From assembly GCA_026075535.2 (NCBI GenBank), contig AP026548.1:5270001-5334000 (forward strand): a DNA stretch of 64,000 bases, given 5' to 3'. Every line of letters starts with the position of its first letter. The stretch's first letter is position 1. Positions 1 to 64,000 of this stretch are shown in pieces. A program made the position numbers and the translations under genes. The notes under the pieces were generated by a model. The model was not told the DNA's origin and did no database searches. It saw only the letters and a list, made by a program, of their open reading frames with translations. Source of the DNA: Tricholoma matsutake. Its lineage: Eukaryota > Basidiomycota > Agaricomycetes > Agaricales > Tricholomataceae.

Positions 1-321
1 CAATGATGACCCAAACTGGCAACCAATTGATATGTACATTACTTTGTAACAACTTTGGGTGAACAAACCTACTAAGTAACTCCTACCTCCAGCTTAAGGC
101 TCCAACCATATAGTGTATATATAGGGCCAATGGTGTAAATATACAGATATAGTTATTTATACACTATCTACTGTATAAATATGGTTATATTGTTAGGGTA
201 TAGGGTTCAAACAAATCTGTGTTTTTTATACTTCACGATCAGCCCATTTACATCCAGCATGCCACTTTGAATCCATAATTTCATCAAGAGTGCTTGTGAG
301 ATTGTCTCTACCTTCAATGAG
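1..321. other. AT-rich DNA, no gene recognised
   Basis: Short TATA-type runs around 110-185. No convincing coding frame, RNA gene or element boundary was seen. Confidence 0.5.
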
Positions 322-810
322 CTATGCAGGTCCATGCAGATGTGTCAAATTTTTGAAAACACATGCTTGACTAAAACACTTGTTGCTGGGATCATGAGAA
401 AGTCTTGAGCCATGTGCGTGATGGTTAGGAAGGAAGCAGTGTGTTTCTATCAAAGGAAGATACTTCAGTGAATTGAGTAAGAAAGAGCCAGCATGGACCT
501 GGTTCTGGAGTTCACCATGACCTCCTTCAAACCATAAGTACTGCCCAGTCTCCTCTTTGAAAAAATCTTCTGACTGGGCAACAGGTGTCATTGTCGAGGG
601 CTCAAATTCACAGATTTTGGCAAGCCACACATCTGAGTCTGGTGAAATTGGAGTTGATACCATCCCACTTTGGGTAGTTGACAGGGTCTTGGATGGTAAC
701 AGATTTTCATAGAAAGTCTGCACAACATGGAGAAATAGGGACTCAGCCCTCTCAGTTGCATTCCTTTGTGCCTGGACTATGTCAGCAGGGCTTCCTGTCT
801 TTGGTGCCAT
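322..810 (-). CDS. hypothetical protein, 162 aa, possibly a fragment
   Basis: An uninterrupted 162-residue frame starts at an ATG at 810. I do not recognise a domain. The N-terminal third (MAPKTGSPADIVQAQRNATE) could be helical, and the middle is acidic with several aromatic residues. There is no signal peptide or membrane segment. The C-terminus is rich in His, Cys and Phe and ends abruptly (HLHGPA), which may mean it reads past a lost splice site. It lies in AT-rich DNA close to a decayed transposon protein and a hAT-type element, so it could be a fragment of a mobile element rather than a host gene. The only support is the open frame and an ordinary amino-acid composition. Confidence 0.3.
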   Translation of the reverse strand: MAPKTGSPADIVQAQRNATERAESLFLHVVQTFYENLLPSKTLSTTQSGMVSTPISPDSDVWLAKICEFEPSTMTPVAQSEDFFKEETGQYLWFEGGHGELQNQVHAGSFLLNSLKYLPLIETHCFLPNHHAHGSRLSHDPSNKCFSQACVFKNLTHLHGPA

Positions 811-1370
811 TGTCTTGAACCACTCAGCTCATAGATATGGATGTAGAACCAATGGGAAAACATCAGTCAGTGAGCCTGAAAAAGATAGAGAGTCTGGAAC
901 TTTGGTCCATGATCACCTATGTACTTGACCAACCATATAACTATCTATATACTGTATATTTACTGTACACTGACATTGTATGATAAGCCCTATACATATA
1001 CATATACATATATGGTATTTACCATATATATACAGTATATATATAGTATGGTTGGAGTCTTACTCCAGCTTGTCAATGTCCCAAACTAGAGCTGTCAGAG
1101 TTGTCATGTGATAGGTACCTATCACATGACTTGGTAAATTACTGGTAAAAAATAGGTTAAAAAATGGGTCGGTAAAAAAATATGAATTTTTACGCAACCC
1201 TAATAGGAGAAAACAGATCACATGAAATATTATATCACGTGCATGGATGCTAATCTTATCTCTGTCGACATCGTGACGATGGTCGAGAGGCCCATTGTTC
1301 ATCTGGTGGACTCCAGTAGAAACATGTAGATAGATATTGTAAATTACTAGCTCCATAATCCACTCCACTC
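811..1370. other. AT-rich intergenic DNA
   Basis: Contains alternating TA/CA runs (about 980-1050). On the minus strand around 1204 there is a TAGGGTTGCGTAAAAATTC end resembling a hAT terminal repeat, but no partner end was found. No gene seen. Confidence 0.4.
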
Positions 1371-1754
1371 ATGGCAGACCTCATTAAGTGCTTGCGGTGC
1401 TCGTTTCGTGGCGCACAAACTGATTTTCCCCGTAAACCCAACCTCCAATATTTGAAAACATGCGCCACCTGCAATACAAAGCAAAACGAATCAGCTGGGA
1501 AGAAGCGAGCCACTAAGGAAAATGAAAATCTTTCGAAGAAGAAGCGACGGGGATTAGGAAGGGATAAGACACCTGGTGGCCCACCAACATTTGCGTGGAG
1601 CGTGTTCAATCAACTTCTTACAGAAAACAAAGACAGCGCGTTCGAGTTTCACGCATTTGTTATGCTCGAGATGATGCCACTACAGCGCCCGAGCAGTCTG
1701 AGCAACCTGGCCATGGCATTGCCACACATATTGCAAAGACAGCCTGGGATTTAA
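1371..1754 (+). pseudogene. N-terminal fragment of a zinc-binding, transposase-associated protein
   Basis: The frame from the ATG at 1371 begins MADLIKCLRCSFRG and continues to KTCATC, giving two CxxC pairs about 20 residues apart (C7, C10, C31, C34). This is a compact zinc-ribbon-like head. A Lys/Arg-rich linker follows, then a stretch around FAWSVFNQLLTENKD..FEFHAFV. From family memory, this arrangement (CxxC head, basic linker, short conserved block) is common at the N-terminus of large transposase-like proteins in Agaricomycetes, possibly of MULE type. That attribution is inference. The frame then shifts: a +1 frame at 1595-1789 continues with a plausible block (GIATHIAKTAWDLTGFRFKF). No DDE catalytic region follows before a hAT-type element begins at 2147, so the gene is truncated and non-functional. 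Confidence 0.45.
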
Positions 1755-2138
1755 CAGGGTTCAGATTCAAGTTTGTCGCATTCAATTGAATAAATTCTTG
1801 CCAATCAAACTTACCTGAAATGAAACAGCTATAAGAAAAAACAAGTAAGCAAGACATGCGACAAACCAATCCTTCAATCGGATTGGGCAAGTTGGCCAGG
1901 ACATTGGAAACCACAAGAGGCGGAGAACGACTCGGAGTCAGCATACTTGGAAGGACTCGAACTCGAATACAATGTATCTTGATTAGATTCTGAATGTATC
2001 GATGCCGCTGATAATCTACACGCTTAAGCCAACGTACATGTGATTCAGATAGTCAAGTGATATGTTTTCTAAGGGGTCCTATTGCAGGTGTCGGGTTGCC
2101 CACAAAACGACAATGTATTTTTGGACAACCTCACCAAC
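1755..2138. other. decayed continuation of the upstream transposon protein, otherwise unassigned
   Basis: A short open stretch at about 1830-1970 may be a remnant exon of the upstream fragment. Nothing else was recognised before the hAT-type target duplication at 2139. Confidence 0.3.
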
Positions 2139-3428
2139 ATTCAAACCCAGTGAAAATCGGATCTAATTAAATCAAATTGATTCGAAGTAGTTCGAAGCAA
2201 ATCGAAGCAAGTGTGTCAAAAGTAGAATAAAATAGTTTTCCATCAAACCCTTGCTTACACAGCTTTGTAAATGCACTGGCACACACGACGAACATTACAC
2301 ACACATCGCGTATATACACACGTCCATCCAACTCCATGCCCCAGCGAAAACCACGTGCATGCGTGTTTGCCTTGTCGCCCGAGTCCCGACTTAGAACTTT
2401 TTCTTGTAAGTTCTTTTCTTCCCACCATGTTCCCTCACTGACACGCGTTGCGAGGCTTTTTTTTTCATATCGGGTTTTCCTTGCCCACACCTCCCTCGAG
2501 ACTCAAGAGACCATCCATAAGGCCTTTGAACACAGTTGTTGGACAGATTGACAGGAACAAGGCAAATGGGAGACAGCGGCAAACGATGGGGTAAACCACC
2601 CATAGGGCAGCACCATCGACAACCAGGTATGTATAGGCCCACCTTCCCCCTATGTCCGCCACTAACCACCATCTCGGAAAGCACCCCAGCACCCACCAGC
2701 ACTCACCAGCACCGCTATGACCACCTACAAAAAGGACGACCCAGCACGATGGAACAACTCGACAGCGACAGCGAAGAGCATGCCACCCCTCCCTGTCGAA
2801 TCAGGGTATTGGCTGAAGGGTTTGGAATCAGACCAAGGGCACTACGAGCCACAGGCCGCTATGAGAAACTGCTCATAGGGCAGAAGGTTGGTGTATACTG
2901 GCCAATGAAGAAAGCGACGACAAGCAGCGACGAGGTGAGCCAGCAACAGGCAACGGTGGCGGTGACAGCACCCTCCGCATGGACGATAACGCGTTAACGC
3001 CCAGCAACGACTACGTGGAGCAACATGACCACGATGACAACCGCAGCAATCTGCACCCAGATCGTGCTACCTGCCCTCCTCTGTCGACATTAGTACATCC
3101 CTAATTATATAGTAGTATTACTTGTGTACAATAACCTCATGTATTCCGATACTGTATAATATAATTTCCTTGAATTGAATTTGCTGGAACCCTGCCCATT
3201 GGGAGGATACCCTAAATATAGATCTATCAAATTTATGTATTATACCTACTTCGATGTTATTCAATGTGACTCAACATTAATTCAACGGCATGGGAATTGT
3301 TGAATTAAATATTTACAAAGTGTGTCATTTTGCGAATACCACAGAATTAGATCGAAGAAAATAGAAAGGTACTATTTTATTCGATTTGGTTCGATCTACT
3401 TAGATCCGATTTTCCCTGGGATTCAAAC
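2139..3428. mobile_element. non-autonomous hAT-type element, about 1.27 kb, with 8-bp target duplication
   Basis: The 8-bp sequence ATTCAAAC occurs at 2139-2146 and at 3421-3428. Between the copies, the left end reads CCAGTGAAAATCGGATCTAA and the reverse complement of the right end reads CCCAGGGAAAATCGGATCTA, so the element has imperfect terminal inverted repeats. Subterminal TCGAA/TTCGA repeats occur at both ends. An 8-bp duplication with short inverted ends is characteristic of the hAT superfamily (established). No transposase is encoded. The interior has GC-rich, ACC/CAG-rich simple sequence with one H1 hairpin at 2859. Assignment to hAT rests on duplication length and ends only. Confidence 0.8.
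2859..2878 (+). repeat. H1 hairpin copy
   Basis: CTATGAG and CTCATAG form a perfect 7-bp stem around AAACTG, followed by GGC rather than the usual GGGTGG. It lies inside the 2147-3420 hAT-type element. See the H1 finding. Confidence 0.55.
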
Positions 3429-3837
3429 ATCACAGCTCGGCGGACGCGACATCAGGTGATCGCATGATCCAACGCATCACGTAAGCCTCCCGCTAGCCGT
3501 GTCCCGCGACAACTAAGCATGTTACTCACCTGTGGCTGATGGACCTCCAGGTAATCATGTGGATCGAAGGCATATGATGGAAAGGCTGGTGCGTTACAAT
3601 CATCCCACCACCAGGCATTGATATAGGCATTAACAATACCCTCTGTATGCCGGCAATGTATTTACTATTCCAGTTCCGAAATTGTACGCCTTCAGGATCG
3701 TAAACCATCCGCTGTTGCAACATATTTGATGTCTCCAGGATGAGTTGGTGACTGTACGGACCACTGGTGCCCGTAGAGGCATAAGCACCAATGGCCGTAA
3801 ATAGTCCCCACTAAAACTAGTGTTGGCGACAAGATAA
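3429..3837. other. unassigned, may hold decayed 5' part of the dehydratase pseudogene
   Basis: No intact frame. The dehydratase-like homology on the plus strand becomes readable only from 3838. The 5' half of that gene is expected here but could not be followed. Confidence 0.35.
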
Positions 3838-4522
3838 GAAGAAATCGCCGACCTCTCCAGATCAGTATCAACCCCCCTCGGCGAGCGTCTATACACGCGG
3901 GCCGATTTCCGCCCCTACCTACATAGAGAGACGTGCCATCGATATTGCCCAACCTGATGTATGTAATGTCTCAGTCTCTGTTCCCACTGAACAATTTACT
4001 CCACAGGTATCTTACTGTGGCGGAATTAGCGAATTGCACTGCATCGCCTGAGATGTACGATGTCGGTCTTGCCCCCCATTCACTTGGGCCAATCGCGCTT
4101 GCGGCATGCATGCAGGCTATCACTGCGCCCAACTGTACGTTCCTCCGTTTCTTATGTTGCACAGAATAGACTCCCTGCTGGATAGTCGTCATACACGCTC
4201 CTTGTCGTTCTCGGTGAACATTCTGTTAATAGTCTGGCAGACCCACTACAACGTGACAGACCTAGCATCCGAGGCCGATCTGCATACTTTCATGGCGAAT
4301 CCGGAGATTTTCGACGTGAAGGACGGACATGTTACTGCATTGCAAGGTATGTTGTTTGTCTCATTCATCTTATTACAAACAAGAATTGATACAACATCTA
4401 CAGGTCCAGGACTTGGGATTGAAATGAATGAAGAATTGATACGCAAAGTGTCGGCAAGATATGTTGAGAAATGGAGAAATCCAGTGTGGGGTGGGGTGGA
4501 TGGGAGTTTGCGGGAATGGTAG
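3838..4522 (+). pseudogene. decayed D-galactonate dehydratase-like gene (enolase superfamily), C-terminal half
   Basis: Successive plus-strand segments match the order of the C-terminal barrel of D-galactonate dehydratase (mandelate-racemase subgroup of the enolase superfamily). First comes STPLGERLYTRADFRPYL. In another frame follow RAIDIAQPD and, across a good intron at 3959-4006 (GTATGT to CCACAG), VSYCGGISEL. Then come MYDVGLAPHSLGPIALAACMQ, HYNVTDLAS, and ANPEIFDVKDGHVTALQ. The last joins across an intron at 4347-4403 to GPGLGIEMNEELIRK and ends NPVWGGVDGSLREW. The GERLYTR, QPD, CGGISE, APH and terminal NPVW..DGS..EW blocks are family hallmarks. Frameshifts lie near 3935 and 4045, and residues are missing (APHS-LGPI lacks the usual CP), so the enzyme is inactive. 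Family members dehydrate sugar acids in the cytosol. The N-terminal half is not recognisable upstream. Confidence 0.75.
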
Positions 4523-5031
4523 GATATTGATAGGCGTACTGGCTGATAGTATCGAACAGATGTGCTGACATTGATTATGCCTGCCGTGAAGATTTCTACC
4601 ACCCGTCGGAGCTATTTGTTTTCGGAGGATCATAATAAATGTAATCTGTGGGGGGAGAATGAGATCTGAGGCAGAACGACCAGTTACAGTTAAAACGTAT
4701 ACCGAGGACCTGCGAGGCTCAAAAATACTGGTATTCATACACCAACGATCGACCCGATGCAGCAGCCATAACCGCTTTCATGCCTTGGTTCTCTATGCTG
4801 GCTATCATAGACGCTGTTTTCTAGTTCGTTTGGAGACGGCAAGATCAAAATCAATGCATGTATCTCAGAGATTAACGCCTCACTTGCTGCATTGCTATTT
4901 GAGACTTGGGGAGACAAAACGGTCAGCTGCAGAATACAAGATTGATCAAACGCATACCGCCACGAGCTGCTGTTGCATCATCATTGTTTGTTGTTGCTGT
5001 AGCTGGATTTTCATTTCTGCCAAACCAATGG
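4523..5031. other. intergenic, no gene recognised
   Basis: Downstream of two converging genes. A possible polyadenylation-like AATAAATG lies at about 4634. Open frames on both strands look like chance or shadow reading. Confidence 0.4.
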
Positions 5032-6036
5032 CTATATTTGTTCTTCAAGCCCAGATCTATTGCAAGGGAGTTGACTCATACCATGCCTTTCATCTGGAAG
5101 TTCAGCCGTCCTTCTCAAGTCGTCAAACCTGTCATTCATTTCCTCAGGGAGGTTCCACCTGTACTGCACCATGTGGCTGTCGGATTTCTTGAAGGCAAGG
5201 AAAAAGTATCGGCTATCATATGTGCAAAGCTGTGACCGTGGTAGCAGCAGCCACGGAGTTCCACTGTTGTCGTCCACGTTCATTTCCGAAAATTCTGCGA
5301 GAGTCTGTGCAGGAGGAATTGACAGGTAAGACTTTGAGTACAAGCAAAAACAAACTTTGTGTAGGATATGCCCAGGATCCTGCGCTTCATCACAGAGGAA
5401 TGCCACAAAGCCTGTCTCATGGACGTAAATATGTGTTGTATCCTTCCCGAATACAATGCCGGTAAGTCCCAAATCAAAGGCGTCGTATTTTTCTCGCATT
5501 TCCGTGACCCGATTGATGTATGGTGGTTCCAGGTTGGCAAACCAGCCACCGCGGGCGACATGCTTGATGAAATACGAGCCCGCCTCCGAGGGGAAAGTAA
5601 CATAGTTGGACGGAGGTTTTCCGTCACTTCCTTCGAGGTGGGTGCGGATTACGGGATCAAGTTCCTTATCAAAGTGATCTGAGTGTAGGTTGTGTTTGAA
5701 ATGGGATGTAATGTGAAGCTTAAGGCGACAAACAGTGCTCCGTGACATAGTCATGAGCGACCCATGTCTTGCCTTCGCTATCAATGCTTGTACTAGATGT
5801 TAATACTGGCGCAGGAGTGAAGAAAGGTATGTATCCACCTGATCCAATCCACTTGCATGATCGCAATCCCGGATGACAGGCTGTTGTCGAGAGACTCCGG
5901 CATTCCTTCACAGAAAAAGCGCCTGCCGGTAGCAACGACGTAGGACTGAGGCGAGGGGCCAAAGATAACGAGCATCTTGAGACGACCCCGGTTGACAAAC
6001 AAGAACGGAATACAACAGAAGCCGATCTCGTCAGAG
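5032..6036 (-). CDS. spliced gene, fungal protein of unknown function
   Basis: Four minus-strand exons join in frame: from about 6036 or the ATG at 5975 to 5839, then 5792-5734, 5678-5356 and 5304-5032. The introns (5838-5793, 5733-5679, 5355-5305; 46, 55 and 51 nt) use GTGGAT/GTTTGT donors and TAG/CAG acceptors, and each removal restores a frame or deletes an in-frame insert. From the ATG at 5975 the product is 263 aa. It contains repeated blocks of the kind VVATGRRFFCEGMPESL, WVAHDY, FIKHVARGGWFANL, GLTGIVFGKDTTHIYVHETGF and QYRWNLPEEMNDRFDDL. From memory, such a family is widespread in Agaricomycetes, but I cannot name a function. No signal peptide or membrane segment is visible. The open frame extends 5' of the ATG to a possible acceptor near 6037, so an upstream first exon may be missing from this model. 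Confidence 0.6.
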
Positions 6037-6537
6037 CTGTGCAAGATTTGTCAGACCTGACAAATTATGACTAATATAGCTGTTTCCATCTAGCTTATGA
6101 CCCATGCATTCACTTGCATTGCTCACTCAGCCTGACTGCAGCACAGGCCAGCTCGCTTGTATGTTACACAATGTCTACTCCTATTGGAGCCACACAACTC
6201 TTCAGTTTCCTTTGTGGTCTTGAACACAGCAATGTATACAGCTTCACAAGAAGATGTTGACACAACTTTCTGTTTGGGTGCAGTTCATGAGACAGTGCCA
6301 CATAGGTAAGCTACATTGTATCAAATGATACAACCTATCAAACACATACATTGTATCAAATGATACGGGTTCAATGGACACTGTCAAACTCACTATATAA
6401 AGTCACTATACTATATTAACCAATGACTACATTGTACACTGATCATTATACCTTACAATAGACATGCATTAGGAATGTAATACAGACATTAGTAACATTT
6501 GAAATGGGCATGGAGATGGACATGGGCATGGGGATGG
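6037..6537. other. intergenic DNA with short direct repeats, left flank of gypsy B
   Basis: A TTGTATCAAATGATAC motif occurs twice (about 6315 and 6352). From 6416 to about 6510 there is a block beginning TTAACCAATGACTACATTG that recurs immediately right of gypsy B (from 16955). No gene seen. Minus-strand promoter elements for the gene ending at 5032 should lie here but none is distinctive. Confidence 0.5.
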
Positions 6538-7222
6538 TGTCAAGAACTGTTCCTCACCCGATCAGAACCTGCATCCATCTGACCCTTTTCTGCATGTCGA
6601 ACCCGACATTCATCAACTCCTCCCACTTTTGTTCCCAGCTGCCTTGCACTGCCAACACTGCTGTGCACCAGGCCGCCTTCCCAAGGCTGCTGTCTCTTTT
6701 GCAAATTCAACTATGGATTCCTGTGTGGCTCCCACTAGGTAATTTATCTATGCAGTTGAGACACTGCCGCAGCCTCCATTTCCATTCCGCCTTTATTCCA
6801 GACTACAGTATTTAAGCTTAGTTAGTTTTGCCTTGTATTCCTCAGTTTGTATATCAACATAGACTCGACTTTAACCTGCCAATCTAAATCTCATTCTACT
6901 CCTACCTCAGTCCTCTAAGAGTCTGAACTCCATTCGACTCGACCTCTAGTCTCCCTCTGAAGTTCTGGTCTCATCCAAACTTAACCCAAGTCCCTCCATA
7001 CTCCTTCCCACATTTACCTGCACTTCCCCACTTCTACCTCCAAACCTTCATCTTGAAATTAGGACACCAGACGAGGTGAAGGGCACAGCTTCTTACAAGC
7101 TGAAGCCAAGTCCTTTCCGTTTTCCCCTCCACAGAATCCGCCATGACCCAACAACCTTCTGCCATCATCACCCACAGGGTCCGATCGGATTCTGACATGC
7201 CTTCTAGGATCAGTTCTTAACA
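6538..7222 (+). repeat. 5' LTR of gypsy B
   Basis: Begins TGTCAAGAACTGTTCC and ends CAGTTCTTAACA, so the termini are inverted repeats. It aligns along its length with 16222-16928. Confidence 0.88.
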
Positions 7223-8187
7223 GTATATATGAACTCACACTTCACTCGTCTCATTTCTCTCTATGACCCCTACTGAGACCCACCAGCGCACAACCAGAAA
7301 TTCCCAACGTGCCGGTACTATTCCTGGGATCTCTGCAATTCAGCGATCCACCCTTCCCCCAGCAGACCCAATGACCCTAGTGGTCCTGATGGCCCTGGGA
7401 GTGACCCCAATCCCAATGATCCAGATGATCAACCTCCCGCAGTGGAAAACCCTGATCCAGGGGATAGGCTCATAGATGTCCTTTACAACCTCTTGGATAG
7501 TATCCACATGCTTTGTCAGAACAATGCACCCAAGACCAAAAAAATCAAAGTTCACGACCCCGACACTTTCGACGGTACCAACCCAAAGAACTTAGAGACT
7601 TTCTAGTCTTGTGTAATCTCCATTTCTGCGACCGCCCGCACATATTTTCCTCTGATGAGAAAAAGATCATATTTATCCTTTCTTATCTTAAGGGATCAGC
7701 TCTTAGTTGGTTTGAGCCTGGTCTTAATGACCCGACAGATTCCACACACTGGATGTGGGACTATGAAGCTTTCCTCGCTAGTGTTTGAAGGTCCAGTTCA
7801 TTGAACTGGAAAAAAACCAGAATTGAACTGGACTGAACTGTGGTCTGGTCTTTTTTGCGGTTGCAGTTGCCCTCATTTTGGTACAAGGTTGGTTGCAGTT
7901 TGACATATTGTATATTTATTTTGAACCGACAAAAGTCAGTTCAAACTGGTTGCAACTGCAACCAGTCAGTATATACATTATCACAACCAGGTATTGACCT
8001 ACTAAGTATTAATGTACTATATACTATATATCATATCTATTTTACATAAAGTAAGAGTGGGTGTGCCCAATGAAAAAGTATGAAAAGCAAGGGTTTATAT
8101 ACCTTGGGTGGCGCACGGACCATTTGATCATGTTTGTGCACCAAAACAGAAAAGTGGTGCCACTCAGACACCATTCCAAACCACGAC

Positions 8188-8222
<35 letters not shown>

Positions 8223-8246
8223 ACAACACAGCAACACCACCAGGCC

Positions 8247-8267
8247 TGCGAGCCACTGCTCATTGGG
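8247..8267 (+). repeat. H1 hairpin copy, weak stem
   Basis: TGCGAGC-CACT-GCTCATT keeps the central 4-bp GAGC/GCTC pairing and the GGG tail, but the outer stem is partly mispaired. Confidence 0.4.
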
Positions 8268-8317
8268 TGAGTTGGGGTTGCTGAGGACAACAACAACTCA
8301 AACAACTGAACATAAAG

Positions 8318-8406
8318 TGAGCCGAAACGACGAATAGTGTCATTTCGGCTCAGGTATGTTTTGTTTTACTACTTATTCAACTGACTTTTTCATTTTCTTC
8401 TTTAAG
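8318..8406 (+). repeat. H2 hairpin followed by an intron-like segment
   Basis: TGAGCCGAAACGAC (8318-8331) pairs with GTCATTTCGGCTCA (8339-8352) over 14 bp with one G-T wobble. Immediately after it, GTATGT at 8354 starts a 53-nt T-rich segment with CTGAC near 8381 and a TTTAAG end at 8406, which is a plausible spliceosomal intron. Confidence 0.65.
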
Positions 8407-8476
8407 GTTCTTTCTTTTCCTGATGATGATGTCCAACTGCCAACCTCTACCCCAACACAGCACCACCACCACCCAG

Positions 8477-8498
8477 CCTGCAAGCCAATGCTCGCAGG
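8477..8498 (+). repeat. H1 hairpin copy
   Basis: CCTGCAAGC-CAAT-GCTCGCAGG pairs at 8 of 9 positions. It lies 71 nt downstream of the intron-like segment that ends at 8406. Confidence 0.6.
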
Positions 8499-8569
8499 GG
8501 GAGATGGGGGTGCTGACAGGAGAATGATGACCAGAAGAACGATGATAAGACAACTTGGAAGACGACAAT

Positions 8570-9110
8570 GATAGGATGACAATGGCAATGATAGGATGAC
8601 AATGGCAATGATAGGATGACAATGGCAATGATAGGATGACAATGACAACAACGATAGGACGATGACAACAATGACGATAGGACAACAATGACAATGATGA
8701 TAGGATGACAATGACAACGATGATAGGATGACAATGACAACAACAATAGGATGACAATGATGAAGATGATAGGACAATGAAGACAATAGGACAATGAAGA
8801 TGACAATGATAGGATGACAATGACTACAATGATACAATGACAATGACGATGGCAATAGGATGACAATGACAATGATAGGACAAAGGGACAACAATGACAA
8901 AGAGGACAACAACAACAAAGGGACAACAATGATGACAGGACAATGATGACAATGGGACAATGAGGAAAATGGGACAACAACAACCACAATGATGGGACAA
9001 TGATGATAGGACAACAATGATGATGGGGAATGATGAAGGGACAACAACAATGATGGGACAACAATGATGACAACAATAGGACAACAACAACAGCAACAAC
9101 GATGAATGAC
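8570..9110 (+). repeat. ACA/ATG-rich microsatellite array
   Basis: Over 500 bp of imperfect GACAATG, ATAGGAC and CAACAAC units. It creates long spurious open frames on the minus strand (Ser/His/Val/Ile-rich), which are not genes. Confidence 0.9.
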
Positions 9111-9141
9111 CCAGCAGCCTGCTCACCACTCACAGCCCCCT

Positions 9142-9165
9142 CCTTGCACATCCTGTGAGGTAGGG
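9142..9165 (+). repeat. H3-like hairpin, imperfect
   Basis: CCT..CACA-TCC-TGTG-AGG with a 2-nt bulge, outer C-rich/G-rich arms, then GTGTATTTTTTATTTATT. It is the last hairpin of the cassette inside the 7779-9470 element. Confidence 0.4.
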
Positions 9166-10270
9166 TGTATTTTTTATTTATTGTACTACCTATGTGCTCG
9201 CCCACAGGCCCCTGCCTGTTAGGGGCATTATCTTAGTTTTAGAATATATTATGTATATAATGTAGGTTTAGACTGACTCAAGTCAGTTGATGACTGGTTG
9301 TGGCCCAAACTGGCTGCAACTGGTTGTCAGACTGGACTGGACTGCAAAGAACCGGTTTCTTGCGGTCCAGTCTGGTTTTATTTAGTTTTGCAATCTGAAT
9401 GAACTGGTTGTGGTCCTGGTTTGCTCCAGAAATGGAAAAAAACTGGACCGAACTGGACCTTCAAACACTATTCCTCGCTGAGCTGGAAAGCAATTTTGGC
9501 CTGCATGACCCGGTCGGAGACACGGAAAAGGCTCTCTCTGACTTAGCAATGAAGAAAGGTGGTCGTATCACGAAATATAATGTTGACTTCTGGGAATTAG
9601 CTTCTAGGGTCAATTGGAATGAAGCAGCCCTTCATGACCGCTATTTCTGTGGTCTCCCGCTCTGACTTCACATAGAAGTTCTCTGGGGTGGTAAATCTGA
9701 TACTCTTGCAGAACTGCGCTTGTAAGTGCAGGACAGCAATGACATCTACTGGATGCAAGAAGATGAATCCCGCTTTGAAACAAAGAATTCCAGTAACTTC
9801 ACTAACTCTAGTCGGAAGGACACTTCCAAAAGTTCTTCCCCATCTACAAACCAATCCTCTTTGAACTCCACCAATGGTAGCACCTCCAACCAGCAGTCTT
9901 CCATGACAAAGAACACTCCCTGGGACAAGCCCAAGTTGTCCATCTCCAATCAGTTGGGGAAGAACAGCAAGCTTACTGGGGAGAAATGAGAACATCACAT
10001 GAGAGAACAACTTTCTCTCTACTGTGGTGAGGAAGGGCACATAGCAGGAAACTGCCCAAAATCCAAAGCTGCAAAAGCCTGTGCTTCTGCTGTCATTCCC
10101 AATACTATGGACTCAGAAAAATAGTCCGCAACCCTCAGGAAACAGCCATTGGGGCTGGGGGTTGCATTGACCTTACCCATTTGGCTGCCTATGTTCGTCT
10201 CAACGTGTCCACTCTTTCTGACCCTGACTCCCTAACCACTCTTTTAACCATTCCTGACAAATCTGCTCCA

Positions 10271-11040
10271 GTCCAAACTAGTGATGTGCACAGCTCGGCT
10301 CAAACCCATAAGCCTGCCGAGGCTGAGCCCAAAAAAGCTGTAAGCTGTGGCCTGAGCCATGACTTTCAGTGGTTGAATATATTGGACCTCAGCATGGTCA
10401 ATGACTATACAGTTTATAATGTTTGTTATTGTTTAGCATATGAACAACGATGTCACGTTGTTTCTCAATGTTCACCTCCAGTTTTGCTCACCTCTGCAGC
10501 CGCTTTGCATCATGTATCCTTGCAGCTAGGTAAGCTTTTTTCTATCATCATTGGTCAATAACTAACTATTATTTTTGTCTTCTATTTTAGTTGATCTATG
10601 TAGTAGGAAACACATGCTTGGGGGCCATCAGGCTCTATTTCTATCACAGCATGAGTCGTCATCAGAGTCTGCATTGGGTGTGGCTGAGCCAGAAGAGTGT
10701 GGACATCAGCAAGCAAGACAATGGTTGGGGGACATGAAACAATAGGGGTGCAGGACAAACAGCACGAAGGTTTTCATAGTGTTAGGTGAGTCAATTAGCT
10801 TCGAACCATATTCCCTCCATACTAACATTCACTTTTACATAGTACAACCATGTATTTGTACCCCAATGATGTCAATAGCATAATATATGTTCAATTCTGT
10901 CACTTTTCCATACCCTGCATGACTAAGCTCACCTAGTACTATGGGCCACGGCTTGAGATTTTCAAAGCCTGAGCCCCCCAAAGCCAGGCCTAAGCCACGG
11001 CTTTCAGGCCGAGCCGAGCCGTCACAACACTAGTCCAAAC
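10271..11040. mobile_element. non-autonomous hAT-type element, 754 bp, at the gag/protease boundary of gypsy B
   Basis: GTCCAAAC is duplicated at 10271-10278 and 11033-11040. The element (10279-11032) starts TAGTGATGTGCACAGCTCGG, and the reverse complement of its right end starts TAGTGTTGTGACGGCTCGG. GGCTCGGCTC-type subterminal repeats occur at both ends. This is hAT-like by duplication length and termini. Excision joins Val/Gln codons of the gag region to the protease block TLIDSGSSHCFL. No transposase was found; a short open stretch inside is not convincing. Confidence 0.9.
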
Positions 11041-11548
11041 TCTCATAGATTCTGGTTCCTCCCATTGCTTCCTCAATTCCTCCTTCATGTTGGATAACCA
11101 ACTCAGCACGAAACCCATTAGCCTGATCAGATTACAGCTCTTTGATGGATCTTGCAACTCTACCATAACTCAAGTCGTCCAACTTCCAGTCACCTTCCCT
11201 ACCGGTGAAGTGTTCAATCTGTCATTTTATGTAACCTCGCTAGACTCTTCCTGTTCCACCGTACTCAGTCATAACTGGCTGAAGCAATACAATCTGTTGA
11301 TTGACTGGTCTTCAAGCCAAATCACTTTCTGCTCTGCAGATCATAGAGGTCCAGCACCCCAGATGTCACCTTTGTCTCCGAACCTTCCAGTAGATAACCA
11401 TGGTTCACCTGCACCTTTAGAACCCCCCATTCCACCTAAGTTTTCTCCTCCCAAGATTTCGTTCATCAATGCTGCCACATACATGTACACTAGTAAACTC
11501 CCTGGGGCAGTAGCTTTCCAGATGTTAGGAAACCAACCCATTACCTAA
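11041..11548 (+). pseudogene. gypsy B aspartic protease segment
   Basis: Starts with TLIDSGSSHCFLNSSF, where DSG is the retropepsin catalytic triplet. It continues through FPTGEVFNLSFYVTSLDS and VLSHNWLKQYNLLIDWSS, the usual flap and C-terminal blocks of gypsy proteases. A Pro-rich linker follows to 11548, where an insertion stops the frame. The enzyme would cleave the gag-pol polyprotein; here it is cut off both upstream and downstream. Confidence 0.8.
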
Positions 11549-11925
11549 TAAAATTTCATTTTTATTTTATTATGTCAAATTACACTACATGATGCCAAAT
11601 GATGCTACACTTTGATAGTGTGAGAATTTTATTTTGCATGCATCAAAATGTACGCGCATGTATGAGTGCGTTGGTAACAACAATGTACAATATGTGTAAC
11701 ATAGTATATAAACCCTAAATATATGCCTAAGGGACCCCAGTTGTGTTCTCTTAGGTATTCCACCTATGCTTTCAGTGTGAAAGGCCTATCTCAACAAACT
11801 CACCTATTAATAACCCCTTGCATCAAAACCATCAATTCCCCCATCACAAGCGCGGATCCCACCCCCTTCTTGTAGAGAGAACCCGCATGGTCTTAGCTAG
11901 CAGATAGTGGGTGTCGCCCTAACAC
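11545..11925. mobile_element. insertion between protease and reverse transcriptase, probable solo LTR
   Basis: About 380 bp that do not belong to pol. From 11619 the sequence starts TGTGAGAATTTTATTTTGC. It has a TATATAAACCC promoter-like motif near 11705 and ends CGCCCTAACA at 11922, consistent with a solo LTR of another retroelement. A 5-bp target duplication could not be identified, so the boundaries are uncertain. Confidence 0.45.
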
Positions 11926-11989
11926 CAGATGACCTTTGCTCCAGAAGGGTTATCCACCCACTCTGCTCAATCTTCACACCTGCCAGATT

Positions 11990-13409
11990 TATCCAACATT
12001 CCCACTGAGTATCATGAATTTGCTGATGTCTTTAATAAGACTAAGGCAGACACCTTCCTCCACATCGCCCTTATGACCTCAAGATAGAGACAGAGGATAA
12101 TGCTCCCCCTCCTCTGGGTCGCATGTATTCCCTCTCTCCCTCTGAATTAGAAGCCTTACAAGTCTTCATTGATGAAAAAGTCCACTCAGGTTTCATTCGC
12201 CCCTCAAAATCCCCGCACAGTACTCCTATCCTCTTCATCAAGAAAAAAGATGGCAGCCTATGACTTTGTGTCAACTACTGAGGCCTCAACCATCTCATGA
12301 AGAAGGACCACTACCCACTTCTGCTCATTTCTGACCTCCTCAACTCCCCCTGAAAAGCCCGCTTGTTTACCAAGATAGACTTGTGGCACACCTATCACCT
12401 AGTCTGCATTGCGGATGGTGATGAATGGAAGACTACTTTCTGCACCTGCTATGGATCCTTCGAGTGGTTGGTAGTTCTATTCGGGCTCACTAATGCACCC
12501 GCAGCATTCCAGCACTTTATGAATGACATCTTCAGTGACATGCTGGATGTCTGTGTCATCGTCTACCTCGACGACATCCTAATCTACTCCGATGACAAAT
12601 TGCAGCATGGAGCTCACATCAAGGAAGTTCTTTGGAGACTCTGGAAGAATGGACTGGATGCTTCACCGCAGAAATGCGAGTTCCACAAAGACACCGTGGA
12701 ATATCTAGGTTTCATCCTTTCACTGGATGGACTATGGATGTCATAAGATAAAGTCAAAACTGTGCTCGACTGGCCTGAGCCTAGGAAAGTCAAGGATATA
12801 CAATCCTTCTTAGGCTTCTGCAATTTTTACCACCGTTTCATCAACAGCTACTCAGACATTGTCATTCCACTCACCTGCTTGATGTGGAAATCTGCCCCCT
12901 GGGACTTCAACAAGAAGTGCCGCGATGCTTTTGAAAAGCTCAAACAAGAATTCACTCACACCCCCATCTTAACTCAATGGGTACCTGACTCCCAAATGGT
13001 ACTTGAAACCAATGCTTCTGACTACACCCTAGCGGCTATCCTCTTGGTTTACACTGTGGATGGAAAAATTCATCTGGTCGCTTTCCATTCCCGCTCCTTT
13101 AATCCTGCTGAACTGAATTATGATACACATGACAAGGAACTTCTGGCTATCTTCAAAGCTTTCAAGCATTGGCAGCAATATTATGAGGGTTCTGCAAACC
13201 TGATCAATGTGGTCATGGACCAGAGAAATCTGGAATACTTCAGCACTACTAAATTGCTCACCTGCTGTCAAGCCAGATGGTCTGAGTACCTCTCACAGTT
13301 CAACCTTGTTATCCGCTTTCGCCCTGGAAAATTAGGGACCAAGCCAGACATGCTCACAAGACATTGGGATGTCTACCACAAGGGGGAAATAGTGACTTTG
13401 CCTCTGTAA
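11990..13409 (+). pseudogene. pol: gypsy B reverse transcriptase and RNase H
   Basis: The block [13 protein letters not shown] near 12010 is the usual start of the gypsy RT region. The palm domain at 12363-12746 reads [33 protein letters not shown] and [11 protein letters not shown], with the catalytic YLDD intact. The segment [14 protein letters not shown] ends in an in-frame stop at 12744. The connection and RNase H domains (12762-13409) read FLGFCNFYHRFI, LETNASDYTLAAIL, THDKELLAIFKAFKHW and FRPGKLGTKPDMLTRHW. Frameshifts occur between 12060 and 12360. The enzyme would copy element RNA to DNA in cytoplasmic particles. The stops make this copy non-functional. Confidence 0.85.
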
Positions 13410-14975
13410 ACCCAACCAACTTCCGACCTGTATTCACACAGGAACAACTCACCTCTTCCCTTCATGCCACCTACCTTGCAACACCTATCCTTCAACAAGC
13501 AGTAATCATGGATGTTGAGAAACTTCACCACGACATCCACACCTCCTTACCCCTTGACCCCCTATCATCCGCACATCTTCCAACACCTGTTGACCCCAAC
13601 TGGACCATAGATGAGGAAGGTCTTCTCCACTACTTAAACTGGATTTATGTTCCAGATGTTGTGGATCTCTGCCTCAAGGTCCTTCAGTACAAACACAATC
13701 ATATCCTCTCTGGCCACTTCAGACAAAACAAAACCCAGCAGCTTGTCCATCGGGAATATGTCTGGCCACCCTCCACACCTTTGTGCAGGAATTCTGCAAA
13801 TCCTCTACCACTTGCAAATGATCCAAATCACCTCGACACAAACCCTATGGGTTCCTAAAGCAACTTCCAGCCCAGGAATGACCTTGGAACTCAATCTCCA
13901 TGGATTTCATTGAGCAACTACCCGACTCTGATGGCCACACCACTATCCTGGTCATTGTTGACCACCTCACCAAACAAGGCATCTTCATTCAACTGTCAAC
14001 AAAATCACAGCCCAAGAATTAGCCAACCTGTTCATCCTCCATGTCTTCTCCAAGCATGGCGTCCTGTTGCACATCACTTGCGACCAGGGATCCGAGTTTG
14101 TCTCCCATTTCTTCCGCTCCCTTGGACAAGTGCTCGACATGTGGATCCACTTCACTTCCAGTTATCACCTGCAAGGTGATGGTCAGATGGAACAACTTAA
14201 TCAGACCTTGGAGCAGTACCTCCAGATCTTCTGCAACCATCAGCAGGATGACTGGTCTCACCTCTTACCCTTGGGTGAATTTGCCTACAACAATGCTCCC
14301 TTTGCCTCTACAGGTGTATCCCCTTTCTTCGCCAACAAGGGCTACCACCCAAACATTTCTGTCTTCCCTGAATGTGACTTAGCCTCACAGCGTGCCCATG
14401 AGTTCATCGTTGACTTAGACAACCTTCATCAGGAACTTCAGAAACAGCTTGTGGCTGCTCAAGAGCATTATCAAGGCCCTACAGACAAACATTGGGCACC
14501 CACACCCGACTTCAACATTGGTGACTCTGCCTATGTCACTGCAGAAAATATCCACACCACTCATCCCTCCAAGAAACTTTCCAAAAAGAACCATGGTCCC
14601 TTTGAAATCATTGCCCACCCAGGTACTCACTCAGTCACCCTGTGGCTTAGACCACATGTGGGCCATCTACCCTGTTTTCCATGTCTCCCAACTAGAAAAA
14701 CACTTCCCAAACACAATTCCAAATCAAGCACAACCTCCACCTCCTCCGATCACTATCGACGATGAGCTTGAGTATGAGATCGCCGAAGTCCTTGACTCCA
14801 AGGTCGACAATTGATGTCGCTGCAAGATTCTCTACCTCGTCTGATGGGATGGTTACCAGGGAACCAATGAAGAAACCTCCTGGCTACCTGTTATGGAACT
14901 TGACCACACCCAAACGTTCAAGAACTCCTCATGGACTTTCACACCTGCTACCCACAGAAACCCAGTCCATTACCT
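13410..14975 (+). pseudogene. pol: gypsy B integrase with C-terminal chromodomain
   Basis: After a linker, 13640-13860 holds a decayed HHCC-like zinc region. The integrase core has [31 protein letters not shown] reading in shifted frames near 13900-13990. It continues in the 14067-14765 frame with CDQGSEFVSHFF, TSSYHLQGDGQMEQLNQTLE and FAYNNAPFASTGVSPFF. About 14764-14910 encodes a chromodomain: EYEIAEVLDSKVDN, then CRCKILYLV, WDGY and ETSWLPVMEL, with two in-frame stops. HTCYPQKPSP near 14940-14970 marks the pol C-terminus. Chromodomains in this position are typical of chromoviruses and may direct integration to methylated heterochromatin (established for some members). Several frameshifts mean the protein is not made. 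Confidence 0.82.
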
Positions 14976-15068
14976 GCTTAAAGTCTATTTATGTTACTCA
15001 TTCACTCAGTCAGAACTCAGAAACAAATTTTATTGCAAAAAGAATTTTTTTTGGATCCAACCAGATCC

Positions 15069-16085
15069 CTACACTACCACCTCTGCTTCTCCCTCACCGT
15101 CTTCATCACCCTCTCCCCCAACCTTGCCCTCTTCTCCACCCTCACCCTTATATCCACCCTCACCCTCTTCTCCACTCTTGCTCTCCTCCTTGTCATCTGC
15201 CTGCCTTTTCTCCAAATATCTCTGGAAAGCTGCCCAGTCATCTCCAGACTGGCAGATCCTGCGTCTTTCCTGCTGGGACTCTTGCACTGCCCACTCCACT
15301 TCTTCTTCATCCTCATCGCTCTCCTCCCCAGCACTTTCATCCTCCACCCACTCTGGGTCCAATGCATCCTGGATCTCCTCTATGGATTCCCGCACCACAG
15401 TTGCCACCTCACCGAATCCCTTCTTCACCATCTTCACCATCTGCCACATCAGCTCTGCATTTTCCCTGCTATTTCCTGTCAACCCTGTTGTTCCTGCTGC
15501 AGTTCCCACCATTTTTGCTGCAGGGGCCTCCTGCCCCTCCCACACTACCTCTTTGCACTTGTGTTTGACATGTGTGCAGTTATCGCACATGCATCCCCTC
15601 ACGCCCATCTTGAACCAAGCAATTTTTTGATATTTGCATCTAGGCCACTTATCAGTAAAAGAAGGCTGAGAAGTAAAACAAGAAACTCACCTTTTGCAGG
15701 GCAAGGCGGCCTGCACCCACTCTGGACCCTCAGACTCCTCTGACCCCACCCTCGCCTTCAACCTGGCGACTTTCTTCTTCTTTGGGGACTTGCTCCCCTC
15801 AGCCTCATCCCCCAAACCTGCAGCCGCAGCCACCTGCTTCTTCTCCACTCGTCTTGCAGCCACTGCCTCCTTCTTCCATGCCTCTGCCTGGTGTGCCTCC
15901 TCCACCTTCACAGCCTCTTCTGCTGCTCTTTGCACCTCCTGCAGCCTCCACTCCTCCTCCCTCATCGCTTCCTCCAGCTCTCTCATCTCCCATTCCATCT
16001 GCTCCTTTATTGCCCACTCCCTCTGTTTGTGTTGGGCCTTCATCGCAGCCAATTTGATTTGCATGGAGACTGCTGGGGGGGACAT
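15069..16085 (-). CDS. spliced antisense gene inside gypsy B: coiled-coil protein with cysteine cluster
   Basis: Minus-strand exon 1 runs from the ATG at 16085 to 15691. An intron at 15690-15640 (51 nt, GTGAGT donor, ACTGAT branch-like site, CTAG end) is followed by exon 2, 15639-15069. The join keeps frame and completes a Cys motif: PCKR plus CKYQKIAWF, then GCMCDNCTHVKHKCKE, giving two cysteine pairs plus a final Cys. The product is about 321 aa. Residues about 10-90 are a Glu/Lys/Ala-rich coiled coil (REWAIKEQMEWEMRELEEAM). Next come a basic PKKKKVARLKARVGSE stretch, the Cys cluster, and a C-terminal Asp/Glu/Gly-rich acidic tail. The layout loosely resembles a DNA-binding regulator, but the cysteine spacing is not that of a Gal4-type Zn2Cys6 domain. 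It sits antisense between the end of pol and the 3' LTR and appears open while all sense genes are dead. Function unknown; retention as an accessory retroelement gene is inference. Confidence 0.6.
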
Positions 16086-16208
16086 ATTGGATAGGTGATG
16101 GGAGTAGGAAACAACATGAAAATTTTTTCAACCAACTACCACATTTGGAAATTCAACCAACTTCCTGATTTAGACTGAAACACTCATGTGCCTCGTAGGC
16201 TCGGCACT

Positions 16209-16221
16209 AAGGGGGAAATAC
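16209..16221 (+). other. polypurine tract of gypsy B
   Basis: AAGGGGGAAATAC directly precedes the TGTCAAG start of the 3' LTR, where plus-strand DNA synthesis would be primed. Confidence 0.75.
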
Positions 16222-16928
16222 TGTCAAGAACTGTTCCTCACCCGATCAGAACCCGCATCTGTCCAACCCTTTTCCACATGTTGAACCCAACATTCATCAA
16301 CTCCTCCTGCTTTTGTTCCTGGCTGCCTTGCACTGCCCACACTGCTGTGCACCAGGCTGCCTTGTACAGCACCCATGGCCACCTTCCCAAGGCTGCCATC
16401 TCTTTTGCAAGTTCGACTACAGATTCGTGTGCAGCTCCCACTAGGTCATTTATCTACACAGTCGATACACTGCCGCAGCCTCCGTTTCCATTCTGCCTTT
16501 ATTCTGGACTACAGTATTTAAGCTTAGTTAGTTTCACCTTGTATTCCTCAGTTTGTATATTGACATAGACTCAACTTTAACCTGCCAATCTAAATCTCAT
16601 TCTACTCCTACCTCAGTCCTCTAAGAGTCTGAACTCCATTCGACTCGACCTCTAGTCTCCCTCTGAAGTTCTGGTCTCATCCAAACTTAACCCAAGTCCC
16701 TCCATACTCCTGCCCACATTTACCCGCACTTTCCCGCTTCTACCTCCAAACCTTCATCTTGAAATTAGGACACCAGATGAGGTGAAGGGTGCAGCTTCTT
16801 ACAAGCTGAAGCCAAGTCCTTTCCATTTTCCCCTCTGCAGAATCCGCCACGACCTGACAACCTTCCACTATCATCACCTGCAGGGTCCGATCAGATTCCG
16901 ATGTGCCTTCTAGAATCAGTTCTCAACA
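16222..16928 (+). repeat. 3' LTR of gypsy B
   Basis: Aligns with 6538-7222 but differs by many C/T and G/A changes and an about 20-bp insertion near 16365. This indicates an old insertion exposed to transition-biased mutation. Confidence 0.88.
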
Positions 16929-16954
16929 GACAGACACACCATGTACATACTATG

Positions 16955-17270
16955 TTAACCAATGACTACATTGTACACTGATTATTATACCTTACAATAG
17001 AGATGCATTAGGAATGTAACACAGACATTAGTAACATTTGAATTGAAATGGGCACAGACACAGCCACAGACATGGACACAGCCACAGACATGGACACAGC
17101 CACTGACATGGCCATGGACATGGGGACAGCCTTGTATATCTGTTTTGATGTATGCTGTTGAACTATAGACATGCATTAGGAATGTAATACAGACATCAGT
17201 AACAATTGAAATGCAACAGGCACAGACATGGCCATGGACACAGCCATGGACACAGCCACAGGAATGGCCA
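16955..17270 (+). repeat. right flank repeat of gypsy B and CAGACATGG-type tandem repeats
   Basis: 16955-17052 repeats the left-flank block (6416-6510), starting TTAACCAATGACTACATTG. It is followed by ACAGCCACAGACATGGA-type units to about 17120. A second partial copy of the ACATGCATTAGGAATGTAA block lies at about 17168, followed by more ATGGCCATGGACACAG units. Confidence 0.8.
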
Positions 17271-17299
17271 TGGACAGTTCTCAACTGATTTGTTTGCTT

Positions 17300-18000
17300 T
17301 GTCAGGGGCTTGGGCCATGTGCATAATACTTGCATTGGGGACATTTTTTGTCTGGTAGGGTTTTGGTGTGGTGTGAGGTGGTAGTTATGAGGTGGCTCAT
17401 TGTAGGTTGCCTAGAGTGAGACTTTATGGAATAAATAGAACAGAGGATGATTAATAATGAAGCTAGATATGTTGCCAGAGATTTTGGGGCCCTAGAGAAC
17501 TGCCTGCAAGTGCCAGCAGGGCTTTTGGATTGCCTTAGTGACCAAGTCTCCAGTCTAGAAGCACAGTCCCAGCACTGGAATAGATCCTCAGTGCAGCTGT
17601 GGTGAATGGGAGCCACCCATGACGTGCTTGTATCAAAATGACTTGCGGTGGGACCATGCAGAGCTCAGTCGATAGATTTCCGTGCTTGTATTGGACTTGA
17701 AACAAGCATGTAAAGAACTACAAACAAGTAAACAAACATTGTAACTAATTGGTAAGTTCCGAAGTCACACTGTCACAACTATGTAGTTTGAAGTACTTAG
17801 TCCAACAAGGGTTTTATGATCAAAACAGTGTGTTTTAGAACCAGGCTCCAGAGGTGCAGACACAGGACCCCAGATTATACTCCCTAAGGCTTTTTGCCCA
17901 TCTGGACAGATTCTGAGAAAATTTTGGTGTTTGGCCACTTCCAAACTGGACAAATTGGGTTGAAGTCCAGGGTATGCTGTTATCTATAGTCTGGACAGAA
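17300..18000. other. no gene recognised
   Basis: Short open frames on both strands are without recognisable motifs. A GTCTGGACAGA-type sequence lies just left of the hAT MITE at 18009. Confidence 0.45.
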
Positions 18001-18542
18001 TGTAGGGCTAGGGAATGGCAGGGGTAACCCTGGGGTATTTTGAGGCTACCCTTACCCTTACCCTCCAAACCCCCTTACCCCTCAGAGGGGTCAGGGTTTT
18101 GAGGGGTATGGGTAAGGGTATGGAGGGGTATGGAGCATACACAATACCCCCCAACATGGTATCATAAGATGAGTGACTAAAATCACTTTTATAGTCAAAG
18201 ACATGAACATCTGGCCACTTTCTTGGCTGTATAAAAGTGCTACAACACATTTTCAGGTAATACCTATGCAGAATTTGGAAATCCTGTGATGTCAAAACAT
18301 CAATACATGGAAAATGCAATGTATATTCTGCTGAAGCTGTGTAGAAGTCTTTTGTTGATGGTGTTTGATGCAAATTTACTTTATTATATGCCCCCCATCC
18401 AGAGATTTTACCTACCCTGGAACCCCTCCCAAGGGTAAGGGCTGGCTGAGGGTACAAACACTGTACCCTCACCCCTACCCTCATCTACCCTTGACAAATA
18501 CCCCCAGAGTTTTGCATACCCCTGCCATTCACTATGTAGGGC
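18001..18542. mobile_element. hAT-type MITE, 526 bp, perfect 8-bp target duplication
   Basis: TGTAGGGC is perfectly duplicated at 18001-18008 and 18535-18542. The element (18009-18534) starts TAGGGAATGGCAGGGGTA, and the reverse complement of its right end starts TAGTGAATGGCAGGGGTA, with one mismatch in 18. Subterminal regions are rich in TACCCTTACCC and GGGTAAGGG units, resembling the MITEs at 21940 and 48260. No coding capacity. Confidence 0.93.
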
Positions 18543-19500
18543 AGATATTGATGCTACATGACAAGATGGAACAATGGAGTGGTTAGAGGTCAAGATCTTC
18601 CATAGCTAGGCTTTGCGATTGAACCTTGCATCATGTAGATATTTTGGCTTTTACCCCATAATCTATTTGTTGTTTGTTTGTTTTTTTCTTCCTCCCACAG
18701 AACCCCCATTCAAAGACTGCAGCTACCATTCCCAGCTGTATGTGACATTGGCACATTGTTGATGGAAGGTCTTCATAATCATGAGGACCTTGATGCACTT
18801 CCACCATTCAATGCTCAAGAATGGATTAAGAAATATGTCCAATCTGAAATTTGACTTTAGTGACTACAGAATTCTGTTTACAGAACATGGCATGAGAGTG
18901 GTGCAAGGTCAGACCCAGGGCTGTTAGATACAAGTATAATCATTGATGTACCTTGATTGTGCAGTCATCACCTTTACTCTAAAACAGGTGGCAAGCATGG
19001 CTCCATCACCAAATTGTCCAACATCAGTGCTGTTTCATACATTGCTGTACAGCTATTTGAATTCATGCACAGTTGTCAATAGAGGCAACATCTTATCTGC
19101 AAACCAGGCAGCTTGCTTTGCTACCTTCTATCATGTTCCTCATGTTGCTTTTGACATCGCCCAAGGTTCATATGCACTCAGGCACTCTCAAGTTGTCACA
19201 GGAAGATACTGATCAATTTGCCGCTCTCAATAATGGAATGGTCACTTTCAAGGTTGCAATGGTTGCAATAAATTGTCTAGGAAACAAGGCAATGGCAAAA
19301 AATACTTAAGATGAGGAAGCAGATGGTGAAGATTAATGTGATATATAGTCTCCTAGCATAATACCACTCTTCTGTCAGCTCCAGAGGTTGTTTGACAGCT
19401 TCCAAAAGGCAAGTGAGTGCTCAAAAAGGCTGTTTTAGGCTATCAGGACAAAATTTGAGGTCTGAAAAGGCTTTTTCCACCAATCCAGACAAAGTTGGGG
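18543..19500. other. no gene recognised
   Basis: AT-rich DNA with short open frames lacking motifs. A T-rich tract ending CTCCCACAG near 18700 looks like an acceptor site, but no matching exon structure was established. Confidence 0.4.
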
Positions 19501-19501
19501 G

Positions 19502-20614
19502 CTAGGAAGAGCTGTTTTGATAGTCCAGACAAATGTTGGAAAAAGTACAAAACGATAGTTCTAATCCAGACAAATCTGCAAAACCCTGTCCAGACAAAGT
19601 TGCTGCCATTTCAAAAATTTGGTGCAAAGCCTTAGGGGGTATAAGTGCCATCTGTGAGAGTGCAACTGTTTGTGCTGCCCTATCCCAAGCAACCACAATC
19701 CTGATGAGGAAATGTGCCATGCCCAACTCAGAAATAGTCCAAACCTTTCACATCTGGTCCTTAGACCTCTTGTTCTCATCCTTGGAGTCCACAATGGATA
19801 AATAATCATTGACATGAACAGTGGCAATGATAGTCCTGAGTTAGTCTTGCAATAATATATACAAGACTCACAGGACAGATGAGTAAAACCTCAGGTGATC
19901 ATCTGAGCATTCAGTGTCTGATTCTATATGGCCCCACTTTCCTTCATGCTGTATAGACCTCACTGAAGTTGCCATACCCAATCCTTCTTCCCTGGTTCCT
20001 CAAAACCAGCAGGTTGCTGCATGTACTGCACTTCATCATCTGGTCATAAACCATAGAGAAAAGCCATCTTCACATCAATTTGTTGTGCATCCCATTGAGC
20101 GAGGCTGTGATATGTACCATGATTCCATGTGTGCAGTCAGTGAGGTGGTCTTAGTATAGTCCCTGCCATAAATCTGCTCACAACCTTTGAGAACAACATG
20201 TACTTTCCACCTGACTACTTTGCCAATCTTGTCTCGCTTAATATGGAAAATGGGCTTCCCTTTTCAGACACATTTTCCTTGAGGGACTTCAGAATGTGGT
20301 ACTAGCTTATAGACCCCCATGTCTTTCAGGGATTTTAACTCATCCCAATATCCCTCCTCCCAATGTGCTGCATCTGCTGAGTTCTTGGCTTCATCCCATA
20401 TCTTAGGCTCATCCTTGAACTGGAGTGAGTCTGGATCAAAATCATTCATCTCTGAGATCAGAGCCAGAAGTTCATGTGCCTGGTTGCCAAGATCAAGATT
20501 CTGGAAAGCCTGCTGAAGATCAGCAATGTCATTATCACAGGGAAGGAGGTCTTTACTGTGCCCCATGTATTCCATGCCAATCTGCACAGAATTTGGTGGA
20601 CTCAGACTCTGCAT
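19502..20614 (-). pseudogene. Ty1/copia reverse transcriptase relic
   Basis: Minus-strand reading from about 20614 gives KIWDEAKNSADAAHWEEGYW, DELKSLKDMGVYKLVP, then after a stop KGKPIFHIKRD, GKVVRWKVHVVLKG and QIYGRDYTKTTS. This is the start of a copia-type RT domain. Near 19620-19700, LGMAHFLIRI and RAAQTVALSQMALI match the later RT/connection region. Much of the RT between them, including any YVDD box, cannot be read, and stops are frequent. No LTRs were found. It is an old fragment from a family different from the intact copia at 37-42.7 kb. Confidence 0.65.
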
Positions 20615-20802
20615 GGACTAGCTCAGACTGGCTTGGACTGGCACCAAATTATTTGGCTCAAATGTCTATAGCAGTTACTTGGACTCCTAGAGAGTCCATG
20701 CTATTTGTGGACTTTTACTCAGACTTGTCTGTATCAGTCCACATCAGTCCGCCAGAGTCTGCAGAATGTAATTATAGTCTAGGCTGACCACCAAAAAACT
20801 TT

Positions 20803-20890
20803 GTAGCCAAAGGGAATTGAACCCCAAGCCTTCCCATCAGGTACAAATAGGCTCTAGTATTGCCACAGCTCAGCCATGTTTTTTTGCTAC
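20803..20890 (-). repeat. tRNA-like Pol III box sequence (SINE-like)
   Basis: On the minus strand, an A-box-like TGGCTGAGCTGTGG (20863-20876) is followed by a B-box GGGGTTCAATTCCC (about 20812-20825). The ends GTAGC and GGCTAC could pair as an acceptor stem. The cloverleaf is too degenerate for a working tRNA. It lies in DNA with repeated GGACT/AGTCC motifs. Confidence 0.45.
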
Positions 20891-21120
20891 TTTGGGAAAT
20901 AAAATAGCTAAAATTCTGAAAATATTTGAGGACATCACATGATAAGCTAAGGGGTCCTCTGCCAACTCTAAGCGATCCGACCACCAGTTCCCATGTTATG
21001 TAAGTGGCTTAAAATGCAGCTTAGCAAGCCATAGGGCATGGCATGGATTACCCATGGTTATTTGTGGGTATTGATATGAATATGTATTTTAATAATCTAA
21101 TTACACTAAATTAATATATA

Positions 21121-21740
21121 GAAAGTGACCCCCCTCTTGCGTTTGGAGTGAGGGAGGGGGGGTGGTGCCTGTAGTCACCGAGAACAGAATGAGTAACCCC
21201 CCCCACTCACATTTGCAGTGAGAGAGGGGGGGGGGGGGGTGGTGCCTGTAGTCGTCATTTGATCCCCATTTCCACCCCACAAGCAGTTGCTCGTGGTGGC
21301 AGTTGGGGGTGCTATCATCTTGGGTCCTCCTCCTGGTCATCATTGTCATTCCACCCACTATCCACCCCATGAGCAGTTGCTTGTGAGGCTGGGGCAGGTG
21401 GTGTGCCATTGTGACGTGGTGGCGTTGGCATGGTGTCGTTCCATGTGAGCTTATTCCAACATAGGAAATGAAAGAAACAAACAAAAGAAAAACTTACTGT
21501 GGGTGACATGGCACCATTGGGTGTGTGTCGTTAGCTGTCGTTGTCTGTCATTATCAGTAGTTTAGAACCTGAAAAAGAAGAAACATAATCAGTTAGTTTA
21601 CAAAAAACAAGAAATGAAACACAAAAACACTTACTATAGGCCCAAACAATGATTCATGTTGTTTGTGGCCATTGTGGTTGCTTACTCATCATCCTTGCTC
21701 CCCGTTTCCACCCTGTGAGCAGTTGCTCACAGTGGTGGTT
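21121..21740 (-). repeat. hairpin cassette (H1, H2, intron-like, H1, H1, H3, H3)
   Basis: Read on the minus strand, the order is as follows. H1 at 21732-21713 (perfect 8-bp CTGTGAGC/GCTCACAG stem). H2 at 21670-21639 (GGCC(A)CAAACAA with TTGTTTGGGCC). An intron-like segment at 21634-21569 (GTAAGT, AAACTAACTGAT, TTTTTCAG). H1 at 21385-21368 and at 21296-21277. Two C-rich/G-rich H3-like hairpins follow, about 21232-21196 and 21160-21125, with long poly-G runs. It encodes no convincing protein. The same order occurs in the hAT-type elements at 7779 and 24561. Confidence 0.65.
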
Positions 21741-21939
21741 GGGGGTGCTATGGTGGTGGTTGGATCGTCCTATCATTTAGAATTAGACGTGTCATGAGTA
21801 ATCAACAAGGTCAGATGATCACTCACCTGACCAAAATCTGGGTACTGGCATACCTGCACATACCCGTAACACCATGGAAAAGGGTACGGTGTTGCCCAGG
21901 TATGGCAATCCCATACCCATACCTGTGCCGTGCCCTAGC

Positions 21940-22418
21940 TAAGGCAAGGCAGGGGTAGGGGTATACCCTTGTGTTTTTGGGCTAAGGGTATGAGGGGTAA
22001 GGGTAGGGGTTTGGAAGTTCATACCCTTGCATACCCCTGTACCCTTACTAAGGGTACAGGGGTATGCCAGGGGTATGCTGATGTAAGAATATCATTTGAT
22101 TTTTTCAGCTACAAAGACTCATATTCAAGAATTAAATTCAGATTTTGGGATTGTCCAACATGATAATGGCTTTCATATGTTAAGAGGTATTAATATGTGA
22201 TATTAATAGTAAATACAATAGTTATCAACACTTTTCAAATGAATTTTGCTCTAAATATGTTGATTTTGTGCCAAACCCTTGTACCCTTGACAAACCCTCT
22301 CATACCCTTGGCAACCCTTATATGTTTCCAGACCCTTACCCCTAAGGGTAGGGTGTTCAGGGGTAGGGGTAAGGGTATGAGATTTGACACCCAGGGGTAA
22401 CCTTGCCCTAAATCCAGT
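21940..22418 (-). mobile_element. hAT-type MITE inside gypsy A integrase region
   Basis: The minus-strand start TAGGGCAAGG is at 22410 and the other end, TAAGGCAAGG in plus reading, is at 21940. It is a near-identical sister of the MITE at 48260-48733. The target copy AATCCAGT (22411-22418) is present on one side only. On the other side the sequence runs after 2 bp into another TAGGGCACGGCACAGG-type end, so the distal gypsy A sequence has been lost or replaced. Confidence 0.8.
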
Positions 22419-22487
22419 TGATGTGTTTACTGTGTTCATAATGTTGAACTGGATGAGGGGTAAGGCATGGACCCAACCTTTCTGGTT

Positions 22488-23394
22488 TCACTCTACATGG
22501 TAGTGAATGCTTTGGTTCAGCGTTTTGTTGGTTTGTTTGCTCCAACCATTGGTCTGTGGGTGGTAAGCAGTGGACATTTTCAAATGCACACCTGTTAATG
22601 TATGCAGTGATTTCCAGAATTTAGACATGAAATGCTTGTCACGATCTGAAATGAGTTCCAGTGGCAGTCTGTTCTTGCAATACCACTTGGAGAAAAAAAT
22701 GCTTGCTAATTTTTGCACAGTGATATTTGTTCATGTGGGGATTATGTGAGCATCTGACCCTAGCCAGTCAGTCATCATCAAGATACAATTGAATCCTTTG
22801 TTCTCAGGGAGAGGTCCTACAAAGTCAAGGCAAACAGAGTCCCCTCATGCATCAGGCACTGGCAGTGGGTGTAGTGGGCCTTTGGGTTTGCTTGTCTGCC
22901 CCTTATTGTATTCGCAGTCTATGCATCCAGGAATGTATGCATTTTCACATGTTTGGCCAGTAGTATGACTCCCATATTGCATTATAAGACTTGTCACTTC
23001 CAAAGTGGCCCAATGTATCATGTGCCAATCAAAAGAGGTCCTCATGAAGAGTGCCATAGCAGGGAATGATGAGGTGATCCCCAATGTACCATAAGCCATT
23101 TAAGTAGTGGATTCCTGGCATGCTGCTGTCAGCAACCAACAGCTTGTAAAAGAAATCATCCTTGGCATATCCTTTGCATATATCATGAAGAAATGATTCA
23201 TCTGCAGACACGGTAAGAATTGTGTTGATTGTCGCTTGTTTTATCTGGAGCTCCCCATGTGGATCCACAACATCAACATCTTCTACCTGATCAGTGTTGG
23301 CAACATCAGGCATGCAGGATAGTGCAACAGCCACTGTGTTGTCTTCACCTCGAATGTATACAATAGTCATGTCAAACTGAGATAGGTATTCCAT
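22488..23394 (-). pseudogene. pol: gypsy A integrase remnants
   Basis: 23394-23029 encodes the end of RNase H and the linker: YLSQFDMTIVYIRGEDNTVA and HYLNGLWYIGDHLIIP. 23099-22845 holds a zinc-binding-like region ending IPGCIDCEYNKGQTSKPKGP. 22718-22488 encodes the core end: DRDKHFMSKFWKSLHTLTGV and STAYHPQTNGWSKQTNKTLNQ. The pieces lie in different frames with stops between, so no active integrase is possible. The plus-strand segments at 47278-48182 are almost identical. Confidence 0.8.
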
Positions 23395-24253
23395 CCAGCA
23401 TGCTTGTCAGCAAGACAAGTCTTTCTGAGTTTTGAAATTCTCCAGTGTGCAGTGGTCAGTGTACACCAGGATTTGTTAACCCAAGAGATCAGAGCACCAT
23501 TTCTTCAGAGCACATACAATGGCCAGCATTTCTTTCTCATGTACAGGGTAGTTCTTTTGTACATCTTTCAGTTGCATGGAGTCAAGAGCCACTGGGCATA
23601 CTGTTTCCCAAGTTTCTCCCCAGCTGAGGACTGCTCCTGTGTGCAAATCACTTGTGTTGCAAGTCACAAAAATTTTATTGGTGCCTGCATTTGTGTGGTC
23701 AATGACAGTGAGGCATTCCCAGCTCATGACCAACACTTTAATAGATTCAAAAGCAACCTGGTGTTCAGTGCTCCAATCAGGGAACTTCTTTTCAAATTCC
23801 TTTGCTGTCAAAGGTGTCAGGATTGCAGTGTGTTTCAGCATGCAGAATGCTGGTGAGGCAAATTCTGAGGAGGATGGCCGAATGCGGCCAGCCTTGAGGT
23901 GGTCATCCAGCAGTCTCTTCCAAGGTTCTTGGTATTTCTTGGGAGCTGCATATCCCTTGCCATTGTTGACCTTGGTGGGGTCTTTGAGTCGGATGCAGTG
24001 GAACATGTGGCTGGGAATATCTTTGGTGCTTATCAGGGAGATGAAGTGGGAAGCGGTCAGCAAATTTGAGTTTCATTTTTGCATCTCTCTCTTTGAGGAG
24101 TTCTTGAAATGCTAGGCCTTCAATGCGGTCTTGTGTGGCAGCGATGATGGGTCCGGGGAGAAGACATCCAGCAAGTGCTGGTGCTCCAGAGTTTTCCAGT
24201 GTGGGTGGTTTTGGAGTCTGAATTTTTTTGGTGTTGGTGGAGGTGTAACCCAT
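23395..24253 (-). pseudogene. pol: gypsy A RT/RNase H region with most of RT deleted
   Basis: The frame 24253-23903 covers the protease-RT linker. 24063-23476 reads YAAPKKYQEPWKRLLDDHLK and AGRIRPSSSEFASPAFCMLK, the start of RT. It then jumps directly to ILTPLTAKEFEKKFPDWSTE and the RNase H-like KKWCSDLLG, after VHEKEMLAIVCAL. The fingers and palm, including the catalytic YxDD box, are missing. The element is therefore non-autonomous. Confidence 0.82.
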
Positions 24254-24327
24254 TGTTTGCCCCAGGGCTGGGGTGTTCGAGAGGGTGGATTTAGGAGGTC
24301 AAAACCAGAGCATTTGTCAATGGTGGT

Positions 24328-24560
24328 TCACTCATGGGTATCAATCACAATCTGTTCTGATGAAAGAAATGGCATTCCTAATATAATGGGGAATGATAAT
24401 CCCTTATTTACTTTTATCTTGTGGACTCCTGATTTCCATATCCCCTGGTCTGATTGCAGCTCTAATTTGACATACTCCTCACAGTTGATTCTCTGCTGGG
24501 TCAACAATGACATGTTATTTTCCTTTTTTGGGAGAGGATAACATTGGAGGCTGAGATGCT
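24328..24560 (-). pseudogene. gypsy A protease segment
   Basis: The frame reads LSLQCYPLPKKENNMSLLTQ, INCEEYVKLELQSDQGIWKS, and FPIILGMPFLSSEQIVID. The ILGMPFL block is the conserved C-terminal part of gypsy proteases. The catalytic DSG side lies beyond the hAT-type insertion at 24561 and is decayed. Confidence 0.65.
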
Positions 24561-24754
24561 CAAGGCCTTTACACTCCCCCACCTTTCCTAGTGGACTCCG
24601 ACTGGAGTCCACTGGGACTGGTCACCAGCCAACTGCCTGCAAAGTTGCCAGTCCAGTCCCAGTCCAGTCCAACTGGACTCTGAGTGGAATCCACTCAAAC
24701 ACCGGATTTCACTCGGACTAGTCCAGTGGAGTCCAGTCAGATTCCGCTGAAAAA

Positions 24755-24845
24755 GTGGGTAAGAAAAGGAATTGAACCCAGATTCCTGTAGGTTGCTTAC
24801 ATAATTATAATATGCAATATAACCATTACACCACAGTACCTTGTG
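24755..24845 (-). repeat. tRNA-like Pol III box sequence (SINE-like)
   Basis: Minus strand: A-box-like TGGTGTAATGGTTA (24833-24820) and B-box GGGTTCAATTCC (24779-24768), with an A/B spacing within the normal range. No good cloverleaf. It lies just inside the left subterminal repeats of the hAT-type element. Confidence 0.5.
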
Positions 24846-24932
24846 TAAGGTATCATCTATTTGCATTAGGTACTGTGGTGCGGCTGTGTATGACAAAGCA
24901 TATAGCTGCATCATCAAATGTGCCAGCTCATC

Positions 24933-24981
24933 ACTCACCACCACCACCACCACCACCACCACCACCACCACCACCACCACC
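24933..24981 (+). repeat. CCA trinucleotide microsatellite
   Basis: About 15 consecutive CAC/CCA units. They generate homopolymeric frames that are not genes. Confidence 0.95.
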
Positions 24982-25099
24982 GTCGATGCCGCGTCCCTCC
25001 TCTCTGCTCTACCACCACCACCACTGCATGGACACCCACCACCACTGCTCCCACGCCCAATCTGCCATCACCACCACCCGCAAACAAGCCGACTGGGAG

Positions 25100-25470
25100 G
25101 GCCCTACGTAAGTTTTTTTTTCGTCTGCTTCTTGTTTTTATAAACTAACTAACCTGTTTCCTTAGCTTTCTAGGTAATAATCTACTGGTAATGACACCAC
25201 CACCCACAAATGAGCCAATGTGGGCCCACATAAGTTTTTTTCATTTGATTTTTGATTTTATAAACTAACTAACTCGTTTTTCTAGTTTTCTAGGTTATAA
25301 TCTACTAGTAATGACACCACCACCCACAAACGAGCCAACGTGGGCCCAAACGATGCAGATTGCATCATTTGGGCCCTACATAAGTTTTTTTCATTTGATT
25401 TTTGATTTTATAAACTAACTAACTCATTTTTTTAGTTTTCTAGGTTATAATCCACTAGTAACGACACCAC
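25100..25470 (+). repeat. three tandem intron-like units
   Basis: Three units of about 120-150 bp each contain a (GT/AT)AAGTTTTTTT start, ATAAACTAACTAAC and a TTTCTAGG end, then CACCACCCACAAA(C/T)GAGCCAA. Only the first keeps a GTAAGT donor. The other two have lost the donor G (CATAAGT) but keep the branch and acceptor. This looks like a tandemly copied intron plus exon piece. Confidence 0.75.
25342..25376 (+). repeat. H2 hairpin, 15-bp stem
   Basis: GGGCCCAAACGATGC pairs with GCATCATTTGGGCCC around AGATT; 14 Watson-Crick pairs and one G-T wobble. It is followed by TACATAAGTTTTT, the third intron-like unit. Confidence 0.8.
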
Positions 25471-25504
25471 CACCCACAAACGAGCCAACACACCCACCCC
25501 ATGC

Positions 25505-25524
25505 CTACGAGCCCCTGCTCGTAG
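25505..25524 (+). repeat. H1 hairpin, perfect 8-bp stem
   Basis: CTACGAGC-CCCT-GCTCGTAG, followed by GGTGGATCATGAGTG. Confidence 0.8.
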
Positions 25525-25822
25525 GGTGGATCATGAGTGTGTGCAGTCGACAATGACAATGATGATGCCGCCTACCAGCACCAGGACCCAGAACGACCCA
25601 GACCTGATGACACCCATGCCACCTCCTTCCCATCCAAACAGGATGTGAGGGTGTCGATAAAGGATAGGAGATGGCAGAGGGGTACCGAGAGACCTGTGGA
25701 GCAGGATACCCACCTGGTAAGCACCCACCTACCCCCTCCCTCGCATGCCACATTACTGACCCCTCCCCCCAACCCCTCCAAACTAGGAGACCCACAAAAC
25801 CAACAACACACCCACCCCATGC

Positions 25823-25842
25823 TGACGAGCACCTGCTCGTTG
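25823..25842 (+). repeat. H1 hairpin
   Basis: TGACGAGC-ACCT-GCTCGTTG pairs at all 8 positions with two wobbles, followed by GGTGGATGGTGGGT. Confidence 0.75.
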
Positions 25843-25895
25843 GGTGGATGGTGGGTACACCAGGGCTATGACCACCATGGCACCCATCCCCATGC

Positions 25896-25915
25896 CTACG
25901 AGCCTCTGCTCATAG
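25896..25915 (+). repeat. H1 hairpin
   Basis: CTACGAGC-CTCT-GCTCATAG pairs at 7 of 8 positions, followed by GGTGGATGATGGGTG. Confidence 0.7.
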
Positions 25916-26005
25916 GGTGGATGATGGGTGTGGCTTGCTACAGCAATGGACGCGTGCGAGGAGGGGTGGGCGATGACACCCACCCCAGACTGCATCCCCC
26001 AACCC

Positions 26006-26199
26006 CCCCTCCCCATGCAAAATGCAGGGGAGGGGTCTTTATTATTTTTAATTTATCTCTGCCCTCCCCCTCACACTGAATGCGAGGGGTTTAGTTTTTT
26101 ATGTACATAGTCATAATCCCCCCCCTCTCGCATCTTGTGAGAGGGGTTTTTTTTGTTTATTATTATATTATACCCACTCCCTCGTGTCCTACATGAGGG
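26006..26199 (+). repeat. four successive H3 hairpins with T-rich tails
   Basis: The hairpins are 26006-26035 (CCCCTCCCC(A)TGCA with TGCAGGGGAGGGG), 26067-26089 (CCCCTCACA with TGCGAGGGG), 26122-26146 (CCCCTCTCGCA with TTGTGAGAGGGG, followed by eight T) and 26179-26199 (CCCTCGTGT-CCT-ACATGAGGG). T- or AT-rich DNA follows each one. Confidence 0.7.
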
Positions 26200-26305
26200 A
26201 TGTGGTTAATTAAAATTTTTTGATCTTAATTGTTTGAAAAATGCCTCCTCGAAGAATATGAAAAGTTGAGTCATAAATAAACCTTATATTGATTTCTAAT
26301 AAATC

Positions 26306-26395
26306 TCCTGTGGCTCAAGTGGTTGAGCACACTTGTTTGGTTTGTCATGTGATTCCTTATGGTGAGGTCTTGAGTTCAATTCCTGCAGTACACAA
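26306..26395 (+). repeat. tRNA-like Pol III box sequence (SINE-like)
   Basis: A-box TGGCTCAAGTGGTTG (26311-26325) contains a pairing D-arm GCTC..GAGC. B-box GAGTTCAATTCC lies at 26372-26383. No convincing acceptor or anticodon stem. It lies near the right end of the hAT-type element. Confidence 0.5.
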
Positions 26396-26614
26396 ATTTA
26401 TTTTGTGGGTACTTTATGAAATTCACCAAGTCCAAAGTCCTTTGAGCTCGTATCTAATTGACTTATCATTTGGTTGAAATGCATTCCACTTGGACTCCAG
26501 TGGGGGATTGAACTCTACATGACTTAGTGTAGTTCAATTGACTCCACTCGGACTCCAGTCAGTCTGGTCGGAGTCCACTAGGACAGGTGGGGGACTGTAA
26601 AGTACTGAGATGCT

Positions 26615-27180
26615 TGCAGAGTTCAAGGCTAATCACTGTGCAGGGACAACCAATGTCCATCAGTGGATAGATTTTAATGGGGAATTTGGTGATGAGGGGG
26701 CCAGTGGCATAGAGGGTAGGGAATAGGTGTGATACAGTAAAGGGGACATCAGCAGGGGGAGGGATGTATGAGTCAGTTTCATTGTCCTCAACTGCTGCTT
26801 TTGTTGCTGCTGTGGCGCCGTGAGTGTGACGTATGTCTCAGCATTGGGCCAGGTGTTGTCTGCTTTCATGGGACAGTCAGGGTTCTTGTGGCCAGCATAC
26901 AATTTCTGGCATTGTGTGCAGCTGGCATGTTTTTTGAGGATTGCCCATTCTTCAAGTGTGAGGGCAGGGAGGCACTTCTTCTCAACCTGTTTTGTTTTGC
27001 TGGGGCTGGCGGTGGGAGAGTTTCTCTTCACCAGCAGGTCAGTGAGTTGAGAAAATAGGTCTTTCTTCTTGCCGCAGTGTATGGCACGTGCAGCAGTGGA
27101 GGTGTCAATGAGTTTTTGGGTGTGTGCATCTTCTGCATGCATGCAGTCATTGCGTTCCTTTACCTCGAGGGCCCAGGGGG
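26615..27180 (-). pseudogene. gag: gypsy A gag, C-terminal part
   Basis: Continues the gag frame interrupted at 33102: WALEVKERNDCMHAEDAHTQ, then KKDLFSQLTDLLVKRNSP, and a zinc-knuckle-like CTQCQKLYAGHKNPDC (Cx2C..H..C) near 26880-26930. GGGGG at 27176-27180 is the gypsy C target duplication. Confidence 0.8.
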
Positions 27181-27606
27181 TATAAGGGCAACCTCAGCCT
27201 CTAGCAAAGGGAAATCTGAAGTTAAAATTATACTACATAGTACAGGGATTGGGGATGCACCTAGCAAAGGGAAATCCAAAGAGAAAACTCTAAGGATCCC
27301 TTTGCCAATGCCCAGTATATGTGAAGACGACAAAAATCAAATAATAACCTAAAAATAGAAAAGGCGGAGATAGGCAGATCAAGGCCGCCAAATGACATCA
27401 TACCAAGGGGTAGATGTCGGAAGGGGTGCTCTGCCTCTAAATATAAAACTGTCAACATGCACAAACATGATAGAAAGGGAAAATTAGTAATAAAATCCGG
27501 AAAAATCATAGAAAATGAAGAATAGAAGGAAATGAAGTGAGGAAAAATATAGAACAAATGTAAAAAATAAGAGAAACACACAGGGCACCCCCCTAGTCCC
27601 CTTACA
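27181..27606 (-). repeat. 3' LTR of gypsy C
   Basis: On the minus strand it starts TGTAAGGGGACTAGG at 27606, immediately after the polypurine tract (27607-27620, GAGAGGGGGTGA in minus reading), and ends GCCCTTATA at 27181. Confidence 0.92.
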
Positions 27607-27699
27607 TCACCCCCTCTCTAAGATGCATCGCCCTGATGCATTCGAAATCACATACGACCAAAGTCCATGACTTGAATGCGACGCAGTGCAGCAGTGTGC

Positions 27700-29331
27700 T
27701 GTCGGTGGAATTCCTTGACTAACTGAGGGGCATTCACGTCAGACTCTTCAACCAATGAGTTCTTCTCATACCCATAACCCTTCCAATGCACCAAATACTG
27801 GAGTTTTCCTCAATGCAACCAGCTGTCCAAGATTGACTTGACTTCGTATTGGGGTTCTCCCTTGATCACTGTAGGCAGTGGTGGTGGATGTGAATGGTGT
27901 CCCAGGAATGGATCTGGGGGAGCTGGAAGGAGTTTGACAACATGGAAGACTGGGTGGAGTCTGGACATGGAGGCTGGGAGGCATAGATGATAGGCATGCA
28001 TTCCAACACACTTGACAATGGGGAAAGGTCCCAGGAAGCGATGAGTGAGTCTCTTGGATGGACACATAGTGGAGATGTCACTGGAGTCAAGATAAACTTG
28101 ATCACCAACCTTGTACTGAGGGGTCGGAGAATGGCATTGGTTGTAAAAGCATGCCATGTTGTCCTTCGCCTTTGCCTCCTCCAAGCTATCCCACATGCAT
28201 TCTGTGAACTCATTCACTGTCTCAATGTGTGAGGGAGTTTGGCGAGGTTCAAATCCCATGCATGGATGTTGTCCAGTGTCTAAGAGGAAAGGGGTCTGTT
28301 GAGTGGAAGCATGGACATGGTTGTTGTATCTGAACTTGGCCAAGGGGAGAAGATCATCCCAATTGTCAGAGTTTGATTCCCAGGAGTCGGTACAGCTCAC
28401 GAGTGAACTCTGCCATGAACTGAGGGCCACGATCAGAGATGAAAGCACCAGGAAGTCCATGTAATTTCCACACATGGTGGAGGTAGACTTGGGTGGCACC
28501 CAGGGCACTGACAGTGGTGTGAGTGGGAATGAAGTGAGCACATTTTCCCACTGAATCAACTGTGCACATCACCACATCAAACCCATTCAACTCTGGCAAC
28601 TCCACCACAAAGTTGATGCTGACAACATCCCAATGACTCTCTGGAACAGGAAGAGGGTGTAGCTTGCCAATGGGTTTGCGACGAGGAACCTTGGTGCGTA
28701 AGCAAAGGTCACAAGTGTGACAATACTGACCAATGAGCCATGACATTTGTGGCCACCAATAATTCCATGAGGTGAGCTCCAAGGTCTTCCAGTGTCCAGG
28801 ATGACCAGCAATCTGTGAGTCATGGTGTTGGGATATGATGTGCTGGCAAAGGTCTGGGTCATTGTGGACGTAGATGTGATCCCTGAAATACAACAAGTCC
28901 TCTTTTTCAGCCCACTCTGCTGCATGCAAGGGAAGGGTGGATCCCTTCCTCAGTTCTTTAACAGCTTGGGCAACAACATCCTCATGTAAACTGCTATGGT
29001 TTGCACAACAAATGTCACGTAGGATGTCCCACTCCTTGCCCTGGGGTGCGATGCTTTCCAGTGCCTGAATGGTGAACAGGTCTGGCTGCAACAACACAAT
29101 GTTTTGGTTGTCATCGCTGCCATCCCCATGGTCTGCACATTGGGAGAGAGCATCGGTCTCCCCATGCTGCGACCCGGATGGTGGTGCAAGGAGAAGTCGA
29201 ATCTGGATAGATACAGGGACCAACGAGCTTGACAATGGTTCAATTTCTTGGTCATCATAAAGTACTCGAGATTCTTGTGATCCATCCAAATTTCCACCTT
29301 GTGCTGGGCACCCTTGAGGAAGTGTCGCCAC
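27700..29331 (-). pseudogene. pol: gypsy C integrase with C-terminal chromodomain
   Basis: The zinc domain has HHDSQIAGHPGHWKTLELTS and CHTCDLCLRTKVPRRK (HHCC pattern). The core reads SHWDVVSINFVVELPELNGF, AHFIPTHTTVSAL and FISDRGPQFMAEFTREL. The frame then shifts near 28366, and the rest continues in 28559-27810: LLPLAKFRYNNHVHASTQQT, YKVGDQVYLDSSD, and FHVVKLLPA. A chromodomain follows (EPQYEVKSILDSWLH, stop, GKLQYLVHWKGYGYEKNS) at about 27865-27740. The first Asp of the catalytic triad appears changed (usual SMDF reads SINF). The enzyme is therefore doubly inactive. Confidence 0.85.
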
Positions 29332-29768
29332 TCCTCAAGTGCATGCATTATTGCCAACATCTCCTTGTCATGGATCTTGTAATTTTGCTCTACAGCACTA
29401 AGGCTTTTGGAGTAGAATGCAACAGGATGCCACTTCTGGTCCTCTGGAGACTGCTGAGACAACATGGCGCTCGTCATAAAGTCAGAACTGTCAGCTTCTA
29501 CACAAAGAGGACGCTAATCGTCAGCAAAGGTAAGGATGGGAGCAGAAGTGACCATCCCCTTAAGCCTTTCAAATGCCTCCTGTTGTGCATTATCCCACCT
29601 CCATGCCTCCTTTCCTGTCAAGTCAAACAGTGGTCGTGCATGATGTGAGAAATCCTTGATAAAATGCTGATAGATATTGATGAAGCCCAGGAAAGACTGC
29701 ACCTCTTCCTTGTTCGTGGGTGTCAGCCAAGCCATGACCCCGTTCACCTTGATAGGATCCATCTCCAC
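28950..29768 (-). pseudogene. pol: gypsy C RNase H region
   Basis: 29768-29514 reads FLGFINIYQHFIKDFSHHAR and WDNAQQEAFERLKGMVTSAP. After a stop, 29477-28950 reads SQQSPEDQKWHPVAFYSKSL, NYKIHDKEMLAIMHALEEW, and KNLEYFMMTKKLNHCQARW. This is the connection plus RNase H domain of a gypsy pol. Confidence 0.82.
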
Positions 29769-29819
29769 CTGACCCTCTGAGATAATCAGGCTGAGGTACT
29801 CAATCTTGGTCTTCTCAAA

Positions 29820-31411
29820 CTTGCACTTGTCCTGACAAAGGTAGAGTTTGTACCGTCAAAGCCGTTCTAGGATGAGGCACATGATGCGATGGTGCTCTTC
29901 AACCATGCGAGTGAAGATGAGGATGTCGTCGAGATAGATGCAGACAATGCCTTCAAGGATGAGGTCGTGGAAAATGTCGTTCATCATGGTCTGAAAGGTG
30001 GCAGGACTATTAGTAAGGCCAAAGAACATGACAAGCAGTTCAAAAGACCATGGTTGGTACGAAAGGCTGCCTTCCACTCATCTCCCTCCTTTATCCTCAC
30101 ATTATTGTAGCCCCAATGGATGTCGAGCTTGGTGAAATATCAGGCACCATGGAGCTGGTTCACGAGTTCAGAGATGAGAGGTAATGGGTAGTGATTTTTG
30201 ACCGTGATGTTGTTGAGCCTTCTGTAGTCTTGAACCAGTCAAAGTGAGCCATCCTTCTTCTTGACAAAGAAAAAGGGAGAGGCCATGGGTGACTTCGATG
30301 GTCGAATACATCCAGAGGCCAGGTGCTTGTCAATGAACTGGTCAAGCTGTTGTTGTTCTTTAGGAGAGAGAGGATAGACCTTGCAGGATGAAGGTGCACC
30401 AGGGGTGAGTTTGATCACATGATCCCATGGCTTGCGCGCAGGGAGAGAGTCGAATGATTCCTTGGAGAACACGTCTCCAAACTCATGGAGATGAGGGAGC
30501 AAGGAATTAGTAGAGGATTTAGCAGCATTGTTTTTGTGGAAGGCCTCAGCGAGGTGTTGGGATATGTTCAATGTAGCACACACCTTGTGTGATGGATGAA
30601 TTGCAGTGTAGAAGATCTGATCACCTTCCTCCACTTCTTCTGGCTCCTCCTCATCATCATCCGAGTCTGGCATTAGATCAGGAACCCCTTCCAACTCCAC
30701 TTCAGGTATAGGCAAGGGTCCAGCATGACACTTCTGAGTACATCGTATCGTGGCCTTCTGTCCATGATGTTCTTGCCTGGCTTCTGTGAGACAAGTATGA
30801 CAGCGGGATGGACATCGGCTCATGGTAACCTCCCCGGTATGCCAGTTGACCTCTGGGTTATGGTCTCAAAGCCACGGATAGCCCAAAATCACCTTTTGCT
30901 TTCCTAATTGAGTGACAGCAAAAAGGGCATGCTCACTATGATCCTTGTAATGGAGGACCAGGTCTACAACCTCTCGGATGGCACCAGCTTCATTTGGGGA
31001 CCCATCCACATTATACACAGGTATTGGACACAAGAATGAGCGAGTATTTCGGCAATGTTGTTGTGCAAGATGGGCATCGATGAAGAGACCAGTCGCACCA
31101 GAGTCCAGGAGTGCAGAGACACCAAGTATCTGTCCAGTGTCAGTCGTCTGCAGTTCAATTGCTAGGTTCAAGGAATGTGTAGAGGGAGTGGATGCAACAA
31201 TATATTTGCATGGTAGTTTATGCTCCCATGATTTAATTTTGGAGTGTGGAGCAGAGGGAGAGATGGGAAGAGCAGGTATGTCTTCAGCCAACTTTGAAGG
31301 GTCAGAGAGGGGAACAGTCACAGAAATGGATTCATTCTCTGGGGATTCAACTGACAAGACTTCAAAGTGGTTATGGACAGGCAGTGAGGGTGTACGATTC
31401 ACTCGCTGCAA
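29820..31411 (-). pseudogene. pol: gypsy C protease and reverse transcriptase
   Basis: The protease block LLDSGATGLFIDAHLAQQH lies at about 31110, with KVILGYPWL closing the domain near 30870. The RT frame 30823-30239 has an acidic linker, then HEFGDVFSKESFDSLPARKP, IDKHLASGCIRPSKSPMASP and FFFVKKKDGSL. A TGA follows where Arg or Trp is expected, then [24 protein letters not shown] reading. 30077-29856 has [20 protein letters not shown] and YLDDILIF, with the catalytic YLDD intact. Stops include positions that look like C-to-T transitions. Confidence 0.85.
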
Positions 31412-31539
31412 ATAGAAAAATCCTGCTCCTCTACAACTTCTGACTTGATCTCCTCTGCAACCTGATCCTTCGCTTCCTTGACATCTACAAGCGCCAACAA
31501 GGCTTGGAGGAGTTCATCTCACCCCTCAGGGGTGAGCAT

Positions 31540-32640
31540 GCGGATATCCTGATGATGGGGACACACTCCAGCCCTGTGCCCAGTTTCCCCACAACAGTAG
31601 CAGAGATCCAACCTACGTGCACGGCTGTGGGCTGCATCAACATCCATTGGTACTGGGACATTGATGGCTGGTGTGGGAGTTTGATGAACAGGAATGGGAT
31701 TAAGGCGGGGAAGGGTTCAATTGAAGGTGTAGGGCGCATGAGTGGTAGTTGGAGCATGGAATGCAGCATTAAATGCTGCATTTGTGAGTCGGTTCTCATC
31801 ACAGAGTGAAGCAGCTTCATACCAAGCATAGATATCATCGTCCGCTGGTTCCAACATCCGTGCAATCTGGTCCTGAATTTCTTGGTTGAGGCCCCATCGG
31901 AACTTCACCACCACTGGTAGCCCCCTCCCATATCCTGCCATGTCCACCAAATCCTTAAACTCATCGATATAATTGTCCATGGATCAACATGCCTGGTGGT
32001 AAGAGGATGACTCGAGTCATGTCACTGCTCAGTGGCGCTCATTGAGGGGACAAAAGTGGTGTCCAAACTCGGCTCAAAAGTCACCCTAAGTGGAGAAAGG
32101 TAGAGAACTGAGTTCTTTAGTTTGACACAGAATACGGTCCACGTAGAGATAGGCACATTCGGATTTCATGTATGTGAAGGTCCAATAAATTTTTGCAGCC
32201 TCATCGATGAATTGATGCAACTGGAGACTGATGTATAACTCACAGGAATTAAGGAATGCACGTCCCTGCACATGTGCACCATTAAATTCAGTGGGGGAGA
32301 TGGTTTGATCTGGGCGTGCTCTTTAGTGGGTGCATTTGGCAGTACATCATTGTTGGGTGCACTTGAAGTCGCAATGGGGGGAATATTGGTCATAGGATTA
32401 GTCTGGAGGGTCCTGATGAAGTTTTCGATCATAGATTTAAGCGAACTGATTTGCGCGCATATTCCAGAAACATCGCTTTCAAGCACGTCGAGGTGCTTGG
32501 ATGCATCCATGTCGCTAGGGGGCGCGTTTGACAAAAATTGTGGTGCAGTAAAGGCGGGACTGTCGGGAACGGTGTGTAGGGAGTCTGTGGAGCTTTGGGA
32601 AGTGTCATCCACTCTGTACCTGCCTATCTTGGGCAGTGCG
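31540..32640 (-). pseudogene. gag: gypsy C gag with zinc knuckle
   Basis: The N-terminal part has ESDVSGICAQISSLKSMIEN, a short coiled coil near 32490-32400. In shifted frames follow FLNSCELYISLQLHQFIDEA and VDRILCQTKELSSLPFS (about 32250-32100), then DEFKDLVDMAGYGRGLPVVV. A zinc knuckle CYCCGETGHRAGVC lies at 31602-31558. Frameshifts occur near 32166 and 31990. Confidence 0.78.
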
Positions 32641-32675
32641 CTCGCAATTTTGGGCCTTAGGAGAGAGTTTTCTAC

Positions 32676-33101
32676 TATAAGGGCAACCTCAGCCTCTAGC
32701 AAAGGGAAATCCGAAGTTAAAATTATACTACATAGTACAGGGATTGGGGATGCACCTAGCAAAGGGAAATCCAAAGAGAAAACTCTAAGGATCCCTTTGC
32801 CAATGCCCAGTATATGTGAAGACGACAAAAATCAAATAATAACCTAAAAATAGAAAAGGCAGAGATAGGCAGATCAAGGCCACTGAATGACATCATACCA
32901 AGGGGTAGATGTCGGAAGGGGTGCTCTGCCTCTAAATATAAAACTGTCAACATGCACAAACATGATAGAAAGGGAAAATTAGTAATAAAATCCAGAAAAA
33001 TCATAGAAAATGAAGAATAGAAGGAAATGAAGTGAGGAAAAATATAGAACAAATGTAAAAAATAGGAGAAACACACAGGGCACCCCCCTAGTCCCCTTAC
33101 A
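32676..33101 (-). repeat. 5' LTR of gypsy C
   Basis: 426 bp, about 98% identical by eye to 27181-27606. It begins TGTAAGGGGAC at 33101 and ends CCTTATA at 32676 on the minus strand. Confidence 0.92.
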
Positions 33102-33749
33102 GGGGGCAAGTTTGGTGGCCAGGACAGGCTCAAGACTGATGTTGAGTCTCAAGTCAGGGTGGAGGTTGGATTGGAGTTGGTTTTTGAGTTCGGCCTTGGT
33201 CAGGGCCTTGGCCAGTGCAGAGGTGGCGAGGATGGCGTTCAGGTTCTCAATCTCAATTCTCCAGTCAATGAAGACCTGGTCACCTTGTGATGAGGAGAGG
33301 ATGGTTTCGAGGATGTTGTGGGCCCAGTTCTTCTCCAGGACGAGTTGGGAGAGCTCACCAAGGTATCCATCCAGGAAGAGGGCATGAATCCAAGTTTGGT
33401 TAGCTTGGTACCATGCCACAAGGTGAGGTTCAAACATGCCCTCAGTGACATAGCTGACAATTTCATTGTCTGTCTTCCCACTGTGCTTCTTGTAGCATTT
33501 GCATGCGAGGGTCCACAGTTGCATAATGAGAGGGGTCATTTTGCCAGCAGTGAGCATTGGGCATTCCTTCATCTTCATGACCTTCACTTCAGCAAGGGGT
33601 TGTGTGGAGGGTGACATTTTGGTTCGAGCAGCAGGTGGTGTGGCCCAGTAGTTGGGATGGTTAATTGTGATGGTTGGTGTACTTTCATCAGTGGACAAGT
33701 CAGTATCAGTGTTTGGTGGTGACAGTGGCAGATGTGCTGGTGCTTTCAT
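33102..33749 (-). pseudogene. gag: gypsy A gag, N-terminal part
   Basis: From an ATG at 33749 the frame is open to the gypsy C insertion. It reads ITINHPNYWATPPAARTKMS, AEVKVMKMKECPMLTAGKMT, WTLACKCYKKHSGKTDNEIV and SNLHPDLRLNISLEPVLATK. It continues after the insertion at 27180. This resembles the gag of Agaricomycete chromoviruses in the region preceding the zinc knuckle. Confidence 0.78.
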
Positions 33750-33909
33750 CGTGTGGTTGGTAGTGTCTCGAATCTGGCTGGTTGGCCAGAATCCTGTAAA
33801 CTTCTTCTCGTGCTCCTGGTGAGGAGTGGGATGAGGGTGGAAGGTTGCTGAGACAGGGTTGGTTTGGTAGGTGAAGAAAGTTGTCGGTGTCAAAAAAAAA
33901 GTGGAAGGA

Positions 33910-34750
33910 TGCCAAGTTTGGCAGCCTACACTAGACTTAGGTTTACTAAAAGACAGGATCAAATTATCTTCATTGCATGGAAGTAGGAACGATAAGTTAC
34001 TACAAATAAAAGAATAGGAAGTTACTATACCTTCATTGCATGGAAGTAGGAATGAAGGTTAAGAGAAAAAAAAATAAGTAATATATAAGAAAAAGATCGA
34101 CCATGTAAGTAAAAGGCCACATCAAACATAGTGTGTGATTTGGGAAGGCCGCATCAGGTGTAGTCACAAAATAGGAAGGTACTGCATCAATAGGATAATG
34201 TTGGCACTGCTGGATGTGGATAGAAGGGTGATAAGGATGTATGGTGCTGTTGCCAGGATGCATGTTGCCGGTTGTTGTTGTTGTATTCACCGGTGGCTGT
34301 GCTGGCGGCGAGGGTGATTGTGTCAGTGATGTGTGTGGCTGTGTTGGTGCCATGGGAGTGTTTTGGCAGTGTAGGGTAGCCATAACTCACTGTAACACAG
34401 ACATTGGTATATCTGGTGTTGGTGAGTCATTCATGCACCATAGGTGTCTATGCTATCGCCGGTAGCTGTGCCGGCAGCAAGGGTGGTTGTGTCAGCGATG
34501 TGTGTGGCTGTGCTGGCACCATGGAAGTGTTTAACAGTGGTGTAGTAATGTAACACAGACATTGGTATGTCTGGTGTTGGTGAGTTGTTTATGCGCCATA
34601 TGTGGCTGTGCTATCGCCGGTGGCTGTGTCGGCGGCGAGGGTGGTTGTGTCAGCGATGTGTGTGGTGTGCCGGCACTGTGGAAGTGTGTAATGGTGGCAT
34701 AGGTAAATTAACTTGTCATAATGTCGTGAGTCTGTGGGGCCAGACTTACA
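33910..34750 (-). repeat. 5' LTR of gypsy A with internal tandem repeats
   Basis: On the minus strand it starts TGTAAGTCTGGCCCCACAG at 34750 and ends GCCAAACTTGGCA at 33910. It contains about three imperfect units of about 170-180 bp (34380-34700) built on CATTGGTAT(A/G)TCTGGTGTTGG in plus reading. A related LTR is at 45941-46747 and a shorter one at 49765-50154. TCCTTCCAC follows the LTR and recurs (ACCTTCCAC) after the 45941 copy. Confidence 0.8.
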
Positions 34751-35573
34751 CCACTGAGGCATAATGACAAAACATTTTTGGTCCTATATTGACATTGTGT
34801 ACAAAAAGTCCTGAAATGCCAGGATAAGTTGTAAGGCTTTAACAAGCAGATTACATCTCAAAATTCCAAAAGACTGTTACATAACCATGGACTAGACCTT
34901 CAAACACTAAGTGTAACACTGAGCATGCCTTTCTTGGCCATATCCCATAGTAGGGTGTAGCACGATGATAGGTCCACCTTGCAGCTAAAGCTCTGAAACC
35001 ACTTCTGAACATTTTGGCAACCTCCAATTAGACTCCCACAGCAATCTGAACCCCTATGAATGTCTACAAACTTCACAAAAACCACTGCAAACTTATTTTG
35101 TGACGTTTCAAACTTTTTCAAACTTTTTCAAACAATTTTGAATGACTTTGCAGAACTTTGAACACACTTGGCTGCCATACTCCTATCCTGCTGACCTTTA
35201 GACACATGCAGCACACATTTTACACATTGTTACAAGATGCACTACACTTTTGGATGCATTGAGGCATTTTTTGATATCTCTCTGATTTATTGGAACAACA
35301 AAACAAGTACTTTTGATATATTATGGCTTTGCACATTTCCTCTGATATCATTTCTCATTTACTTCAGGATTTGGACATCTTTTACTGCCTTATGGTCTGC
35401 CTTATGTTGGCCTCATGGCCAATTTCCCTTTTTTGGTACTATTTCTTTAAAACTTATATAACCTTGTATTATCTACCTTTTCCGAGCAGAAATAGGTCAT
35501 CTTCACCTCTCTATCATCTGATTTAAGAGTCTCTCTTTTGAGTCCAAGCCTTTTGTCTTATCCTTAAAGTTTA
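34751..35573. other. no gene recognised
   Basis: AT-rich DNA with TTCAAACTTTT repeats near 35105-35140 and short frames lacking motifs. Confidence 0.45.
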
Positions 35574-36138
35574 GTAGTTTCTAGTGTTTAAAGGTCCAGT
35601 TCAGTCTGGTTTTTTTGCCCCATTTGGATGAACTGCAACCACAACTGGTTGCCTATTATGGTAAGACCCAACTAAACTGCAAAAAACCAGTCCAAAGTGG
35701 TTTGATCCAGTTCAAACTGACTAAAACTGGTTTTCTTGTAGTATTTTGTACATAATACCAGTTGTAAACTATAGTATATAGTGTATATCAATTGACCATA
35801 AAGGTTTTATGGTGATAACAATCCCCTACATCTCAAAAAACACAACTACAAGATGTCATGCAAGTTAGATTTTGCAGTAACATATTGTTTTGGCTATAGC
35901 ACATGCAGTTCTGGACTGTTTCTCTTCAAAATATGGTCAAAAGATGCGTATTTACGAGGAGTACACTGTAGCAGTTCGAACCGACTCAAACCTGTTTTTA
36001 TTGGTTCAGTTCAGAGCAGTTCTTCAATCCCAGGAAGCCCAAACTGCAACTGATGGTCTGGTTTTTTGCAGTTCAGTCCGGTCCAGTTGTGGTTTTTTTC
36101 TGGTTCAATGAACTGGACCTTTAAACACTAGTGGTTTC
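35574..36138. mobile_element. hAT-type MITE, 549 bp
   Basis: The ends are TAGTGTTTAAAGGTCCAGTT and its inverted copy, bounded by GTAGTTTC (35574-35581) and GTGGTTTC (36131-36138), an 8-bp duplication with one change. AACTGG/CCAGTT repeats fill both ends. It is the same terminal family as the 7779-9470 element but with a different interior. Confidence 0.88.
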
Positions 36139-36950
36139 TACAAACTTCCTCAAAACTCTGTATCCACTTCTCAAAACTATCATCTATCGTCTATCACCTC
36201 TTGAAACTTTTGTACATTGTCATCATTTATCTCCATCACTCTTCGACAATATTCCCATCTTCTAAAAGCCTCTTGAAACTACTTCAAACTTCTTTGCAAC
36301 TCTTTGGAGACCTTCATACACCTTTGTACCTCTTTCGACATTGTTCACCGATCCCTGGTTTATTGCGGTGATATTTAGTACCACCTCCCAACCTTCCTCT
36401 AACTTGTGTTATACCATTCAAAGCCATTTTGTGGGTTTTTTTGGGTTTCTGGGTTGAGTATCATCAACAGGTATTAGTGCCTAAAAGTCCAGTCCCATGG
36501 ACCAAAAAAAGACCAGGAACTGAACTGGACCTTAACTGACATAACCAGACTTTCAGTCCCAGTTCAACAGCCTTGTAGGGTGGTTCAGTCCTCAGTCCTC
36601 ATTTTTCTGGCACTTACTAGGACTGTGCATGACCAGTCTGGACTGGTCAAAGACCAGACTTATAGCATACACATTGGAAGAAGCCTCATAGTCATTAAAA
36701 TCAACTACCTCACTGCATCAATCACTGTCCAGCAATTACCAGAACAAGTGATCAACACCTTTGATGGACGCACATACACTTTCTGGCTGCCAACTCACAC
36801 TTCCCTTCATGCTTCCCTTCATGCATCCAGCCTTTGTGGCCTTCAATCTAATAAAGTAAGTCTTTTTGTTTGTTGTTCACAACTGATTTGTGTATTTATC
36901 AGACATTTTGCTGTAAAGATGTGTGTGCCACATCACACTAAGTGGAACCG
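36139..36950. other. mostly unassigned; possible left end of another hAT-type element
   Basis: At 36477 a TAGTGCCTAAAAGTCCAGTC end resembles the hAT family above but has no identified partner. No convincing gene. Confidence 0.35.
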
Positions 36951-36988
36951 CCCAAATGACATCTGTCATCGTTTGGGTCCCAGGTAAG
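36951..36988 (+). repeat. H2 hairpin abutting a splice-donor-like GTAAG
   Basis: CCCAAATGA pairs with TCGTTTGGG, with an inner TGACA-TC-TGTCA. CCCAGGTAAGT follows. The copia element is inserted in this GTAAG. Confidence 0.65.
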
Positions 36989-37293
36989 TGTTGGAGCAGA
37001 CTATATACGCTGCACAGGGGAAGAGACTACACGTTCCTTACAACCTACCTGGGGTTTAGTTAGACTTACAGCTAGGGTTAGCAGAGGTAAGAACACTGTA
37101 TTCCTACTACGGTACAGGTTCTCCTTATATACATAATATTAAGGATGTCACATGACTCGGGAATGTGTTTACCGCATGTATGCACAGTAAGCGCAGTAAC
37201 ATGCGTATGCTGCATGTATCGCCTCATGTATACATGTGTATGCTGCATGTATTGCCTCATGTATACAGCATGCATCAGGGATTAATTTCAACA
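36989..37293 (-). repeat. 3' LTR of copia
   Basis: Minus strand TGTTGAAATTAATCCC to CTGCTCCAACA; the ends are TGTTG and CAACA. Identical to 42423-42727. Confidence 0.95.
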
Positions 37294-37304
37294 CCCCCCC
37301 TCAA
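37294..37304 (-). other. polypurine tract of copia
   Basis: On the minus strand GAGGGGGGG directly precedes the TGTTGAAAT start of the 3' LTR. Confidence 0.8.
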
Positions 37305-37325
37305 ACTGTACAGCGCTCTAAGCAG

Positions 37326-40300
37326 CTAAGTTTGAATCTCGAAAGTAATTCCGAGAGAGTCTCTAAATTTCCTGAATAGGACGGCGCCAAGGTTCTTTGT
37401 GAACATGTCAGCCGGATTATCACTTCCAGGAATGAAAACGACTGTGACTTTGTCATTTTCTATGCATTCGCGGGTGTAGTGGTAGCGAATGTCTATATGT
37501 TTGGTCCTTCTTTCCTGAACTGGATTTGATCCAATAAAGATGGATCCTTGATTATCAGCGCAGATTGGTACGCGCTTCAGTGTATATCCAAGTTCCTGGA
37601 ATAAGGACTCTATCCACACTATCTGCCGACAAGTGTCGGAGAGAGCCATGTATTCGGCTTCTGTGGATGACAGTGCTACAGTTTTTTGTAAACGGGACTG
37701 CCAGCACACAATGCCACTCGCCAGAGTAGCAAAGTAACCCGTTGTAGATCGGCGCTTGACTGTGTCAGCTGCCCAATCAGAATCTGTGAAGGCCTGTAGC
37801 CCCTCGGATTTCTCTCCATCATAGACCATACTGTACTTCTGGGTTCCCACCAGATAGCGCATTATGTACATCGCTTTGTCTAGATGTTCTTGGCTAGGAT
37901 TAGCCGAGAATTGCGACATCTTGATTACCGCGTAAGCGATATCAGGTCGCGTTCCGAGCATCAGATACAATAAAGATCCGATCACAGACTGATATTTTGA
38001 TCTAAGCGCCGCGTTTGGCGTCGCTGTGTTCTCCGACGGTTTGTAGCCAGTCGGGAGCGGAGTGGGGGCAATCTTGGCATTTGTCATCTCGAACCTCTCA
38101 AGCACTTTGGCGAGATATTCTGTTTGATCGAGTTTGACTTTTGCAGCGGTCTGGGTGACGCGCATGCCTAAGAATTCCGTGACTTTTTCAGTACTACGGC
38201 ACTCCCAATGCTTCAGGCAAGCATTCTTCTTTTCATCCACAAGTTTCTTGTTCTTGCCCATGAACAAGCCATCATCAACATAGACTAGCGCAATAACGAT
38301 GCTGCCTGTCTTAGGATCCTTGTGTATGAAGATGCCGGCATCGGAGCTGGCGCGCACGAACCCAATGGTGCGCATAAATGCCTCTAGCTCTCTCCACCAT
38401 GCTAGTGAAGCCTGTTTAAGGCCATACAATGCTCGGCGTAAGCGCATTACTTTGCGCTCTTTACCCTCGAGTTTGAAACCCTCGGGTTGATCCATATAGA
38501 TCTCCTCATCAAGTTTGCCGTATAAAAATGCGGTTTTTACATCTAGACCGGTCATATACATGCCTTCTAGAGACGCAAGGGCAAACATGAGGCGTACGGT
38601 CTCATAGCGGACTACTGGTGAGAAAATCTCATCAAAGTCAATGCCTTCGACTTGTGAAAAGCCTTTGGCCACGAGTCTGGCTCGTTTTCTTCCGTCCGAT
38701 TTCACAGAGAAAACCCATCTATTTTTGATCGTTTTTCGATCATGTGGAAGATCGACGATGTCATAGACTTGTCGCTTGCGAAGAGCCTCTAACTCTTCAC
38801 GACAAGCTTGTTTCCACTCAAGTTGCTGCTGCCGGGGTAGGCGCGCAATATCGCGAAATTGGTTTGGAACTAGGCTTTTTCCGCTTGATGGTGTGACTGC
38901 TTTTGACAACAGCCAGCGGATAAGCTCATCTCCACCTTCCTTGGTTATCTTTTTAATATAACCTGCTTCGTCCGGTTCCCCCATTGGGTGATCATGTTCT
39001 TGATTATTGGAATCGGGCACACTCTCGTGGGGTGCCGAACTCGGTCCAGCAACCGGTTCTTGCTGTTGAGGTCGTGGTCGTGTTCGGTTATGATCCGAAT
39101 CTTGACCCACAGACTTCTTCCAATATCGATCACGCGCAATGTCTCTCTCTATGTCAGAGGGGAGTCGCTGTTCTCCATAGGTATTGCCGGGACGGTTTGG
39201 GATTTTCCTCTGCCTGCCTGATCGACGGGGCAATTGCTGCCATTCCTGTTGATCTTCACGTCTTGGACGAAAGTCCTCAGTGTTAACTGGAGGCGGCGGA
39301 GGAGGAGCGTTAGTCGCATCGTCATGCGCCTTTTGCTCGCTTGGTAAATCATCATCATCATCTTCTGATGATGGAGGAAGGGGCGGATTTTGTGGCGGTA
39401 TAGGGTCATCGCCATCCGTTCCAGATGAGTGGTCGTCATCTTCTGGTTCTGGTGGAAAATCACCAAGGTCTGTCTTGGCAGGAGTTTTAGCTCCGGGACA
39501 GCATGGGAACATCGTTTCATCAAATAGTGCCGTAGCACCAATGAATATTGCGCCGTTTCGTCGCATGAAACGATATGCTTTAATGCCATCTTCTACTCCA
39601 AGGTACGTCATTAGCTCCGATCGAGGAGACAATGTTGTTGGACGTTTTTCCTTTGGTAGATAGACATAAGCACCGCAACCGAAGACCTTCAGATTGTTTA
39701 GATCTGGGCGGACCTCTGTCAGGTCCTCAAAAGGTGTCAGCCATTTCAGGCGCCTTATTGGGGTTCGGTTGTATAAATGTGTTGCATGTTCTATGCAAAA
39801 TTCCCACCATGATTGTGGTAGACAAGCGGTGAATCGCAGGGTTTGCGACTTTTCCATTATTGTCCTTATGGCGCGCTCTGCGCGCCCGTTCTGTTGATGA
39901 ACGTGGGGTGCAGACATCTCTATTTTGATGCCTAAATCCTTGAGCTGTTTTTGTAGCTCACGATCCTTGAACTCCCCCCCTGGATCAACACGCCAGCGCT
40001 TGATTGTAGCGCCATATTGGGTCTTAGCCATTGCTAGAAATTGTCTAATCGCTGCAGCAGCGTCAGATTTCTTTCTGAGACATTGGACCCAAATATGTGA
40101 CGTTTTGTCATCCAGAAATACAATGAAGTATTTATGTTTGTGGTACGATAGTACCGGGAGTTCCTTTAGGTCGGAATGTATTAATTCAAAGGATTTGTCA
40201 GCTCGTGAGTCTGACTCGGGAAAAGATTTTGAGGTCATTTTCCCTTCTGCACACCCTGGACATATAATTTTGTCTTTAGGAATAATTAAATTCCTTGGGA

Positions 40301-42173
40301 ATTTTATGGTGCTTTTAGGCATTTTCCCTAGCGCCTCTTTGGATGGGTGTCCAAGTCGCCTATGCCAAGTCAAGTAGTCAGCGACATAAATGGTCGCGAC
40401 ATTAACCTTTTTGGTGCTCAATATATGAGTCCGAGCCCAATAGATCGTGTCATTCCTCCTTAGAGGGACACAATGCATGATTGGGTTTCCATGCTCGATG
40501 AATGAAATGTATGCGGAGGAACCACGCACATCACTTCCGTCTTGTAAAAAGACCCCCATTGACATCAATCGAGTATTAATGTCGGGTATGTAGTAGACGG
40601 GGTATAGTCGCGTTTCACGCGTCTCTGACTTCCCATTACATACTACCTGGTGCCTAATGAAGACTGCTCCTTTTCCTACTATATGAGTAGTACCAGTGGC
40701 TGTTTGGACCAAGGTAGAGTCCTTTCTCGGTAAAGGCTCATAAGAAGCGAAATCTTTCATTTCACCAGTGAAGTGTTTTGATGCGCCTGAATCTATGATC
40801 CAGTCGGCACCTTTCTTACAATCTCCCTTTGCACACATAGCACATATATTAAGATCTACATAATTCCATGATACATTTAATAGCGGTAAAATTTCACATG
40901 AAAAGTTCGCTGTATTCATAGGAATTTTAATCTTAGTGCTTGTGGCAGGGAAAAGGACTGACCTGTCATCATACGCCCCTGTGTCAAGGGGTTCATCGAC
41001 GAGCATTTCGTCGACGGCTTTCCACACTTCCTCGTCAGTTACTGGAGGTTCGGATCCGAGGGAGACGGTATCGTCTTCTACCTCCTCGATCGTAGCCTCG
41101 GTTTCTGGCTCTATCCTCCTTCTCTTACCTTCTCGCACCGTAAGGTGCTCTTCCAGCGGTCGCAGATTTTTCGCGGTGCGCGGAAGTTGCATGCGCTCGA
41201 GGGTGTCTCGAGCTTGCTGATATTCAGTGTAAACCGAACGAGAAGAAGAGGCCGCGCCCGTATATGCCTGTGCAGGCGGTCGGCGGCGAGGATCCCTTGT
41301 GGGAGTGTGTTCGCGTCGCTCGATGCGCTGTATGAGCGGCATCGGCGGTATGATGGTGCCATTACCATTTATGGTGGTAAAGGCGTTGGAGGCGAGGTGG
41401 GTATGTTTCTCTTTTGGCTTCTCCTCCTTAGTCTTTCTATCCCCACGTCGTCCACGTTTTCGGGACGAGTCTCCGTTGCTGTTTTGCCCTTCTTTGGGCT
41501 GCCATTTGGGGTTTCCCCCCTTGCGCTTAACGGCGGAAAGTTTGTTGGCCTGAGGCTGGCCAGCGGGCTTTCCAACTGCTGTGCGCCTTGAGGCTTCAGC
41601 AACAATGGAGTCCTTGACATGTTTAAATGTCAAGGCGCTAGTGGCGGTCGTGTTAAGGACCGTTGCAGACAATGAGTCGTACTCGCGCGGCATCGCAGCA
41701 AGTAGAATCATCGCCTGTACTAGCTCGGGGATGGCGACGTTAGCAGCCGTGAGGCGCTCAAATTTGTCAGCCATTCTCGCAATCTCCGGTGCAGGGTTCG
41801 CAGCCGGGATTTTGATTGCTATTGCGGACCTAAAGTCCGAAAAGACTTGGGAGGGGCCGTCCACACCATAATCGGTGCGGATGAGGTCCCACACCTCCTC
41901 AGCAGTGTCCTTTGTGTTGGCACGCTGCCGAATGGAGGGGGCCAGGCGGAGCACTAGGCTACCAATAGCCTGGTCATTTTTGTTGCTCCAGGTCTGGAGC
42001 TTGGCATTAGCGTTCGTCGCCGTCAAAGGAGGCGCCGGGGGCGGTTTTTGCTCCGCCCCGCTAGTTATTTGCCAGAGGCCCTGAGACCTGAGCCACGCCT
42101 TCATAGAGTCGGCCCATAAGATGTAATTTGATCCGTCGAAAGTTTGAACGAGTTTTTCAAGAGTTGAAGACAT
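37326..42173 (-). CDS. gag-pol: Ty1/copia gag-pol polyprotein, 1615 aa, intact
   Basis: I chose the ATG at 42173 (MSSTLEKLVQTFDGSNYILW); the frame is open 11 codons further upstream but without an ATG. Order: a UBN2-type gag domain (residues about 1-230), then a basic linker rich in Lys/Arg. The protease reads DWIIDSGASKHF (Asp about 461). The integrase zinc domain is HRRLGHP..CPGCAEGKM, and its core has HSDLKE, VDPGGEF and QQNGRAERA (first Asp about 667). RT has LVAKGFSQVEGIDFDEIFSP and YVDDGLFMG (about 1296). RNase H has FTDSDWAAD and SSTEAEYMAL (about 1463) and ends ADMFTKNLG. All catalytic residues are present, with no stop or frameshift. A canonical CCHC gag knuckle is not obvious. It would be translated from the full-length element transcript and processed in cytoplasmic particles. 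Confidence 0.97.
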   Translation of the reverse strand: MSSTLEKLVQTFDGSNYILWADSMKAWLRSQGLWQITSGAEQKPPPAPPLTATNANAKLQTWSNKNDQAIGSLVLRLAPSIRQRANTKDTAEEVWDLIRTDYGVDGPSQVFSDFRSAIAIKIPAANPAPEIARMADKFERLTAANVAIPELVQAMILLAAMPREYDSLSATVLNTTATSALTFKHVKDSIVAEASRRTAVGKPAGQPQANKLSAVKRKGGNPKWQPKEGQNSNGDSSRKRGRRGDRKTKEEKPKEKHTHLASNAFTTINGNGTIIPPMPLIQRIERREHTPTRDPRRRPPAQAYTGAASSSRSVYTEYQQARDTLERMQLPRTAKNLRPLEEHLTVREGKRRRIEPETEATIEEVEDDTVSLGSEPPVTDEEVWKAVDEMLVDEPLDTGAYDDRSVLFPATSTKIKIPMNTANFSCEILPLLNVSWNYVDLNICAMCAKGDCKKGADWIIDSGASKHFTGEMKDFASYEPLPRKDSTLVQTATGTTHIVGKGAVFIRHQVVCNGKSETRETRLYPVYYIPDINTRLMSMGVFLQDGSDVRGSSAYISFIEHGNPIMHCVPLRRNDTIYWARTHILSTKKVNVATIYVADYLTWHRRLGHPSKEALGKMPKSTIKFPRNLIIPKDKIICPGCAEGKMTSKSFPESDSRADKSFELIHSDLKELPVLSYHKHKYFIVFLDDKTSHIWVQCLRKKSDAAAAIRQFLAMAKTQYGATIKRWRVDPGGEFKDRELQKQLKDLGIKIEMSAPHVHQQNGRAERAIRTIMEKSQTLRFTACLPQSWWEFCIEHATHLYNRTPIRRLKWLTPFEDLTEVRPDLNNLKVFGCGAYVYLPKEKRPTTLSPRSELMTYLGVEDGIKAYRFMRRNGAIFIGATALFDETMFPCCPGAKTPAKTDLGDFPPEPEDDDHSSGTDGDDPIPPQNPPLPPSSEDDDDDLPSEQKAHDDATNAPPPPPPVNTEDFRPRREDQQEWQQLPRRSGRQRKIPNRPGNTYGEQRLPSDIERDIARDRYWKKSVGQDSDHNRTRPRPQQQEPVAGPSSAPHESVPDSNNQEHDHPMGEPDEAGYIKKITKEGGDELIRWLLSKAVTPSSGKSLVPNQFRDIARLPRQQQLEWKQACREELEALRKRQVYDIVDLPHDRKTIKNRWVFSVKSDGRKRARLVAKGFSQVEGIDFDEIFSPVVRYETVRLMFALASLEGMYMTGLDVKTAFLYGKLDEEIYMDQPEGFKLEGKERKVMRLRRALYGLKQASLAWWRELEAFMRTIGFVRASSDAGIFIHKDPKTGSIVIALVYVDDGLFMGKNKKLVDEKKNACLKHWECRSTEKVTEFLGMRVTQTAAKVKLDQTEYLAKVLERFEMTNAKIAPTPLPTGYKPSENTATPNAALRSKYQSVIGSLLYLMLGTRPDIAYAVIKMSQFSANPSQEHLDKAMYIMRYLVGTQKYSMVYDGEKSEGLQAFTDSDWAADTVKRRSTTGYFATLASGIVCWQSRLQKTVALSSTEAEYMALSDTCRQIVWIESLFQELGYTLKRVPICADNQGSIFIGSNPVQERRTKHIDIRYHYTRECIENDKVTVVFIPGSDNPADMFTKNLGAVLFRKFRDSLGITFEIQT

Positions 42174-42410
42174 GATTCTGTGGTGGCAGCTGTTAAAAGC
42201 GCTCAATCAGTCTTTTTACTCAATAAAACACGTTTAACGTTCTCAGGAGAAAACACTCCTTCAGAGTGATTAACCCTAGTCAACCTAGGTTTTATATGCA
42301 GCTCGCAGGGAGCGCAATGCAGCTCACGAAGAGCGCAAGGTTATAATTTGGAGACGATGAAGTCAACGTCGTTCGCAGCTAATTAAAGCGCGTTCGCGAC
42401 GTGCCCAGCA

Positions 42411-42422
42411 GGGCCCATAACC
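42411..42422 (-). other. copia primer-binding site, half initiator-Met tRNA type
   Basis: The plus strand GGGCCCATAACC sits directly at the LTR edge and equals the anticodon arm of eukaryotic initiator Met tRNA. On the minus strand it is the complementary primer site. Internal priming by a tRNA half is known for Drosophila copia. Confidence 0.75.
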
Positions 42423-42727
42423 TGTTGGAGCAGACTATATACGCTGCACAGGGGAAGAGACTACACGTTCCTTACAACCTACCTGGGGTTTAGTTAGACT
42501 TACAGCTAGGGTTAGCAGAGGTAAGAACACTGTATTCCTACTACGGTACAGGTTCTCCTTATATACATAATATTAAGGATGTCACATGACTCGGGAATGT
42601 GTTTACCGCATGTATGCACAGTAAGCGCAGTAACATGCGTATGCTGCATGTATCGCCTCATGTATACATGTGTATGCTGCATGTATTGCCTCATGTATAC
42701 AGCATGCATCAGGGATTAATTTCAACA
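42423..42727 (-). repeat. 5' LTR of copia
   Basis: 305 bp, identical by eye to the 3' LTR. Confidence 0.95.
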
Positions 42728-42732
42728 GTAAG

Positions 42733-42989
42733 TTCCTTCGAAACTGCCCTTTTTGTTTTTTATTACTAACATTCCTACTTAGTGATGACATATCATCCAC
42801 ATCCAGCCTCATGAGCCACTGCTTGTGGGGTGGATCGTGGGTGCTATGTTGCCAATGATGCCAGCAACAACAATGATGACAGGTACAACAAGAACAACAA
42901 TGACAACAACAGGGATGGATGACAAGGACTACAAAGATGAGGACAAGGACTGCAAAGACAAAGACAAAGACAACAAACAACAACATCAT
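42733..42989 (+). repeat. remainder of a hairpin cassette split by copia
   Basis: Continues the intron begun at 36984: T-rich DNA with ATTACTAACATTCC and CTACTTAG (about 42730-42782). Then comes H1 at 42810-42827 (CATGAGC-CACT-GCTTGTG, paired with wobbles, followed by GGGTGGATCGTGGGTG) and an ACA/GAC-rich tract. With the copia removed, H2, intron and H1 are contiguous. Confidence 0.65.
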
Positions 42990-43685
42990 GGCTGCATCTT
43001 CAGTGATTCCCATCTTCTCTTTCAGGATGCAGAAACTCACCACATATTCTTCGAGGTTCCCTGAACCTTGTTTGAGATTCTTAATCTCTGTCTTTGCCAT
43101 TCTGGCATCGTTGATCGGTGAGAAGGCCTCTAGGACCTTCTGTCTGAAGTCTGTGTATTCTCCGAGTCCTTCAGATTGGTGTTGGTTGACAAATGCCTGC
43201 ACCCAGGCAGCTGCTGTCCCTCCATTCATGAAGGACAGCATGAAGATGATCTTCTTGTCATTTGTGTCATAGACCTGGTCATTGATTTGCAAGTACAGGT
43301 CTATCTCCTGCAGGAACTTGGCAGTTTTGGTCCACTCTCCTGAGAAGTCTGTGGGTGATCTGATTTGAATGTCCTTCATGGACATCATTGGTGTGGTTGC
43401 AGCGGGTTCGGACATCTCGCTATAGAGGTTGTCAATTTTGTCTGTTAGAAAGTGGGTGGATGTTTTGGGTGGGGGTGTGTGTGTTGGTTCGAAGTCTTCA
43501 TCAGTGAGGAAATCTCCTCTTTGTCTTTCAGTTGATCCATAGAACCAATGCTGTGCTGGGGTCGAGTAACAGACTAGTCTTCCATTATATCGGTACCAAG
43601 ATGATCCTGGCTGTGGTTCTGCTTCTCTTGGTGGTTGGTCTGGGGTTTGTCTAGACCCAGGTCGTTGTGGTGTGTTTTGAGACAT
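42990..43685 (-). pseudogene. gag: gypsy-type gag fragment (element D)
   Basis: The frame from the ATG at 43685 begins MSQNTPQRPGSRQTPDQPP. It contains DIQIRSPTDFSGEWTKTAKF, DKKIIFMLSFMNGGTAAAWV and FRQKVLEAFSPINDARMAKT, the typical Retrotrans_gag capsid region. It ends near 42990 (EDAAMM), where the reading runs into simple-sequence DNA of the hairpin cassette. Nothing of its pol is found on this strand. Confidence 0.8.
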
Positions 43686-44413
43686 ATTGCCTACACCTAG
43701 ATAGGTGGGCTAGCAGATAGTTTAGATCTTATGTTAAGGGCAAAGCCTCAACTACTCGATCTAGTCAATGTCGTCCAACGAGGTGCTTCCTCAATGAGTC
43801 GTTTGGTACTAGTCTTACTCAGAGCATCTGATGTAAGATGATAGTACACCTCTAGCAGGCCTTCTGCATAGAGTCGTCTGGGTTCATGCACTAAGGGGCT
43901 TCCTTAGTGGTTTCGAGTGAGTTCATGTACTAAGGGGATTCCTTAGTAGTTTTGAATGAGCTTGCAAGTTAAGGCTGTAGATTGCCTAGATCTAAACTAA
44001 GGACATCCCTACTACAAGTCGCAGTACTTATACTAGGAGGGAGGGTATCAAGTAACAATAGAAACAATAGGCCTCATGCCTAGCATGAGGCATCCGATGT
44101 CAAGGATCTGATGTCGAGGACATGCTGTGGCGCAGAATGTCAATCGTGAGAGTCCGACATCATGGACCTCATGTCAAGGGGCTGTTGCATCACAGCATGT
44201 GTGGGTGTGGGTTCGGGTGCATGGAGTCACCATGCATCAAGGGTGCCTTCCACAGGAAGGGGATCAAATGCATGTTGTTGGCATGCATCATGTGTGTGTC
44301 TGGTGTCAAGGGCATGCCTCAGGCATGAGTCATGGAGTGCCTCCTGTCTGGAGCACAGCATTGGGTGTGTCGGGTTGGTGGGGTCCCATGAGTTACAAGG
44401 AAAATTGTAACAC
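43686..44413 (-). repeat. probable LTR of element D
   Basis: Upstream of the gag fragment. On the minus strand TGTTACAATTTTCC at 44413 could be the LTR start, and GTAGGCA near 43691 its end, just before the gag ATG. It contains two tandem ACTAAGG/CCTTAGT hairpins (43890-43908, 43929-43947) and a GCCTCATG/CATGAGGC palindrome (44071-44091). No second LTR was found, so boundaries are tentative. Confidence 0.4.
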
Positions 44414-44461
44414 TTGCAAGTTCCCAGGAAGGGAAAATGTAGCATGAACACTGTAAATACT

Positions 44462-45940
44462 GCACATACTCGACTAGGATTAGCTGCCCTACCTGTCCCT
44501 GCTGAAGAACTTCCTTACCTGTTGCTGCTACCTTGACATTGATACCCCCTGCACCTACCACAGTTCCACCCACCTTACCTGTGGCAGCGGTAATGGGAAT
44601 GACTCGGTATGCAATCATGTCCCTTTCTGCATACCACACCTCATCTGGCACTGCACCATTGACAGTCCTTCATCAGACAATCATTTACATGTTGATGCAC
44701 TTATTGATCATGGATCTCCTATATTTCTGATTGATGTGAAACTTGCCTCACTACTTCAGCTGCACATTCAGCTTCTTCCTCACCCTTTTCTGGTTTCTGG
44801 CACATTTTTCAATGGCTCAACTACAGTGTCTTCCACATCAATTACTCTGACCCTCTGGGTCAAACTGAAACTACATCATCACAACAATTTTTTTTTGGCT
44901 CATACTGTTCACACGCTGATTGCCCCAAACCTTTGCCATAATATTGTTCTCAGACTACTATTTATGTTCCATAATGACATTGTGGTAAATGTTCACAATG
45001 GAATGGCCATTGACAAAAATGGTTTTGATATCTTACACCAAACTGCACCTTTGAAGCCCAAAGCATTCCCCCTGAAGCTATGTGAGGTCTTAGTGATCAA
45101 TGAAATTCATCATAAGCAACTTCTTGAGGAGCTACATACCGTATGTAATGAGCAACAGCCTGGCATAAATGCTGCCTGTGAACCAGTAAAACCATTTAAT
45201 GTTGTCTCTGCTGTGCAAGTCCGCATTGAGCAACTATCAGCAAAGAACTGTTTGGATCTGCTGGCAGTGGATGTAAAGGAAAAATATGCAGATGTTTTTG
45301 AACCAATCCCTCATGTTGCTGAAATGCCTGACGCTGTGAAGTGTAATATTATGCTAAAGGATGCATCAAAAACAATCTGCACACATTCTTACTCTTGCCC
45401 ACGAGAATACCATGGTGTGGAGCATCCTAATCAACAAGCATCTGAATGCAGGACACATTAGACCTTTGTCATTTGCTCATGCTTTGCCTGCATTCCTCAT
45501 GCCAAAGTCTGATCCAACAGTGCTTCTGCAGTGGGTAAATGACTACCGACAACTGAACAGAAATATGGTCACAGATTGCCACCCTCTTCCTTGAGTAGAC
45601 AACATCCTAGCAGATGCGGGAAAAGGCAAAATCTGGAGTAAAATTGATATGACCAACAGCTTCTTCCACACAAAGATGGTGCCAGGAAGCATTTACCTGA
45701 CTGCAGTTACTGCCCCACTGGGCCTCTATGAATGGCTAGTTATGCCACAAGGGCTACACAATGTACCACCTGTGCACCAACACCATGTGACAGAAGCCTT
45801 GAGGTCTTTCCTGGGCCACATCTGCCATATATATCTAGACAATATAATCATCTGGTCCAGCTCACTTGAAGAACATACCATGCACATTAAGTTAATCATG
45901 GGTGCACTTTGCACAGCACAATTGTACTGCAATGGCCCAT
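44462..45940 (+). pseudogene. pol: gypsy protease-RT fragment
   Basis: 44660-44760 reads a protease-like VDALIDHGSPIFLIDVKLAS, with DHG in place of DSG/DTG. The frame 44736-45461 covers the rest of the protease and the linker, including KEKYADVFEPIPHVAEMPDA. 45361-45594 gives the RT start HIRPLSFAHALPAFLMPKSD. 45649-45945 gives MTNSFFHTKMVPGSIYLTAV and HICHIYLDNIIIWSSSLEEH. The catalytic YLDD has become YLDN, so polymerase activity is lost. It breaks at 45940 against an LTR. Confidence 0.78.
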
Positions 45941-46747
45941 TGTAAGACTCACAACATTACAACAAGTTAATTTACCTACACCGCCATTACACACTTCTAT
46001 GGCACCAGCACACCACACACATCACCGACATAACCACCCTCGCCACCAACACAGCCACCAGCAATAGCACAGCCACCTACAGTGCATAAACAACTCACCA
46101 ACACCAGACATACCAATGTCTATGTTACATTACTACACCACTGTTAAACACTTCCACGGCACTGGCACAGCCACACACATCGCTGACACAACCACTGGCA
46201 ATAGCATAGTCACCTATGGCACATAAACAACTCACCAACACCAGATATACCAATGTCTGTGTTACAGTGAGTTATGGCCACCCTACGCCGCCAACACACT
46301 CCCATGGCACCAACACAGCCACACACATCGCCAACACAATCACCCTCACCACTGGCAGAGCCACCAGTGAATATGACAACAACAACCGGCGACATGCATC
46401 CTGGCAATGGCACCATACATCCTTATTACCCTTCTATCCACATCCAGCAGTGCCGACATTATCCTATTGATGTGGTACCTTCCTATTTTGTGACTACACC
46501 CAATGTGGCCTTCCCAAATCACACACTACATTTGATGCAGCCTTTTACTTACATGATCGACCTTTTTCTTATATATATTACTTATTTTTATTCCTTAACC
46601 TTTGTTCCTACTTCCATGCAACAAAGGTATAGTAACTTCCTATTCTTTTATTTGTAGTAACTTATCATTCCTACTTCCATGCAACAAAGATAATTTGATC
46701 CTGTCTTTTAGTAAACCTAAGTCTAGTGTAGGCTGCCAAACTCAGCA
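45941..46747 (+). repeat. LTR of the gypsy A family
   Basis: Starts TGTAAGACTCACAACATTAC and ends GGCTGCCAAACTCAGCA. It is related along its length to 33910-34750, including the tandem units. ACCTTCCAC follows, as after the gypsy A 5' LTR. It may be the 5' LTR of the deleted copy at 46748-50154. Confidence 0.75.
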
Positions 46748-49700
46748 ACCTTCCACCCATACCAAAATCTGCTTCTGATGTGCACAGTTTCCTTGGCCTT
46801 GTGCACTATGTTGCTTCATTCCTGCCAAATCTGGCTGACCGCACTGCAATCCTGACACCTTCGACAGCAAAGGAATTTGAAAAGAAGTTCCCTGATTGGA
46901 GCACTGAACACCAGGTTGCTTTTGAATCTATTAAAGTGTTGGTCATGAGCTGGGAATGCCTCACTGTCATTGACCACACAAATGCAGGCACCAATAAAAT
47001 TTTTGTGACTTGCAACACAAGTGATTTGCACACAGGAGCAGTCCTCAGCTGGGGAGAAACTTGGGAAACAGCATGCCCAGTGGCTTTTGACTCCATGCAA
47101 CTGAAAGATGTACAAAAGAACTACCCTGTACATGAGAAAGAAATGCTGGCCATTGTATGTGCTCTGAAGAAATGGCACTCTGATCTCTTGGGTTCACAAA
47201 TCCTGGTGTACACTGACCACTGCACACTGGAGAATTTCAAAACTCAGAAAGACTTGTCTTGCTGACAAGCATGCTGGATGGAATACCTATCTCAGTTTGA
47301 CATGACTATTGTATACATTCGAGGTGAAGACAACACAGTGGCTGATGCACTATCCTGCATGCCTGATGTTGCCAACACTGATCAGGTAGAAGATGTTGAT
47401 GTTGCGGATCCACATGGGGAGCTCCAGATAAAACAAGCAACAATCAACACAATTCTTACCATGTCTGCAGATGAATCATTTCTTCATGATATATGCAAAG
47501 GATATGCCAAGGATGATTTCTTTCACAAGCTGTTGGTTGCTGACAGCAGCATGCCAGGAATCCACTACTTAAATGGCTTATGGTACATTGGGGATCACCT
47601 CATCATTCCCTGCTATGGCATTCTTCATGAGGACCTCTTTTGATTGGCACATGATACATTGGGCCACTTTGGAAGTGACAAGTCTTATAATGCAATATGA
47701 GAGTCATACTACTTGCCAAACATGTGACAAGACTTAGAAAATGCATATATTCCTGGATGCATAGACTGTGAATGCAATAAGGGGCAGACAAGCAAACCCA
47801 AAGGCCCACTACACCACTGCCAGTGCCCGATGCATGAGGGGACTCTGTTTGCCTTGATGTTGTAGGACCTCTCCCTGAGAACAAAGGATTCAATTGTATC
47901 TTGATGATGACTGACTGGCTAGGGTCAGATGCTCACATAATCCCCACATGAACAAATATCACTGTGCAAAAATTAGCAAGCATTTTTTTCTCCGAGTGGT
48001 ATTGTGAGAACAGACTGCCACTGGAACGTGACAAGCATTTTGTGTCTAAATTCTGGAAATCACTGCATACATTAACAGGTGTGCATTTGAAAATGTCCAC
48101 TGCTTACCATCCACAGACCAATGGTGGGAGCAAACAAACCAATAAAACGCTGAACCAAAGCATTCACTACCATGTAGAGTGAAACCAGAAAGGTTGGGTC
48201 CATGCCTTACCCCTCATCCAGTTCAACATTATGAACACAGTAAACACGTCAACTGGATTTAGGGCAAGGTTACCCCTGGGTGTCAAATCTCATACCCTTA
48301 CCCCTACCCCTGAACACCCTACCCTTAGGGGTAAGGGTCTGGAAACATATAAGGGTTGCCAAGGGTATGAGAGGGTTTGTCAAGGGTACAAGGGTTTGGC
48401 ACAAAATCAACATATTTAGAGCAAAATTCATTTGAAAAGTGTTGATAACTATTGTATTTACTATTAATATCACATATTAATACCTCTTATTAACATATGA
48501 AAGCCATTATCATGTTGGACAATCCCAAAATCTGAATTTAATTCTTGAATATGAGTCTTTGTAGCTGAAAAAATCAAATGATATTCTTACATAAGCATAC
48601 CCCTGGCATACCCCTGTACCCTTACTAAGGGTACAGGGGTATGCAAGGGTATGAACTTCCAAACCCCTACCCTTAACCCTCATATCCTTAGCCCAAAAAC
48701 ACAAGGGTATACCCCTACCCCTGCCTTGCCTTAACTGGATTCTCTGGTTTTCAACTCTGAATGGGCTGCTCACCTTGAATTTTGCACCTATTGTACCAGC
48801 GATTCTGTTGAGACCACCAACAGAGGAAATTGATGTGCATGCAGTGATCAGTAAAGTACTGGCAAACAAGGCAGAAGCCAAGGATGCCCTACTGACTTCA
48901 AAGATTTCACAAGCCTTCTGGGCCAGCAAAGATTGAGGAAGAGAAAATGTATTCAATGTAGGAGATCAGGTTATGCTTTTGACATTGCACCAGAGGTGAG
49001 AATACAAGGCTGGGGACAAAGATTGTGTCACTAAGTTTTTCCCCTGATTTGATGGCCCTCATTCTGTCACCAAAGTGTTCCCTGAAGCCTCCACTTATAC
49101 CCTAGATTTTCCAAATTCTCCCAACATGTTCCTGCAAAGAATGCAACTGCCAAGCAGACAACTGCACATGACATCATCACCCAGGTCACCCTCAATGTTC
49201 AGGAGGTGTAGGACAACCTCCTTGCTGCCAAGATCCATCAGGCATATCATGCCAATGAACACCAGGCACCAGAAGATGTCTATGAGGTCAGCAATCTCAT
49301 CATGCTCTCCACTGAGAACCGCCACCGCAATTACAAATGCAAAGGCAAAACACAGGTTGCTAAATTCATGCCAAGACATGACAGCCCCTACACCATCACA
49401 CACACCTTCCCTGAACACTCCAAATACACCCTGAAACTACCCAACAATCCCAACACCTTCCCTGGTTTCCATGCACACCTACTAGAATGATACATCCCCA
49501 ATGACCCCCTTCTCTTCCCTGACTGAGAACCAGCTCAACCATGACCAATTGTCACTGAAGATGGTACTGAGGAGTGGTACATTGTGGATGCCTGCTGGTG
49601 TGGTGGGGGTGTGCAATACCTTGTCTGTTATGAAGGATATGGGAAGGAACATGATCAGTGGCATCCCAGTTCAGAGATGGCTGAGACAGATGCTCTTGAC

Positions 49701-49764
49701 AGATGGGAAGATGAAAATGGGACAGAGGTTTGAGACCCAATCAAATTTTTCAAGTGGGGAGGAG
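46748..49764 (+). pseudogene. pol: internally deleted relative of gypsy A: RT end, RNase H, integrase, chromodomain
   Basis: Starts abruptly in RT (IPKSASDVHSFLGLVHYVAS) right after the LTR and continues through RNase H: GAVLSWGETWETACPVAF, VHEKEMLAIVCALKKWHSDL and VYTDHCTLENFKTQKDL. The integrase pieces at 47278-48182 are nearly identical to the gypsy A segments at 22488-23394. A MITE interrupts at 48260-48733. The remainder (48734-49764) is decayed pol C-terminus, with a chromodomain at 49569-49680 (EEWYIVDACW, VQYLVCYEGYGKEHDQW). A polypurine AGTGGGGAGGAG at 49753-49764 precedes the 3' LTR. gag, protease and most of RT are absent. Confidence 0.82.
48252..48741 (+). mobile_element. hAT-type MITE, 474 bp
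   Basis: ACTGGATT is duplicated at 48252-48259 and 48734-48741. The ends are TAGGGCAAGG and TAAGGCAAGG (inverted). The interior is rich in TACCCTTACCCC-type units and has a near-perfect palindrome at 48611-48639. A near-identical copy lies inverted at 21940-22410, at the same gypsy position. Confidence 0.92.
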
Positions 49765-50154
49765 TGTAAGTCTGGCCTCAACAGACTCACAACATTTTAG
49801 ATACACATCACTTTAGAGATACCACCCTCTCAGCTGTATACCAACCAATACTACCAACACCCCAACACCAGACATTGGCCTCTGATGCAGTATCTTCTTG
49901 TTGGGCTATGCTTGATGTGGCCTTCCTAAATCACACAACTATGCTTGATGCAAACATGTACTTACATGGTCTGGGAGCATCATATATATACCATCTTTTT
50001 CCCCTTCATTGCCTTACTCTTACTCCTGTGCAATGAAGGTAGTCATATATTTTTACCTTATGTATTGTACTGACTCTTACTCCTGTGCAATGAAGATACC
50101 TTGGTCCTGTCTTTCTGGTCCACTCTAAGTTAGTGTAGGCAACCAAACTCGGCA
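49765..50154 (+). repeat. 3' LTR, gypsy A family, short variant
   Basis: Starts TGTAAGTCTGGCCTCAACAG after the polypurine tract and ends CAACCAAACTCGGCA. At 390 bp it lacks most of the internal tandem units of the 841-bp and 807-bp relatives. No 5-bp duplication with 45936-45940 is seen. Confidence 0.75.
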
Positions 50155-52243
50155 GCCTCTTAAACGTGCACCCATTCACATCTTTCACAGTTATAGGGAT
50201 CCTGGAGGTGCCAGGACCTATTTTCTTCTTCTAACCATAGGCCACCCTGTGAGCTGCTATAGACTCATCAAGTGTCTTTTCCCCCATACCACTGCCAGAC
50301 TTTATACAATACTCAATAGTATGCCCAGTCTTTTAGGGTTACTACAAAGGAGTCCATTAGATGGCCTGGTCAGTTTATCACAAGTGACAGGTGCAACTGA
50401 GGGATGAAAGTCATTTCACTGGTTGTTCTCAAGAAGGGACTGCTTGTTCTCCAAGAATTGATGGATTTTTAAGGAAGTGTACAGTGATGTATCAGTGGAA
50501 GCTGCAATATTGCAGGAGATAATAGAACAAGCATGGGGAAAATGTTTATCAAGGGAGTTTAGGAGCACAATACAACAGAGATTGGCTTTCATGTCCCCCA
50601 TGGCAAATGCACATTCAATGAGGGTGCAGATTTTATCAGTAGTCTTTGGGAGGGGTATCCTTTGTGCACTGAATGGAAAGGGCCTGCTGTAAAAGTTGAA
50701 CCTGATGGACAGGTCCCTCCTTCTGATGGTGGACCTGGAGTGTCATCCAGTGGACACTATGTCCCTTTGACATGTCAAGGAATGGGTGCTCAGAGGGAGC
50801 AACACTAGATGCTATGAATGAGTGAGGCACAAGTTGGCCTTGTAGTTTGTGAGAGCACAGGGCCAATAGCAATTTCTCTGCACCATTCCTTGTAGTTGGA
50901 TCTAAGTTTATCAAGCTTCTCCCCAGCATATTGAGTGGAGAGCCTGATGAGGGAAATTGATGGGGTCATGGATTCAGACATTGTAGTTGATTCAGTCATC
51001 ATAACTGTAAACAAAAGTCTGCTTGATAGAGTGGCAAGGGTTTGTGTATGTAGTGACACCATGTGCATCAGAAGGTTGGTCACACTCAAAGAAAAATCCA
51101 TGATCCATGATGGAATAGAGTGATCCAAAAGTGGTTGATCAAAGGTACAAGATGATGTATGCATCTAGTCTGGATTAATTGGCATGCATCCAAAGGGTGC
51201 TCTTTTCAGATCACATGTTGGCATGTGTTGATTTCCCTTTTATGGTCATCTGGCTGGGCACATCTCTACCAAAACCTCTTGAAGGGCACTGCAATCATAT
51301 ATGAACTGTATTATTAGCAGGTAGATGTTTTCCAAAGGTCTAGATAGTGGTAAATATCCTCGCAATCACACAAAACAGTAAGAATTCATAGGAGGCTCCA
51401 TCACATGACTGAGATTCAGGTGTCAGTGACTGGATTGTGTCTTGAGCTCTAATGGGGCTAAATATTACAGGGTGGCATATTACCAGAGGGCCTTAGTGTG
51501 AAATGCAGAGAACAGTGTGGAATTTGTCCTTTCAACCCATCAACTGTAGGGATGTGGCTGAAAAAGGAAATTCAACATGTGCCTTCATGTGCATCGGAAA
51601 GAGCAGGCTTCTGGCTGTGCCAATTAAATCAGACTACAGTTGAAATAGATCAACTGTCATCTACATCATTGTTGTCTGACTATGGGAGACTAGTATGCAT
51701 TGAGTGGCTAGGTGATTTCCACCATTGTTTCTAACAACGAGTGATCCTAGTGTAATCAAAGTCTAACTACTTATAAGTACAGTAAGTAATAATCCACATC
51801 AGCAAAGTCAGATTTATTCCCATGGCAATCTATAGCACACATAGCAAATGCGCCAAATGACATAGTGCCCATAGTGCCCATAATGATGACAGTGCTCAAT
51901 ATAGCACTACCTAGCATTTACCCCTTTTAGATTCTAGGAACCACTGCTGTTCCACCACAAAGAATCATGGGAACTAAACTTTCTGGCCAAATTGTTTCCC
52001 ACAATTTGATTTTGTGAAGTTGAGTAACCCTGCCCCAATGTCAAGTCACATGTATGTTGAATTTGATAGAAAATTGTCAAGCTCAGCATTCCCATCAACC
52101 TCATCCTTCCTGTCCACTCCCCTCTCTTTGTCTCATCAGACATCTGCTGCTGCCTCCCTCTCTCTGTCAGGGCTCTACCACTACCACCATCCACCACTGT
52201 GCTTGCACATGGTGGCAAAGATGTTATTTCAGATGCAATGGAG
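50155..52243. other. largely unassigned DNA
   Basis: Only short frames. At 51498-51734 (+) a reading with REQCGICPFNPSTVGMWLKK recalls the GIxPFNP block near the C-terminus of pogo/CENP-B-type DDE transposases, but no catalytic region was found upstream, so it is at best a relic. Nothing else recognised. Confidence 0.35.
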
Positions 52244-52283
52244 GCCCAAATGATGTCTACCATTGTTTGGGCACTAGGTAAGC
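52244..52283 (+). repeat. H2 hairpin with splice-donor-like sequence
   Basis: GCCCAAATGAT pairs with ATTGTTTGGGC over 11 positions including two wobbles. ACTAGGTAAGCC follows, with the donor-like GTAAG at 52278. Confidence 0.65.
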
Positions 52284-52799
52284 CATTTTTTATTTGCTTT
52301 GTGTTCTTATCATCTAAATAATTGCCTTCACTGGGTGCAAGGCACAATACTGCCTGCAAGGTACTGTGAAAGTATCCTGACAGTATTCCTAATATTGTTA
52401 ACATACTTCACTAGAAGTATTTTGGCAGTATTGTACTATATTTTGATAGTGCTGAAGGTACTGAAGTAGTATTCTAGATTGGTATGCATACTGGCAAAAT
52501 ATCCCTTGGTGAGTATGGTGGCAGTATTAGGAGTATTTCCAGAATACTCCTTCTCAGAAGTATCTTACTGTCCAGCCAGTGCTTACTTCTCTTTTTAGGA
52601 TGTAAGCTACTCACAACAACAACCATGGATGCGAGACAACCCATGCCCAATTATGCCCAATCTACAACCTTTCTCCCCCTTCAAATGGGACCTCATTTAT
52701 GTCTAGGAGACCAAGTAGCAGTGCTGGGAGAGCCAGGTAAGCCTCCCCTTGAACCCATTTCAGTGCCACAACACAGCTATCCCACTACAAGGCCCAACA

Positions 52800-54660
52800 C
52801 CTGCCCCTATGCCTGCGAGCTCCCTCTCACTTCATGCATCAGTGGTGGCTCAGTGCTGGGAGCCATGTATGTCCCACCCTAATCCATTGCCTGCCACATC
52901 ACAACTTACCCCCCTCCCCCCCCCCCCCAAAAAAAAAAATAGGAATTGTTCACCATGACACCCAGCTCCAGCCCTTATGCTTGCGAGTTCCTGCTCACAG
53001 CATGTATTGGGGTGGTTGCCCAGTGCCAGGAGTCAGGTAAGCATCCACCTGAACCCACCACTGCACCATGTCACAACTAACCCCCCAAAAAAACAGGAAT
53101 CACTCGCCATGAGGCCCAGCACCTGTCCCCATGCCTGCAAGCCCTGCTTGTGGCATGCCTCACTGTGACAGCAGTATCTAAAGGTAAGACAAGACCAGGC
53201 AACCTCCCAGCCTATGTAACAACAGCGATCAATACAGCACCCTCAACATGGGCTGCACAATGTGCAGTGATGCATGTCCCACAGAAATCATCCCTGCTGC
53301 TGCCATGCTTACGAGCAACTGCTTGTAAGAGTGGGCCATAGGTGGTAGCTGTCTGCAAGAAGTGGAGTTGATGACACAGTCCTGTCCCCCTGCTTGCCAG
53401 GTCAATTGTGTGAGTTTCATTAATGGATAGATATTAACTTAATAGAGTAGACAATACAAGTATAATAGATAGTAATATAATATTGTGGAATAGATTTTTG
53501 TTTCACTCATGATGCCTTGAACATATTGAACATAAAATAATTGTAAGATTAATAACAGATTTTTGTTGATAGAACCTAGTTACAAGTCCGAGGTACGAGG
53601 ACTCATCTTTATAACCCGGCAAACATGCCATCAAAATACAGGTTTAAGTGTGGTGCCAAATAAGCTTTCTTTTGAAAGTCAGCCCCTACAGATTTTCAAG
53701 GTCAGCGGGATCTTCCGACATGCGGATTTTGGACCCAAAGGGAAACTAAGTCCATGAGGTTCACTCCAACTACCAGCAACCACCACTCCATCTCCACCTG
53801 CCATGACTCCCATGCACACTGCTACAACAGCACCCTAGGGTAAGTTTTTTTTTCCTTCATTTTTTACTCAACTAATTAATTGTTTTTCTGTGTTATTTAG
53901 GAACCAAACTCCATCTCATGAAGGGTCTCAACGTGAACCAAGCCACCACACCAATGGCTGCCAAATCTCCCCTCCCTGTGCAAGCAGGATATGAGGGTGT
54001 TGATAAGGCTCGGGAGCGAGCAGGGGGATGCTGGGAGACCCCACAAGGGGATACCCACCCGGTGAGCACCCACAATACAACATCAGACTCAAACGAGCGC
54101 CATGTACCCAGGATGATGAGGAATAGACCCAGGACCCCATGACAACAACAAAATGAAGAAGCCAGCACCAACACCAGCAAAGGCACCAGCACCAGTACAC
54201 CCAAACAACTGGAATCAACCCTGCAGGCCCCAGCAACACCCAAACAAGGCACCAAGGTCCAACCACAGCAACGAACGACACACCACCTGCCTCCAGCCCC
54301 ATGAGCAACTGCTCGTGGGGTGGATCATGGGTGGAATGACAAGACGATGGGGCTGCCACAACATCATGGGTGAACAGAGGAGGCAACAGACGATACCTAC
54401 CAATGACACCAATGCTGCCAACACACAACCCCAACATACAACTCCATGACGATGATGAATAGCCCCAGGACCCCACAATGATGATGACAAAATGATGACA
54501 TCAGTACTGACACCAGCACCAGCACAAACAACAACAATGCCAGCACAAACAACGATGTGAACAATGACAACAACAATGATGGGGAGGCCATTAAATGATG
54601 CCCATGATGACCAGCACCCCCTCCCACTGCTGCAAGCAACTGCTTGCAGGGTGGAGACAG
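52800..54660 (+). repeat. cluster of H1 hairpins and intron-like segments
   Basis: H1 copies: 53308-53329 (CTTACGAGC-AACT-GCTTGTAAG, 9 bp), 54297-54320 (CCCCATGAGC-AACT-GCTCGTGGGG, 10 bp with one wobble) and 54630-54649 (perfect CTGCAAGC-AACT-GCTTGCAG). Degenerate copies lie near 52816, 52981 and 53136. An intron-like segment runs from about 53839 (GGTAAGTTTTTT) through ACTAATTAATTG to a TTATTTAGG end at about 53902. The DNA between is CCA/ACA-rich, with no persuasive protein. Confidence 0.65.
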
Positions 54661-54889
54661 GGTGTGAGAGGCAAGGAGATGGAGAGTGGTGGCAACAGCA
54701 GCAACTAGCCTAAGGGACATTGTCGACGTCTCTTGGGCTGTTGATGATGCTCAACCTGGAAACCCAAACAAAACCCACAAAAAGGCTTCAGATGGTATAA
54801 CACAGGTCAGAGGAAGGATGCAAGGCCCTCTAGATGTCACCTGTCAGATCGACTGTCAAATAGTCATAAAAGGACTGCTTGTCAAAGCA

Positions 54890-56160
54890 GTTCAAAGCTA
54901 AAAGAATGTGTTTCAAGGACTTGCAAGGATTTCGAGGAGTTGCAATGATTTTCGAGATGTCGTGATATTTTTCAAGGTGTTGCAATATTTTTCGAGGTGT
55001 TGCAATATTTTTTGAGGTTTTTTCGAAGAAGTTTCGAGGAATTTCTAGTGCACAAATATGTTCGGATGCAAGATCGGGGGAAGACAAGTAGTAGAAGCAA
55101 AGCAAAGGTGAATCAAGGGAAACAAGAGCAAAAATAGTGTAATGCAAGGAATTTCAAGGAATTTCAAGGAAGTTTAGCATAAAACACCAAACTTCAGACT
55201 GAATAAGACTAAACTGAACTCTCAAATCACTGTGATCTGGGAGGAAGACAATGACTTTCTTGTTTTTCTTTGTATCTAGTACATCTTTTTATATAAAATA
55301 AAGAAAGTACATAAAATGGCTAGAGAACATGAGGCAAACATGTGGAAAACTCGAGGCAAAAGACAATATAAGTATATCAGAACAATAAAGTGAGCCTAGA
55401 AAGGGTGAATATAACACATGATGAAGAAATAATAAGAAAGAATAGCTAAAAGTGGACTGTCCTTGTTATAAATTGAATAAAACATTGGAAACTGCTTCAA
55501 GCAGATTGTATGCATGCACATGCGGTTGAAATGTGTTCGAGATACTTGAGATAGTGTCCCATGTGTCCAGCATGTGTCCAAAGATTGTTTGAATAGGAAA
55601 TACTGTGTCTGAAGATGTTTTTTGAGGTTCAATATTTTTTGAAGATTTTCAAAGATTCTTCAGACTTCGTTTGTGGCCTGAAATTGGTGCAATATTGTTT
55701 GACAATGGTAGGGAATACATCTGGCATATGTGCAATGACCATTCGGATAGTGATATAGTGTCCGATGTCAATTGTTGATGTTCAATGATTTTCAAAGTCA
55801 GTCAAGGAAATATCGGACTTGTTCAAAGGCTGATATCGCTGCGATATTGCTGGAAACTGGTTCGGAACCCATCAACAATGTTCCAAGTGTATATCCTGAG
55901 CTGTACGAAGGTTGGGGGAATTGTATTATGGTGGCTGAAGGCATACAAAGAATTTTGAAGCATTCTTGTGACTTTGTAGAGCTTCATAGAGCTTCATAGG
56001 GCTTCGGAGGGGTTTGTAGAGCTTCGGAGGGGTTCATATGGGTTTGTAGAGCTTCGACAATGATCGCAGATGTGTTTTTCAAGCTTGAACGACAAGGTGG
56101 ACCTATCACTGTAGCTAAGTTGTTGTTTTTTGTTTATCATTTCATTTTGTTATCAACAAC
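54890..56160. other. AT-rich DNA with short tandem repeats
   Basis: TTTCGAGG(T)GTTGCAAT-type units repeat at 54910-55050, and GTAGAGCTTCGGAGGGGTT-type units at 55975-56060. No gene recognised. Confidence 0.5.
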
Positions 56161-56354
56161 AATTTTAGGTACTAACTACTACTATGACAACTGGTGCCCA
56201 CAACAAGGAGCGGCACCCCAAGATTGTGGGTGCTAGCACTTGAGGATGATGCCAGCATGCCCAAACAACTGCAGCTGACCCAGCAGGCCCCAGCACCAGT
56301 GGAATGACAACAATGGGTTTGACTACCACAAACAAAGCACCGTCCACCTCCAGC

Positions 56355-56376
56355 CTTGTGAGCAACTGCTCATGGG
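56355..56376 (+). repeat. H1 hairpin copy
   Basis: TTGTGAGC-AACT-GCTCATGG pairs with several wobbles, followed by GGTGGATGGTGGGTGG. It lies downstream of a T-rich stretch ending TTTTAG near 56168. Confidence 0.6.
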
Positions 56377-56621
56377 GTGGATGGTGGGTGGAACAGCGAT
56401 GACAGTCAAGGGGGAAGGGAGGCAATGCTGACAGGGAGACCACCTGGGGGAATGAGGGGGAGGGGAGACGGTGGGGAGGGAGAATGACAATGACAATGAC
56501 ACTGCCATGCTGGTTCCAAAAAAATGTATTTGCATTTGCATGTAACAGTAGTCATACAACCCCAAGAAATACTATATCTTGTTACTAAGTGTTCTATAAT
56601 TATGAATTAATTTTGAATATA

Positions 56622-58213
56622 TTAAGTGGCACCACATCGAAGCAATGGAGGTTGCAGATTTGAGCATTTGGCCAGAGATGCATGTGGAAAATAATGGGCA
56701 AAGGAATTGATCTCTTCCTTGTAACACATCAGCACCCCAAGACTAATGGCAGTGAGCACCTCATCAGTGTGTTGGTCATTGCTCCCATCTTCAGGATTGT
56801 GATCATGATCCTGCTCTGGTAGAGAGCTGCCTTCATCTACATCATCTGGTTCTGAGTCTGTGGTATCACTGCCCTCCACGTCCTCCTCCTGGTCCAACTC
56901 TAACCCATTATCTTGGTCTTGAAAAACATAGTTCTCTAGCCAGAGCAACTCTGTGCACCATTCAGGGAAGATGATGCAGGCTTGTCGAATAGAGGGAAGA
57001 TGAATGTGAGACATTAGGTTTGCAATTCCGGGCTCAAGGATGAGCATGAGTTCTGTAAGCATGGGCCATTTGATTTGTGGTAAATCAGTGGGGGTGAGCT
57101 CAATGCCATGAACAGCAATAACAGCATCCTCCAGTTGAGGTAATGGAACTAAGAAGTCATAGAAGGTCCAGGGCATGGATGCATAGAGCCCAGGCTGAGG
57201 TGCAGCGAGACCCAGGGTCATGACAGTGAGATGTTTGATAGACAATTGGAAAGTGCTGGCAGCAAAATCAATGCAACGAGTATTGGCCAAATAAAAGCAC
57301 CCTGTTTCCAACAGCGGAGCATCTATCCTGACCACAGGAAGTAAGGGACTGGCATGGTAGTGACCTGCTGCCCAAATAAAGAGCTTGGTGGCAGCAGGTA
57401 AATGGACTGTCCCAAGATCATGCAGCCAATTTACTTTGACAGAGATTTCAACTTTGGTCAGGTTTTTTGTGATAGCGCAGAAGTCTGTGAACAAGGCCTC
57501 TGTGCTCACCAGGGCGCAGTGAAGAGTAGAGCCATACTCTGTGATGCTGCGGATGCTTGTACAATGCATCATCAGCACTGTGACAGAGGGAACCTTTCCA
57601 AATAACACCTTTCCAATTCTGTCAGTATTGACAACAAGGTGTTTGAGTCTAGGGAGCTCAATTTGATATCTGACAGGGGATGTCTGATGCCTCCTCCTCA
57701 AGATGCAGGTGGGGACTCCTCTCATCACAGTGTACAGGTGTTCGAGGTTTGGAAACACAGGAATGGCAATCTAACTTCAATGCAAAGCTCAGTTAAGGCA
57801 TTGAAAGCATGTCTTCCTTCCAACATGTCAAATATTTGATCAGTGATTCCAGTATGCATTGTTGATTGATGGTTGTCTGACTCAACTACCACCAAATGCA
57901 TTGACATGTTTGACATTTGCAAGCTGTCTATCAGATCCAGCCATTGCCCAAAGTGGAGGAATGTTTTAGCAACCAGTGCTTTGTGAGAGGCCATATCATT
58001 GTCAAATTTGATGTCAAATATTGCAAAAGGATTGGGGTGATTATCGAGGATAGTATGGAAGGTAGTGGATGTATGTTGCAGAGTAAGCCAGTGTAGATGA
58101 ACTTCTGAGCATGCAATACTGCTGGAATGGGACAAGCTAATAAAACTGAGTCCTATGATCCAGTCGATTACTTCATAGCATAGAGAACCATATGGATAAT
58201 TGCTAGGAGGCAT
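56622..58213 (-). pseudogene. F-box/LRR-like gene with a single frameshift
   Basis: From the ATG at 58213 the reading starts MPPSNYPYGSLCYEVIDWII, a weak F-box-like head. LRR-like blocks follow (FLHFGQWLDLIDSLQMSNMS, FNALTELCIEVRLP). Near 57750 the frame must shift by one base to continue as IPVFPNLEHLYTVMRGV. The second frame (to 56622) continues with ELPRLKHLVVN, LTKVEISVKVNWL, KHLTVMTLGL, LPQLEDAVIAV and WPMLTELMLILEPG. It ends with an acidic tail (LDQEEDVEGSDTTDSEPDDV) and a short hydrophobic/His stretch. The pattern resembles the many F-box/LRR-type proteins of Agaricomycetes, which select substrates for SCF ubiquitin ligases; the F-box is weak. One missing base in an otherwise open reading of about 530 codons may be a real recent mutation or a sequencing error. 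Confidence 0.6.
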
Positions 58214-58821
58214 GATCAGAGAGGAGCGATTAGTCTTGAGGGGTGGTCTCAATGAGAATCTTTCACATCTGTTTTCTATCAACTGCTTTTGCTCACTTTG
58301 CTGTCAGATTCTTACTAAGAAACTCAATGGCGTTGCAAATACTTACCTGTGTCACAAAGCCCACTGTGGTGCTTCTTTTTTGTGGTTGCCTCACCCATGG
58401 GACATATTTCATAGCCTTGAAGTCGCAGTTGCAGCTGTGTAATAGCTGTCTGACCAACAACACTGAGGTTGTGGCCAGAAGGCATGGCTATTATGGCGAT
58501 CTGAAAGTTACCTTGATATGTGGTTGATCTAGGGTTGATTTCAAGTTCTCCAGTATTACGACGGTCTGTCTGACCTTCCAGGCATCCGATTCTATGTGTC
58601 CGATCTTATACATCATCCTCGGCAATTAATCTTGATAGTTGCTGGATATATCATAGTCAACACCTAGCTGGACAATTGGATGACTCTGGCCCTATTCTCC
58701 ACCCCCATGCCCAGGTCAGTCCCTCCCCTATTCCTCTCATCTATTTCCATTCTGCTAAGCTTGGCTCTAGCCTCTGCCTCTTGTTTGTCTTTTTAGACTT
58801 GCTGCTGGTTTTGCCAGTTGA
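58214..58821. other. divergent intergenic region with a possible 5'-UTR intron
   Basis: Between divergent genes. GTCAGT at 58715 and TTTTTAG at 58796 could delimit an 82-nt leader intron of the plus-strand protease-like gene. Confidence 0.4.
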
Positions 58822-59775
58822 ATGGGGCCAGAAGATTCAAATGGCACCAGTGTCAGTTTGAAAAGAAAAATTGGTGATGTAACTGTCAATGAAAAGTTGA
58901 CTGTTAAACAGCCACATAAAAGACTGAGAGTTAGCAGTAATAAAAGTTCTGATACAACAGGTAATGAAGTTTACCATATCTCAGTCCCTCTTGGTATAAT
59001 ACAGAGCAATAACAGTTGTGCATATGACTCTGTCTTTTCTATCCTTTATGCAGTGTGGAAGACTAATCCAGAGTATTGGAGTCATACTTTTGGTTCTATA
59101 AATGATATACTTGAGGATATATGCAATGGATTTCAAAGTCATTTAGATGGTCAGACTTTAGTAGAAAATGTGAGGGACATATTTAGACATAAACTGGATG
59201 ACTTAAGAATTGCTGGGTTGCAGTGGGGTAGGCATACATCAGTGGTTATATTATTACAGCTTATGTTTACAACACCCACTCAAATTGTGTCCTCACAGCT
59301 TACATGTTCTCAAGAACATACATTGACTCAGGCTCAAACTCATCAATATTCTGTTCAGTCTTGCATTTTGTCTTCTGGAACAAGTCCTTATGTATCAATA
59401 CAAGATTGGATTCAGAATCATCAGGAAGGTTCAATGTCTAGATGTTCTGAATGCAATCAATATCTCATATGTTCATATTCTTTTGTGTTGGTTCCAGCTA
59501 TACTTATATTTGAATTTGAAGGAAAATTTTTAAAAATAGACCCAGAAGTGACAATTGTTAGCAGAAATAATCAGCCTTTTACAATAAAACTAAAAGGTAT
59601 TATCTATCATGGAGAAGCACATTATATATCATGCATTGTTGTTAATGAGCAACTATGGTTTCACGATGGTATTACAACTGGTGCTAACATGGTATATGAG
59701 GGACTATTGCAATCTATGACAGATCTAATGCATTGCAGAGGGAAAGAAGCAGTTGTGGCAATATATGCAAAGTGA
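58822..59775 (+). CDS. small ubiquitin-specific-protease-like cysteine peptidase
   Basis: An open frame of 317 aa from the ATG at 58822. Residues about 63-75 read NNSCAYDSVFSIL, a Cys box with C66 as likely nucleophile. A zinc-binding finger may be formed by C162/H166 and C208/C211 (TCSQEH, CSEC). The His box is HGEAHYISCIVVNEQLWFHD, with H267 and an Asp at 282. This order and spacing match a minimal USP (C19) deubiquitinase fold, unusually short, without accessory domains. The N-terminal 55 residues are basic and Ser/Lys-rich (KRKIGD, KQPHKRLR), possibly a nuclear signal. Codon use is strongly A/T-ending, unlike the GC-richer FHA gene nearby. Proteins of this kind may accompany Agaricomycete transposons; that is recollection, not shown here. 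Substrate unknown. Confidence 0.6.
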   Translation: MGPEDSNGTSVSLKRKIGDVTVNEKLTVKQPHKRLRVSSNKSSDTTGNEVYHISVPLGIIQSNNSCAYDSVFSILYAVWKTNPEYWSHTFGSINDILEDICNGFQSHLDGQTLVENVRDIFRHKLDDLRIAGLQWGRHTSVVILLQLMFTTPTQIVSSQLTCSQEHTLTQAQTHQYSVQSCILSSGTSPYVSIQDWIQNHQEGSMSRCSECNQYLICSYSFVLVPAILIFEFEGKFLKIDPEVTIVSRNNQPFTIKLKGIIYHGEAHYISCIVVNEQLWFHDGITTGANMVYEGLLQSMTDLMHCRGKEAVVAIYAK

Positions 59776-60945
59776 TGGTGAAATGCAAACTGTGCATTAC
59801 ATTATGGATTATGAACTTCTGTGATCCTGTTTCCATATCTAGTCCTCACCTAGTAACAATTATAATGATAACCTCTTATAGGAATAACTTGAACTGTAAT
59901 ATGTTCCATACTGACTGGCTGTAAATTTTTCTGTTTGTATGACTCATTACTTTAGAATGGAGGACTCATTCATGCCAGGCTTTAGCCATGGCCCAATTGG
60001 ACAAGTCTAGAGAGCTCTATGAAGCTCTACATAGCACTATACAGTGAAAGTATGAGACTATGTAGACAAGATAGGGTGCTATACAGTTCTACAGAATTAA
60101 AGAACCATGCTATGACACTGTGATGCTATGGAGTGCTATGTAGTGCTGTGTAGTCAACCCTGACTTTGCTGATGCATATTGAGAATTTGAACACTCACCT
60201 CAGTCTCTGTATAAGGTGAACAGATAACTATGTACCATATATATATGTGAGTCCTATTACACAAAGAGTGAAGGGATGAAAGAGCATAAAGGTATCAAAG
60301 TAACCGACACTTCAAAGGGATACTAAAAATAGTATATGCATCAAAGATGTGATCGTGTACGGTCTGTGATAATGGTATTTCTCAACAAATGAAGATGTTG
60401 AGAATACAAGATGAGGCATTCACTCTAGACAGGCATGGGATGTATCTTAGTGAATATGTATTCAATGAATAAGTATGTACTCAGATAAGCATTGAGTGAA
60501 AGACTGCTCCCCATTGCATAGGTGAGGAACTCCGAGCATCAAACTCACATACAAATACTTAAATCTAATGTGTGCTCTGATTTTGGTACGATGAGCAAGG
60601 GTGTCGATGTCTCTCTAGCCTGCCGAGAGATCACCGGCAGCCGGCGTCCAGCCGAGCGTCAGCGCCAGCGCATCGATCGTTTCGATCCCACCGCATCTTC
60701 TCACCCAAAGTAGCACAGCTCGTCATCACTCGTGGCTAAAATTTACAGCATTCTTCGACACTTACGTAGACCATCGTGGCATTAGTAAGGAATCCACTGT
60801 CATTAACGTAGGTAGGATAGGATTCTGATACAAAAACTACTCTGTACAACAATACTAAATTGCAAGGGTACAAAATGAAAAAGTGTCCACTATATTTTAC
60901 AACACTAAAATTTGGGCGAATACCGCGTCAGGCGGTGGTTCATGT
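59776..60945. other. intergenic DNA, repeats and a composition change
   Basis: CTATGTAGTGCT/GAGCTCTATGAAGCTC-type short repeats at 60010-60160. From about 60600 the DNA becomes clearly GC-richer. A 63-codon plus-strand frame at 60522-60713 covers this switch but has no recognisable motif. Confidence 0.45.
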
Positions 60946-63670
60946 TTAACTAAAAGCGAGCGCCGACCAGGTAGCAACTGCACCGACTGTGACCGCCGTA
61001 GCTGTCTGCACAACAAAGGTAGCGATCGTCCTCGCGCGTTTAGGAGATGGCACGTCGATGCCGCTACGATTTGTCACCAGAGTAGTGGGTGGAACATCCG
61101 GGTTGCCTTCAGCCATGATAACATCAGCCATCCCGTCGTCACTAACACCAACACCAACGTCTTGCACGCTTCGGTAGCATTTGCTTTCGGCATCGTTCTT
61201 CGGCGCACTCTCGTTCTCATGCGCGCTCCGGCTCTCATCTACACCGCTATCATCCTCGTCCTGTTCATCGTAACGCTTTCGCTTCGACGACGACAGAACG
61301 GGAATCTGCGAGGTTTCAGGAATTCATGATACTCAAGCATATGGCCTGAAGAGAATGTCAAACATACCTTTTCCTTCACCTGGGCCGCCTCCGCGTGCGC
61401 TGCGATGGTGACCAACGCGGCATCACGAGCTGCACAAACAGCCTCAAGAGCAGCAGCCATTTCTTTCTGCGTATTCTCGCGGAGAGTTCGCATGTCTAGT
61501 TATGTCAGTTCAGCTCAAGAAGGATATCCGGGCGCCTGTTGCCGCCGCCCCACTTACCAGCTACGAGATCGTGCAATGTCTGGATGCTCGCTTTGACGTC
61601 TTCTCGTTTGTGCATTGGGGGCTCGAAGGTCATGTCGAGGATGGGGGCTAAGGCATCCGTTTGCTTCTGCAGAGCCTCCACCTGGGCTTGAAGGTCGGGT
61701 ATGTCAACGTCCATGGCGTCAGCCACCTGCTCACACAACACGATGTACTGCGCATTCACATCGGCTATTCTTTCGTCCATATCAGATAACTTATCAGACA
61801 GCTTGTTGACGTTCGTGTTAAAGCGCTCCTTGTACTTGCGTCTGTGGATCTGTAATTTCTCTACTTCGCCCTGTCCAAAGATTATAAGACAACATAGCTC
61901 GGCTATAACATAAAAGCATACCTGTAGCTCGGTCAAGCCAATTTGGAGCTTGGATACAACCGACGTTGGAGGGCCTGAAACACCTGAAACAGATGAATGT
62001 GATCCTGCTGGTGCTACATTATCACGAGCGTGATCGGGAGGGGGATGCACGGGTGGCTCAGGGGAGTGGTGTGCCTCTGCCTCTATGCCTGCGTCTTCAG
62101 CTTCTCCAGCGTCGTCTATCTCAGCATCGGCATCGGCATCGGCATCACCTCCTTCTTCCTCTTCCTCTTCCTCTTCCTCCGCCTCTGCGTCGTCATCTGA
62201 ATCCGTGACCACATGGTCGTCTACATCTGCTTGTACGTCTTCAACTTTGTCCGATGCTGCGACCTCTTCAACGTGCGTAGCTGGGACAGGACGAGTAGCG
62301 CTAGGCGACGAAGAACGGGACTTCGGATAAGCTCCAATGATGCTGGGCTCGTTTGCTTGGTCCGGACCGGGACTGGGGTGGTGTGAAAAAGCAGGAGAGC
62401 TGCCAAGGTCCATCGGAGGACTAGATTTTGATCTAGTATCAGATTCAGAGCGTTCACTTATGACCATGTATTTAGGATTGCGAAGGATATGAACACCATC
62501 CGAATCATCGTTAAAATCAGGTGATTTCGAACTCGCACTACGTTCGACACGGGAAAGAGAGTCAGGGAGCACGCAACCATTATCCAAGTCCTTCGTCTGG
62601 TTGATAAGCGGCGAACTCGGCATGTTGAACATGGGGGAAATCGAGCGTGGGCTGTATGGGCTATATATGGGCGAGTCTGGGTAATACTCCTCAGACAGAT
62701 CAAGAGGGGAAAGATAACATGCACTCGGATTACTGGCCTGGCGCTGCAGGCGTTCTGAGGACAACCCAGGAGGGGGCGCATGGACAGGGGGAATAAGTCG
62801 CTTAAGGACTCTAGAGGCACGAGTCAGATTGGACCCTTTCTCGACATTGTGCGAGCTGCGGGGCTGAAGAGGTATGGAATTGTCTCCTGAGACTGGTATC
62901 TCTTCAATATCTGAATCATGATCAGATATCACAGAAGAACCGTCATCAGAGGACGAAGACGATGAATCATAGAGGCCATAGCGTCCCGAGCTAGACTTGG
63001 GAGAGCCTTTCGTCAGATCTACACGAATTATTGGACTAGTGGGAGTAATGAGGGGTCTGAAAAGATTATCGGCACGACGATAGCGGAGCTCTACTCGGGC
63101 CACGACAGGTCGAACTAAGTCCGCATGGGATCCAACAGATTTCCCGAAAGTGATAATATCGCCTTCCGCGAGTTGGGCAGGTGTCTCTGGGACCAACATC
63201 CTGGAAACGAGGTCTCCTGGCTTGCGGAGATGTGTGCCATGGTGTGATTTCAAGTCTATGATGTAAGCCTAAGGACAAGACAATAAGCAAGAGAAAGAAC
63301 AAGCAGAGTAAGAGCTTGTTACTACATGACCGCTGTCCGAGAAAACAATCTTTGCATGACTTCGACTGACTACTGCGCATTTGAAGAGTACGCTGGCTGA
63401 ATCACCGTGCCATTGTTCAACTTCGCTACTTGAGAGACGCCCAATGTGAACGACGTCAGTACTTGCTCGACTGAAGATCAATTCGTAGGGAGAATCCGCA
63501 GATGACTTCTCTATATGTAGAACGATAGCTGGAATAAGAACAATCAGTCGATGTCTCTTGACCTTAGAATTGACCCCACCGTATAGCGTTTGGCGGGTAG
63601 AAAAGGGGCTATTGGAGAGAGCTCTCTGAGCAGGTTTAGTCCCCATATACTGTATATCATCGTCTAACAT
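60946..63670 (-). CDS. tail-anchored FHA-domain protein, five exons, about 830 aa
   Basis: Exons: 63670-63326, 63268-61922, 61870-61558, 61495-61368, 61305-60946. The introns (57, 51, 62, 62 nt) use GTAGTA, GTATGC, GTAAGT and GTATGT donors and TAG/CAG acceptors. All joins keep frame, total 2493 nt. The FHA domain (about residues 60-165) has VVHIGR, VVSRSHAKIVF, and across the first intron YIIDLKSHHGTHL and GDIITFGKSVG. A long Ser/Pro-rich disordered region follows, with an acidic D/E run. Next is a coiled coil (EKLQIHRRKYKERFNTNVNK, QAQVEALQKQTDAL) and DMRTLRENTQKEMAAALEAV. Near the end is a basic SSSKRKRYDEQDEDD, and the C-terminus is hydrophobic (TIATFVVQTATAVTVGAVAT), a likely tail anchor. 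FHA, coiled coil and tail anchor is the layout of SLMAP/Far9-Far10/HAM-4 proteins of the STRIPAK complex at nuclear or ER membranes; orthology is inference. The ATG at 63670 was chosen; a second in-frame ATG lies 21 codons upstream. Confidence 0.82.
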
Positions 63671-64000
63671 ATCGGAAACGAAAACTTGGAGTATATTGGG
63701 GAGACTGAGACAGATGGTGGAAGACAAGCGCATGCCAGACTCATCTCCTCGGCACCGAGCTTTCCGACCCCGGGATGCCGGCTACCCTAATGCGGAGGTA
63801 CCTCCGGATCCCCGACAACATCTGGAACACCCAAATCGCTCGTATAGAAAAGCTGCTGGCTAAACTTGTTACAAGAGCGAGTTCCTGAAGAAAATCAACG
63901 TCTGTTTTACTCCCGTAATTCAACTCCGAGACTCTCCGTAGAGATTACTACTGCAGTTTGTTTTCCGCCGAATGCAGGCTTAGGTTGGGCTTAGGAACAC
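63671..64000. other. 5' region of the FHA gene
   Basis: GC-rich, with frames that probably represent untranslated leader. No defined promoter motif. The window ends here. Confidence 0.4.

Follow-up and report, generated by a model that had tools for sequence, protein, structure and literature searches.

Results

Hairpin cassettes in the window

The stretch of DNA analyzed here, which we call the window, spans 64 kb of Tricholoma matsutake (C11:5270001-5334000) and contains elements in which three types of hairpin and intron-like segments form a recurring cassette (Table 1). H1 is a hairpin of ~55 nt, H2 is a hairpin of 29-35 nt with the intron-like segment starting a few bases after its end, and H3 is a GC-rich hairpin with T- or AT-rich DNA after it. 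The original prediction placed such a cassette at 25.3-26.2 kb, at 8.2-9.2 kb, at 21.7-21.1 kb on the minus strand, and at 36.95/42.8 kb, and its recurrence at all four loci was confirmed by reading of the sequence and by covariance models. At each of these loci, the hairpins lie on a single strand.

Table 1. Cassette-bearing elements and their parts, in window positions
Feature	Position	Strand	Remarks
Class C element	7779-9470	+	TIR TAGTGTTTGAAGGTC; exact target duplication TTCCTCGC; layout H1, H2, intron-like, H1, simple sequence, H3
TATATA box, class C	8096	+	
H1, class C	8229-8293	+	
H2, class C	~8318-8352	+	
Intron-like segment, class C	8354-8406	+	Read from sequence; 5′ site adjoins H2
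H1, class C	8463-8523	+	
H3, class C	9136	+	
Class D element	21032-21937	-	Termini TAGGGCACGGCAC...; layout H1, weak H2, intron-like, H1, H1, H3-like x2
H1, class D	21750-21685	-	
Weak H2, class D	~21670-21639	-	
Intron-like segment, class D	21569-21634	-	
H1, class D	21403-21339	-	
H1, class D	21311-21253	-	
Class B element	24561-26606	+	2.05 kb; termini CAAGGCCTTTACACTCCCCCACC...GGTGGGGGACTGTAAAGTACT; holds the 25-kb cassette of the original prediction
Target duplication, class B	24553-24560 and 26607-26614		GAGATGCT; register ambiguous by one base
Two further intron-like units, class B	Starts 25108 and 25230		
H2, class B	25342-25376	+	Intron-like segment 3 nt further on; fold z -6.1
Intron-like segment, class B	25380-25443	+	CTAACTAAC; T-rich; TAG
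First H1, class B	25487-25552	+	Covariance model and fold
Second H1, class B	25805-25870	+	Covariance model and fold
Third H1, class B	25878-25943	+	Covariance model and fold
H3 x4, class B	26005-26200	+	T- or AT-rich DNA after each
Class F copy, left half	36423-36988	+	H2 ~36950-36979 with 5′ splice-site motif
LTR element	About 36984-42732		Splits the class F intron-like segment at 36989-42727
Class F copy, right half	42728-42976	+	Intron-like remainder to 42782; H1 42791-42856
Further cassette-like parts	52236-54677	+	H2 52236-52289, H1 53291-53357, intron-like 53840-53900
Further H1, 52-56 kb region	54281-54346, 54612-54677	+	
H1	56338-56403	+	Intron-like 3′ end upstream at ~56168 (by eye)

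In the class B window copy, the 5′ site of the intron-like segment that follows H2 is AT, not GT. Its four H3 were recognized by eye, two of them (26005, 26062) also by a pattern scan, and of the two H3-like hairpins in the class D copy, one was found by pattern scan and one by eye. No target duplication was seen for the window's own class D copy, of which L056 and L057 are fuller copies, and a search for the true ends of the class F copy did not find them. The original prediction that this fourth locus is split by an inserted element proved correct: the insertion is an LTR element with identical 300-bp ends and a 5-bp duplication, GTAAG, which lies in the 5′ splice-site motif, and the relative L081 is uninterrupted.

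Several other features were observed in the window. The H1 model matched an additional H1-like hairpin at 2840-2906 (E 2.4e-5) as well as the one at 53291-53357 (E 2.7e-7). Outward-pointing tRNA-like stretches lie close to each end of the class B element, one at 24757-24840 on the minus strand, which ARAGORN calls tRNA-Tyr(ata), and one at ~26302-26400 on the plus strand, seen by eye; ARAGORN made no tRNA calls in 18 other loci. A GGGTA-rich high-copy repeat at 21937-22413 abuts the class D copy; a query containing it gave 4,090 first-look candidates in the genome, and a 49-bp palindrome within it occurs a second time at 48601.

Hairpin models and genome-wide spread

The covariance model for H1 was trained on 42 copies, all from class A/B loci, and it detects the class C, D, and F copies of the window at E values of 2e-6 to 7e-20. 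The H2 model, which includes the 5′ splice-site motif, gives E 1.3e-4 for the hairpins at 8313 (class C) and 21623 (class D), E 1.9e-6 for that at 52236, and no better than E 0.06 for that at 36945 (class F). Models trained on A/B copies therefore recover class C and D hairpins, a recurrence beyond chance. Fold z-scores of 16 window hairpins range from -1.5 to -6.7, the weak ones being H1 at 8229 (z -1.5) and H2 at 36945 (z -1.7); among nine H1 folds of real copies, two are weak (L040:1809, z -1.4, and L034:1556, z -1.4 with a different fold). The outer stems of H1 differ in sequence among classes and keep their pairing.

The genome searched comprises 161,040,721 bases in 13 contigs; the accessible part of one report gives 161,040,721 bases as the total for the T. 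matsutake TMA_r1.0 assembly (PMC10627285). An H1 core pattern has 2,495 exact matches in it, and its reversed control has none; such pattern counts are totals, with positions listed for about 100 of the matches. Hairpin counts skip the duplicate or overlapping loci L001, L017, L028, L030, L039, and L055.

The order of hairpins originally described is seen at the four window loci. Overall, the arrangement is better described as a grammar than as a fixed order: H2-intron units may repeat, and H1 may precede or follow them (L034, L018, and L038 have their detected H1 ahead of a detected H2). H3, which was compared by eye and by regular expression only, was found by pattern in 8/8 class B, 4/6 class C, and 2/3 D-type loci and in only 1/7 class A loci. 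The DNA between hairpins, described originally as unrelated, is unrelated between classes and related within a class.

Termini and target duplications of the carriers

The cassette is common to three terminus classes, A/B, C, and D, whose termini are unrelated by inspection, and the elements that bear it make up several non-coding, hAT-like families of DNA transposons with inverted termini and 8-bp target duplications. For class A/B, 18 of the 38 loci examined (L001-L038) yielded both ends and represent 16 distinct elements. An 8-bp duplication is present within one mismatch in 13 of these 16 (10 exact and 3 with one mismatch, among them L007, where it is a base out of register), and it is absent in the other three (L002, L004, and L012). 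All nine class C copies shown, of 16, have a duplication within one mismatch, six of them exact. Class D termini are TAGGGCACRGCACGGG, and the D-type elements L056, L057, and L034 have exact 8-bp duplications, the search having asked for exact ones alone. Exact terminus patterns number 1,651 for A/B, 1,266 for C, and 896 for D genome-wide.

Inverted termini of the kind that mark non-autonomous hAT elements were thus found in classes A/B, C, and D. SINEs are without inverted termini and have a variable target duplication and a simple 3′ tail, and the inverted termini and 8-bp duplications do not agree with such elements. The best reading is that the cassette carriers are non-autonomous hAT-like elements. 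A free-standing mobile hairpin unit, one of the two origins offered originally, is not borne out, as what moved are whole elements that have inverted termini and are flanked by 8-bp duplications. Because three unrelated terminus classes carry one layout, the cassettes are also not one ordinary repeat family, the outcome named at the outset as fatal to the cassette idea.

Among the matches listed on contig C1, nine class C end pairs are just 443-444 bp apart and form a very uniform short family. In L074, a class B-type H1 array lies inside a D-type element whose H1 point the opposite way; this is probably one cassette-bearing element nested in another, and the outer duplication is exact (CTTGCAAT). 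The accessible part of an earlier genome report puts repeats at 71.6% of the T. matsutake genome and unclassified repeats at 25.4%, or 40.9 Mb (PMC10211490).

Splice-like signals and orientation

H2 palindromes were gathered by their own sequence (GCCCAA...TTGGGC) without use of the splice sites, which gave 51 in 32 loci, with L077-L081 left out of the count. A 5′-splice-site motif lies beside exactly one side of 47 of the 51, beside both sides of none, and beside neither side of 4, and random 13-nt stretches contain the motif in 145 of 4,260 cases (3.4% per side); because the copies are related, these and the following counts are not independent. The one-sided motifs start with GT in 28/47 and with AT in 19/47. 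Class C H2, which have different stem ends, show a one-sided 5′ motif in 16/16 copies, and GGGTTTATATAC is kept in all 19 class C loci tested.

H1 points in the same direction as the splice motif in all 43 scorable cases. A branch-point-plus-AG motif accompanies 43 of the 47 one-sided H2, compared with 519 of 4,260 random stretches (12%). The T content is 60% over the 40 bases that follow the 5′ motif, compared with 13% over the 40 bases upstream of H2.

Covariation and strand asymmetry

Pairing in H1 was examined within class A/B (alignment A1, for which 42 of 51 candidates were kept and 9 were removed by eye because they probably overlapped or lay beyond the element) and across classes (A3, for which 43 of 58 were kept after removal of 9 antisense or false and 6 gapped, truncated, or decayed sequences). 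In A3, with 43 sequences and 11 pairs, 93.7% of cells are paired and the covariation score is 0.335, compared with a mean of 0.239 after shuffling, the relatedness of copies inflating H1 scores of this kind. None of 500 shuffles reached the observed paired cells, both-side-changed cells, or score, and 28/500 and 22/500 reached the numbers of both-side-changed pairs and of further pair types, respectively. Restoring the six decayed rows (A4, 49 sequences) gave 92.4% paired cells and a score of 0.329 versus 0.233 when shuffled, with 0, 0, and 0 of 500 shuffles reaching the cell values and score and 53/500 and 50/500 reaching the pair counts. Within A/B (A1), paired cells, both-side-changed cells, and score beat all 500 shuffles, and 435/500 shuffles reached the number of both-side-changed pairs. 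Covariation of H2 within A/B was not above shuffling.

G-U cells outnumber A-C cells by 53 to 21 in A3, 47 to 13 in A1, and 41 to 26 in the H2 alignment (A2), an excess that the patterns used to find copies could bias in the H1 sets. In the non-CpG portion of A3, the numbers are 14 and 7 (p 0.19). A larger H1 set (n = 194) gave 131 versus 93 summed, with the G-U excess confined to one pair, and H2 hits (n = 91, of which 18 by eye are not H2) have 80 G-U and 79 A-C cells. The folding energy of the 194 H1 does not favor the plus strand, being lower on it in 86 and higher in 106.

Coding potential and known RNAs

The class B window copy contains a 180-codon open frame with a GTG start (25537-26079). 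Stops interrupt it in 14/14 aligned relatives and frame-shifting gaps in 13/14, with 3 of the 14 aligned over part only and no gap correction in the stop counts. With no conserved reading frame in the class tested, B, we rejected a coding cassette. Rfam 15 gave no match over the gathering score in the 64-kb window; on the class B element, there were 13 sub-threshold matches with E values up to 5, the best being 0.0062. The titles and abstract openings returned by literature searches held no description of the hairpin-intron cassette layout.

Coding relatives and the search for a transposase

L073 is a 3.97-kb element with D-type termini and an exact target duplication (CATTTGCA), and it contains coding pieces that are hAT-like. 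Dimer_Tnp_hAT is matched by one stretch over positions 2-50 at 38.1 bits, over the cut-off, and by the adjoining open piece over positions 46-83 with 17.8 bits, which is under it. The cassette-bearing L034 has terminal stretches of 136 bp (77%) and 102 bp (70%) in common with L073, the one case, D-type, in which ends are shared with a hAT-bearing element. In L073, the covariance models detected neither H1 (at E 0.01) nor H2 (at E 0.1).

The few candidates read for classes A/B and C yielded no relative that bears a transposase. L071 was rejected as an autonomous class C element: its outer class C element has a perfect target duplication (GTAACAGC), and its coding part seems by eye to be bounded by separate inverted termini (TAAGGCTCCAACCATT) and is therefore probably a nested element. 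This nested hAT candidate extends on the minus strand from 673 to ~4284, and no target duplication was seen for it. L072 is a class C element interrupted by other sequence. L077 was picked for a hAT domain close to a class C end; it proved to be a class C element that had inserted next to an unlike hAT piece (duplication CTCATTGC). Of the long A/B end pairs among the matches listed, L075 and L076 were read and proved to be ~2-kb elements with nested insertions, the 10.9-kb and 3.5-kb pairs being left out. KDZ-type transposases are abundant in the genome (165 matches among 150 scored candidates); no link between them and the termini of the cassette elements was established.

Discussion

We hold with moderate confidence that the cassette is the conserved interior of several non-autonomous hAT-like families and that it most likely carries a gene for a spliced non-coding RNA. 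The same module in DNA transposons with unrelated ends suggests a common spliced, folded RNA, and the one-sided placement of splice sites, the co-orientation of H1, and the covariation of H1 fit a structured RNA as judged from sequence. A structured RNA gene spread as a passenger was the other origin offered in the original prediction; unrelated-ended carriers, one-sided splice placement, and H1 covariation support it in part, and "passenger" is a fair word because L073 has the ends of one class and no cassette. The intron-like segments are recognized by sequence signals, and we infer transcription, splicing, selection on the RNA, and a benefit of the RNA to the element.

A promoter, represented by the TATA box in class C, would drive the non-coding RNA gene. 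The RNA would have a T-poor leader, then exons ending in H2 at the 5′ splice site, followed by one or more H1 and often an H3 near the 3′ side. The elements would move as DNA with transposase supplied in trans, and the RNA gene would occupy the transposase's place and be kept, or swapped, as the ends changed. As guesses, the RNA may aid the element through transcript protection or export, or it may bind transposase or components of silencing. With H1 and H2 constant in type and placement between different ends, two histories would fit: fast evolution of the ends around an inherited unit, or exchange of the unit among families. A bolder version, which we offer tentatively and regard as possible rather than probable, is that a selfish spliced structured RNA gene was passed among unrelated hAT families, replaced their transposase, and was the source of the elements' success.

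The hairpins might instead act as DNA, either as palindromes for a transposase or host protein or as cruciforms, with the splice-like segments incidental or left over. The equal folding of H1 on either strand, the symmetric decay of mismatches among H2 hits, and a rearranged class C copy with breakpoints inside H1 would all suit such a role, but the one-sidedness of the 5′-splice motif, the invariable co-orientation of H1, and the frequency of the branch-point-plus-AG motif argue against it, and outer H1 stems that vary by class yet pair suit structure better than a bound sequence. We therefore regard a DNA-level role as unlikely. We also doubt that the cassette is a relic, in which the introns and untranslated regions of an ancestral transposase gene would persist by common descent in deletion derivatives and template switching, not selection, would keep the palindromes perfect. 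The TATA box and intron-like layout do resemble gene flanks, and in L071, hAT-like coding pieces sit within a class C shell; however, the coding part of L071 is probably the nested element described above, L073 has D-type ends and coding pieces without H1 or H2, and the ends are wholly different while H1 and H2 are not, the opposite of the usual pattern. That the cassette encodes a small protein, with hairpins as a by-product, would draw on the 180-codon frame, but this frame is broken among its relatives and the H1 spacings in class A (93, 90, and 70) are not all multiples of three, so we give this explanation very little credence.

As carriers of a putative spliced RNA gene, the cassette elements can be compared with known systems. 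Like non-autonomous hAT elements and hAT MITEs, they have TIRs, 8-bp target duplications, no transposase, and high copy number; unlike hAT MITEs, they are 0.9-2.3 kb long and have a conserved internal module common to families with unrelated ends. In introners, DNA transposons are linked with small spliceosomal-type introns, whereas the intron-like segment of the cassette is a small internal unit and not the whole element. OMEGA/Fanzor guide RNAs are structured non-coding RNAs on DNA transposons; in comparison, PF07282 (Cas12f1-like_TNB) had no match in the T. matsutake genome at E 0.001, a search that could miss a diverged fungal Fanzor because its positive control genomes were prokaryotic. 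Pack-TYPE transposons, as described in the accessible part of one paper, are non-autonomous DNA transposons with internal sequence other than transposase (PMC8903248), and to that extent the cassette elements resemble them; unlike theirs, the cassette cargo is non-coding and identical in kind across several families.

The ends of MITEs are normally their conserved part, and non-autonomous DNA transposons are thought to retain little beyond their ends. The cassette elements show the reverse, a conserved interior between ends that are not conserved. Should the module be a functional RNA, it would be a route by which elements without a protein profit from RNA; natural variants of a single hairpin would then be available by the thousand in one assembled genome, and hairpin-adjacent splicing and the co-evolution of transposon and RNA would become testable. 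If the module has been passed between families, it would be a "passenger RNA" longer-lived than the ends of its carriers.
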